Shown here one piece after another: positions 1 through 40,744 of a stretch of 40,744 bases of DNA. The notes beneath the pieces were generated by a model, which ran no database searches, was not told where the DNA came from, and saw only the letters and a list, made by a program, of their open reading frames with translations. Every line of letters starts with the position of its first letter. The stretch's first letter is position 1. The position numbers and the translations under genes are program-made. Where the stretch lies: assembly GCA_020859995.1 (NCBI GenBank), contig JAJBVE010000217.1, forward strand, positions 1 to 40,744, written 5' to 3'. The DNA is from Clostridiales bacterium. Lineage in GTDB: Bacteria; Bacillota; Clostridia; Lachnospirales; Lachnospiraceae.

Positions 1-761
1 GCCTGGAGCCAGCCCCGGCGCACATAGTCCCGGATGCTCTCCACATAGGCGGGCAAACTGTTGTAATCAAACACCGGGGCGAAAGCATTCCAATACCCCA
101 GCTCGCTGCACCGCACGGACGCCAGGCCCTGAAACACGTCCCCGTCAAACCGTCCTTTTTCCACATAGGAGCTGTCCAGCAGAGGACTGGCGGCGGTGAT
201 GGCCGTCAAAATCCAGCCGTAGGCGGTTGCTCGCTTTGCCAGGGTCAGGTAGAGGTCGTTCTTGTAGTCAATATAGCTGCCCTGCCCGCTGCGCTGAAAA
301 TCCCGGCGCAGCAGTTCTTCATGGAAGGAATAGTTGACGTGGATGCCGGACAGGGTCATTTTATACCGGCCATACCGCTTGGAGAGGTAGTTTCGGTAGA
401 CAGTCTTTTCCGATTGCGGCCCCGCAAACTGGGCCACCGGGATGTCCTGCTCGTTGCGGATATAGGGTGGATTGGAAAACGGCCACAGATATTCTCTGGG
501 CGTCAGCTTTGCCAGCGTCTGCTGAATCGTCCGGGTATGCCGCTCCAGCTCTGCCACCGCAGCGTGGGGACTGGGCTGGACGGAGGTGTTGATCTCTGTC
601 TGATTTTCGCAGAAATCCCGGACGATATTGGGGTTATCCGGAAAGGGGTGGGGCGTGTGGACCAGAAAACCCTCTTTGTCTATCCGCAGACTCTCTTTTT
701 CCAGACCGAAGCTGCCGGAAAGAAGCAGCTTTTCTAGTGCCGGTGAATCAATTTGTAACAT
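1..761 (-). CDS. gshA: Glutamate-cysteine ligase (gamma-glutamylcysteine synthetase), N-terminal part, cut by window edge
   Basis: The minus strand is open from an ATG at 761 to the left edge, about 253 codons. GGAGGG lies 7 bases upstream of the ATG. The protein begins MLQIDSPALEKLLL and has the family signature SGSFGLEKESLRI at residues 15-27, followed by an FCENQTEINT stretch and an IHVNYSFHEELL segment, as in the ATP-dependent ligases of the GshA/GshAB type. The enzyme joins L-glutamate to L-cysteine, the first step of glutathione or gamma-glutamylcysteine synthesis, in the cytoplasm. The C-terminal part, including any fused ATP-grasp glutathione synthetase domain, lies outside the window, so GshA and bifunctional GshAB cannot be told apart. 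The gene begins 12 bases downstream of the aminotransferase remnant at 774, which also belongs to thiol/sulfur amino-acid metabolism. Confidence 0.85.
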   Translation of the reverse strand, partial: MLQIDSPALEKLLLSGSFGLEKESLRIDKEGFLVHTPHPFPDNPNIVRDFCENQTEINTSVQPSPHAAVAELERHTRTIQQTLAKLTPREYLWPFSNPPYIRNEQDIPVAQFAGPQSEKTVYRNYLSKRYGRYKMTLSGIHVNYSFHEELLRRDFQRSGQGSYIDYKNDLYLTLAKRATAYGWILTAITAASPLLDSSYVEKGRFDGDVFQGLASVRCSELGYWNAFAPVFDYNSLPAYVESIRDYVRRGWLQ

Positions 762-773
762 GAGAATCCCTCC

Positions 774-1158
774 TTACACCCCTCGAACGGCTCGTTTCAG
801 CTGCTCCATCGCCTGCTCCAGCGTGGACCAGGGACAGGCCACGTCGATGCGTTGGAACCCTTCTCCCGCCGGGTCGAAGATGTCCCCGCAGTCCAGTCAG
901 AACTTTGCCTTGTGAACAATCAGCCGCTCCAGTTCCGAGGTGGCCTTTTGCACCCGCATGGCTGGGAACAGCATAGAGATCATACGCTCATCCAGAAACA
1001 GCCCGGTCTTGCGCAGTCCGGCCAGCTTGTCAATAGAAAAGGCAAAGGGCCGAAATTCACCCCCGGCCTCCAATATCGTCACCTGAAAATGGCCTTGCAG
1101 CTCTTTGGCCACCATAGCGCCCCCAGCGCCGGAGCTTATCACAATCGCTTTTTTTCAT
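774..1158 (-). pseudogene. Chimeric pseudogene: GMC-oxidoreductase N-terminus joined to PatB/MalY aminotransferase C-terminus
   Basis: An ATG at 1158 with GGAGGGG upstream would give MKK, but the following run of seven A bases (1149-1155) puts the next codons out of frame. With six A bases the reading is MKKAIVISSGAGGAMVAKEL and on through an FQVTILEAG strand, a classic FAD-binding Rossmann start of a GMC oxidoreductase (the usual GSGAGG appears here as SSGAGG). After about 70 residues the match changes: SELERLIVHKAKF, then TGA (897-899), then LDCGDIFDPAGEGFQRIDVACP to a TAA at 774. The second part is the C-terminal end of a PatB/MalY-type cystathionine beta-lyase/aminotransferase, where the TGA stands at a position I expect to be tryptophan. 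Three lesions (A-run frameshift, fusion deletion, nonsense codon) make a functional product unlikely. Family assignments come from recall of the motifs. Confidence 0.75.
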
Positions 1159-1197
1159 TCCAACAGCCCCTCCTTCCTGGCCTGTATGTCTTATTCT

Positions 1198-1722
1198 TCA
1201 TCTGAAAACAGCCCGGCATACGGCACAGCCCCCTGTGATACGCTCATGAAATGTCAGTTTGCCGCCCTGATAAATGCCCGCAAATATCCCCTGGTCAATG
1301 GCAGAAATGACAGAGCAGATTTCCGGTGTATAGAAGTCACTGAAATAGCATTTGCACACACAGAAAGCACCGGGCGTTTCTTCGTCTATCTGAATCCCGA
1401 TGTTGCGATAGAGCAATGCAATAACAGAAAAACAGTCCTTCTTGTCTTTCGGATTTAGCCATCGGCGAAGATGGCTCCCCAGAGTATAGGCCATTTGATA
1501 CAGCTTCTGATGCAGCGTTTCGAGATCATCCCCCTGTTGTGTGGCTCGCATGGCTTCTTTTGCTGTGAACTGTGCGTAGGCTTTCAACAGTTCCGGAGTG
1601 GAACGCCCGGTAGCCTTCGGCACATCCACGCCGAAGGCTTTCGCCGTTTGCCGCATGAGTATTCGTAATTCAAGATTTGCGCCGAACCTGCTGGACAGTG
1701 CGCTATAAATCAACCGGTTCAT
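1198..1722 (-). CDS. Small cysteine-containing protein, resembles ATC-hydrolase-like family
   Basis: 174 residues from the ATG at 1722. AGGAG lies about 7 bases upstream, and the ATG shares one base with the TGA of the gene before it (TGATG), so translation is probably coupled. The N-terminal half is helical. The C-terminal half has CVCKCYFSDFYTPEIC, then an aspartate-containing segment, then GGCAVCRAVF at the end. Spaced cysteines followed by G..C.F near the C-terminus recall the L-2-amino-thiazoline-4-carboxylate hydrolase/V4R-like fold, but the resemblance is only to the pattern and I cannot name a substrate. It is the last gene of the flavodoxin, pyruvyl-transferase-like, reductase-ligase operon, so a role in the same pathway is a reasonable inference. 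Confidence 0.6.
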   Translation of the reverse strand: MNRLIYSALSSRFGANLELRILMRQTAKAFGVDVPKATGRSTPELLKAYAQFTAKEAMRATQQGDDLETLHQKLYQMAYTLGSHLRRWLNPKDKKDCFSVIALLYRNIGIQIDEETPGAFCVCKCYFSDFYTPEICSVISAIDQGIFAGIYQGGKLTFHERITGGCAVCRAVFR

Positions 1723-4487
1723 CACAGCGCTCCTATCAGGATGACATCCCCAACCATGGTGGCCTTGGGCTTATACAGCCCGTCAATGGTCTGCTGTTGC
1801 AGCTCCATGATATTGCTCCGCCGTAGCTTCAGGTTGGGCGTCAGCTCTCCGGTGGAGATTTTCAGTGGACTGGACATCAGCGCATACCGCTTGACCTGCT
1901 CCGGATGGGAAAGCTGTTCGTTGACAGACCGAACCCCAGCCATCAGTGCCGCTTCATCCGGTGCAGACTTTTCATCTTCCGGCCAGAGCAAAGCAACACA
2001 ATAGGGCCGTTGTTCTCCCACCAGCAGAGCCTCACTGATGTTGGGAATATCCCGTAAGAGTGTTTCCACCTTTTGCAGATTGATATTCTTCCCGTAGGAG
2101 TTGATGAGGATTTCCTTCTTCCGTCCGATGATTTGAAGATGGCCGTTTGCTGTGATGGCTCCTAAGTCGCCAGTATGCAAGCGTTCGTCCTCACGGCCAT
2201 CGTAGGCCATCGCTACCTGGGGGCCTTCCACCAGAATCTCGCCATCCTCCGCCAGCGTCACCTTTGTATCCGGCAGCGGAGGGCCAACTGTCGTGATGTC
2301 GTTGGCACCCAGCCGATTCAGGGTGATGAGCGGCGCTTCCGTCAATCCGTAGGCATCGTGAATCTCAATGCCCAGCTCCCTGAAATCCTCCAGGAGCTTT
2401 TGACTGACCGGCGCAGAGCCGACGATGAGCTGGTCACACCGATCCAGTCCGGCTTTTTTCAGCAGCGACCTTCTCAAAACCGGGCGCATGATGCGTTTAA
2501 GAAAAGCGCTTTTACTGGAAATATAGATGCTTCCCAGCTTATTCTGGGCCAGCTGATCCCAAATCTTCTCGTAAAATCTGGGGATGGAGAAGAAAATCGT
2601 GGGCCTGACCTTGGGCAGCGTCTCCGCCAGCTTGTCAAAATCATTGAGGAAGTAGAGGGACGCCGGTGCGCCCAGATAATAGGGCGTGTAAGCCCCCAAT
2701 ATTCCCTCCACCACATGGCTCAGCGGCAAAAAGGACAGGTAGACTGCCTGCTTAGTTCGACTTTTGAAGCTGAGCAGGGATGCCATCGTCTCAGCCATCC
2801 ACCGTAACTGTGCTTGGGAAAAGGCCACGCTCTTGGAATTGCCGGTGGTGCCGGAGGTATAGCGCAGGGTGGCCATATCCTGATAGGAAACCTGCACAGG
2901 CACGAACTCCCGCTCTTTCCCCAAAGAGAGGAACTGCTCCCATGACAGGATGCGGGCGTCCTCCGGCAGATGCGCATTCTCCGTAAAGGAGACCATCGTT
3001 CCCCCGAAGGTCATCTGATTGACATGGGATAAAATGCGAATATCCCCGATGAAGAACCAGTTTGCGCCGCTTTTTTGCAGCAGCTCGTCCAGTTCGTTGG
3101 CGGGGGTGGTATAGTAGAGCGGTACGCTGGTGGCACCGGACAGGCCGATTGCTACATCCAGGACAAAATAGGTGACACTGTTGATCCCACTGACAGCGAC
3201 CTTGCTGCCCGAACTGATGCCAAGGGCCTGGAGCGCCTTGAGCGTTTCCTCAATGCGCTCACTGACAGACGAAGCGCTGCCTTCCCGGATACTGTCGCCG
3301 GTCACGTCGTAATAGGTGATAGACGTATTCTTCCGGTTCAGGCAGAAGCGTACCTGTTCAAATACAGTCCGGCTGTTGTGGTCGAGGAAGTTCCTGCTGG
3401 TGGCATAGGCCAGGAGGTTCGGCAGATACTCCCGCCAATCGAGTTGATACGCCCCCATAAACCGTTCGGTGTTTGTTATGTCGTATGTTTTATTTTCTGT
3501 GAAGTAGGGAGCCAGAGAGAGCATATTGGTCAGGACGCTCTTTTTCGCAGGCTTCTCCTCTGACAGATTGCGGGATGCGCCGATTTTGCTCAGGAACGGA
3601 ATCGGGAAGAACAGGGGCTTCGGCAGTCGTATGGAGAGATTTTTCTCTGCCCAATCCCGTACAGCGTCGATCAGTTCCCCCACCGTCGGCTGCGCAGAAG
3701 TCGGAGCGGTCAGATGGAAGGTTTTCCCGGCAGTGTCCTCCGCAAAGGTGATGCGGACAATAGATTTTGCCACATAGTCCACCGGCACCATGTTGACACG
3801 CATAGACTTTTTGATCGGGAAAACACGCATCTGCTGCTTCAAATACAGCTTCAAAGGATAATAGAGCGTATTGAAGTTTTTCACGAATCCGGTTCTGGAA
3901 TCTCCCACGATCTGACCAGGTCGGAAAACAGAGACGGGGAGCTGCCCCATTGCCTGTGCGACAAGGCGTTCTCCCTCAAACTTGCTCTGCTCATACAGAC
4001 TGGAAAAACCGGCGTCTGTCAGAGAATCCTCCATGATCTGTCCGCTTCTTGTTCCGGCCACATATGCGGTAGATACATGGGAAAAACGCCGAAGCGGGTG
4101 GTCGGCCTGAATACGCCTGGCGAAGTCCAGAACGTGATTTGTGCCGGTGACATTGACCTCCCAAAACTGTTTGCGGCTGTGGTTGATGCCGATGACGGCA
4201 GCGGTGTGAATGACATAATCGGTGTGATGGATCAGCCGCTCCTGATCTGCGTCAGAAAGACCGAGGTTTTCTTTGGTGATGTCCCCCAGCACTGGCAGGA
4301 TGCGTCTCCCAAGATTCTCTGTCAGCTCAGGGCGTCCGTACCAGAGAGCGGTAAGGTTGTTGATTGCCTCCGAGACAGAACCGGCTCTTGTGAGGCCATA
4401 GACAATATCGTCCGTCGTCTGCATGAGTTCAGAAATAATCTCTGTCCCCAAAAATCCGGTTGTACCGGTCAGAAATATATTATACAT
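1722..4487 (-). CDS. Fused NAD(P)-dependent thioester-reductase-type SDR and acyl-AMP ligase (R-A order)
   Basis: 921 residues from the ATG at 4487, chosen because GGAGG lies 8 bases upstream and the SDR fold begins at once (MYNIFLTGTTGFLGTEI). A longer open frame to 4682 would overlap the upstream gene by 170 bases. Residues 1 to about 390 form an extended SDR of the NAD_binding_4/thioester-reductase type, with TGTTGFLG nucleotide loop, HVSTAYVAGT, and YEQSK as the YxxxK catalytic pair. Residues from about 410 form an ANL adenylating domain: YTSGTTGNSK phosphate loop, FLPLSHVVEG, DAYGLTEA, HTGDLG, IGRKKE, and a C-terminal TPNLKLRR with the likely catalytic lysine. No carrier-protein domain is visible between them. 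The order is the reverse of carboxylic acid reductases (A-T-R). The protein probably activates a fatty or other carboxylic acid and reduces an acyl thioester, but the substrate is unknown. Confidence 0.85.
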   Translation of the reverse strand: MYNIFLTGTTGFLGTEIISELMQTTDDIVYGLTRAGSVSEAINNLTALWYGRPELTENLGRRILPVLGDITKENLGLSDADQERLIHHTDYVIHTAAVIGINHSRKQFWEVNVTGTNHVLDFARRIQADHPLRRFSHVSTAYVAGTRSGQIMEDSLTDAGFSSLYEQSKFEGERLVAQAMGQLPVSVFRPGQIVGDSRTGFVKNFNTLYYPLKLYLKQQMRVFPIKKSMRVNMVPVDYVAKSIVRITFAEDTAGKTFHLTAPTSAQPTVGELIDAVRDWAEKNLSIRLPKPLFFPIPFLSKIGASRNLSEEKPAKKSVLTNMLSLAPYFTENKTYDITNTERFMGAYQLDWREYLPNLLAYATSRNFLDHNSRTVFEQVRFCLNRKNTSITYYDVTGDSIREGSASSVSERIEETLKALQALGISSGSKVAVSGINSVTYFVLDVAIGLSGATSVPLYYTTPANELDELLQKSGANWFFIGDIRILSHVNQMTFGGTMVSFTENAHLPEDARILSWEQFLSLGKEREFVPVQVSYQDMATLRYTSGTTGNSKSVAFSQAQLRWMAETMASLLSFKSRTKQAVYLSFLPLSHVVEGILGAYTPYYLGAPASLYFLNDFDKLAETLPKVRPTIFFSIPRFYEKIWDQLAQNKLGSIYISSKSAFLKRIMRPVLRRSLLKKAGLDRCDQLIVGSAPVSQKLLEDFRELGIEIHDAYGLTEAPLITLNRLGANDITTVGPPLPDTKVTLAEDGEILVEGPQVAMAYDGREDERLHTGDLGAITANGHLQIIGRKKEILINSYGKNINLQKVETLLRDIPNISEALLVGEQRPYCVALLWPEDEKSAPDEAALMAGVRSVNEQLSHPEQVKRYALMSSPLKISTGELTPNLKLRRSNIMELQQQTIDGLYKPKATMVGDVILIGAL

Positions 4488-4512
4488 CGGCAGTTCCTCC
4501 ATGTGTTCTGCA

Positions 4513-5868
4513 TCAGGTCGGGCTTTCATGAGAAAGCAGCCATGAAGTAAGAAAGTCTCCCATCTCATCCAGAGTGTGCTGATAGGAAACAAGCTGACGC
4601 CCGATTTTGTCTCTGATTTGTTCCTGATGAGACAGAGCATACTCCAGAGCGCCTGTAAGCTCCGAGGCCAGCTCCGTATCATCTGCGTGCAGAAGCTGGT
4701 ACTGGCTCAAATCCATCTCTTGCATGATGTTGTCCAGACGTTCGTCCATCGAGATCGCCACGCTGGGTACCCTTGCATCCATAGACAGCACCTGAGCGTG
4801 ATACCTCGAGGTGATCAGGAGCGACAACTGCCGCAAAATAGCTGCCATTTCATAGCCGTCATGGTCGGAGGACAAATAGACAGAAGCCGGTTTCGTGAGC
4901 CTGGCGTTCAGTTTATTACAGGCATCTGCGTCCAGACGCTCCATGCCCAGTATGACCACATGACAGGGATGCTTTGCCGCAAATTCATTCACCGAATGAG
5001 CGATGGCATCCAGATAATGCTCAAATTGCTGTTCTCGCTGCTTTGACCAGCTGAAAAAATACCACAGTTGAAATTGCAATGCATGATCGCCGACGAGCTT
5101 CGCCTTCATCCACTTTGCCAACGAGAGTCTGACCGGCCACCAAAAGGGATTGATGGGCGCAATGCCCACAATCGGCGCAGTGCCGTCCCAGCCAGATTGC
5201 CGTAGCTGTGTGACAGCCCATCCCGCACGAGAGGAACTGTCAAATTTCCATGCGGCATCCGTTCCCAAATGACCGTTCAGCCCCAACCGCTGGATTTCAT
5301 CTAAGGAGTTTTGGGTCCTGGCGATAAAATAGGTATCCGAACAGAGCCGCTTTACCGTGCGCTCCAGAAATGCGTCCATCTCACCAGCCTCAGAGCCATA
5401 GGCGATGCAAGGCTTGTGCTGGCTTTTCATAATGCCAGCCGCCTCACAGAAATACAGGGTAAGCGCATTGGCAAACTTGCTTTTCAGCGTGGAACCCTCG
5501 CACAGAATCACGGCATGATTGGCACAGCAGGCCCGAAAGACATCCGCAAAAAAGATGGAGCTGAACGGAACGAGCTTGACGTCGGAATCAAAATAGCAGC
5601 GGATGTTTTCTTCATCCAGCGTCATGACGGAAATCTGTGATTTCTCTTTGCCGAGGCGTTGCTGAAGCTGCTTCACAATTTCCGCTACCCGCACATCAGC
5701 GCCGGTATTTCTGGCTCCGTTGTAGCCCACCAACAGGATGTGCAGCTTTTGCCCCTTCTCCAAATCCCCAATGTCCCTATAGTCTACAAAACCAAGTTTC
5801 GAGAAAATTGGGGCAAAACGAGATAGGAAAACGAAAAACTTTACAAGAAGATTGATAAGACGATCCAT
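4513..5868 (-). CDS. Polysaccharide pyruvyl transferase family protein
   Basis: 451 residues. After a hydrophobic, basic N-terminal segment (residues about 1-30, possibly membrane-associated) comes HILLVGYNGARNTGADVRV (about 43-61), the signature start of the PS_pyruv_trans/CsaB family, whose members transfer pyruvate ketals from phosphoenolpyruvate to cell-wall sugars. Further matches are ILCEGSTLKSKFANAL, a YGSEAGEMD loop, ARTQNSLDEIQRLG, and a late ITSRYHAQVLSMDARVPSVA segment typical of the second nucleotide-fold half. The start has no strong ribosome site: 15 bases separate it from the flavodoxin stop, which suggests coupling. The stop lies 25 bases before the reductase-ligase start. The sugar acceptor is not known, and a role outside wall pyruvylation is possible given the neighbours. 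Confidence 0.8.
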   Translation of the reverse strand: MDRLINLLVKFFVFLSRFAPIFSKLGFVDYRDIGDLEKGQKLHILLVGYNGARNTGADVRVAEIVKQLQQRLGKEKSQISVMTLDEENIRCYFDSDVKLVPFSSIFFADVFRACCANHAVILCEGSTLKSKFANALTLYFCEAAGIMKSQHKPCIAYGSEAGEMDAFLERTVKRLCSDTYFIARTQNSLDEIQRLGLNGHLGTDAAWKFDSSSRAGWAVTQLRQSGWDGTAPIVGIAPINPFWWPVRLSLAKWMKAKLVGDHALQFQLWYFFSWSKQREQQFEHYLDAIAHSVNEFAAKHPCHVVILGMERLDADACNKLNARLTKPASVYLSSDHDGYEMAAILRQLSLLITSRYHAQVLSMDARVPSVAISMDERLDNIMQEMDLSQYQLLHADDTELASELTGALEYALSHQEQIRDKIGRQLVSYQHTLDEMGDFLTSWLLSHESPT

Positions 5869-5883
5869 AAGCGTGCGCTTTGC

Positions 5884-6312
5884 TCAGTGAAGTTCCGCAA
5901 TCATTTCTGCTGCAAACTTCCTTGCGGCGTTCAAATCCTCTTGATTCGGACGGCCTTTGTGAAGTGCTGTAAACTCCCCGCGACAATAAAAGTTATTGCT
6001 CTCTATGGGGATGCCTTTGTCCTGGAGCTTCTTCTGAATTTGCGGAAAAGCCCTCTCCGCCAGTGCGGAGGTAGAGAAAACGACGACCTTGCCAATGCTG
6101 TCTTTGTTCAGCGTCTGGATATAGTCCTTCACCTCAGAGCTGATACCGCCCCAGTAAACGGAAGCTCCCAAAAACAGAATGTCCACCTTATCTTCTATGG
6201 GCGAGGGGATCTGTTCCGCCTTGCAGTCGACTGTTTTTGCAATCTCATCTGCCAGCTTTTTTGTATTCCCGGATTTGGAAAAGTAGTGCACGGCTACCTT
6301 TGATTTTTCCAT
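5884..6312 (-). CDS. Flavodoxin
   Basis: 142 residues from the ATG at 6312, preferred because GGAGG stands 8 bases upstream. An in-frame TTG at 6327 would extend it by five residues but overlaps that ribosome site. The sequence KVAVHYFSKSGNTKKLADEI holds the FMN phosphate loop (SKSGNT, residues 12-17). It is followed by VDILFLGASVYWGG (the ring-binding loop region) and KVVVFSTSALAER. The size fits short-chain flavodoxins, soluble one- or two-electron carriers. It is the first gene of the leftward operon and faces the HxlR regulator across overlapping promoters, so redox-responsive control is likely. It may supply electrons to an enzyme of the same operon, which is inference. Confidence 0.85.
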   Translation of the reverse strand: MEKSKVAVHYFSKSGNTKKLADEIAKTVDCKAEQIPSPIEDKVDILFLGASVYWGGISSEVKDYIQTLNKDSIGKVVVFSTSALAERAFPQIQKKLQDKGIPIESNNFYCRGEFTALHKGRPNQEDLNAARKFAAEMIAELH

Positions 6313-6373
6313 GATGCGTTCCTCCAATCGTGTGTGTATAAATTCTTGCCCGTTTATCGCTCCTAAAAAATAC

Positions 6374-6402
6374 TTTACTCTTAATTTGTTATCTATTATA
6401 AT
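6374..6402 (+). promoter_or_regulatory. Promoter for the hxlR-type gene
   Basis: TTTACT at 6374-6379, a 17-base spacer and TATAAT at 6397-6402 on the plus strand. The predicted leader to the ATG at 6490 is about 80 bases and contains AGGAGG at about 6477-6483. It overlaps the divergent flavodoxin promoter. Confidence 0.6.
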
Positions 6403-6410
6403 GCATTATA
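6397..6410. promoter_or_regulatory. Perfect 14-bp palindrome spanning both -10 boxes, candidate HxlR operator
   Basis: TATAATGCATTATA reads the same on both strands and contains the two opposing -10 elements. HxlR-family dimers bind palindromes near their own promoters, so this is the natural operator candidate. However, facing TATAAT boxes are palindromic in any case, so the symmetry could be incidental. Confidence 0.45.
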
Positions 6411-6433
6411 GCTTTGAGGCAAGCACAAGTCAA
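6405..6433 (-). promoter_or_regulatory. Promoter for the flavodoxin operon
   Basis: On the minus strand TTGACT (6433-6428), a 17-base spacer and TATAAT (6410-6405) form a near-consensus sigma-A promoter. Its -10 box lies only two bases from the -10 box of the opposing promoter, so the two polymerases cannot be bound together. Confidence 0.65.
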
Positions 6434-6489
6434 TCACGCAGTTTTTGTGGAGCAGGTAAGAAAAAACTGATTTAAGAGGAGGAAATGAA

Positions 6490-6822
6490 ATGGCGAACGA
6501 GCACGTTTGTCCCTGCACTGTGGGATGTCCTTTGCAAAAAGCAATGAGTGCGATAGGCGGAAGGTGGAAAATGTCCATTTTGTGTTCGCTGTCAAATGAC
6601 GGCCCCACCAGATACAATGACATCAAGCGAAAAATGGGTAGCATCTCCAACACTATGCTGGCGAAATCCTTAAAGGAACTGGAGGAAGATGGGCTGGTCA
6701 AACGGTCAGAGTATATGGAGGTTCCAATTCGGGTCGAGTATGAAATAACGGACTCCGTTCGCTCTCTGATTCCCATCTTGATGGAGCTTGCGGTGTGGGG
6801 GAACAGTTTGAACAACAAATAA
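6490..6822 (+). CDS. HxlR-family winged-helix transcriptional regulator
   Basis: 110 residues, the usual length. It opens MANEHVCPCTVGCPLQKAM with cysteines at 7, 9 and 13, then IGGRWKMSILCSL, the hallmark start of the HxlR winged helix. RYNDIKRKMGSISNTMLAKSLKELEEDGLV is recognition helix and wing region (in the protein at about 40-70), followed by PIRVEYEIT and a dimerisation helix. In related regulators such as YodB and HypR an N-terminal cysteine senses quinones, aldehydes or disulfide stress. The three clustered cysteines suggest a similar sensor here. The ribosome site AGAGGAGGA is strong. The gene is divergent from the flavodoxin operon, which it probably controls together with itself. 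Confidence 0.9.
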   Translation: MANEHVCPCTVGCPLQKAMSAIGGRWKMSILCSLSNDGPTRYNDIKRKMGSISNTMLAKSLKELEEDGLVKRSEYMEVPIRVEYEITDSVRSLIPILMELAVWGNSLNNK

Positions 6823-6823
6823 A

Positions 6824-6864
6824 AAAGCCCGGCAGGTCGCCACAATTTCCTGTGGCGACCTGCC
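6824..6864. terminator. Intrinsic terminator between hxlR-type gene and nitroreductase gene
   Basis: A perfect 14-base stem (6831-6844 with 6851-6864, loop ATTTCC) lies just after the hxlR stop. Read leftward it is followed by GGGCTTTTTTA, a good U-tract for terminating the nitroreductase transcript. It may also stop rightward hxlR transcripts, though the rightward U-tract is poor. Confidence 0.75.
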
Positions 6865-6938
6865 GACTTCCTGTTACCTATCAGTATTGTTGCTTTCCTG
6901 CAAATAAGAAATCTATACAACTCAAGGACATGATACGT

Positions 6939-7607
6939 TTACATCCACTCAAAATTGTCCTTGCCAGCGCCAAGCTCAAAATGATACTTGCCGATTCCGA
7001 GATCAGCACCGGAATAGGAGCCATTATTGCAGGTCATGCTCACCTTATTGCCCTTGCCCTTGATGGTAAATGCCTGCTTGCCCATCGCCGTCGGCGCTAA
7101 CAGGGCTGCGGAAACACCTGCTTTGAACCATTCCGGGGCATTCCCTTCGTAGGACGATACCTCTGACGCAGATTTGGATTTGTGCGGAACGCCCTGGTTT
7201 TCACCATAGCCAACCACAACAATACCAATGATTTTGGCATTGTCTCCAGCATTAGAGTTCTTTTTCGTGTTCTTGCGGCTATACATACCGCCGATCCACC
7301 AGGTATTCAAACCAAGTGTTTGTGCGTAAAGCATCAGATCAGCACTGCTGTACCCCAGCTTCTCATCAACATCCGGCGTATCAGGCCCTGCAAGGATGAT
7401 ATAGTTTTTGACACCCTTAGACATCAGTGCCGCTATAACCCCAGGCATCGCATCTTTACTTTCCGTGACAAGCTGCATATTCAAACCATATTTCTGATTC
7501 TGAGCTTTGATTCTGTCATTGAACTGCCGGATGACATCCGCCGACAACGGCGTATCCTTATATTTGCTCACCTTGTGCCGTGCGCTCATTGCTTCCTGTA
7601 ATGTCAT
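6939..7607 (-). CDS. Nitroreductase family protein
   Basis: 222 residues, start ATG at 7607 with GGAGG 6 bases upstream. MTLQEAMSARHKVSKYKDTPL is the typical nitroreductase opening (the ARxSVRxY-like FMN phosphate site). Later come GYSSADLMLYAQTLGLNTWWIGGM, the dimer-interface and FMN-binding region, and KIIGIVVVGYGENQGVPHKSKS. The last third (PEWFKAGVSAALLAPTAMGKQAF through CNNGSYSGADLGIGKYHFELGAG) matches the putative TM-nitroreductase subfamily. It is an FMN flavoprotein reducing quinones, nitro compounds or flavins with NAD(P)H; the natural substrate is unknown. The divergent TetR-type gene is the likely regulator. Confidence 0.85.
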   Translation of the reverse strand: MTLQEAMSARHKVSKYKDTPLSADVIRQFNDRIKAQNQKYGLNMQLVTESKDAMPGVIAALMSKGVKNYIILAGPDTPDVDEKLGYSSADLMLYAQTLGLNTWWIGGMYSRKNTKKNSNAGDNAKIIGIVVVGYGENQGVPHKSKSASEVSSYEGNAPEWFKAGVSAALLAPTAMGKQAFTIKGKGNKVSMTCNNGSYSGADLGIGKYHFELGAGKDNFEWM

Positions 7608-7716
7608 AATAGCCTCCTTACCCCGGCTTCATGATGGTAGGGCCTCTGCTGACCCTCTTGCGGTTTTAACTATGAATTCTAACTGATAAATCATATTACA
7701 GGTGTCTTACAATGAT

Positions 7717-7745
7717 ATTATACCGTGCTATGCTGTGTTCATCAA
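7717..7745 (-). promoter_or_regulatory. Promoter for the nitroreductase gene
   Basis: TTGATG (7745-7740), a 17-base spacer and TATAAT (7722-7717) on the minus strand. The leader to the start at 7607 is about 100 bases. Confidence 0.6.
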
Positions 7746-7755
7746 GTGACAATTC

Positions 7756-7769
7756 GAGACAAATGTCTC
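7756..7769. promoter_or_regulatory. Inverted repeat, candidate TetR operator
   Basis: GAGACA-AA-TGTCTC forms a 6-bp inverted repeat with a two-base centre. It lies 10 bases upstream of the -35 box of the nitroreductase promoter, in the gap shared with the divergent TetR gene. The arms are short, so the call rests mainly on position. Confidence 0.4.
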
Positions 7770-7886
7770 ACGATGTGCCGAAGTTGCTTGTTTTTCGTGA
7801 GTTGCTGCTGTAAAATGATGATACTTACATACAGCAAAAAAGAAGCGATTGCTTATTTGGTATGTACATGGCTACAGGAGAACGAT

Positions 7887-8477
7887 ATGAAAAAACAGCC
7901 AGAAATCACAGATGCCACAAGAGAAAACCTTGTCAACTCATTCTTCCAGCTTGCAAGGAAAAACAATATAACCCAAATCACTGTCCGCGAGATTATAAAT
8001 TTAGCCGGGTATAGCCGGGCAACTTTTTATCGGTACTTCAAGGATGTCTTTGCTCTGGTAGAATATGCAGAGGATAGCTTTTTCGAGAAGACAAGAGCAG
8101 CGTTAGCAGAACATGAGGCAGGGAATGGAGCATATGACAGGCGCTTTTTTGAAATCTTCATCAAGTGCTTCAATGAAGACCCTATGCGTATATCTGTCCT
8201 GATGTCAGAACAAAACCTTTCTCATTTTATCAGGAGAATGAGAGAAAAGACGATTGACAATATAAATACTCAGATTGCAGACACGCCCAAGAAAGAGGCT
8301 GTAACAAATATGTTCTTTTTCAGCGTTTTTTCTGCAATAGCAAGCCACATACAAAACCCAAAAGCTCTGACCGATGAGGATCTGTTGGACATCATTCAGA
8401 AGCTATTTGCCGACTGGTATTGGCCACAGATGACAGGAACCACCAATACTCAAAATGCGATTGAAACAGGTTGGTAA
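7887..8477 (+). CDS. TetR/AcrR-family transcriptional regulator
   Basis: 196 residues from the ATG at 7887, preferred because AGGAG stands 6 bases upstream; the open frame reaches further to 7725 without a ribosome site or domain match. Residues about 10-55 are the TetR helix-turn-helix: ENLVNSFFQLARKNNITQIT, then VREIINLAGYSRATFYRYF and a following KDVFALVEYAE helix. The rest is an all-helical ligand-binding domain with no recognisable motif, ending in a short polar tail. It is divergent from the nitroreductase gene, a common arrangement in which the repressor is released by the compound the reductase attacks. A bidirectional terminator follows directly. Confidence 0.85.
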   Translation: MKKQPEITDATRENLVNSFFQLARKNNITQITVREIINLAGYSRATFYRYFKDVFALVEYAEDSFFEKTRAALAEHEAGNGAYDRRFFEIFIKCFNEDPMRISVLMSEQNLSHFIRRMREKTIDNINTQIADTPKKEAVTNMFFFSVFSAIASHIQNPKALTDEDLLDIIQKLFADWYWPQMTGTTNTQNAIETGW

Positions 8478-8486
8478 CGCATAAAA

Positions 8487-8529
8487 GCCCCGGTACAGCA
8501 ACCACAATTCTGTGGTGCTGCACCGGGGC
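8487..8529. terminator. Convergent terminator between tetR-type gene and relaxase gene
   Basis: A 19-20 base stem (8487-8506 with 8511-8529) with one mismatch, one bulge and loop ATTC. On the minus strand GGGGC is followed by TTTTAT. It ends leftward relaxase transcripts (stop at 8534) and probably rightward tetR transcripts. The apical part (CCACAATT..TGTGG) resembles the terminator at 6831-6864. Confidence 0.7.
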
Positions 8530-8533
8530 AATA

Positions 8534-9988
8534 TCATCTGTCAGTATTATGCTGTTGTTCCTGCTGCCTGCGCTGTTCCTGTTCTTCCTGCTCCACTCCC
8601 AAAATTGCCTCAACATTTTTCCGGGCGATGAGAAAATCCTGCATCTGCTTCCTGGCTTCCCGGTACTCCGCATAGGCCGCTTTCTTCTCACTCAGCACCT
8701 GGGCATACTCCTGATTGAGCTGTTTGATGGTGGGGATTTTGGATTTGCCCTTCCCCTGGCCGCCAGCGCCACCAAGTTGGTTAAACGCCGCCTTTGCTGC
8801 TTTGTGAAGGGTGATTTCCTCCCGGTGTTCCTCTAGGAATTTTTTGCTGTACCCGGACTTCTTGTAGGCGGCATAGGTCTCTTTCGTTCGTGAATAGTTG
8901 ATGATGTGTTTCTTCAGTGCCGCAATTTGTGCCAATCGCTGCTCCGCCGACTTGATGGAATCGGAAAGTTCGTTGAACCGAGTGGTAGCGGCGTCCGCCT
9001 TTTCCACCAGCTCATCAAAGGTGCCGATGTTATGCTCCTTGACGAAACAGACAGCTTCGGCCATCTGCTGTAAATTGAAGGATTTCGCCCAGCGAACATA
9101 ACCGCCGCCCTTGCCCTGCGCCCGCTTTGCCTCGATGTCGATCAAAAGCTGGAGCTTTGGCGGCGCTGCGGAGAACTGCTTCTCCTTTCTCCGTCGTTTG
9201 GGCTGATGCTCCCTGGCGCCAGCAAGGACAGCACGGATTTCTTCCTCTGAATATCCTTCACCGAGTGACCGCAGGCGGATAAATCTCTGCTGGTCTTTAC
9301 CTTTCAGGGCAATGTTCTTTCCCCGTTTGACCTCATAGCCGTACTCCTCCAGCATCCGCAAAAACGCTTCAAAATCCTCCGGCTTCTGCTGAAGGATGGC
9401 GTCGATAGCTTCGCAAATGCCGTCTCGGAAAGACGGATTTTTCGGGTATTCTGTCCGCCTCGTCCGCTCCCGGTAGGGCTTCGGTTCGATGATGGATAGG
9501 CCGTGCTGTACGCATAGCCTGTCGCTGATTTTCTGAATGGCCAGATAGGACAGATAAAAATTTTTGAACTTACGGCTCCCGTCCAGCGTGGTGGAATTGA
9601 AAATGATATGGTTGTGAATATGGGGCCTGTCTGTGTGAGTGGCCACGATAAAGGCGTGTTTGCCTCTGGTGAACCGCATCGCCAGCTCGTAGCCGATTTG
9701 ATTTGCCTCCTCCGCTGTGACCTCTCCCGGCTTGAAGGACTGCCGTATCTGGTAGGCGATGACATCATGTTTTTGCCGCCGCCCGGTGCTGTGTTCATAC
9801 TGCCGCTTAGACAGCATAAACTCCTCGTCTACGGTAAAAGGGTCGCACTCGTAGGCTGTGACCAAATCCCCCTTCTCTGTTTTCTCTGGGTTCTTGGCGT
9901 AGTCCGTCCGGTCATTCAGTGTCTGCGCAATGGTTTTCCCCTTATTGACGTGCAGGGGGATCAGTCTGGTTGCTGCGATGGGTCTCAC
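8534..9988 (-). CDS. Relaxase/mobilization nuclease, MobP type
   Basis: 484 residues as read from GTG 9988. The relaxase domain covers about 1-250. RTDYAKNPEKTEKG (residues 27-40) holds a tyrosine that is a candidate nicking residue, and HTDRPHIHNHIIFNS (118-132) is the metal-binding HxDxxHxHNH motif. The C-terminal half is basic and coiled-coil rich and ends in a glutamine-rich tail. It nicks the element's oriT and pilots the single strand in conjugation. The start is uncertain. GTG 9988 directly abuts the ribosome site, whereas codon ATC at 9979-9977, giving the family-typical opening (I/M)AATRLIPLHVNKG, sits 8 bases after GGAGG. It lies downstream of the toxin-antitoxin pair, separated from it by a hairpin. 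Confidence 0.9.
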   Translation of the reverse strand: MRPIAATRLIPLHVNKGKTIAQTLNDRTDYAKNPEKTEKGDLVTAYECDPFTVDEEFMLSKRQYEHSTGRRQKHDVIAYQIRQSFKPGEVTAEEANQIGYELAMRFTRGKHAFIVATHTDRPHIHNHIIFNSTTLDGSRKFKNFYLSYLAIQKISDRLCVQHGLSIIEPKPYRERTRRTEYPKNPSFRDGICEAIDAILQQKPEDFEAFLRMLEEYGYEVKRGKNIALKGKDQQRFIRLRSLGEGYSEEEIRAVLAGAREHQPKRRRKEKQFSAAPPKLQLLIDIEAKRAQGKGGGYVRWAKSFNLQQMAEAVCFVKEHNIGTFDELVEKADAATTRFNELSDSIKSAEQRLAQIAALKKHIINYSRTKETYAAYKKSGYSKKFLEEHREEITLHKAAKAAFNQLGGAGGQGKGKSKIPTIKQLNQEYAQVLSEKKAAYAEYREARKQMQDFLIARKNVEAILGVEQEEQEQRRQQEQQHNTDR

Positions 9989-10028
9989 CTCCTAAAAGTC
10001 AGCATTATTTTCAGTAAATATAGAAATA

Positions 10029-10068
10029 GTGAAGCAGCCGATGAGTAATTTCGCATCGGCTGCTTCAC
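10029..10068 (-). terminator. Stem-loop terminator after the AbiEii-type gene
   Basis: A perfect 15-base stem (10029-10043 with 10054-10068) and ten-base loop, 22 bases after the stop at 10090. Leftward it is followed by TATTTCTATATTTAC, a moderate U-rich tail. It separates the toxin-antitoxin transcript from the relaxase gene. Confidence 0.6.
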
Positions 10069-10089
10069 GAATATAAAAACATCTCTATG

Positions 10090-10800
10090 CTATTCCTGGG
10101 GAAGTACATCTTGGATATAGGCTTTCACTGTGGAATAAACCGTTTCAAAGGGCGGTTTCTCTACATCACCGGTCAGCCGAAATTTCTCATAAGCGTGTCT
10201 CAGATCGTCCGGGCGGTTCAGAAAACCCGTGAAATTCTCCAACTTTCTTCCGCTGTTTTCCAGTGTCAGCATAATTTCAGCGCTGTCAAAGATGAATGCT
10301 TTAGAAAGATAGTACAAATCTACCACATCTTTAATCCTGCGAAAAACTCTGTCGGTAGAAATTGCGGAAACCTTATCCGCAAGCATTTGTGCCGGAGTAA
10401 CGCCGCGGAAGCAAAAGCCCTCAATTTCATATAGCTGTGTTGGAACAACAGGCCGGTTCACATCAATATCCATGGAGAACAAAATCTCGCCTGTGGAACG
10501 GTCCGCCAACTCAAAACCGGCAGAGCGCCCTTCTCCATACATACGGTAGAGGCTCACCTCCAGGTCAATGCCGTTATTCGTGAGCGCCTTCTGCAACGAA
10601 ACGATCATCTGCCCGGCAGTCGGTGCCGTTTCCGAATACCAGTTTGCGTCAATATCAACTGTATGTCTGATTTCCTCGACATATCCCGCTTCCAGCAGGC
10701 AGGCTTTCAGCACCATTGAACCCTTAAAATCAATGGGAATCCTGCTGTCATATATGGCTTTCATCACCTGATACATCAGTTTTTCTTCTGCTGTCATCAT
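10090..10800 (-). CDS. AbiEii/AbiGii-type nucleotidyltransferase toxin
   Basis: 236 residues from the ATG at 10800 (a second ATG follows at 10797), with GAGG about 10 bases upstream. The nucleotidyltransferase core has FKGSMVLKACLLEAG (25-39) with the GS motif, HTVDIDANW (46-54) with the paired aspartates, SMDIDVNRP, and ADKVSAISTDRVFRRIKDVVDLYYLS, the downstream lysine/aspartate helix typical of AbiEii and MenT toxins. Such toxins block translation, for some members by adding nucleotides to tRNA, and act in phage abortive infection or plasmid stabilisation. The gene follows the XRE gene by 12 bases in one operon. On an ICE it may serve both retention and defence. Confidence 0.85.
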   Translation of the reverse strand: MMTAEEKLMYQVMKAIYDSRIPIDFKGSMVLKACLLEAGYVEEIRHTVDIDANWYSETAPTAGQMIVSLQKALTNNGIDLEVSLYRMYGEGRSAGFELADRSTGEILFSMDIDVNRPVVPTQLYEIEGFCFRGVTPAQMLADKVSAISTDRVFRRIKDVVDLYYLSKAFIFDSAEIMLTLENSGRKLENFTGFLNRPDDLRHAYEKFRLTGDVEKPPFETVYSTVKAYIQDVLPQE

Positions 10801-10812
10801 AAGGGCGTTTCC

Positions 10813-11469
10813 TCAATTTGCATAATAGTCTACTGCCGTCTCAGCCAGTTCCGCAAACCTGTCCTGATACTCCGGGACGACGAACACTCCGGCAAAGCTG
10901 TCTCCGTTTTTAGAATAGTATCGGCTCAGCGCCTCCGTAATACCCTGCATATCCAGGATAGATTCGTTGGCGAGTGCATCTGCCACTGTCCGATTAAAAT
11001 CGGTATACCGCAAGCCATTTCTTTCCTCCACATTATAGGGGCTGACCTGATTGCCAAGCAAGACGACGCCGTTAAAGCGAGCGGCGGCATCACTGCCGTA
11101 CCCCCATACAATAAACTCATCGCTGCGCCCGCCAAAATTGCCCTGACACATCAGCGCTTCGTCCAGAGCAAAGACAAACGGTTCTCCAATACGTTCCTGA
11201 ACCGCCTTGAGCCACGAGATGGAACCCACAAAATCACTACGCTTTGGCAGGTCATCCTTTCGTGGGTCATACTTGGGTAGCGATGCCGTCTTTTTGTTTG
11301 CAAGGTCAGACTGAATGCGGTTCTCCAACAGATCAAGCATATATTCAGGCGGCTTACGCACACCCGTTTCCCAATTCTGAATGGTACGAAACGGAATGTG
11401 ATACCGGGCAGCAAATTCGCTTTGCGTGTCGCCCAGGCGTGTTCTCATTTCACGAATATCCATTTTCAT
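10813..11469 (-). CDS. XRE-type helix-turn-helix protein, likely antitoxin/autorepressor of the AbiEii pair
   Basis: About 218 residues from the ATG at 11469; GTG 11472 and ATG 11463 are alternatives, and none has a convincing ribosome site. Residues about 10-50 (MRTRLGDTQSEFAARYHIP followed by FRTIQNWETGVRKPPEYML) form an XRE helix-turn-helix. The rest (from SDFVGSISWLKAVQERIGEP through the FNRTVADALANESILDMQGI stretch) is a domain I do not recognise by name, seen next to AbiEii toxins in gut Firmicutes as far as I recall. It differs from the winged-helix AbiEi antitoxin. The predicted promoter lies so close that the transcript should be nearly leaderless, and a 19-bp inverted repeat covers its spacer, which fits tight self-repression. 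Confidence 0.7.
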   Translation of the reverse strand: MKMDIREMRTRLGDTQSEFAARYHIPFRTIQNWETGVRKPPEYMLDLLENRIQSDLANKKTASLPKYDPRKDDLPKRSDFVGSISWLKAVQERIGEPFVFALDEALMCQGNFGGRSDEFIVWGYGSDAAARFNGVVLLGNQVSPYNVEERNGLRYTDFNRTVADALANESILDMQGITEALSRYYSKNGDSFAGVFVVPEYQDRFAELAETAVDYYAN

Positions 11470-11480
11470 CACCCAGCATT

Positions 11481-11509
11481 ATCATACACCCAATGGGTGT
11501 ATTCGTCAA
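11481..11509 (-). promoter_or_regulatory. Promoter with embedded 19-bp operator for the XRE/AbiEii operon
   Basis: TTGACG (11509-11504), exactly 17 bases, then TATGAT (11486-11481). The inverted repeat ATACACCCA-A-TGGGTGTAT (11484-11502, 9-bp arms) fills the spacer and enters the -10 box, so a bound dimer would exclude polymerase. The expected transcription start, near 11474, is only about 5 bases from the ATG at 11469. Confidence 0.7.
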
Positions 11510-11611
11510 GAGCATTATTTTACAACCCAAGCCTATTGTTTTCCAGTCCATCTTCGTGGCTTTTTTCTCGATTCATGAATTGGTGTTTTCAGCGATTTTC
11601 AAATAGAGACA

Positions 11612-11641
11612 GCCCCAAACGGAGAACTGTCCGTCTGGGGC
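11612..11641. terminator. Stem-loop after the small membrane protein gene
   Basis: A 12-base stem (11612-11623 with 11630-11641, one mismatch) 54 bases beyond the stop at 11695. Leftward the tail is TGTCTCTATTTG, weakly U-rich, so it may be an inefficient terminator or an RNA-stabilising hairpin. The rest of 11510-11694 shows no gene. Confidence 0.45.
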
Positions 11642-11694
11642 CATAAAAAAGATAATCTGCCGATTTTGTCGATTGGCGAATAGATTTGAAGTCA

Positions 11695-12000
11695 TCACGA
11701 CTTGATAAAGTCCCACAGGGAATCGCTCAATGCATCCACCACTCCGATCACCCATCCAGTAGCGAAGGGAATGACGAACACCACAAACCCAATCACTAGC
11801 ATTCGGATTGCTTCTGCTCCGGTGCTGATGCCCATCAGATAACTGAGGACGGCAAGCACGAAGCAAAGCCCGGAAAAGATATAGAAAAGCACTCCTGCGA
11901 AGCTGGTCAGAAACACGCCGACCCACTTTGCGATGGTCACGGCCAGCGCCACCGGCAGAGCAAGCAGCTTAAACGGCAATTTCAATAACGATACGACCAT
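11695..12000 (-). CDS. Small hydrophobic ICE membrane protein, CD1845-like
   Basis: 101 residues from the ATG at 12000, 7 bases after AGGAGG; an ATG at 12006 abuts the ribosome site and is less likely. There are three probable membrane spans: about 5-25 (LLKLPFKLLALPVALAVTIA), 28-53 (VGVFLTSFAGVLFYIFSGLC) and 65-88 (AIRMLVIGFVVFVIPFATGW). It resembles the small CD1845-type proteins of clostridial conjugative transposons, from recall of size, hydrophobic pattern and location. The function is unknown. It follows the DUF6809-like gene by 15 bases. Confidence 0.65.
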   Translation of the reverse strand: MVVSLLKLPFKLLALPVALAVTIAKWVGVFLTSFAGVLFYIFSGLCFVLAVLSYLMGISTGAEAIRMLVIGFVVFVIPFATGWVIGVVDALSDSLWDFIKS

Positions 12001-12015
12001 GTTCATACCTCCTGT

Positions 12016-12306
12016 CTATTCCATGTACTTGAAATATCTCGCACCGTACACCTCGTAAATCTCCTGCATCAGCATCACGCCCAAGGTCAGGCCGTAGCGG
12101 AAATGCTCCTCCTCCGCATAGAACTGGCTCTCATACATTTCTTCACGAAGCTGTTCCAACTGCTTTTTGTCCGGATCACTCAGCCTGCCGTGCAGTTCCT
12201 CGTACATTCGGTTCACGTTTGCCTCTGCCTTCACAAAACGCTCGTCCTGCGACATAATCGCCTCTGCCGGGTAGATGCGCCCATTGTAGAGCAATTCCAT
12301 AATCAT
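12016..12306 (-). CDS. DUF6809-like small ICE protein
   Basis: 96 residues from the ATG at 12306, chosen because GGAGG lies 8 bases upstream and the protein then begins MIMELLYNGRIYPAEAI, the expected family opening. A longer reading from TTG 12357 is possible. It is charged and helical (RFVKAEANVNRMYEELHGRL, LEQLREEMYESQFYAEEEHF), with a hydrophobic patch near the end (GLTLGVMLMQEIYEVYG). The function is unknown. Its ATG overlaps the stop of a 19-codon ORF read from 12362 (ATGA), so it may be translated by coupling. Confidence 0.65.
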   Translation of the reverse strand: MIMELLYNGRIYPAEAIMSQDERFVKAEANVNRMYEELHGRLSDPDKKQLEQLREEMYESQFYAEEEHFRYGLTLGVMLMQEIYEVYGARYFKYME

Positions 12307-12362
12307 TTTGCTGTCCTCCGTTTCTGTCGGGATTTTATAGCTGTGTGCCTGTTCCAATCCAT
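12303..12362 (-). CDS. Possible 19-residue basic leader peptide
   Basis: MDWNRHTAIKSRQKRRTAK starts at an ATG (12362-12360) four bases after GGAGGG and ends in TGA overlapping the ATG of the DUF6809-like gene. The initiation signals are good and the overlap is the kind used for translational coupling. The peptide is strongly basic. Whether it is made is unknown. It could simply reload ribosomes for the next gene. Confidence 0.4.
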   Translation of the reverse strand: MDWNRHTAIKSRQKRRTAK

Positions 12363-12441
12363 CCTGCCCTCCTTTGCCTTTCCTGATTCCATTTTATCAG
12401 AGATGCGAGATAGCGCAATGATGTCGCCGCAGCTATGTATC

Positions 12442-12465
12442 GGCATGGGGGATGTTCCCCATGCC
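12442..12465. repeat. Perfect 9-bp stem-loop downstream of mobC
   Basis: GGCATGGGG-GATGTT-CCCCATGCC, 13 bases beyond the mobC stop. There is no U-tract on either side, so it is a poor intrinsic terminator. Being next to the relaxosome gene, it could belong to oriT, but no known nic sequence was recognised. The remaining bases of 12363-12478 show no gene. Confidence 0.5.
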
Positions 12466-12478
12466 TTGACAGTCTGAT

Positions 12479-12820
12479 TTATGAGAGAGAGGCAAGCACC
12501 CGCAGGGATTCCTTTTGGGTCGCCCAAATCTCATCCAGCCGTTCCTGCAAGTCCTGAATGTCAGCGGCATAAATGCTGCCGGTGGCATTGGCCTTTTTCG
12601 AGTACTGATTGAGGTTATTCGAGCATTTGCGGAGAAGGACGCTGATTTGCCGGGGATAGTCATAATTCATGTTGAGACAATACCCATTCAGCGCCATCTT
12701 GCGGAGATAGGCGCTCATACTGCGAACACCTCCGTCCTCCATCTTTTTACGGATGATCTCCAACTCGGACTGGCTGACCCGAAAGTGCAGCATCACGTCC
12801 CGGTTTTCGATTTCTGACAT
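12479..12820 (-). CDS. mobC: Relaxosome accessory protein, MobC family
   Basis: 113 residues from the ATG at 12820, which overlaps the TGA of the giant upstream gene (TGATG) and has GAGGAGG 6 bases upstream. The N-terminal part (RDVMLHFRVSQSELEIIRKK, then GGVRSMSAYLRKMALNG) is a ribbon-helix-helix DNA-binding fold. It is followed by the MobC hallmark LLRKCSNNLNQYSKKANATG and a C-terminal helix. MobC proteins bind near oriT, help melt it and assist the relaxase. The partner relaxase lies 2.5 kb downstream, at 8534-9988, in the same orientation. Confidence 0.85.
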   Translation of the reverse strand: MSEIENRDVMLHFRVSQSELEIIRKKMEDGGVRSMSAYLRKMALNGYCLNMNYDYPRQISVLLRKCSNNLNQYSKKANATGSIYAADIQDLQERLDEIWATQKESLRVLASLS

Positions 12821-15800
12821 CACAGCACCTCCTCGGTGCGCTGGGTGGTATCCCGGCGGGGCGGCGGCACCTGACTGGATTTTTGCTTCAGGTCAGCCAG
12901 CACGGAGGGGCGTCCCTCAGAAAGTTCATCAGCCTCCCGTTCGGCAGCGCTGCCACCCTCCATGTTGAGGGCAGCATCCAGCTCGGCCAGCCGTGCGGAT
13001 TTCTCCGCCAGCTCTGCCTCCTGGGGGAAGGGCTTGCCCACCTCGGCCTGCGTCGCCTCCCGCTGCTGTTCCAGCGTTTCCAGCCGGGTCTGCGCCTGCT
13101 CCAGCCTTGCGGGGATGTTGTTCAGCGCATTGTCCAGCCGGATCAGGTTGCCTCTGGCATCGGAGCCGATGGCTACCCGGTGGGTCATACTGCCTTTCAG
13201 AGAAATCACGAATTCTTTGTTGAAGCTGTCAAAGGACAGCTCCATCTGGAACCCACGATAACTGCCCAGAGGATAGCCCTCCACGGCATTGGCGGTCTTG
13301 CAGACGGCGAGGATGGCCTCGCCAGCATCCGCCTTTTCCGTGTAGGTTCTCCCGGCAACAGTCATACCGGCGAAGCCGTCTTTGGGGTGCGGGTGTGCCG
13401 CAACCGTAGCGATGTCCTGCCGGAAGCCCTCGATATTGCTGTGCTGCTGTTCGATCTCCCTGGGGAAGTATTTCAGGAGCTGGTCTTCCAGCCGGTACTG
13501 CTTACTGCGGAAGTCCGCTTTCAGCACTTTCAGTCTGGCCACGTCGATGTCCAAGTCCATCTTTTCCTTGATGAGCGGCGACCCTGCGCACAGCGCCTTG
13601 ATCTCCGCATAGGAGAGAGCCTGCTCGTCCACGTCGTCGCAGGAGCGAACCGGCGACTTGCTGGTCATAATCTGTGAAATAAACTTCTGCTTGTTCTCAA
13701 GGGTCTGGTAGAGGTAGGCGTCGAACGTCCCCTCGGTAACATAGCTGTATACATGAACGTCCTTATTTTTATTGCCCTGACGGATGATACGCCCGTTGCG
13801 CTGGGTCATGTCCGCAGGCCGCCAGCCCACATCCAGGTGATGAACGGCCACCAGCCTGTCTTGGACGTTGGTGCCTGCGCCCATCTTTTGGGTAGAGCCG
13901 AGTAACACCCGCACCTGGCCGGAGCGCACCTTTGCAAACAACTCCTTCTTTTTGGCCTCTGTGTCGGCGTCGTGGATAAAGGCGATCTCCTCATGGGGGA
14001 CGCCCATCGCCTCCAGCTTAGAGCGAATATCATCATAGACATTGAAGGTGCCGTCATTTTTTGGGGTAGACATATCACAGAACAGGAGCTGTGTCAGTCG
14101 CCCCGGCGTTCCTTCCTGCCAGATGCGGAACACATTGTTCACACAGGCGTTCAGCTTACTGTTGGGGTCATCAGGTAGCAACGGGTTCATGAGCCGCTGG
14201 TCGAGACCGATTTTCCTGCCGTCCGACGTGATGCAAAGCATATTATCCTCTGAGGCATCTACAGCCCCAGCATGGACTTTCGATGCCCGTTCCGACAACG
14301 CTGCTACCATCTCTTTCTGAATCTCCGAGGGCTGTACCACCACGGTCTCAAAGTGAGCCTCCGGCACCGGCAAATCGAGCTGGTCGCTGGTCTTAATGTC
14401 CGCAACCTCTTTGAACATAGCCATCAATTCTGGCAAATTGAAGAAGCGGGCGAACCGGGTTCGCGCTCTATATCCTGTGCCTTCTGGCGCAAGCTCTATG
14501 GCCGTCTGTGTTTCACCAAAGGTTGACGCCCAGGCGTCGAAGTGGGTCAAGCCCTTCTGCTGGAGGGTGCTGTACTGGAGGTAACGCATAACGGTGTACA
14601 ACTCGGTCATGCTGTTGCTGACTGGGGTGCCGGTGGCAAACACCACGCCCCGCCCGCCGGTGATCTCGTCCATATAGCGGCATTTCATATACATATCCGA
14701 GGACTTTTGCGCCTCAGAAGTAGACAATCCCGCCACATTTCTCATTTTGGTGTACAGGAACAAGTTCTTAAAGGCGTGCGATTCGTCCACAAAGAGCCTG
14801 TCCACGCCCAACTGTTCAAACGTGACCACATCGTCCTTCCGTTCTGTGCTGGTCAACTTGTCCAGTCTGGCCTGGAGGGAACGTCGGGTCTTTTCCATCT
14901 GCTTGATGGTAAAGTTCTCGCCACGCTGGTACTTTGCAATGGCGATGGCCTGCTCAATGTCATCGATCTGCTCCTGCAACAGGCGCTCCTGTCGCTCTGC
15001 GGAGACCGGGATTTTTTCAAACTGGCTGTGGCCAATGATAACGGCGTCATAGTCGCCGGTGGCAATCCTGGCGCAGAACTTCTTTCGCCGTGCGGTCTCG
15101 AAGTCCTTCCGGGTTGCCACCAGAATTTTTGCGCTGGGATAGAGCCGCAGGAACTCATTGGCCCACTGGGTGGTCAGGTGGTTGGGAACCACAAAGAGGG
15201 ACTTCTGACATAGCCCCAGCCGTTTCGATTCCATCGCCGCCGCAGCCATCTCGAACGTCTTGCCTGCCCCCACTTCGTGCGCCAACAGGGTGTTGCCGCC
15301 GTAGAGGACGTGTGCAATGGCATTTCTCTGGTGTTCCCGTAACATAATCTCAGGGTTCATCCCCACGAAATGAATGTGGGAGCCGTCGAACTCACGGGGA
15401 CGGGTGCTGTTAAACAATTCGTTGTACTTCTGGCAGAGCGCCTCCCGGCGCTTCGGGTCTTTCCAAACCCAATCCTGAAAAGCGTCCTTGATGGCCTGCT
15501 GTTTCTGCTGGGCCAGGGTGGTCTCCTTCTTGTTCAGGACACGCTTCTGCTTGCCGTCAGCATCCTCCACCGTGTCATAGATACGGACGTCCTTCAGGTT
15601 CAGCGTCTCCTCTAGGATACGATAGGCATTTGCCCGGTCTGTACCGTAGGTCACATAGGCCGCTACATCGTGGCGGTTGGGGACGGTTTTGCCCGTGATC
15701 TGCCATTCTGCCGTCATGGGCGAAAACTTCACCTCAATACTGCGGCGCATATAAAAGGGCGTCTCAAAGGTCTCCTGCATGAACTGCTGGATATACTCCC

Positions 15801-18800
15801 TGTCCACCCAGGTGGCACCCAGGCGAACGTCGATTTCCGAGGCGTCCAAATCCTTGGGCTGTGCTTTTTCCAGCGCAGTCACATTGACTTGATAGCTGGG
15901 GTCAGACTTTGCAGCCAGCCGTGCCGCCTGGAGCTTTGCCCGGACGTTGCCGGACAGATAATCGTCAGCGGTGTGCCACCCCTTCGTTCTATCTTCTGCA
16001 TTTGCCTCTAATGGGTCAAGGAAGATAACACCGGACAGCTCCTCGATGATACGGTCAAACTCACCCGGTGTTCCCAGCAGTTCAGACATGAAGGGCAGGT
16101 CAACATCGCCATGCTCCCCAATGGAAACGGCCAGCGCTTCCACCGGCGTGTCCACGCTGGTCACGCTCCGGTCAGGCCGGATGGTGCGTTTCGTGAACAT
16201 ATCCGCCTTGCCGATGAGCTTGCCGTCCTCGTCCACGTTCTCCAGAGAGCAGAGCAGATAATAGGAGGAATCATCCCCGAACACCCTCGCATTGGGGCGG
16301 GAGTTCAGCAGGCCATACTTTGCTGTAAAGGCATCGTAGGCCAGCTCCAGCTCATGCTGTTTTGCCTGAATCACCTCGTCCGGGTAGTCCTCCAACTGAT
16401 ACTCGATCAGCTCGTTCACCGTCTGGCGCAGGGAGATCATACCCAGCGCCCGCTGTCTGGCCGTGTCACTGAGCGCCACATGGCGCATGATGGAATCCTC
16501 CCGGAAATACACCTCACCATTCACCGCCGCATAGGAGAAGTTCTTCACGTTGGGGTCTGCGGGGATGGTATCGGTGCTAGGCGTCAGGCTGTCCTCCGGG
16601 GAAAGCTCCACAGCCTGATAGCTGCCCTGAATATGGGAAACAGCCTCGTGGAGCTGCTCCGCCAGGTCAGCGCCAGGGATGGGTGCAACGGTACATTCCT
16701 CCCGTCCATATTGGGTGCTTTGAGAGGTCAGCTCACCCAGCACCATTTCCAGGTGGTCAACGAAATAGCTGTTGATGGCAAATCCATCCGGGGTCTGGCC
16801 CAAGTGTACCCAATCAGGCTCGTCGTCGTCGCGGACTCCATATCCTTCGCTTCCGGGCAAGCCTGAAAGCTCACTCATTTCGTCGCTCCTCCTCTTCCCA
16901 TCGAATCTGCGATTCGATGGGAGCCCTGATATGGGGGTCTCCCGTTTTTGCAGGAAGATGATGTCCGACACTACATCCGTTCCGGCATTGGCACGGAACG
17001 CATTATTGGGCAGCCGGATGGCTCCCAGCAGCTCCGCCCGCTGTGCCAGATACTTGCGTACCTCCGGGGACTTGGCGTCCATCGTGTACCGGCTGGTGAC
17101 AAAAGCCACCACGCCGCCAGGCCGCACTTGGTCTAAGGCTTTCGCAAAGAAATAGTTGTGGATACTAAATCCCAGCTTGTTGTAGGGCCTGTCGTTGACC
17201 TTGTAATCGCCAAACGGCACGTTGCCCACCGCCAAGTCGTAGAAATCCCGCCGGTCAGTGGTCTCAAATCCGGCCACCTTGATGTCCGCATGGGGGTAGA
17301 GCTGCTGAGCGATACGCCCGGTGAGGGAGTCCAACTCCACACCGTAGAGCTTACTGCCTGCCATGCTGTCAGGGAGCAACCCGAAAAAGTTACCGACACC
17401 CATTGACGGCTCCAGGATATTGCCGGTCTGAAAGCCCATGTTGCCGACGGCCTCATAGATGGCCTTAATGACGGTAGGGCTTGTATAGTGTGCATTCAGG
17501 GTAGAAGCACGGGCGGCGGCGTATTCGTCCTCCGAAAGCAGGCTTTTCAGCTCCTGATATTCCTGCGCCCAGGCGGGCTTGTTGGGGTCAAAAGCATCTG
17601 CCAGACTGCCCCAGCCCACATAGTGGGATAACACTTCCTGCTGTTCCGGGCTGGCCTGCAAACCCTCTGCCTCCAGGTGGTGCAACAGCCGAATGGCTGC
17701 TACGTTGGCCTGATACTTGGCCTTGGGGCCGCCCTCACCCAGCGCATCGTCCGTGATGTGGAAGTTCTGGGCATTCCGGTGGGTCTGCTCCTTATAATCT
17801 TCATAGAGCGCTTCCTCGGCAGCTTCCCGGCTGGGGAAAGTGTGCCATTCGCCGCCGATCTGGACGGAGATGGGGTTTCTGTCTATGACCTCCTCCGGGG
17901 TTAGCTCCGGTTCGACCACAGGTTCAGCTACCGTTTCCTGCGCCGGGGTATGCTTCTGAGCAGGCTCAGCCTGTTCAGGTTCGCCAAAGTGGAGCGTCCT
18001 AATCTCCACATCGAAGGGCAGGCCGTTCTGTTCGCCGGGGTAAAATGCCACCGGCTCCTCGGTCACTGTGGGTTGCTGGGGCGACTGTTCCGCCTGTTGC
18101 TCCTGGGGATAGCGCTCCATGAGCCGCAGGAAGTTCTCACGGCTCTCTGCCCGGAGGACGGGGAACCGAAGCGATGGGTCGAGCAGATGAACATCCGATG
18201 TTCCGATGCTGTCGATGACAAAGGGCTTGCCATCCTCCAGATAGACGGTGTCGCCTACGTTGTAGGGAAACGCAGTTTCCGGGTGCAGCACCGCCTGCAC
18301 CTGTTCCCGCAAGCCGGGGGTGTCTTTCAGTTCGGCACTGTCGATGAACTCATATGCGGCATCCCAACCGTCAAAGGTGATGGGGTAATCATCCAAATCC
18401 CCAAAATAAATCGGGTTGGTCTCCGTGGGACGGAACAAATAACCGGCAGTCTCCATCGCCGCCACAATGCGCTGCTGGTCTGGGGTCAGGTCAGACAACA
18501 CCTGATTCCGATAATCCTGCTGCTCCGTTTCAAACTGGTCAGCCTGCTCTGCAAGGGGAACGTCAGCCTGTTCCGCTTCCTGCGCCAGCACAGCGGCGAT
18601 TTGCTCATCCGAGGCGTAGGTCAGGTCATCAAAGCTCAGTTCTTCCAACTCTTCGGCAATCAGTGCCTCCAGCGAATCATACTGCCGGACATCGATCAGG
18701 GTTTCACCCAGGTAACGCTCCAGTTTGAAACCAACCAGGTCAACAGTCGCCTGAATTGGGATCTCATCATCCGTGATGGTAGTGAAAGCAAGGCCGATAT

Positions 18801-21603
18801 TGGTCAGGTCGTCGAAATCGGCACCCTCCGAAAATTCCTCCAGACAATACTCGTCAATCAGCTCCTTGGCTCTGTCCAGGGGAGAAAGCGCTGTCTCCCT
18901 CTGTGTCGCTTCTACCAACTCATTCCGGTATTCCTCGGCCTGCCACCGGCTGACGAAATCGACGGTGAGACCGTCCTTGTCCACATAGTAGCTGTCTGTC
19001 TGGTCATCCCAGATAGAGTACGCCACACGGCCCGGATACCAGTCCACTTCAATCACATGAAAACGGTCTTCGGAGGTATCTTCGGGCGTAACGGGTGCTT
19101 CTTCCTCTGCCGCCTCCTCCGCAGCGATACGCTCCACATCGGCCTCCACCTGCTGAATAAAGGGACTTTGCGCCAGCTTGTCCGGGTCAACCACTTCGCC
19201 ATTGACAATGCCGTGTTCCGCCAACTGCCGCCGGACTGCTTCCGGGTCAATATCGGAGAAATCATCCTCCTCCGGCTCAGGTTCTGCCGCAGGCGGCACA
19301 TCGCCCGCAATCGGAGGTTCTGCCACAGGCATCTCCGGCACTGGCTCGACAGGCTCCTTTTCCTGCTGAAGCTGTGCCTTTTCCTCCTCTGTCAGATAGC
19401 GGTCAGCCTTTATCAGCGCAGCGACCCGCTTGGCAACGGCATTCCAGGTCAGCGTGACCGTTGCACAGCAGTCCTTTTCCAGCTTGATCCCCTTGCTGTC
19501 ATGACCTTCAGAGCTGTGGCGCTTATTGGAGAATGCCCCGCTGTGGCCTCCGATGCCGTACTCCTCCCGGAGAAAAGCAGCCTGTTCTCTTGTGGTATGC
19601 GGCTCGGAGAAGAAAGCGTAAATCCGGCCCTTGCCGCCAGCCATCAAGCTGCCATAGGAAATGGCTTCGTCCAGCTCATCTTCCGTGATGAACTGTCCGG
19701 CCCCCGGCACCGCAGCCATGTCCGAAGTGTATTCCTTCCAGGGCGCAGTCAGGTCATGCAGACCGTTTACCATTGCCGGGATATTGAGATGATGAAAGCG
19801 GAGAACACCACGTTCCTGCTCGTAGATCTGTGCAAATGCCTCCATGTCCTGAGTGATAGCTGCGAGGGTCTCCGGGTCAGCCAGCGCATTTGCCAGCCGT
19901 GCCGTATCCTGCGGAAAGCCGCCGCCACGGTAGCTGTCCAGTGAGGACATCAGCGACTTATCTTTGGCCAGTTCCGAGAAATCTTGCCGCAGATACCACA
20001 GGGACTGCGCCAGTTGGGTGCGGTAATAGCCCTGACTCTCGGCCAGCTCCACGTTGGTGGCAAACTGACCGGCATCCATCAGCTCCCCGATACGCTCTGC
20101 GGCGTTCAGCCAGGGAATATACATTCCCGGTGCCGCATTCCGTGCATGGTCGCCGTTGGCCAGCCAAATGCCCAGCTCCCCGAACCAGGCGGACATCCTG
20201 CCGTTGTCGGTGAGCAACCCCAGACCGCCACGGTATTCCCGGCTCAGGAAGTTTGCAATCTCTATGGGAGACTTGCCGGTCATAAACAGCGCCGCCACTT
20301 CCATCCGGGTCTGTTCCGTCCTGCCGCCCAGCCGAAGCACATGGTCAATGTCCTCCTGAGGCAAAGAGAAAGCGGAGGGCGTTTCGCTCTCCGCTTCGTG
20401 GTCTATGGCTTCAATCTGTTCTGTTTCTGAGGGGAACAGCAGGGTCATCTGCTCATATTGAACTGGTTCCGTCTCAAAGTGGTTTAGCTGTACACCAGCT
20501 CCGTCAGCACGATCTCCTCTGCCTGGGTCTTCAAGCTGTTCATGTGCTGCACCCAGGCCATCTGCTGCGTCCGCTTGTCCGGTGCGGGGTTCTTCTCCAG
20601 CAGCTCCTGCATCAACTGCTCCATCCGGTTGTGTGCCGTCTCGTCGATCTCCCGGAGATGCGGGAACAACTGCTCCGTCAAGGACAGGTCGTTGTACAGG
20701 ATCGGGCGATGTTCCTGCAAGAACGTCCGGCGCATCCGTCCGTACTTGCCCAGGGGTGCCTTGCTGGTCTCCTTGAGGGTGAGGTTGGGAATCAGGTAAT
20801 CCCCGTTTTGCGTGTAGGTCAGTTCCATTTTCGTGGCTCCTTTCCATGCGCTTGCTGCGCTCATAGTTGCGGATGGTGACTTCAATTTCCCGGAACACTT
20901 GGCCGGAAATTTCACTGACCGCCGTTCCCAGGGCATTGGTGGCCTTGCGGGTGTTGTAGTCAAAGATGGGGGTAAATTCATCCGGTTCAAAGTAGTCGTC
21001 GGGGTTCTCCACGCACCGGCTCAGAATCTCGTACTTGATGCTGACCGTTGCGGCGTTCAGGAAGGACATCCTTCTGCTGTCCTCATCATACCCCTCCAGA
21101 AAGCTGTCCGCAACGATGTCGGCCAGCTCATATTCATGCTCCATCCAGTAGTCGATAGCCAGCCAGTTTGCGATATTCTCCACCTGCACATCTAACGGGT
21201 CACGGGCGGAGACCTCAAACACCGCCGCCAGCGCCTCCTGCACCGGGCGCTCATATTCCTCCCGCATCTGCCACAAATTTACCGGGCGGGAGTTCCGACG
21301 TGCGCCGGTGTCGGCCACGTCAAAGACGTAACGTAGGCGGGGATAATCGCCGCTGTTGTCGATGAGGGCGATGCCCTTGGAGCCTCGCTTCACATACCGC
21401 CGCATGGTGTTGTTCCATAAGTCATACTCGGCGCAGGCGGTAGCTTCCGGGCGCTGGGCAAAAATCATAAGCTGGTCGCCATAGGCGTACTTGCTCACCC
21501 GGCCAGCCGTCCGCAGGAACGCCGTCCACTGTTCCCGGCTTTGGGTCAAGCCGTCAGAGGTATCCTCCGCCATGCGGCTGTAATATTCCAGTTTCGATGC
21601 CAT
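12820..21603 (-). CDS. Giant ICE protein: ArdC/LtrC-like N-terminus, N6-adenine-methylase-like domain, SNF2-type helicase
   Basis: 2,927 residues from the ATG at 21603, where GGGAGG stands 5 bases upstream (MASKLEYYSRMAEDTSDGL). Residues 1-250 resemble the ArdC/LtrC-type N-terminus. Residues about 259-373 are a Pro/Gly/Asp/Ala-rich linker overprinted by tnpV in another frame. The middle is acidic and repeat-poor. A methylase-like core near 1400-1500 has LEPSMGVGNFFG (motif I) and GNVPFGDYK (motif IV, NVPF instead of NPPY/F). The helicase occupies about 2090-2650: HEVGAGKTFEM (Walker A), FVDESHAF (DExH), FATGTPVSNS (motif III) and QRNGRIIRQG (motif VI). A coiled-coil tail ends the protein. Giant proteins of this kind are a hallmark of this ICE group and are thought to act on incoming or replicating element DNA. 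The biochemical activity is not established. Confidence 0.85.
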   Translation of the reverse strand: MASKLEYYSRMAEDTSDGLTQSREQWTAFLRTAGRVSKYAYGDQLMIFAQRPEATACAEYDLWNNTMRRYVKRGSKGIALIDNSGDYPRLRYVFDVADTGARRNSRPVNLWQMREEYERPVQEALAAVFEVSARDPLDVQVENIANWLAIDYWMEHEYELADIVADSFLEGYDEDSRRMSFLNAATVSIKYEILSRCVENPDDYFEPDEFTPIFDYNTRKATNALGTAVSEISGQVFREIEVTIRNYERSKRMERSHENGTDLHAKRGLPDSQPHPQGDQQGTPGQVRTDAPDVLAGTSPDPVQRPVLDGAVVPASPGDRRDGTQPDGAVDAGAAGEEPRTGQADAADGLGAAHEQLEDPGRGDRADGAGVQLNHFETEPVQYEQMTLLFPSETEQIEAIDHEAESETPSAFSLPQEDIDHVLRLGGRTEQTRMEVAALFMTGKSPIEIANFLSREYRGGLGLLTDNGRMSAWFGELGIWLANGDHARNAAPGMYIPWLNAAERIGELMDAGQFATNVELAESQGYYRTQLAQSLWYLRQDFSELAKDKSLMSSLDSYRGGGFPQDTARLANALADPETLAAITQDMEAFAQIYEQERGVLRFHHLNIPAMVNGLHDLTAPWKEYTSDMAAVPGAGQFITEDELDEAISYGSLMAGGKGRIYAFFSEPHTTREQAAFLREEYGIGGHSGAFSNKRHSSEGHDSKGIKLEKDCCATVTLTWNAVAKRVAALIKADRYLTEEEKAQLQQEKEPVEPVPEMPVAEPPIAGDVPPAAEPEPEEDDFSDIDPEAVRRQLAEHGIVNGEVVDPDKLAQSPFIQQVEADVERIAAEEAAEEEAPVTPEDTSEDRFHVIEVDWYPGRVAYSIWDDQTDSYYVDKDGLTVDFVSRWQAEEYRNELVEATQRETALSPLDRAKELIDEYCLEEFSEGADFDDLTNIGLAFTTITDDEIPIQATVDLVGFKLERYLGETLIDVRQYDSLEALIAEELEELSFDDLTYASDEQIAAVLAQEAEQADVPLAEQADQFETEQQDYRNQVLSDLTPDQQRIVAAMETAGYLFRPTETNPIYFGDLDDYPITFDGWDAAYEFIDSAELKDTPGLREQVQAVLHPETAFPYNVGDTVYLEDGKPFVIDSIGTSDVHLLDPSLRFPVLRAESRENFLRLMERYPQEQQAEQSPQQPTVTEEPVAFYPGEQNGLPFDVEIRTLHFGEPEQAEPAQKHTPAQETVAEPVVEPELTPEEVIDRNPISVQIGGEWHTFPSREAAEEALYEDYKEQTHRNAQNFHITDDALGEGGPKAKYQANVAAIRLLHHLEAEGLQASPEQQEVLSHYVGWGSLADAFDPNKPAWAQEYQELKSLLSEDEYAAARASTLNAHYTSPTVIKAIYEAVGNMGFQTGNILEPSMGVGNFFGLLPDSMAGSKLYGVELDSLTGRIAQQLYPHADIKVAGFETTDRRDFYDLAVGNVPFGDYKVNDRPYNKLGFSIHNYFFAKALDQVRPGGVVAFVTSRYTMDAKSPEVRKYLAQRAELLGAIRLPNNAFRANAGTDVVSDIIFLQKRETPISGLPSNRRFDGKRRSDEMSELSGLPGSEGYGVRDDDEPDWVHLGQTPDGFAINSYFVDHLEMVLGELTSQSTQYGREECTVAPIPGADLAEQLHEAVSHIQGSYQAVELSPEDSLTPSTDTIPADPNVKNFSYAAVNGEVYFREDSIMRHVALSDTARQRALGMISLRQTVNELIEYQLEDYPDEVIQAKQHELELAYDAFTAKYGLLNSRPNARVFGDDSSYYLLCSLENVDEDGKLIGKADMFTKRTIRPDRSVTSVDTPVEALAVSIGEHGDVDLPFMSELLGTPGEFDRIIEELSGVIFLDPLEANAEDRTKGWHTADDYLSGNVRAKLQAARLAAKSDPSYQVNVTALEKAQPKDLDASEIDVRLGATWVDREYIQQFMQETFETPFYMRRSIEVKFSPMTAEWQITGKTVPNRHDVAAYVTYGTDRANAYRILEETLNLKDVRIYDTVEDADGKQKRVLNKKETTLAQQKQQAIKDAFQDWVWKDPKRREALCQKYNELFNSTRPREFDGSHIHFVGMNPEIMLREHQRNAIAHVLYGGNTLLAHEVGAGKTFEMAAAAMESKRLGLCQKSLFVVPNHLTTQWANEFLRLYPSAKILVATRKDFETARRKKFCARIATGDYDAVIIGHSQFEKIPVSAERQERLLQEQIDDIEQAIAIAKYQRGENFTIKQMEKTRRSLQARLDKLTSTERKDDVVTFEQLGVDRLFVDESHAFKNLFLYTKMRNVAGLSTSEAQKSSDMYMKCRYMDEITGGRGVVFATGTPVSNSMTELYTVMRYLQYSTLQQKGLTHFDAWASTFGETQTAIELAPEGTGYRARTRFARFFNLPELMAMFKEVADIKTSDQLDLPVPEAHFETVVVQPSEIQKEMVAALSERASKVHAGAVDASEDNMLCITSDGRKIGLDQRLMNPLLPDDPNSKLNACVNNVFRIWQEGTPGRLTQLLFCDMSTPKNDGTFNVYDDIRSKLEAMGVPHEEIAFIHDADTEAKKKELFAKVRSGQVRVLLGSTQKMGAGTNVQDRLVAVHHLDVGWRPADMTQRNGRIIRQGNKNKDVHVYSYVTEGTFDAYLYQTLENKQKFISQIMTSKSPVRSCDDVDEQALSYAEIKALCAGSPLIKEKMDLDIDVARLKVLKADFRSKQYRLEDQLLKYFPREIEQQHSNIEGFRQDIATVAAHPHPKDGFAGMTVAGRTYTEKADAGEAILAVCKTANAVEGYPLGSYRGFQMELSFDSFNKEFVISLKGSMTHRVAIGSDARGNLIRLDNALNNIPARLEQAQTRLETLEQQREATQAEVGKPFPQEAELAEKSARLAELDAALNMEGGSAAEREADELSEGRPSVLADLKQKSSQVPPPRRDTTQRTEEVL
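16896..16922. repeat. 27-bp near-perfect palindrome inside the giant gene
   Basis: Twelve-base arms (TCCCATCGAATC and its complement) flank the centre TGC. The palindrome encodes part of GLPSNRRFDGKRRSDEMSEL, a basic insert between the methylase-like domain (ending DIIFLQKRETPI) and EPDWVHLGQ. It keeps the frame open. Such a palindrome would form a strong hairpin in the mRNA. Confidence 0.7.
20484..20828 (-). CDS. tnpV: TnpV-like protein, overlapping the giant gene in another frame
   Basis: 114 residues, starting MELTYTQNGDYLIPNLTL at an ATG 9 bases after GGAG. It continues PLGKYGRMRRTFLQEHRPIL, LSLTEQLFPHLREIDETAHN and ends KTQAEEIVLTELVYS. This is the full recognisable TnpV family (transposon-encoded protein of clostridial elements), with start, stop and length as expected. 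It lies wholly within the giant gene, shifted by one base, and corresponds exactly to that protein's low-complexity linker (about residues 259-373). Both frames are open, so both products may be made. The function of TnpV is not known to me beyond its association with mobile elements. Confidence 0.7.
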   Translation of the reverse strand: MELTYTQNGDYLIPNLTLKETSKAPLGKYGRMRRTFLQEHRPILYNDLSLTEQLFPHLREIDETAHNRMEQLMQELLEKNPAPDKRTQQMAWVQHMNSLKTQAEEIVLTELVYS

Positions 21604-21619
21604 GTTTTCCTCCCTTCTC

Positions 21620-21832
21620 TCATGGGTCAAGGTCAGGATAGAGGGGGAGCCGGTCAAATTCTTCATCTGTCATCTGTGCCAATTTATCCAGCACAGAATC
21701 CGTGAGAGAGCGGAGCCTGCGCTCCGGTCTTGTCAGCTCCTGCCGCATTCCTTCCAGTGTGGTGATGAGGCCCCGGCGGGTGCCGGGGCTGTAAAGCATC
21801 ATCAGGGTCAGTTCTTCTCTGGTGAAATTCAT
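21620..21832 (-). CDS. Transposon-transfer assisting protein (TTRAP)-like
   Basis: 70 residues, MNFTREELTLMMLYSPGTRR, ending in an acidic, proline-containing tail (DEEFDRLPLYPDLDP). Size, opening and genomic position fit the TTRAP family found just upstream of the giant helicase gene in clostridial ICEs. The start overlaps the stop of the YodL gene (ATGA), so translation is coupled, and the stop lies 16 bases before the giant gene's start. The role in transfer is known only by association. Confidence 0.75.
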   Translation of the reverse strand: MNFTREELTLMMLYSPGTRRGLITTLEGMRQELTRPERRLRSLTDSVLDKLAQMTDEEFDRLPLYPDLDP

Positions 21833-22407
21833 TCAAGACCTCTTTCCTCCCGGTGTTTCGTCTGCTTCGGCGGCCATTCCGGTTCCGGGGCATTTTTCAG
21901 CTTCTCCAACACGGAGGGACGTTCGTCCCGGACGGGTTCCTTGGGGCCGTTGTTCAGTACGCCGTCGATCATGCCGTAATCGTCCTCCATCGCCATCTCC
22001 GCATTCCGCAGATAGTTCTCCGGGTGAAAATCAGGGAGCTGGCGGAACCCAATGCTGTCCACATAGTAACAGGTTACAACACCGGCCTGCTTTATCGCCA
22101 GGATGTCACTGACAGAGAGGGAATGGCCGGTGAAATCTGCCGGGTGGTCGATGTTGAACTTCACATAGAGGTCTTCCAGGGCGGTGCCGGAAGGCAGGCC
22201 CCCCGTGTAGACCACATCGTAGTGATCCACCTCTGGTTCTCTGCCGTGGCTCTCCAGCCAGCTGTAGTTCATGAAGCGATCTTGGGCGGTCTCGTCCGTC
22301 CGCTTCAACTGCAAAATGGCGTAGCTGTCCGTCCGGCTGCCCAGAAATGCCTGCAAGGTTTCCTGACTTTTCGCCCCGTGAACGTCATCCCATGCCTGAA
22401 TATCCAT
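21829..22407 (-). CDS. YodL-domain ICE protein
   Basis: 192 residues. The N-terminal domain contains YAILQLKRTDETAQDRFMNY, a YDVVYTGGLP segment, LEDLYVKFNIDHPADFTGHS and LSVSDILAIKQAGVVTCYYV, which is the YodL family pattern. LPDFHPENYLRNAEMAMEDD and a polar tail with RPSVLEKLKNAP follow. This RPSVLEKLK-type tail recurs in the next protein (RPSALEQLKAG) and in the giant protein (RPSVLADLKQK), hinting at a shared short motif among these ICE proteins. The start shares one base with the TAA of the preceding gene (TAATG) and GGAGG is 7 bases upstream. Molecular function is unknown. Confidence 0.8.
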   Translation of the reverse strand: MDIQAWDDVHGAKSQETLQAFLGSRTDSYAILQLKRTDETAQDRFMNYSWLESHGREPEVDHYDVVYTGGLPSGTALEDLYVKFNIDHPADFTGHSLSVSDILAIKQAGVVTCYYVDSIGFRQLPDFHPENYLRNAEMAMEDDYGMIDGVLNNGPKEPVRDERPSVLEKLKNAPEPEWPPKQTKHREERGLE

Positions 22408-22940
22408 TAGCGTACCTCCTCACGTCGCTTATTGGGAGAAGAAGTCGGCCTTGCCTGCTGGCTGTCCTTTCCCGCCTTTAACTGTTCCAATGCAGACGGG
22501 CGTTTCCCGTCCGCAGCTTTTTCCATATCTTTCTCCCGCGCAAACTCCTTACGGGCCAGTTTGATAAAGCCGTCCAGCATAGCGGGGTGACTTTCCACCA
22601 CATACTCCGTGCTTCTGTCCATGCCCAGCGAATCGGTGTCCTGCACAAACGGGACGGTCTGCGCCCACGCTTTGTTGTCACGGGAGAATCTGCCGTCCCA
22701 ATCGAAGTAACGGACAGTCGCTGCCAGCACATGGGCGACCCGCTCAGCACCGAACTGCTCCACCACGGGCCTGGCAGCGTCGTGGTTCAGGTGCATCCCG
22801 TCGAAGTTCTCCCGAATGGCGCTCTCGATTGCCCGTTTGCAGTCGATGTTGGTTTTCCGGGAACGGTGGTACTGCTCAATCTCGCCGTTGGCGCGGGCAT
22901 AGGCGGCATCGTGGAGATATACGGTTTTGTTTTCTGCCAT
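22407..22940 (-). CDS. DUF3849-domain ICE protein
   Basis: 177 residues from the ATG at 22940, after GGAGGGG. The core YLHDAAYARANGEIEQYHRS, then IDCKRAIESAIRENFDGMHL and ERVAHVLAATVRYFDWDGRFS, is the DUF3849 pattern. The C-terminal tail ends in charged low-complexity sequence with the RPSALEQLKAG motif shared with its neighbours. It is usually found between topB and the YodL gene in these elements, as here. The function is unknown. It starts 14 bases after the topB stop and overlaps the YodL gene by one base. Confidence 0.8.
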   Translation of the reverse strand: MAENKTVYLHDAAYARANGEIEQYHRSRKTNIDCKRAIESAIRENFDGMHLNHDAARPVVEQFGAERVAHVLAATVRYFDWDGRFSRDNKAWAQTVPFVQDTDSLGMDRSTEYVVESHPAMLDGFIKLARKEFAREKDMEKAADGKRPSALEQLKAGKDSQQARPTSSPNKRREEVR

Positions 22941-22954
22941 CAATCACCCCTCCT

Positions 22955-25012
22955 TTACATTCCTTTTTCCATTCGGTACTGGACTTTGCCGGTCTCATCG
23001 AAGTCCAAGAAGATAGTGGCGTCAAAATACCTGTCCAGCCGCCGGGAATAGCAATCCTTCATGCGGACACAGCCGGTTTTCAGAAGCCGCTTCGCAACGC
23101 TCTCGGTCATTTTTTTGCCAATGGCCTCGAAATAGCGATTGCTTTTCCAGAGAACAAAATTGCACTGGCGGTTGGAGCAGGCATAGGACTTGGGGCGCTC
23201 CACCACATCGGCACCGCAGACCGGGCATTTGCCCAGGGACTTGCGGGCGTCCGGCATGATAACGGCTGCATCCTTCACCACCTGATAGTCGTCCACCAGG
23301 CTTGTGACCATCTCGACGATTTCCGACATGAACGCCGCCGAAGAATACTCTCCACGTTCAATTTTCAACAACTTTTCCTCCCAATCCGCTGTCATGGAGG
23401 CGGACTGGAGTTGTTCCGGCAGAACGGTGATAAGGGCAGCGCCCTTTTCGGTGGGGATCAGATTCTTGGCCTTTTTGTCGCCCTTGCGCTCCAGAAAGCC
23501 CCGTGTCACCAGCCGTTCGATAATACCGGCACGGGTGGCCGGGGTGCCAATGCCCTTGCGTTCCGCTTCATCCGGCATCTCATCCGCACCGGCCCGCTCC
23601 ATAGCGGAGAGCAGAGTGTCCTCCGTGTAGTGGGCTTTGGGCTTTGTCTGACCCTCTTTGACCTCGGCAGACACCACGGGGAAGCTGTCGCCCACCTGCA
23701 TCATGGGCAGGGGTGCATCCGCTTTATCGGCCTTTCCGGGCTTCTCAATGGCTTTCCAGCCTGCGTCCAGCACCGTTTTTCCTTTGGCTGCGAATATCTC
23801 CTCACCGCATCGGAACTCCGCAACGGTCTCCGCATACCGATAGGGCGGAGCGACGGAGGCCAGTAGCCGGGTGGCGATCATGCGCAGAATTTCCCTTTCC
23901 CCAGAGGGGAGTGCGGATAGGTCTGCCCGTTCTGCGCTCATGGTGGGGATAATGGCGTGGTGGTCGCTGACCTTTTTGCTGTTGATAACAGTCCCCACTG
24001 CCAGTTTAGCAGGTGTTGCCTTACCAGTCAGCGTTGCCGCCACAGAAACCAGAGCAGGCACCTTTTCCGCCATATCATCGGTCAGATAACGGCTATCCGT
24101 CCTCGGATATGTGGTTAATTTTCGCTCATAAAGTGACTGTAAATAGTCCAGGGTCTGCTGTGCCGTGAACCCCAGCAGACGGTTTGCGTCCCGCTGGAGA
24201 GAGGTCAGGTCATACAGCACCGGTGCCTTTTCGCTCTTTTCTTTGCGCTCACACTTGGTCACGACGGCGGTGCCGTTGGCGCAGGACTGGGCAAGGGCGT
24301 TTGCGTCAGCCTTTTCCTTCATCCGCCCGCTGGTAGCTTTTCCGTCCGGGAGAGCCAAATTGACCGTGTAGAACGTCTCCGGCTGGAACGCCGAAATCTC
24401 TGCCTCCCGCAGCACCGCCATCGCCAGCGTGGGGGATACCACCCGCCCCACATGGAGCGTCCGACCATAAAGGACAGAAAAAAGCCGGGTGGCGTTCATC
24501 CCGACGATCCAGTCGGCACGCTCCCGACAGAGGGCCGCTTCATACAAAGCGTCATATTCACTTCCCGGTCTCAGGTTCTCAAACCCTTCCCGGATGGCGC
24601 TGTCCTCCATACTAGAGACCCAGAGCCGTTCAAAGGGCTTGGTGCAGCCGCACTGATGGTAGACCAGGCGGAAAATCAGCTCGCCCTCGCGCCCTGCATC
24701 TGTGGCGCAGACGAGGCTGGTCACATCATCCCGGTGCATGAGCTTCTTGAGTGTGTCAAACTGCTTTTTGGTGGAGGGCGAGACGTTGTATTTCCACTCC
24801 ACTGGCACGATGGGCAGGTCTTCCTTCGCCCATTTCTTATAATGGGGGTCATAGGCGTCCGGCTCTGCCAGCTCTACCAGATGACCGACGCACCAGCTCA
24901 CCAGATAACCATTTCCTTCGAGATACCCGTCACAGCGCCGGTTCGCACCCAACACTTTGGAGAGCGCCTGTGCCACCGAAGGTTTCTCTGCAACTACCAA
25001 TTTAAGATTCAA
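22955..25012 (-). CDS. topB: DNA topoisomerase III
   Basis: 685 residues from a TTG at 25012, which has AGGAGA about 6 bases upstream and gives (M)NLKLVVAEKPSVAQALSKVL, the expected Toprim start. A longer frame to 25084 lacks a ribosome site. Toprim: AEKPSVA (8-14) and ATDAGREGELIFR. Catalytic tyrosine: TTYPRTDSRYL, Tyr302. Type IA core: KGIGTPATRAGIIERLV. C-terminal zinc-binding part: CPVCGADVV and a following CSNRQC (about 590-620). It relaxes and decatenates DNA by single-strand passage, probably during transfer or replication of the element. It is co-transcribed with the DUF3849, YodL and TTRAP genes. Confidence 0.92.
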   Translation of the reverse strand: MNLKLVVAEKPSVAQALSKVLGANRRCDGYLEGNGYLVSWCVGHLVELAEPDAYDPHYKKWAKEDLPIVPVEWKYNVSPSTKKQFDTLKKLMHRDDVTSLVCATDAGREGELIFRLVYHQCGCTKPFERLWVSSMEDSAIREGFENLRPGSEYDALYEAALCRERADWIVGMNATRLFSVLYGRTLHVGRVVSPTLAMAVLREAEISAFQPETFYTVNLALPDGKATSGRMKEKADANALAQSCANGTAVVTKCERKEKSEKAPVLYDLTSLQRDANRLLGFTAQQTLDYLQSLYERKLTTYPRTDSRYLTDDMAEKVPALVSVAATLTGKATPAKLAVGTVINSKKVSDHHAIIPTMSAERADLSALPSGEREILRMIATRLLASVAPPYRYAETVAEFRCGEEIFAAKGKTVLDAGWKAIEKPGKADKADAPLPMMQVGDSFPVVSAEVKEGQTKPKAHYTEDTLLSAMERAGADEMPDEAERKGIGTPATRAGIIERLVTRGFLERKGDKKAKNLIPTEKGAALITVLPEQLQSASMTADWEEKLLKIERGEYSSAAFMSEIVEMVTSLVDDYQVVKDAAVIMPDARKSLGKCPVCGADVVERPKSYACSNRQCNFVLWKSNRYFEAIGKKMTESVAKRLLKTGCVRMKDCYSRRLDRYFDATIFLDFDETGKVQYRMEKGM

Positions 25013-25136
25013 ACAATCTCTCCTTTCCTTGTTGTGTCCGCATTTAGAAACGCAAAAACCGGCCTCCGGGATAAACTTACCCACGAACGCCGGTTATGCC
25101 TCAGATTCTTCTTGAAATATCGGGCTTTTTCAGCCC

Positions 25137-25547
25137 CTAAATGCGGACAGTGTGCCTTGTTTTCTGCTTTCGTTCCCGGTCTTTCTGCCGCCGCCGCTCC
25201 GCTGCACAGCTGGGGCAAAATCGGCTCCGGTTTGAGCCTGGGACATACCTTGTGCCGCAACTCACGCACCGTCGCAGGGTAACATCCTTGAAAATGTCCG
25301 CCTCCAGTTCCGGGAACGCCGGTAATACCGCATTCCGAAACCAGCGGCAGCAGACGGAATAAGAGACCCGTTGTGGACAGACGCACTCGTCCCCATCGTC
25401 CAGCAGGATGCAGTTGCCCTTGTCGCAGTTGCAGCAATGCTTCTTGATGAGTTTTGCCGCCTGCTTCTGCTGGCTGGGGGACATCTGATATAGCGTTCCG
25501 TCCGGGTGCCGCTCAATGGGCGGGCCATGCCGTGAACTTAGTTCCAC
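25137..25547 (-). CDS. Cys_rich_VLP-domain zinc-finger protein
   Basis: 136 residues from a GTG at 25547, chosen because GGAGG lies 8 bases upstream; the in-frame ATG at 25564 sits before that ribosome site. It contains MSPSQQKQAAKLIKKHCCNC and then DKGNCILLDDGDECVCPQ and SYSVCCRWFRNAVLPAFPEL, the Cys_rich_VLP pattern. A C-terminal zinc ribbon (RCVSCGTRYVPGSN, FCPSCAAERRRQ) with a basic tail follows. It probably binds nucleic acid; nothing more specific is known to me. It lies between the HNH terminator and topB. A small hairpin (GGGCT..AGCCC) follows its stop. Confidence 0.85.
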   Translation of the reverse strand: MELSSRHGPPIERHPDGTLYQMSPSQQKQAAKLIKKHCCNCDKGNCILLDDGDECVCPQRVSYSVCCRWFRNAVLPAFPELEADIFKDVTLRRCVSCGTRYVPGSNRSRFCPSCAAERRRQKDRERKQKTRHTVRI

Positions 25548-25564
25548 TTTCTTCACCTCCAACA

Positions 25565-25596
25565 TAAAAAATAAGCTCACACGATGCCGTGAGAGC
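25565..25596 (-). terminator. Intrinsic terminator of the HNH gene
   Basis: Nine-base stem with one mismatch (25575-25583 with 25588-25596, loop ATGC). Leftward it is followed by TTATTTTTTA. It isolates the HNH gene from the Cys_rich_VLP gene, whose ribosome site begins just beyond. Confidence 0.8.
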
Positions 25597-25639
25597 TATG
25601 TAGCGAATATTTAATTAATTTAAAATCGCTTGTTTATTA

Positions 25640-26548
25640 TTATCTATACTTCTCCCAAAATGCAGGAAGTAAAAGCTCTTTAGTTAGAGTCGGATTATTG
25701 GGGTCTCCTGTCCCAAAGAAGATTCTGTTGCTCTTGATATCCCAGCCTTGTAATAAGTCTTCTAAATATAGTTTTAGATACTTGCGCGTTTGAAACATTT
25801 TCGCCTTCTCGCTCCGTACCCCTTTATAGTCCATATAGTGTATTTCGTCCTTATGTCTGTGAATTGAAAGGGTGTAAACTTCCTCGTTATCATAAAAAAT
25901 CGTTATCGCTAGTGATGGCTGATATGGATTTACATATATTGAAGCAGCGGCTTTGTTTTCCCAGTCATCTTCAATTACCCTTCGTGCCGCTGGCGAATCT
26001 AATATTGTTGACATAGCAACTTTGTCATGTGGGCAATATTCGACTTTTAAGGGTTCATTGACAATGACAATCTTAATATTCTTTCCAAACCTAAGGACTT
26101 CTTCAAGTATCTTGTCAGTCCAAAAATCCATGTCCCCATCTAACTGCTGATAAGTTCGTTCAAACACAATTTCACCAGTATCCCACTGAAAGATTACTTT
26201 TACACCAACTATATTGTCATATGTCCCGAAAGCATTCACCGTAGCAAAAACACGAGGCTTGTCTTTCTTGCACTCCTGAACGAAGCGTTCCCAATCATTT
26301 TTATATTCTAATAGGCTGTCCGCAGACAAGTCTAAATGATTAAGAGAGGGATATTTACTTGGCCTATGGTGTGCATCATGCTCATTTACACATAATACGG
26401 CTAAATTTTCTTCGGTAGTGTTACTGTTATCACCATCAATATGATGTAAATTTAATCCTATACCTGTTCTTTTGCACACGCAACACGAATACGCATTCTT
26501 TTCAAGCAAACTTTTTCTCATTTTAGACGAAATCGGTACTCTCGCCAT
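25640..26548 (-). CDS. HNH endonuclease-domain protein, AT-rich cargo
   Basis: 302 residues from the ATG at 26548 (AGGTG 8 bases upstream; GTG 26557 is an alternative). Residues 1-75: SCCVCKRTGIGLNLHHIDGD, a central NSNTTEENLAVLC, and HDAHHRPS, an HNH nuclease with CxxC and C..H zinc ligands around the catalytic histidine pair. The other 230 residues are a mixed alpha/beta region I do not recognise (VNAFGTYDNIVGVKVIFQWD, IYVNPYQPSLAITIFYDNEE). Base composition is clearly more AT-rich than its neighbours, and the gene has its own terminator and probable promoter. That indicates a separately acquired cargo gene. Nuclease plus unknown sensor-like domain on an ICE suggests phage or plasmid defence, which is inference. 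Confidence 0.75.
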   Translation of the reverse strand: MARVPISSKMRKSLLEKNAYSCCVCKRTGIGLNLHHIDGDNSNTTEENLAVLCVNEHDAHHRPSKYPSLNHLDLSADSLLEYKNDWERFVQECKKDKPRVFATVNAFGTYDNIVGVKVIFQWDTGEIVFERTYQQLDGDMDFWTDKILEEVLRFGKNIKIVIVNEPLKVEYCPHDKVAMSTILDSPAARRVIEDDWENKAAASIYVNPYQPSLAITIFYDNEEVYTLSIHRHKDEIHYMDYKGVRSEKAKMFQTRKYLKLYLEDLLQGWDIKSNRIFFGTGDPNNPTLTKELLLPAFWEKYR

Positions 26549-26592
26549 TTTATTCACCTCACATATTAGAATATGCTTCTATATTATAATCA

Positions 26593-26621
26593 TCTATAAT
26601 TGCTGACTAACAATTCTTCAA
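26593..26621 (-). promoter_or_regulatory. Possible promoter of the HNH gene
   Basis: TTGAAG (26621-26616), 17 bases, TATAGA (26598-26593). A better -10 (TATAAT, 26588-26583) nearby lacks a well-spaced -35. The whole 26549-26690 stretch is AT-rich, so false matches are likely. Confidence 0.3.
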
Positions 26622-26695
26622 TCTTTGATAGCTAATTATAGCACAGGTGAATTACTCATACAATTCGTCAGGAAGTAAAATCTGAACGGCCTATG

Positions 26696-26715
26696 TAAAG
26701 CAGCCCGAAGGCTGC
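26696..26715 (-). terminator. Terminator after the CD1107-like gene
   Basis: GCAGCC-TTCG-GGCTGC stem with a stable tetraloop (26700-26715), followed leftward by TTTACA. A second GGCAT..ATGCC pairing lies just before it (26720-26738). It closes the mating-pore operon. The U-tract is short. Confidence 0.55.
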
Positions 26716-26741
26716 CCCAGGCATACGCCTGTCATGCCGGT

Positions 26742-27929
26742 TTACACCAGCTCGTCATCCTCAAAGGCGCTGTCATCCTCGTCGGAATAATCGCTATCAT
26801 CATAGGCTTCCGGGAGTTCATAATCCTCGCCATCGTCCTCATCCGTGTAATCGGCGTCCGGGTCAGGTTTGGTCTCCTCCTTCTTCTTGTCCTTCATTTT
26901 GGTGTAGATGAAAAAGCCTCCAACAGCAACGAGAACCACCACGACCACAACGACGGGCAGGGCATTCATGCCACCGCCCTCTGTATCATCCTCAGTGGCC
27001 TCAGCGACTTCCGACTCGGAAGTCTCCGCTTCCTCGTCAGTGACTGCGCTGGCGTCAGTTTCATCGGCGCTGTCTTCGGTGCCCGTATCGGTGCCGGAAA
27101 TGGATGCTTCATACTCTGCCGCATCCTCCTCATCCATCAGGGCCAACAGGTCGGCCTCGTCCACCTGATTCAGAAAGTGAACGGTCTCCTCGCCCTCATC
27201 ATCCCTGTCGATGATGATATAAAAGTAATTGCCGCTCTTAGTGACCACCGTGATGAACTGTTTACCGGTGTCCTCGTCTGTGGCGGTATCAATATCGTCA
27301 ATCAGGCTCAGATTGCCGTCCGGGGTCAGTGCCGGGGAAGTGTCATTAGTGTTGGTGTTGCTCTGCGCCAGCAGACTGAACATCATGAGCAAAATATTCT
27401 CATCCAGGTCAGAAAGCTGGCTGTCCTCCTCAGATTCTTTTGTGGCCGTCTCTGTAACCTCCAGGTAGTCACTGTAGACATATCCGGTCTGGCCGTCCAC
27501 CGTCACCTGATACCATCCGTTTTCCTCGCCAATGACCTCCACCTCGGTGCCGTTGGTCAGCTTGCCAATCACGCCATAGTCCATGCCAGCGCCGGAGCGC
27601 AGGTTCAGGTAGCTGGTGATGCCCACCACTGTGCCGGTTAGAGTGGTGGGTTCTTCCTCGTCCTCGCCATCGTCCTCGCTGTCCACTGTCCATGACCAGT
27701 CGCCGTAGGTGTAGGTGGTGGTGCCGTCCTCGGAGACGGTCACTTCCAGGGTCGGCTCCGATTCAGCCTCGGTTGCCTCCTCATCGGGTTCTGCCGTGTC
27801 CGTAGTGACTTCGGCTTCCGTAGTGTCCTCCGCATTGGCGTCGCCCTCCACATAGGCAAAGGCCGTGGTGGAGAACATCCCCACGCAGAGCAGCAGGGCG
27901 GTCATAACGGAAATAATTTTAGTTCTCAT
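26742..27929 (-). CDS. CD1107-like mobile-element protein with SH3 domain (DUF4366 type)
   Basis: 395 residues from the ATG at 27929, 9 bases after GGAGG. A signal peptide (MRTKIISVMTALLLCVGMFS, cleavage near AFA-Y) is followed by an acidic Thr/Glu-rich stretch. Next is a bacterial SH3 domain at about 100-160 (TSYLNLRSGAGMDYGVIGKL, GWYQVTVDGQTGYVYSDYL). Then come a DUF4366-like segment, an acidic linker, a membrane span (ALPVVVVVVVLVAVGGFFIY) and a highly acidic cytoplasmic tail. It is probably surface-exposed, anchored by one C-terminal span, and may bind peptidoglycan at the mating pore. Its 5' end overlaps the DUF4315 gene by 11 bases. It is the last gene of the transfer operon. Confidence 0.85.
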   Translation of the reverse strand: MRTKIISVMTALLLCVGMFSTTAFAYVEGDANAEDTTEAEVTTDTAEPDEEATEAESEPTLEVTVSEDGTTTYTYGDWSWTVDSEDDGEDEEEPTTLTGTVVGITSYLNLRSGAGMDYGVIGKLTNGTEVEVIGEENGWYQVTVDGQTGYVYSDYLEVTETATKESEEDSQLSDLDENILLMMFSLLAQSNTNTNDTSPALTPDGNLSLIDDIDTATDEDTGKQFITVVTKSGNYFYIIIDRDDEGEETVHFLNQVDEADLLALMDEEDAAEYEASISGTDTGTEDSADETDASAVTDEEAETSESEVAEATEDDTEGGGMNALPVVVVVVVLVAVGGFFIYTKMKDKKKEETKPDPDADYTDEDDGEDYELPEAYDDSDYSDEDDSAFEDDELV

Positions 27930-28188
27930 GTGCTTCATCCTCCTCATAATCGAAAGAGTTCGTAGTTTCCTGTGCCTTGGGTGTCTCCGGCATGGTCTCC
28001 TTCACCATGCGGAGCAGCTCAGCAAGCTGGTCAGGGGTCAGGTTGTAGGAGTGGGTGATGTCGCAGATCTCCGTGTTTTCCTGCTCCCGGTAGCGGGCCT
28101 CCAGCTCCTTCGTTTTGGCCTCCCACTCCCGCCATTTGGCACGGGCTTTCTCCAAGTCCGAACCGATTTTGTTCAGTTTTGCGCTCAT
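27919..28188 (-). CDS. DUF4315 family protein
   Basis: 89 residues from the ATG at 28188, 5 bases after GGAGG. KLNKIGSDLEKARAKWREWE followed by ELEARYREQENTEICDITHS is a long coiled coil. YNLTPDQLAELLRMVKETMP, the conserved DUF4315 end, comes next, then a disordered tail. It is found between the NlpC/P60 and CD1107 genes in clostridial ICEs, as here, 35 bases after the NlpC/P60 stop. The function is unknown; a structural or chaperone role in the transfer apparatus is possible. Confidence 0.8.
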   Translation of the reverse strand: MSAKLNKIGSDLEKARAKWREWEAKTKELEARYREQENTEICDITHSYNLTPDQLAELLRMVKETMPETPKAQETTNSFDYEEDEAHEN

Positions 28189-28223
28189 AAACGCCTCCTT
28201 CTTGTTAATGGAAGGCTCCCCGG

Positions 28224-30614
28224 TCACATTCCGGGAAGCCTCCCGAAGCAGTAGAAATGTTGCTGCCAGTACGATGTGTTGATGCTGCTCACCTGACAGG
28301 GGTTTCCGCAGTGGATCATCTGACCGTTCCCCAGGTAGATACCCACATGGCTTGCGCCGCTGGTGGAGTACGTCCCCTGGAAGAAGATCAGGTCTCCCGG
28401 CTGTGCCTCCGATGCCGATATTCTTGTGCAGATGCCAAGCAATCCGTCGGCTCCGAGCCGCCCCACGTTCCAGCCAGCCCCGCAGTTGTTGATGCAGTAG
28501 GACACGAAACCGGAGCAGTCAAACCCGCTGGGACTGTAGCCACCCCACACATAGGGAATGCCCAGATACTGATACGCCTTGGCGATCAACAGCGCCGCCT
28601 TACCGGTGGCGTCGCCCACATCCACATCTCCGAACAGACTGCCTTCACCCACATCCAGATAGAAATAGGGGTTGAAGCTGGTGCCGTTGTAGGTGAAGGA
28701 GATGGTAAGCACCCCGGAGCTGCCCACCTTGCCGATGGTCTGCCCGTTGGTCACTTCCTCGCCTGCGGATACGCTGATATTTTTCAGCCCGCCCAGCTTG
28801 ATAATATAGCCGCTGTCGTTTTTCAGGGCGACGGTGCCGCCGGACACCGATTTGACCGTGCCATCCATGACGGAAAGCACCTCCGTTCCGGTGGGGACGG
28901 TCACATCCAGACAGTCAGAGGACACCACGCTGGTGCCGCTGCACCGATAGCCATACTCGCCGGTGATATACAGGTGCCAGTTGAAGTCCAGAGGGGTGCC
29001 GAAAATGACTCGGTTGCCCTTGGTCTCCTGGTAGATGTCGTACATCTCGGTCTGTTCCTCATCCAAACGGCTGGTCAGGATGCTCTCAAAGTCGGTGACA
29101 GTCAGGGTCACATAGCAAACCTTCACGGTCTCCGTGGTGGTCACTTCAATGGATTTCCCGTCGCCGCCAGCGTAATAGGCTTGCCAGGTCTGATGCCCGT
29201 GAGCCAGAGCCGCCGAATGGCTGTCATAGTAAACATCGAAGTCCACACCGTACCGGGCGAAGTTGCCGGTGTCCTCCACCGTGTAAAGGACTCCGTTCAT
29301 GATGATTTGTGTGCCGATTGGCACGATGGGGTTGGTTGCGTCAACGGCTATCGTGTGGTTGGCTGTGGGATACACCCCGGATGCCGTTGGCCCACCTGCC
29401 CACTGCCCACAGCAGATAGAACAGGAGCAGTAGCCGCTGGTGACGACCTCGCCGATATACTCACCGGCCTGCACAGTTTTTGTCATCGTCCGGGTCTCGT
29501 TGGCGGTCTCCACATCCAGGTCATACTGCAAGGCAAAAATAGTATCCAGCTCGGATTTCACCTCGCTGAACGTGAAGTCGCCATATTTGGCACTCAGATA
29601 GCTGATGAGCGCTGTGGAATCGTGGCCGATCTCCCCGATGCTGTAATTGAACTCATCACAGTTTGGGTGGGTGGATTCCATATTGTTGATCTTTTTCTGT
29701 AACTGCGCCTCCAGCTTGGTGTAGTAGGCGTCCGCCTTTGTGATGTCGATGTCCTCCGCTGGCCAGGATGTGGCCGTTACGGACGTGAGCATACCGCCCG
29801 CCAGCATGGAACAGGACTGGAACTGGGTGATAAGCAGGACAACCACCAGGCACAGGAGCAATGCGACCTTCACTCCGCTGCTGTTCTTGGTAAAGAAGCC
29901 CTTGATGGATGATAATATCGCCTCACCCTTCTCCTTTGCAGATTCCACCGTTTTGGCTGTTCCCGCTGCGGAGGTGGTGGTCTTGCCGGTCTGCGCCGCC
30001 GCCCGTGCCGCCGCATACTCCTTCTTGATTTTCTGTTTCTGCATCCACCGGGATAACGGGTTGGTAGTAGCCTCCGGATTTTCCTTCAGGTACTTCTGAT
30101 ACAGCGCCTCCACGTTGGCATTGTCCGATTTCCGAACCAGCTTTTCCGCCTTTTCGTACTTTCGCAGCTTGCTGGAGTAGACCGCCTGCTCGGTCACATG
30201 GGCGGCACCCTCCACAGCCTCCTCGGACTGGTGCACCGCCTGTACGCCCACGTTGTCATCCTCATACCGGCTAATCTCCCTGTGGGCGGTGCCGGAGACG
30301 GTATCCAGCGGCGCTTTCGCAGCAGTGTGTTTCCCTCTGGTCTTTGGCTTGGGAGCTTCCATCTCCTCGATTTTCAGCTTGCCGAACCGTAGCTTTTCTT
30401 TGCTCTTAGCGGCAGCGGTGGATTCCCGCCGCAGCTTCGACTTGTTGCTGCCAGCGGTAGCAGGCTCCCGGCGAAGCCTGCGCTTTGTCGGGAGCCTGGA
30501 AACTGCTTTATCTGCCTTGTCCGCCGCTTTTTCCGCTTTGGAGGCGACTTTTGCCACCTTGTTGTCTGCCAAGTCGTCCTCAGTGAAGCGGAGGCGCACA
30601 GGTTTTTCAGCCAT
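28224..30614 (-). CDS. CD1108-like cell-wall hydrolase: membrane anchor, 3D-type domain, NlpC/P60 domain
   Basis: 796 residues. The first 240 are basic and cytoplasmic with a coiled-coil feel. One membrane span (VALLLCLVVVLLITQFQSCS, about 250-270) leads to an extracellular part. A 3D-like domain (GYCSCSICCGQWAGGPTASG, PIGTQIIMNG, VDFDVYYDSH) is followed by a degenerate M23-like beta domain (VPTGTEVLSVMDGTV). Last is NlpC/P60 with GYSPSGFDCSGFVSYC (catalytic Cys) and GASHVGIYLGNGQMIHCG (His). It is the transfer system's peptidoglycan hydrolase, opening the wall for the mating channel, equivalent to VirB1 or Tn916 Orf14. It abuts the VirB4 stop (TAAATG), with the ribosome site in the preceding gene. 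Confidence 0.88.
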   Translation of the reverse strand: MAEKPVRLRFTEDDLADNKVAKVASKAEKAADKADKAVSRLPTKRRLRREPATAGSNKSKLRRESTAAAKSKEKLRFGKLKIEEMEAPKPKTRGKHTAAKAPLDTVSGTAHREISRYEDDNVGVQAVHQSEEAVEGAAHVTEQAVYSSKLRKYEKAEKLVRKSDNANVEALYQKYLKENPEATTNPLSRWMQKQKIKKEYAAARAAAQTGKTTTSAAGTAKTVESAKEKGEAILSSIKGFFTKNSSGVKVALLLCLVVVLLITQFQSCSMLAGGMLTSVTATSWPAEDIDITKADAYYTKLEAQLQKKINNMESTHPNCDEFNYSIGEIGHDSTALISYLSAKYGDFTFSEVKSELDTIFALQYDLDVETANETRTMTKTVQAGEYIGEVVTSGYCSCSICCGQWAGGPTASGVYPTANHTIAVDATNPIVPIGTQIIMNGVLYTVEDTGNFARYGVDFDVYYDSHSAALAHGHQTWQAYYAGGDGKSIEVTTTETVKVCYVTLTVTDFESILTSRLDEEQTEMYDIYQETKGNRVIFGTPLDFNWHLYITGEYGYRCSGTSVVSSDCLDVTVPTGTEVLSVMDGTVKSVSGGTVALKNDSGYIIKLGGLKNISVSAGEEVTNGQTIGKVGSSGVLTISFTYNGTSFNPYFYLDVGEGSLFGDVDVGDATGKAALLIAKAYQYLGIPYVWGGYSPSGFDCSGFVSYCINNCGAGWNVGRLGADGLLGICTRISASEAQPGDLIFFQGTYSTSGASHVGIYLGNGQMIHCGNPCQVSSINTSYWQQHFYCFGRLPGM

Positions 30615-33041
30615 TTATGCCTCCTTCCCGGCAGACACCTCAGACAGCTTCGTGGTCATGATGCGGTACAGTTCCGTATCCTGGGGGAAGTGGTCTACAA
30701 AGGGCAGGATCACATTCCCATAGAACAGTAGGCCCTCGCCTTCGCCGGACTGAGTGACATAGGAGAGCTGGTGAGGCGAGATGCCGAGCTGCTTGGCCAG
30801 AATCTGCCGGTCTCCGCTGGCCTGGTTCAGCATGATAATGAAGTCGGAGTTTTCAAAAATGTTCTCAACTTCACGGCTGGAGAGGAGGTCTTTCACGTTC
30901 TGGGTAATCCCTGTCGGGACGCCGCCCCACTTTCTGAACCGCTTCCAAATCTCCACACTGTACGCCGCCGTCTGCTCCTCTTTCAGCAGCAGGTGGAACT
31001 CGTCCATATAATAGCGGGTGGTCTTGCCCTCGCTGCGGTTGGCGGTCACACGGCCCCAGACCTGATCCTGCACCACCAGCATCCCGATTTTCTTGAGCTG
31101 TTTCCCCAGCTCCTTAATGTCGTAGCAGATAAACCGGTTCTGAATGTCCACATTGGTGCGATGGTTAAAGAGGTTCAGAGAGCCTTTGACATAGATTTCG
31201 AGGGCAGTCGCCACATGACGAGCCTCTTTTTCCTCCTGTTCCAGCAGGGCGTGGTACAAGTCCTCCAGCAGCGGCATATTCTCTGGCACCGGATTCTCGA
31301 AATACTTCTGATAAATCTGGTGGACACAGCGGTCAATGACCGTCTTTTCGATGGGCTGCAAGCCCTCCTTGCCGCCCACAATCAGCTCACAGAGCGACAA
31401 AACGAAGTCACTCTTGAGGGCGATGGGGTTGTCCTCCTCAGAGTAGTTGCTGTTGATGTCCATTGGGTTGATATACTGCTTACTGGACGGGCTTATTTTA
31501 ATGACCTGCCCGTTTAGCCTCTGCACCAGCGCCGCATACTCTGCCTCCGGGTCACAGACGATGATGTCATCATCTGTGGTCAGGAACGCATTGGCGATTT
31601 CCCGCTTGGCGGCGAAGGATTTGCCTGCGCCGGGGGTGCCGAGGATCAGGCCGTTGGGGTTTTTCAGCCGCAGCCTGTCCACCATGATAAGGTTGTTGGA
31701 GAGGGCGTTCAGCCCGTAATACAGGGCGGACGGGCTATCCTGGAACAACTCTTGGGTGGTGAAGGGGATGAAGATGGCGGTGGAGCTGGTGGTCAGCCCC
31801 CGCTGAATGTTGATCTGGTTATCCGCCAGCGGCAGGCAGCTCATCAGTCCCTGCTCCTGCTGGAAGTCCAGCCGCCGCAGATTGCAGTTGTGCTTCTGCG
31901 CCAGAGAGGATACCCGGAACACATTGGTCTCCAGTTCCTGCTCGATGCGCCCGGTGGACAGGACAAGGAACGTCACCAGGAACATCCGCTCATTCTGGCT
32001 CTGCAACTCCTTCAGTAGCGCTTTGGCATCCTTACCATAGGTGGCGAGGTCACTCGGAATGATGTCCATGTCATAACCGGAACGGACGGCCTTTTTCTGC
32101 TCCTCGATCTTGCTTCTGTCCAGTTCTGTGATGGTGCGCTTCACTGTCTTGATGGCCTTGTTCTGGTCTACCGACTGAATGTGCATCGTCACCACCTGGC
32201 TGCTGTCCACGTCCAGGAAGTCCTTCAACAGCCTGTCGCTGATGTCCGAGGCAGTAATCGCCAGGTAGGACATGGCCCCGTAGAGATTCCCCATCGTGAA
32301 TGTCCTGCTCTTGAAGGAGAAGGACGTGGGGGCGATGAAGTCCTTCACGGAAAGCCCGGATTCCGGGAGCCACTTCCAGTCAAAATGAAACTTGTCCGTG
32401 TCACCCATGTGGAACATATCGTGCATGAGCGAGAGACGTTCCTTACCGTTCAAGGCTTTTGCTCCAACACCCAGGCGGTGAAAGTTGTTCAGCAAATCCG
32501 TTTCAACGTGTGTAAGCCGAGGCTTGGCCTGCCGCATGGTCGCCGCCTCGATGCCGAAGGTCAGGTATTTGGTCTTGGTCAGGCCGTTGTTACCCTTCTC
32601 CAACTGAGATTTCAGCATCTGGCTGTACTCTGCCCGGACATCATTGAAGCCGTCCCTCTGGTATGGGATGCGGATGCTCTTTTCAAAACTCTCCGCATCG
32701 GTGTTCATGTTCATAAAGGACAGCTCAAAGTGGATGGAGCTGTCGAAGAAGTTCAGGAAGGAACACCACTCCTCGAATATGGCGCTCTGGTCTTCCTGCT
32801 GGGCAAGCTGATAGTTGATGTCCTGGAACTGGATGGTCTTGGTGTAGTAGTTGCCCCGCACCCGGCAGATACCGTCCGGGAACATCCGCTCAAAAGGGAT
32901 GGACTGCTGCGCCGTTTTCGGAACCTTGCCATCCGTCCGGTTCCGTTCGATCACTGCCCGGATCTGCTTCTGCTCTTTAGGCGTCAGATTTGCGGGCAGT
33001 TTTACGCTTTCCGGCGTTTTCTTCTTTGCTGACAATCGCAT
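30615..33041 (-). CDS. virB4: VirB4/TraE-type conjugation ATPase
   Basis: 808 residues, ATG with GGAGG 4 bases upstream. The N-terminal half is the VirB4 assembly domain (SIPFERMFPDGICRVRGNYY). The ATPase half has GLILGTPGAGKSFAAKREIA (Walker A, about 460-475), ICDPEAEYAALVQRL, a YYMDEFHLLL Walker B near 677, and TGITQNVKDLLSSREVENIF, a Q-loop region. It sits on the inner face of the membrane and powers pilus or channel assembly and substrate movement. Its start overlaps the 3' end of prgI by about 65 bases in another frame, and it is coupled to the NlpC/P60 gene downstream. Confidence 0.93.
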   Translation of the reverse strand: MRLSAKKKTPESVKLPANLTPKEQKQIRAVIERNRTDGKVPKTAQQSIPFERMFPDGICRVRGNYYTKTIQFQDINYQLAQQEDQSAIFEEWCSFLNFFDSSIHFELSFMNMNTDAESFEKSIRIPYQRDGFNDVRAEYSQMLKSQLEKGNNGLTKTKYLTFGIEAATMRQAKPRLTHVETDLLNNFHRLGVGAKALNGKERLSLMHDMFHMGDTDKFHFDWKWLPESGLSVKDFIAPTSFSFKSRTFTMGNLYGAMSYLAITASDISDRLLKDFLDVDSSQVVTMHIQSVDQNKAIKTVKRTITELDRSKIEEQKKAVRSGYDMDIIPSDLATYGKDAKALLKELQSQNERMFLVTFLVLSTGRIEQELETNVFRVSSLAQKHNCNLRRLDFQQEQGLMSCLPLADNQINIQRGLTTSSTAIFIPFTTQELFQDSPSALYYGLNALSNNLIMVDRLRLKNPNGLILGTPGAGKSFAAKREIANAFLTTDDDIIVCDPEAEYAALVQRLNGQVIKISPSSKQYINPMDINSNYSEEDNPIALKSDFVLSLCELIVGGKEGLQPIEKTVIDRCVHQIYQKYFENPVPENMPLLEDLYHALLEQEEKEARHVATALEIYVKGSLNLFNHRTNVDIQNRFICYDIKELGKQLKKIGMLVVQDQVWGRVTANRSEGKTTRYYMDEFHLLLKEEQTAAYSVEIWKRFRKWGGVPTGITQNVKDLLSSREVENIFENSDFIIMLNQASGDRQILAKQLGISPHQLSYVTQSGEGEGLLFYGNVILPFVDHFPQDTELYRIMTTKLSEVSAGKEA

Positions 33042-33390
33042 CTACCTCCTTATACACTTGATACTGCCGCATCAGGGCGGCATAATAGCAGTCCGTCTGA
33101 TAGGGACGGACTTTGGGTCGAATGAATGTTACCTGAATAAAATGGTGCGCGATGACCTCCAACGGCTGACCGTCCTTCTCGTACATGGCGAGCAGGAACA
33201 GGGGGAGCATGATGACGATCATGCCCATCGTAGCGAGGGTTGCGTTGCCGATGCTTTTCAGGGCAAAAAAAGACGGCACTCCGATCAGTGCCGCCGCCCC
33301 AAAGCAGACAAGCTGTCGCTTGGTCAGGTTGAAAAACACCTTGGATTTTACCCGTGTCAGGTCACGGGGTACGGATACATAAGCGGCCAG
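32977..33390 (-). CDS. prgI: PrgI/VirB3-like inner-membrane protein, probable CTG start
   Basis: 137 residues if begun at CTG 33390. This gives (M)AAYVSVPRDLTRVKSKVFF, the expected family N-terminus, with GGAGG exactly 8 bases upstream. No ATG, GTG or TTG lies between the ribosome site and the conserved VPRDL motif. The first conventional start (GTG 33339) would remove 17 conserved residues. NLTKRQLVCFGAAALIGVPS and two membrane spans (about 27-45 and 50-70) are followed by a cytoplasmic basic part. PrgI partners VirB4 in the transfer channel. It overlaps the virB4 start by about 65 bases and lies 21 bases after trbL. Confidence 0.85.
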   Translation of the reverse strand: MAAYVSVPRDLTRVKSKVFFNLTKRQLVCFGAAALIGVPSFFALKSIGNATLATMGMIVIMLPLFLLAMYEKDGQPLEVIAHHFIQVTFIRPKVRPYQTDCYYAALMRQYQVYKEVDAIVSKEENAGKRKTARKSDA

Positions 33391-33411
33391 AAAAAATACC
33401 TCCTTCCTAGG

Positions 33412-34278
33412 TCAGTGTGCGTTCATCACTGACTTTGCGAGGCTACCGGTTTTGAATAAGGTGAACACCAGCAGCACGGTGTAGCCGACGATCCCCCACA
33501 GGGATGCGATAATATCATCCGAAATGGCCACAGACTGAATCAGCACCGCATAGATACCCACACACACCAGGATCAGGAACCCCTGGAACCCCAAAGCGAT
33601 GAGGGAGCGCAGGTAATTCTGTCCGATCTGGCTCTGCTCCCGGTTGCCGAAGGTGGCAAAGGGGATGGGCGCAAGGCTGACCATGAGGTAGATCTCCACC
33701 ATACGCCCGTAGACGATGACGAAAATGACCACAGACAGGGCGGACATGGTGAACTGGATGATAAAAGACTGTAAAAACAGCCCCAGCAACGGCCCCAAGT
33801 CCATCTCCAGCAGCGTGGCCTCCAGCGTCTCAAGCATTTCAGCGTCCACGGCGGTGCTTTCTGAGATTAGGCTCCCGCTGGAATTGATAACACTCTGCGC
33901 CACGTCGAACACTGCCATTGTGATGTTGAAACAGTTGGTAATCAACGTCACCGCCACAAAGGTTTTGAATATCCATTTGAAGAATATCCACGTCTCAAAG
34001 TTGGCCAGATTGTTGTGTTCTATGAGGAGCTGGATCAGTTCCCAGCAGCAGATAAATGTGAGGATGATGCCGGCTATCGGCATGATAACTGATTCTGATA
34101 GGTTCTGAATGAGGGAGAAGACCCCTGGCGAGAAGCTCGCCGGGGTCGTCCCCACCTCTGAGGCAATCGAGCCGACCTGTGTGTTCACCGAATCAAATAG
34201 CCCTGTCAGATTATCCATGATAGCACCCACCAGCAGCTCCTTCAGCCATTGAGTGATTTGCTCAAGAATTGCGTTCAA
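33412..34278 (-). CDS. VirB6/TrbL-like polytopic membrane protein
   Basis: 288 residues from TTG 34278 (GGAGG 9 bases upstream), opening MNAILEQITQWLKELLVG. Five or six membrane spans are visible: VIMPIAGIILTFICCWELIQ, WIFKTFVAVTLITNCFNITM, QSFIIQFTMSALSVVIFVIV, IYLMVSLAPIPFATF, a LIALGFQGFLILVCVGIYAV span and LWGIVGYTVLLVFTLFKTGS. The SLAPIPFATFGN segment is characteristic of the VirB6/TrbL (CD0411-like) family, the inner-membrane channel subunit. The preceding 12 bases (CTCC-AAAA-GGAG) can fold the ribosome site into a small hairpin, possibly tuning expression below that of Maff2. Confidence 0.88.
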   Translation of the reverse strand: MNAILEQITQWLKELLVGAIMDNLTGLFDSVNTQVGSIASEVGTTPASFSPGVFSLIQNLSESVIMPIAGIILTFICCWELIQLLIEHNNLANFETWIFFKWIFKTFVAVTLITNCFNITMAVFDVAQSVINSSGSLISESTAVDAEMLETLEATLLEMDLGPLLGLFLQSFIIQFTMSALSVVIFVIVYGRMVEIYLMVSLAPIPFATFGNREQSQIGQNYLRSLIALGFQGFLILVCVGIYAVLIQSVAISDDIIASLWGIVGYTVLLVFTLFKTGSLAKSVMNAH

Positions 34279-34302
34279 ATAGGACTACCTCCTTTTGGAG
34301 AC

Positions 34303-34333
34303 GGCCACGGGCGCTTGAACCACACCCGTGACC
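34303..34333 (-). repeat. Stem-loop between maff2-type gene and trbL-type gene
   Basis: CACGGG (34306-34311) pairs with CCCGTG (34325-34330), extendable by two pairs past one mismatch. There is no U-tract. It may protect the upstream message, giving more Maff2 than TrbL, as expected for an abundant subunit. This is inference from position. Confidence 0.35.
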
Positions 34334-34355
34334 GCCAGTGATACAGTGTGACAGA

Positions 34356-34571
34356 TCAGCCGAACAGACCGGAGAGCAGAGGAACGAGGGTAGTGCCGAT
34401 GAGGGCGACACCGCCGCCCGCCATAAGCTGCTTCATTCCCTGGGACTTCGCGCCGGGGTTGTCGTTGCCGTAACCTTCCAGCAGGTTGATGGCACCCCAG
34501 ATGCCCAGGCCAGCGCCGAGGGCAATCACGAGGGTCTGGAGAACAGTAACCGCAGAATTGAAGAAATCCAT
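34356..34571 (-). CDS. Maff2-family small membrane protein
   Basis: 71 residues: MDFFNSAVTVLQTLVIALGA (first span), GLGIWGAINLLEGYGNDNPG (conserved), KSQGMKQLMAGGGVALIGTT (second span) and a short end. This is the Maff2 pattern. Size, two spans and place before trbL resemble VirB2-type pilins, though pilin function is not proven. No ribosome site is seen before the ATG. A 47-codon ORF ends three bases upstream, so translation is probably coupled to it. Confidence 0.9.
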   Translation of the reverse strand: MDFFNSAVTVLQTLVIALGAGLGIWGAINLLEGYGNDNPGAKSQGMKQLMAGGGVALIGTTLVPLLSGLFG

Positions 34572-34574
34572 AAA

Positions 34575-34718
34575 TCATAAATCGGAAACCGGAGTTGTTT
34601 CAGTGAATCGTTGTGTACAGGAATCAGGAAAGCAAGCCCCAGTGTTCGAGGCCCAAATCCGGTCTCCACTCCTTTCCATTTTAATTTTTTGATACGCTTT
34701 CTGTTTCCTGTGTGTCAT
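34575..34718 (-). CDS. Possible 47-residue ORF coupled to Maff2
   Basis: It starts MTHRKQKAYQKIKMERSGDR at an ATG overlapping the stop of a nine-codon ORF (ATGA) and ends in TGA three bases before the maff2 ATG. I do not recognise the protein. The first half is basic. Its main support is the chained start/stop arrangement. It could be a decayed gene that now acts as a translational bridge. Confidence 0.4.
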   Translation of the reverse strand: MTHRKQKAYQKIKMERSGDRIWASNTGACFPDSCTQRFTETTPVSDL

Positions 34719-34744
34719 GGAGTGGGACTGCGAATCCGCTTCAT
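34715..34744 (-). CDS. Possible nine-residue leader peptide (MKRIRSPTP)
   Basis: The ATG at 34744 is preceded by GGAGGAGG at 6 bases, the strongest ribosome site in the 34572-34843 gap. The nine-codon ORF ends in TGA overlapping the next ATG. As maff2 itself lacks a ribosome site, this is the likely loading point. No promoter was found in the gap. Confidence 0.4.
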   Translation of the reverse strand: MKRIRSPTP

Positions 34745-34784
34745 AAAGCCACCTCCTCCAAAGCAGAGTAGCCTGCTCCTAACA

Positions 34785-34824
34785 GAACAAGCGCTGTGCC
34801 TTTTTACAGACACAGCGCTCGTTC
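34785..34824 (-). terminator. Stem-loop after the adhesin gene
   Basis: Fourteen-base arms (34785-34798 with 34811-34824, one mismatch) and a twelve-base loop, 20 bases beyond the adhesin stop. Leftward the tail is TGTTAGG, not a clear U-tract, so it may allow partial read-through into the maff2 leader. Confidence 0.55.
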
Positions 34825-34843
34825 AGTGGGTGTTATTCTTTTG

Positions 34844-37800
34844 TCAGTCCTGGTTCTTTTTCCTGCGATGGACAGCCAGAACAGCCCAGCAGCCCATACC
34901 GGCGAGAGAGGCCAGAAGCAAGCTCAGCCAGAGTGCCACGTTACTGTTATCGCCCGTCTTGGGGACAGAGGGGGTGGATACCGTCGAATCGGTTTCATCC
35001 ACCATTGTCACACACTGCACCTTGCCGGTATCCAGAACCTCAAATGTCACATCTTCCGCAACAAGGTATCCGTCCGGCGCAGTTTCCTCCCGCAGCGTGT
35101 AGGTGCCGATGGGGAGCATCTCGATATAATGAGGCTTATTTGTGGATGTCCAGCTTTCCACCACATTGCCGTCGGCATCGTAAATGGTCAGCTTTGCCCC
35201 AGGCAGCTCATTCCCGGCAATATCCTGTTTCGAGATTTTCACCTTTGTCACATCGTCCTCCATCACAACGTGCTGAATCTCAGCCGTGTCCTCAATGGTG
35301 AACTGGATGCTCTCTGCGGTGGCGTACCCGTCTGCGGGCTTGGTTTCGATCAGCGTGTAGGTCTTGCCAACCACCAGGTTCTGAATGGTGTGCGCCTTAG
35401 TTGTGGAAACCCACTCATCGACAACAGCTCCGGTTTCATCCACCACTCTCAGATGCGCTCCGGGCAGTTCCTCGCCGGTGGTCAAATCGGTCTTGGTGAT
35501 CTCCACAGTCGTCACATCGTCCTCCATGACAACGTGCTGAACCTCAGCCGTATTCTCAATGGTGAAGTCAATGCTCTCTGCGGTGGCGTACCCGTCTGCG
35601 GGCTTGGTTTCGATCAGCGTGTAGGTCTTGCCAACCACCAGCTCCTTGATGATATGCGCCTCAGTTGTGGAGACCCATTCATCGACAACGGCTCCGGTCT
35701 CATCCACCACTTTCAGATGCGCCCCAGGCAGTTCCTCGCCAGTGGTCAGGTCGGTCTTGGTGATTTCAACAGTCGTCGGCTCGTTCTCAAAGGCCAGCTC
35801 AACGGTCTGCTCGGCCACGTCCTCGCCCTGCCAGGTGACGGTGAAGGACTGGCTTTCGTCAGTGGTGACAAATCCGTCCGGCGCATACAACTCCTTCACA
35901 TAGTAGGCCCCGTCCAGAGGCAGGTCTGCCGTGAAGTCAATAGCTCCGTTCTCGTCAGTCACTCTCAGTTCAATGATTTCGTCCGCCTCGATCAAGACGG
36001 TGCCGGACGCAGACACAATATCCTCCGCAGCATACAGCCCGAAAATCGCGCCTTGCAGCGTTCTCCCAGTGTCCTTTTCGGTCTTTACCACATGGACAGA
36101 GGCCTTCTGCCGGTCATTCTGCCAGGCTTCGTCATAGACCACGACAGCCATATCCTGATCCTGATAGCGCAGATCCACATAGCGAATCTCATCGTCCAGA
36201 ACATAGCCGTTTACTGTGCTGATTTCCTTCACATAGTACTGACCGAGGGGAAGCCCTTCCAGCTTGGCGATGCCGTACTCATTCGTGGTGATGGTTGCCA
36301 CCAGCTCATCGGCCTTGTAGTAATCCTCACTGACGCCGTCCGCCGCCTTGATGTCCTCAGCAGCGTAGACCTCGAAGGTCACATCCGTCAGGTTGCCGGT
36401 GACATAGTTGAAAATATGCTCCACAATGCCTTTCACCACATTGACCAGGGTCACACTGTCCAGGAACTCCCCCTTCTTGTTGATAATCAGCGAAGCAGTC
36501 GGCACGTCGTCCTGCATCTCCACCGGCTGAACCTCAGCGGTATCCTCTACGGTGAAGGTGATTTCCGTCGCTTTCAAATACCCATAGGGTGCGATCTCCT
36601 CGTGGAGCGTGTAAGTCTCGCCCACCACAAGGTACTGGATCACATGGGCTTCGCCCGCCACGGACACCCAACTGTCCACCACAGTGCCGTTGCTGTCCGT
36701 CACATAGAGAGAAGCGCCAGACAGCTCCACGCCGGTGATCAGGTCGGACTTGGTGATTTCAACAGTCGTCGGCTCGTTCTTCTTCACAGCGGTCAGCTTG
36801 ACTACTTCCACGTCCTGCCCCCGATAAGAGGCGTCAAAGGTCAGCACTTCATCCGAGGAGACAAAACCGGCAGGAGCCGAAATCTCTTTCACATAATACT
36901 GACCCAGCGGCAGGTCGAGGGTGCAAACCGCAAGGCCGTCCTCGCTGCTGGTCATCTCCTGGAGCAGCGTGTCCGCAGGGACGATGACTTCGCCGTTCGC
37001 GGTAATATTTTCAGCACTGTAAATGCCAAATACCGCACCAGAAACAACAGCTCCCGTCTGTGCGTCCTGCTTCTCTACCGCAAGGGAGACCTTCTGCCGT
37101 TCGTTGGAGAAGGTCAGCGTCTCAGCTACCACCGCCGTATCCTGTCCGGCATAGGTGAACTCCACTTCCTGAGAAACGGAGTTCAGCGTGTAGCCATAGG
37201 GTGCGGTCACTTCCTGCACCTCATAGGTGCCCAGGGGAAGGTCAGACGCAACGGCCTTGCCGTCCGCGTCGGTTGTCACCGTCGCCACCAGTGCGCCTTT
37301 GGCGTACACTAGGTTTCGGTTGCCGTTGGCGTCCGTCTGGAAGTCGGAAGTGTAAATGTCCTCTGCCGCATACACTTCAAAGGTCGCGCCCTCCAGGGTG
37401 GTCTCCTCATAGAGAAAGTCCCCATTGTAGTCCACCAGCGTTTCGCCGCTCTTAACGATGGTCAGCTCACCCTTTACCGGGTGATTCTCGCACACTACCT
37501 CGATAATCACGTCCCCGCTGACGGAATCCGTGAGATAGGCCGTGTTGGTGTCAACGCAGACCTCCACATAGCCGGTGTTACGGGTGTAGCCGTAGGGCGC
37601 AGTCACTTCCTCAATGCGGTAGGTGCCTGGCGTGAGTGCGTTAGGCAGGATGAGATAGCCCTGCTCATCGGTAAAGTAGGAGGTGTGGACGGTGGTGGTC
37701 GGGTAAGTCGTCACCTGTTCCACATAGCAATTATTCTCCAGGTCATACACCTTGAACTCGGTGTTGGCCTGCAAAACGGCCTGCTTCGTCTCATCGTCCT

Positions 37801-40510
37801 TCTTGATGATTTTCAGCTTGGCCTCAAACTCCTTGTCCAGCAGGATGCGCCAGACCTGCGGCTCATTCGGCTTGTGCTCGGTGATGGTCACGATGAAATC
37901 ATCCACCGGCTCATAATTGTGGGGCGTGGTGGTCTCACGGACGAGATAAGTGCCATAGGGTAGAGCGATGGAGCAGGCGTAGCCTTTCTCATCGGTGAAC
38001 ATCTCGGTGCCGCCATCCGCCGTCACCACGACAGGCTCTGCGGAGGCAAAGTCATAGCTGCCGTCCGCGTTGACGCTCAGACTGCTCACCAGATAGACGG
38101 TGAAGCCCACGCTGGAGAGCAGGTCCGCGTCCGTCTTTCCGTTGTTCGCCGCCTTGATGACCTGGAAGGGCTGCTTAATCACGTCCTCCTGGGAAGTGCA
38201 GCTGCGCTCCACCGTTGCCACAAGGTCGCCCTCGTAATCACAGGTCAGGTCGTACTCGGCTTCATCCAGGTTGTACCCCTCCGAAGGTGTCAGTTCTTTG
38301 ACGTAATACGCTCCAAGGTACAGGCCGCCGATCTCCGCTTCGCCGTTGGCGTCGGTGGTCAGTGTGGCGACCAGCTCTCCGGCCTGATAAATGGTGCCAG
38401 TGGTGCCGTCCGGGTGGACAATATCCTCACGGGCATACAGGCCGTAGACTGCACCTTCCAGAGTAGCGTCGCCCTGGGCCACATTTCCAGTCTCAGAGTC
38501 ACGCTTATACAGCGTGATGTGGGCGTTCACTCGCTCATTCGTGAACGTGTGCGTAAAGGACACCGTCTTATCGCTGTCGGTGGTGTAGGAGAAGGTAAAC
38601 GCATACACGTCATCGGTGTTTCGCTGGTAGCCAATGGGAGCCTGGACTTCTCTGACTTCATAGCTGTAACCAATCGGCAGGTCGGCAGTAAACGTGGCTG
38701 TGCCATCCGTACCGGTTGTGACTGTCTCAATCAGGGTTCCTTCCTCCACAATGACCTGACCCGCAGCATTTTTAATATCGCTGGCCGCATACAGACCAAA
38801 CACAGCGTCAGAGAGAGAATTGCCCGTTTCCGAGTCCACCTTCTCTACAGAAACCACCGCCTTCTGCCGGTCATTGGTGAAGGTGGCAGAGGCGAACACG
38901 GTCTCCACGCTTTGCCCGCCATAGGTCAGCTTCACGGTCTTTTCGGTTCCACTGTTGTAGTAGTTCGCAGGAGCCTGGGTTTCCTTGATCACATACGTCC
39001 CCAGCACCAGCTTTGTCAGGGTGACAGAGCCATCTGAGCCGGTGGTCAGACCCGCTTTTACCAGGTCTCCCTTGCTATAAACCTTTGTGCCATAGGCATT
39101 GAAGATGTCCGCCCCGGCATAAACACTGAAAACAGCGTCTGACAGGCGGCTGGTCTCGTATTGGAACGTTACTCCTCCATCTGTGATAGAAGCGCCGGTC
39201 AGGGTCTGACCTTCCTTATAGATGGTAAGCTCCCCAAACTGTTCCTCGTCCGGGATGGTCACGGTGGTCGTCGTATTGTCCACCAGCGTCACGTTATACG
39301 CCGTCGTGTTGATGCGGTAGCCCGCAGGGGCAGTGATTTCCTTCAAGTACACGGTGTCCTGTGTCTTGATGATCTCCAGTTCGGAAACGCCTTTGCTGTC
39401 CGTTTCCGGCATGGTGTCAATGAGTTGAGTGCAGTCCGCGTCAGAATAGACCCCGAAGACCGCACCAGCCAGTCCATTTTTTGCATTGGCAGAATCCACC
39501 TTTACGACCTTAATGGAGGCCATTTGAATCCAGGTCACTTTGAAGGAGACATACTTCTCGCTGTCCACGCCCTCGCCAAACACAAAGGCCAGGTCCTGCG
39601 TAGAGCTGCCGGTGGTGATTTTATAGGCGGAATACTCCTTGGTGATGCTGCCCTTCATGGTGGTTGACCAGGAGGCGCTCACATCCGCCGCCTGGGTCAG
39701 TGGTGCGGACAGATAGAAGGTCGTCCCGCCGCTGATGGTGACGCTTGCCCCGGCAGCGCTGGTCTTGCCGGTGGTGGTGTTGTGCAGCTTCACGCCGTCA
39801 GGCAGGTCGAAAGTGACGGTCTGCAATTCGTCCGCCTCAAAGGTGACTTCCTCGGTGCGCTGCTCGGACCCGCTGAGATAGGCGGTCACCGTGTCATTGG
39901 AGAAGGACATATCCACATCCGGGATCTCTGGCTGGGAGAGGCAGTAATTGTACAGCTCCATTGCCAGCGCCTTGCCGGTGGAGTTTGCCCCGGAGAAGGC
40001 GTCGCTGCTGCCGTTGGCATAGGCCGCCGCCAGATGGGTGATGATGAACCGCTTGCCAGTGGAGAAGCTGGGGTAATTCTCTGCAAAGAAGCCCTCATCC
40101 CCGGAGGCTTTGGTCCCGTAGTAACAGACCTTCGCCAGCGTCTTGCTGTCTTTCAGCTTTGTGATGGTATAGGTCCCGTCGTCCGGCGCATCCCTGGAGG
40201 GCTGCACACAGTAGGCCGTCGCCGTGATGCTCCCGTAGGAGATATAATAGGGGGCGGTCATATAGGAACCCAGACCATAGTCCGCGTAGTAGTACCAAGA
40301 ACCTCTGGTGATTTTCACTTCCTCCTTGGAGGACGTGAGACTGCTGGCGGAGACGGTGACGGTCTCGCCAACCTCCAGAGCGGCCAGGTCGATCCCCGCC
40401 TCCTCCGCTTCTTCCAGTGCGGTGGCCAGGGTCATGCCGGTCTCCTCGTCTACTGTCTCCTGTTCCTCGCTCTGTTCGATTTCAGCCTCGAATTCCTCTG
40501 TCGTCAGCAC
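34844..40510 (-). CDS. Giant LPXTG-type adhesin: thioester domain and about 14 CnaB-like repeats; 5' end uncertain
   Basis: 1,888 residues as read from a GTG at 40510. The frame stays open to a TAG at 40691-40693 and continues in frame beyond that stop, so this GTG is not trusted and no signal peptide is present. Residues about 70-185 form a TQXA/thioester domain (TAYCVQPS, Cys101-Gln103 as likely thioester, and ITHLAAAYAN). From about 335, some 14 CnaB/SpaA-type beta domains follow, each opening like VSVEKVDSETGNSLSDAVFGLYA and ending near a KE.. or REV.APxGY strand. The end is VPKTG (1849-1853), a membrane span and HRRKKNQD, a sortase anchor. Intramolecular isopeptide bonds should make it a rigid wall stalk. 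It may bind host or partner cells to aid mating or colonisation. Confidence 0.85.
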   Translation of the reverse strand: MLTTEEFEAEIEQSEEQETVDEETGMTLATALEEAEEAGIDLAALEVGETVTVSASSLTSSKEEVKITRGSWYYYADYGLGSYMTAPYYISYGSITATAYCVQPSRDAPDDGTYTITKLKDSKTLAKVCYYGTKASGDEGFFAENYPSFSTGKRFIITHLAAAYANGSSDAFSGANSTGKALAMELYNYCLSQPEIPDVDMSFSNDTVTAYLSGSEQRTEEVTFEADELQTVTFDLPDGVKLHNTTTGKTSAAGASVTISGGTTFYLSAPLTQAADVSASWSTTMKGSITKEYSAYKITTGSSTQDLAFVFGEGVDSEKYVSFKVTWIQMASIKVVKVDSANAKNGLAGAVFGVYSDADCTQLIDTMPETDSKGVSELEIIKTQDTVYLKEITAPAGYRINTTAYNVTLVDNTTTTVTIPDEEQFGELTIYKEGQTLTGASITDGGVTFQYETSRLSDAVFSVYAGADIFNAYGTKVYSKGDLVKAGLTTGSDGSVTLTKLVLGTYVIKETQAPANYYNSGTEKTVKLTYGGQSVETVFASATFTNDRQKAVVSVEKVDSETGNSLSDAVFGLYAASDIKNAAGQVIVEEGTLIETVTTGTDGTATFTADLPIGYSYEVREVQAPIGYQRNTDDVYAFTFSYTTDSDKTVSFTHTFTNERVNAHITLYKRDSETGNVAQGDATLEGAVYGLYAREDIVHPDGTTGTIYQAGELVATLTTDANGEAEIGGLYLGAYYVKELTPSEGYNLDEAEYDLTCDYEGDLVATVERSCTSQEDVIKQPFQVIKAANNGKTDADLLSSVGFTVYLVSSLSVNADGSYDFASAEPVVVTADGGTEMFTDEKGYACSIALPYGTYLVRETTTPHNYEPVDDFIVTITEHKPNEPQVWRILLDKEFEAKLKIIKKDDETKQAVLQANTEFKVYDLENNCYVEQVTTYPTTTVHTSYFTDEQGYLILPNALTPGTYRIEEVTAPYGYTRNTGYVEVCVDTNTAYLTDSVSGDVIIEVVCENHPVKGELTIVKSGETLVDYNGDFLYEETTLEGATFEVYAAEDIYTSDFQTDANGNRNLVYAKGALVATVTTDADGKAVASDLPLGTYEVQEVTAPYGYTLNSVSQEVEFTYAGQDTAVVAETLTFSNERQKVSLAVEKQDAQTGAVVSGAVFGIYSAENITANGEVIVPADTLLQEMTSSEDGLAVCTLDLPLGQYYVKEISAPAGFVSSDEVLTFDASYRGQDVEVVKLTAVKKNEPTTVEITKSDLITGVELSGASLYVTDSNGTVVDSWVSVAGEAHVIQYLVVGETYTLHEEIAPYGYLKATEITFTVEDTAEVQPVEMQDDVPTASLIINKKGEFLDSVTLVNVVKGIVEHIFNYVTGNLTDVTFEVYAAEDIKAADGVSEDYYKADELVATITTNEYGIAKLEGLPLGQYYVKEISTVNGYVLDDEIRYVDLRYQDQDMAVVVYDEAWQNDRQKASVHVVKTEKDTGRTLQGAIFGLYAAEDIVSASGTVLIEADEIIELRVTDENGAIDFTADLPLDGAYYVKELYAPDGFVTTDESQSFTVTWQGEDVAEQTVELAFENEPTTVEITKTDLTTGEELPGAHLKVVDETGAVVDEWVSTTEAHIIKELVVGKTYTLIETKPADGYATAESIDFTIENTAEVQHVVMEDDVTTVEITKTDLTTGEELPGAHLRVVDETGAVVDEWVSTTKAHTIQNLVVGKTYTLIETKPADGYATAESIQFTIEDTAEIQHVVMEDDVTKVKISKQDIAGNELPGAKLTIYDADGNVVESWTSTNKPHYIEMLPIGTYTLREETAPDGYLVAEDVTFEVLDTGKVQCVTMVDETDSTVSTPSVPKTGDNSNVALWLSLLLASLAGMGCWAVLAVHRRKKNQD
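35251..35774 (-). repeat. 264-bp tandem duplication in the adhesin gene
   Basis: Two copies with a 264-base period (CATCGTCCTC at 35251 and again at 35515). They encode 88-residue CnaB-like domains beginning VEITKTDLTTGEELPGAHL, different at only a few residues. The surrounding domains are far more diverged, so this duplication is recent or kept alike by recombination. Confidence 0.85.
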
Positions 40511-40570
40511 CGTTCCGCCTTCCGTGGAGAGCGCATCCGAACCGGTTTCTGCTATCTCCGCAGAGCTGTC

Positions 40571-40744
40571 CGAATCTTCGGCATGGACGGCATCCGCAGG
40601 ATCACTCGAATCCTCGGCATGGACGGCATCCGCAGAATCACACGAATCCTCGGCATTGTCGGCATCCGCAGAATCAACCGAATCGTCGGCCTAGTCGGCA
40701 TACGCCGAAGACTCCGAATACTCGGCATAGAAGGCATAGGCGCG
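40571..40744 (-). repeat. 36-bp tandem repeat at the adhesin 5' end, running off the window
   Basis: Units begin at 40571, 40607, 40643, 40679 and 40715, each starting CGAAT on the plus strand. In the adhesin frame each encodes 12 residues such as SDPADAVHAEDS, an acidic Asp/Ala/Ser-rich repeat. Unit 4 has TAG (40691-40693) where others have CAT, AAT or TAT, closing the frame. No spacers intervene, so it is not a CRISPR array. Confidence 0.85.

Follow-up and report, generated by a model that had tools for sequence, protein, structure and literature searches.

A tnpV gene inside the linker of an ArdC-like/SNF2 giant gene: a predicted dual-coding segment retained in relatives

A TnpV reading frame within a giant gene

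Can a single segment of bacterial DNA encode both the linker of a very large protein and a small protein from a transposon-associated family? The window that we analyzed (40,744 nt from a Clostridiales bacterium of the Lachnospiraceae; assembly GCA_020859995.1, contig JAJBVE010000217.1, positions 1..40,744) raises this question at 20484..20828. (This feature and all the others described below are on the minus strand.) An open reading frame of 114 codons runs from an ATG at 20828 to a TAA that ends at 20484. Its first base lies at codon position 2 of a much larger gene, that is, it is in the +1 frame, and a Shine-Dalgarno-like site (AAGGAG, 20837..20842) is found 8 nt before the ATG, within the coding sequence of the giant gene. 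Across the overlap, the third frame has 7 stops. The preliminary description of this DNA reported a complete TnpV-like ORF with a start, a ribosome site, and a stop in the +1 frame of the giant gene, and its coordinates, strand, and signals were all right. The ORF matches the TnpV family (PF14198) over the full length of the profile (positions 1–111 of 111; E = 1.4e-39; 135 bits versus a cut-off of 27). A chance ORF is rejected by this match and by a shuffle test in relatives (below). The arrangement occurs three times in the same genome, which also has one free copy of tnpV.

Published descriptions place TnpV in transposons and mobilisable elements (PMC3158075, PMC9815147). The nested gene resembles TnpV of Tn4451 and its mobilisable-element relatives in belonging to PF14198. 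Unlike the Tn4451-type genes in the passages of those papers that describe them, tnpV in the window is not in a free-standing transposon gene context, but is nested in another gene.

The giant ORF (12820..21666) encodes 2,948 amino acids, or 2,927 from its likely start, an ATG at 21603 that follows GGGAGG. tnpV overlaps residues 280–395 of the longest ORF, or 259–374 as counted from the ATG at 21603, and so the low-complexity linker that was previously placed at about residues 259–373 does correspond to the DNA of tnpV (20484..20828). In an AlphaFold2 model of the giant's N-terminus, about residues 1–260 of the model are confident (20824..21603). The best matches to this domain in the PDB, as found by Foldseek, are the ArdC structures 6i89 and 6sna (for 6i89, probability 1.00, E = 0.011, and a TM-score of 0.46 by target length), while Pfam's sequence profiles for ArdC do not match the giant in the window or any of 28 relatives. 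The linker is predicted to be disordered, with residues 272–384 of the model almost all below pLDDT 50. In contrast, the TnpV that is encoded by the same DNA is confidently predicted to be folded (pLDDT 92.5). Further along the giant are a weak match to Eco57I-type methylases (residues 1471–1548, 17023..17256), which is under the Pfam cut-off (PF07669; 16.6 bits versus 25.3), an SNF2-related ATPase domain (residues 2124–2301, 14764..15297), and a Helicase_C domain (residues 2558–2631, 13774..13995). The matches of the ATPase part to PF00176 and PF00271 are both over the cut-off. The context includes a YodL-DUF4316 gene upstream (21829..22407) and a NikA/MobC-like mobilisation gene downstream (12479..12823).

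The giant is similar to the polyvalent proteins of conjugative elements (Iyer et al. 2017, PMC5512222) in its ArdC-like N-terminus (by fold), its SNF2 ATPase, and its conjugative context, and may also be similar in having a methylase domain before the ATPase, given the weak match there. Unlike in the polyvalent proteins, YodL is a separate gene at this locus. The words TnpV, overlap, and linker each occur zero times in the text of that paper.

Stops and substitution rates in the two frames

In the window alone, the openness of the giant frame is not significant (20% of own-codon synonymous shuffles give 0 stops), so its significance rests on the relatives. Our earlier definition of "nested" demanded zero stops in the giant frame, so its observed count of 0 (versus 302.7 in shuffled sequences) was set by definition. 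We redid the stop test with 80 places that were retrieved by the giant's N-terminus only. At 61 of these, TnpV is intact and both frames are open across the overlap, and another 13 have a divergent, weak TnpV-like ORF, again with both frames open. All 78 places with a TnpV signal share one frame. Among 63 unique sequences, we observed 1 stop in the giant frame (in L184), versus 161.2 ± 9.0 expected from 2,000 synonymous shuffles; in the 13 weak TnpV-like places, we observed 0, versus 27.7 ± 3.8. Homologs with stops in the tnpV frame had been suggested as a refutation of dual coding, and we found just one of the 80 places with tnpV broken by a stop (L172); the giant is truncated there too. In L196, tnpV and the giant frame are truncated together, and in L205, tnpV is cut off by the end of the contig. 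tnpV is absent from L210 and L215, and across all of our samples, the only other giant without tnpV is L265. These three indicate that tnpV is dispensable to some giants. The nested state was also found in 18 of 20 additional loci that were fetched from across the phylum. Among the commensals with a nested copy are Roseburia inulinivorans DSM 16841 (L064) and Butyricicoccus pullicaecorum DSM 23266 (L055). In some loci (L217–L224 except for L220, L226–L231, and L266), TnpV is near the limit of recognition by Pfam, with its frame and place kept. The giant frame stops soon after tnpV in some of the fetched loci (125 nt past it in L175, for instance).

Rates of change also differ along the giant gene. 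We scanned synonymous divergence in 40 full-length giants (20 independent pairs and 52 windows of the alignment). Two windows inside tnpV had values of 0.05 and 0.03, versus 0.35–0.59 for the other 50; this is the sole dip over the entire gene. For the nested loci that the N-terminus had retrieved, divergence at four-fold degenerate sites of the giant frame is 0.04–0.19 in the overlap versus 0.33–0.69 in the flanks. Silent sites of tnpV are modestly slowed, at 0.7–0.9 of the flanks, and one of six comparisons was not significant. Thus, relative to the same gene's flanks, both frames are slowed in the overlap, including in the loci that were retrieved by the N-terminus. In the closest bin of those loci (14 pairs), the slowdown in the tnpV frame is not significant (the confidence interval of the ratio is 0.70–1.07), so any constraint on the linker beyond staying open is modest. 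The linker's amino acids change quickly: between the window and L036, there are 12 changes in the linker versus 1 in TnpV. These rates indicate that TnpV is under the stronger constraint and that the linker is selected mainly for openness. The per-frame comparison that the preliminary description had called for points to purifying selection in the tnpV frame, and its dual-coding reading is supported by the slowed sites and the kept openness in both frames.

We also considered that just one of the frames might be real, so that TnpV would be a dead relic within the linker, or the giant ORF would be open by chance between separate genes for the N-terminus and the helicase. Some annotations would agree with this: NZ_CP033047.1 is annotated with the giant but without TnpV, and among the genes listed for NZ_OY725736.1 and NZ_CP051681.1, there is TnpV but no giant, even though its frame is open. 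However, the several- to ten-fold drop at the giant's synonymous sites and the missing stops (1 versus 161 expected) reject a relic or an artefact of one frame, and we consider this explanation extremely improbable. Alternatively, the constraint on the nucleotides could reflect an RNA or DNA element, such as a structure or a transfer origin, instead of a second protein. Rfam gave no match above the cut-off across 20300–21000 (one match, on the other strand, had 18.2 of 123 bits). The differences between sequences follow the codon periodicity of tnpV (0.14, 0.11, and 0.28 at positions 1, 2, and 3 in the 75–90% bin), and the ORF retains its length, ATG, Shine-Dalgarno site, and Pfam domain, which makes an RNA or DNA element barely credible.

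If both frames are translated, ribosomes might still reach the tnpV frame through a programmed frameshift out of the giant frame, in which case the product would be an ArdC-TnpV fusion and not a free TnpV. In the window, the tnpV frame is open for 192 nt upstream of its ATG, which speaks for frameshifting. But in L066, L060, L102, L103, and L108, the tnpV frame is closed 21–33 nt upstream of the match, and a Shine-Dalgarno site with an ATG is common in nested loci. Specifically, 93 of 129 nested loci have a GAAAGGAG-type site, compared to 0.011 per 52 nt in other parts of the giants, and 127 of the 129 have an ATG start (with the best start chosen). We think that frameshifting is very unlikely. 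(The phase of the Shine-Dalgarno site is ruled out as a separate line of evidence: 91 of the 93 sites are in one phase, so they cannot be separated from the giant's peptide.) Judging from sequence comparisons, 20484–20828 is a conserved dual-coding segment and not a local oddity.

Age and origin of the overlap

The overlap appears to be old: even the deepest lineages of the giant that we sampled have it, and it seems to have been inherited together with the giant's N-terminus. In an outgroup-rooted tree of the N-terminus, the deepest sampled lineages are nested. The three giants without tnpV sit inside this tree, on long branches. Distances between TnpV proteins and between the corresponding N-termini are strongly correlated (Mantel r = 0.89; 0 of 500 permutations were as high).

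Free-standing tnpV genes are scattered among the nested copies in the TnpV tree. With midpoint rooting, there are 8 changes between the nested and free labels, of which at least 5 are forced by starred branches, and the deepest branches are nested copies; the root of this tree is uncertain, as it has 115 columns and long branches. The free copies L039, L048, L061, and L071 have remnants of the linker, and in L045, the giant has decayed while tnpV is intact. Because the free copies are interspersed and several of them carry linker remnants, they look like escapees: tnpV appears to have left its nest several times, and free copies exist without the giant gene.

Which frame came first? One scenario is that an older, free tnpV lay between ArdC-like and methylase-helicase genes, or was inserted into a giant, and was then read through out of frame, which would make the linker the younger of the two frames. 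The adaptedness of the codons to those of the flanks is consistent with this: it is 0.102 for the tnpV frame and 0.124 for the flanks themselves, versus −0.095 for the giant frame and −0.088 for the third frame. So is the predicted fold of TnpV as compared to the predicted disorder of the linker. Furthermore, L210 joins both of the flanking domains by a short linker without tnpV. However, tnpV scores above the giant frame in just 87 of 123 loci, and the same sign would result if tnpV is under the stronger selection today. Also, since even the deepest of our giant lineages are nested, no lineage is clearly from before an insertion, and the three giants that lack tnpV are on long branches inside the tree. 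Thus, the insertion proposed by the preliminary description fits the codon adaptation and the fold, and we regard this scenario as evenly balanced. (An 11-bp repeat has been reported at streptococcal snf2 insertions; the window has just inexact matches to it, of which 21 have at most 2 mismatches, where 12.6 would be expected.)

The other scenario is that tnpV was born in place, as a new frame in the linker region of a giant gene that already existed, and that every free TnpV is an escapee. This would account for the nested copies being deepest in the midpoint-rooted tree with the free ones interspersed, for the single place and frame of the nested copies that we examined, and for the linker remnants. 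But the codon adaptation and the fold point the opposite way, and the uncertain root weakens the argument from the tree. Birth in place seems rather unlikely to us. More broadly, we tentatively suggest that the TnpV family as a whole might have its home in the giant conjugation gene: tnpV would have been nested since before the sampled giants diverged, and several escapes would have given mobilisable elements their "transposon-encoded" TnpV, with which these elements would exploit the conjugation or establishment machinery of the parent elements.

A proposed role for TnpV

Taken as a whole, we consider it highly probable that the segment encodes both the linker and TnpV, that the overlap is old, and that tnpV escaped several times, with a partner role for TnpV as the favoured function. 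Given the kept openness, we propose that ribosomes from the giant's own start read the overlap in the giant frame, which would yield the disordered linker that bridges the ArdC-like domain and the downstream methylase/SNF2 part. Other ribosomes would begin at the internal Shine-Dalgarno site and ATG of the same mRNA, one frame over, and would produce the 114-amino-acid TnpV. TnpV would act with the giant, as a small partner protein, when transferred DNA enters the cell, and the production of the two would be coupled through the overlap. We favour this role in DNA establishment, as an inference.

Searches with the TnpV model against the PDB and viral models (with Foldseek), and searches of PHROGs, gave no functional hint. 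A library of viral structures gave three weak leads, of which one, Q8W6J4, is presumably a protein of Sinorhizobium phage PBC5. We rejected PBC5 orf33 as a relative of TnpV: in a search of two proteins, its score against the profile of TnpV was about 8 bits, which is at the level of noise.

TnpV has instead been postulated to act in excision, from homology with Xis (PMC3158075, in the passage on TnpV), and this postulated role is its likeness to excision factors of the lambda Xis type. But the best match of our TnpV model in the PDB has E = 2.3 and none is convincing, an absence that is weak evidence about an Xis-like fold. A 2004 title cited in PMC5704250 states that, of the transposon's proteins, only TnpX is needed for transposition of Tn4451. 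It is unlikely that TnpV is needed for excision of the element.

Long overlapping genes that are fully established in prokaryotes number only a few, according to PMC9927249. In nog1/citC of E. coli (PMC4683798), a protein frame is likewise embedded completely in another gene. As summarized there, nog1 lies in a −2 frame, originated recently, and is weakly expressed; tnpV differs in that it is on the same strand, belongs to a Pfam family, and is nested in distant relatives. We found no earlier description of the nested tnpV in the open-access literature that we searched. The overlap carries a Pfam domain whose fold is confidently predicted and is present in distant relatives across our phylum-wide search, and the nested tnpV can escape annotation (for instance, in NZ_CP033047.1). 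For the study of how one stretch of DNA can serve two proteins, it provides a deep natural data set, in which loci with a single decayed frame, its partner being intact, act as natural controls. And it links a transposon gene to a giant conjugation protein.

The nested tnpV gene and its surroundings

In the window, an ORF scan found a giant ORF of 2948 codons (12820–21666, minus strand) and, inside it on the same strand, a 114-codon ORF (20484–20828) that runs from ATG to TAA, with AAGGAG 8 nt upstream of the ATG. The smaller ORF is TnpV (Pfam PF14198, E = 1.4e-39, full profile covered). Its first base is codon position 2 of the giant gene, so the preliminary description was right that a complete tnpV ORF, with start, ribosome site and stop, lies in the giant's +1 frame. 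The overlap spans residues 280–395 of the giant protein as counted in the long ORF, or 259–374 from the likelier start at 21603, which agrees with the earlier estimate of about 259–373. The predicted structure of TnpV (pLDDT 92.5) has two strands and four helices, with no convincing match in the PDB. In the linker, which is the part of the giant protein encoded by the same DNA, residues 272–384 of the model are nearly all below 50 pLDDT.

The first ~260 residues of the giant have a confident predicted fold. In the PDB it matches the antirestriction protein ArdC best (for 6i89, probability 1.00 and E = 0.011), and Pfam found no ArdC match by sequence. SNF2 and Helicase_C domains exceed the Pfam cut-off, and an Eco57I methylase match is sub-threshold. 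The giant gene resembles those for the polyvalent proteins of Iyer et al. (PMC5512222). Because the neighboring genes encode YodL-DUF4316, a topoisomerase, a TraG-type ATPase, NlpC/P60 and a relaxase, the region looks like a conjugative element bearing a polyvalent-protein gene.

Other genes in the window include an AbiEii-like nucleotidyltransferase (type IV toxin-antitoxin family; 10090–10800, minus strand) between the relaxase and the giant gene. Beyond the relaxase, AMP-binding/reductase and polysaccharide pyruvyl transferase genes (1722–5868, minus strand) may be cargo, or may already belong to the host, past the edge of the element. A SpaA-repeat protein of 1888 amino acids with a thioester domain (34844–40510, minus strand) has an antisense open frame of 838 amino acids (34796–37312, plus strand), which probably results from the repeats together with codon bias.

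Nested and free copies among relatives

A tblastn search for TnpV over 115 sequences gave 118 matches. In 82 of these, the match lies without a stop in an open giant-type frame that is 300 codons or longer; the free copies had several giant-frame stops. A profile search gave 231 matches, which reduced to 182 unique sequences. Once 17 partial, weak or broken copies were excluded, 165 were full and intact, with 129 nested (by definition, zero giant-frame stops) and 36 not. Because this definition is circular, we also searched with the giant's N-terminus (the ArdC-fold domain) alone, which matched 96 of 391 genomes of the class. We took 80 of the places listed (the 79 best rows, leaving out G395:C74 and the row for the window, together with 3 weaker ones), with 78 distinct N-terminus sequences. 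Both frames were open across an intact TnpV in 61 places and across a weak TnpV-like ORF in 13. In two places tnpV was cut short: at L205 it reaches the end of the contig, and at L196 both frames are disrupted after ~45 TnpV residues. TnpV was absent from two (L210 and L215), broken within a truncated giant in one (L172), and crossed by a giant-frame stop in one (L184). At a few loci, L175 and L161 for example, the giant frame continues for a stretch beyond tnpV and then ends (after 125 and 965 nt). Wherever there was any TnpV signal (78 places), it lay in one common frame.

The 13 divergent ORFs (group A4) matched the TnpV profile with 84% probability (E = 7.7e-6). Singly, 12 of the 13 (all but L217) match Pfam's TnpV at E ≤ 1 (best 1e-6), but in that scan an unrelated family also reached E = 5.4e-4 with 6 members, so single matches of that size mean little. 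Homology gains weight from the position and frame, which are the same as for tnpV. The ORFs inspected have an SD-like sequence and then ATG. These weak ORFs are probably TnpV homologues.

A phylum-wide search (Bacillota, judging from named relatives) matched 31 of 398 genomes. We took 18 new loci among the 25 listed full-domain rows, without G881:C40, and two weaker ones with long open frames. All 18 full-domain loci have a nested tnpV. Of the weaker two, L266 carries a divergent ORF that shares the frame of tnpV, and L265 is a giant with no TnpV match. Among named sequences, an example from beyond Clostridia is found on the Virgibacillus plasmid NZ_CP033047.1, whose giant is annotated only as an SNF2-related protein.

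The window's own genome has four TnpV copies: the window's, two more that are nested (L002 and L003), and a free one (L004). At L172 (G368:C216), the nested tnpV, which contains a single stop, is followed ~160 nt on by an intact, free-standing second copy. The public plasmid records L237 (4001–4342) and L238 (4001–4333) show TnpV and no giant gene in an incomplete table, although more than 1600 codons of a giant-type frame are open; apparently only one of the two frames gets annotated.

Constraint on the two frames

Among the N-terminus-retrieved loci, 63 unique sequences have 1 giant-frame stop, versus 161.2 ± 9.0 expected from 2000 synonymous shuffles (lowest, 132). The weak group has 0 in 13 sequences versus 27.7 ± 3.8 expected. 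The 36 free copies have 196 versus 235.3 expected, a small deficit that would fit a recent escape of some of them.

For 16 independent pairs with 75–90% N-terminus identity, divergence at four-fold sites was 0.44 in the flank, 0.31 in the tnpV frame and 0.04 in the giant frame of the overlap (as ratios to the flank, with 95% ranges of 0.56–0.86 for tnpV and 0.06–0.11 for the giant). In 58 N-terminus-retrieved nested loci, flank values of 0.33, 0.66 and 0.69 compare with 0.04, 0.12 and 0.19 in the giant frame and 0.29 (not significant), 0.53 and 0.56 in the tnpV frame. A synonymous scan of 40 full-length giants gave 0.05 and 0.03 in two 57-codon windows within tnpV versus 0.35–0.59 in the other 50; 39 of the 40 came from a TnpV search, which could bias toward conserved tnpV, and the N-terminus-retrieved comparison is a check on this. 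In the same scan, an open frame of 664 amino acids on the strand opposite the giant gene (17950–19944, plus strand) showed no clear drop in synonymous divergence, so it is unlikely to be coding.

By these stop counts and divergences, both frames are under constraint, tnpV far more, with the linker mainly kept open. The dual coding proposed in the preliminary description is supported, with the tnpV-frame slowdown not significant in one bin. A GAAAGGAG-type SD precedes tnpV in 93 of the 129 nested loci; in the giant flank, 52 nt contain 0.011 such sites on average.

History and possible role

TnpV distances correlate with N-terminus distances (r = 0.89; 0 of 500 permutations were as high). In a midpoint-rooted TnpV tree of 83 nested and 27 free copies, built on 115 columns and with many forks left open, the label changes between nested and free 8 times, with at least 5 forced; these run in either direction and are not all escapes. 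The linker translation is traceable in free copies L039, L045, L048, L061 and L071, with 4, 6, 3, 0 and 2 stops; L059 and L094 have 11 and 7 stops in that frame. L045 also has broken pieces of the N-terminal domain just upstream. We read these five traceable copies as probable escapes through decay of the giant gene or transfer.

When the N-terminus tree was rooted on ArdC-like proteins (a quick method), the deepest lineages were nested. The three giants without tnpV (L210, L215 and L265) fall inside, on long branches (fork support 83); they may have lost it or may preserve an earlier state. At L210 a short linker joins the flanking domains, and L215 has an acidic linker. Mean codon adaptation favors tnpV as the frame that is older or dominant, as do the values of 87 of the 123 loci. 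The overlap may have originated by fusion or insertion of tnpV, or by birth in place.

An Xis-like excision role has been postulated for TnpV (PMC3158075), but Tn4451 reportedly requires no protein other than TnpX to transpose, going by the title of a 2004 paper cited in PMC5704250, and no Xis-like fold was found among the PDB matches of TnpV. In streptococci, larger elements have a snf2 gene into which tnpV-carrying elements insert (PMC9815147). We found no published report of a nested tnpV in the literature searched, mostly outside subscription journals. Phage PBC5 orf33 (L282, 26155–32712, minus strand) has a very weakly TnpV-like stretch near its C-terminus (~8 bits), which is probably noise. 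Co-inheritance with the ArdC/SNF2 protein suggests that TnpV may act when DNA enters a cell or becomes established there.
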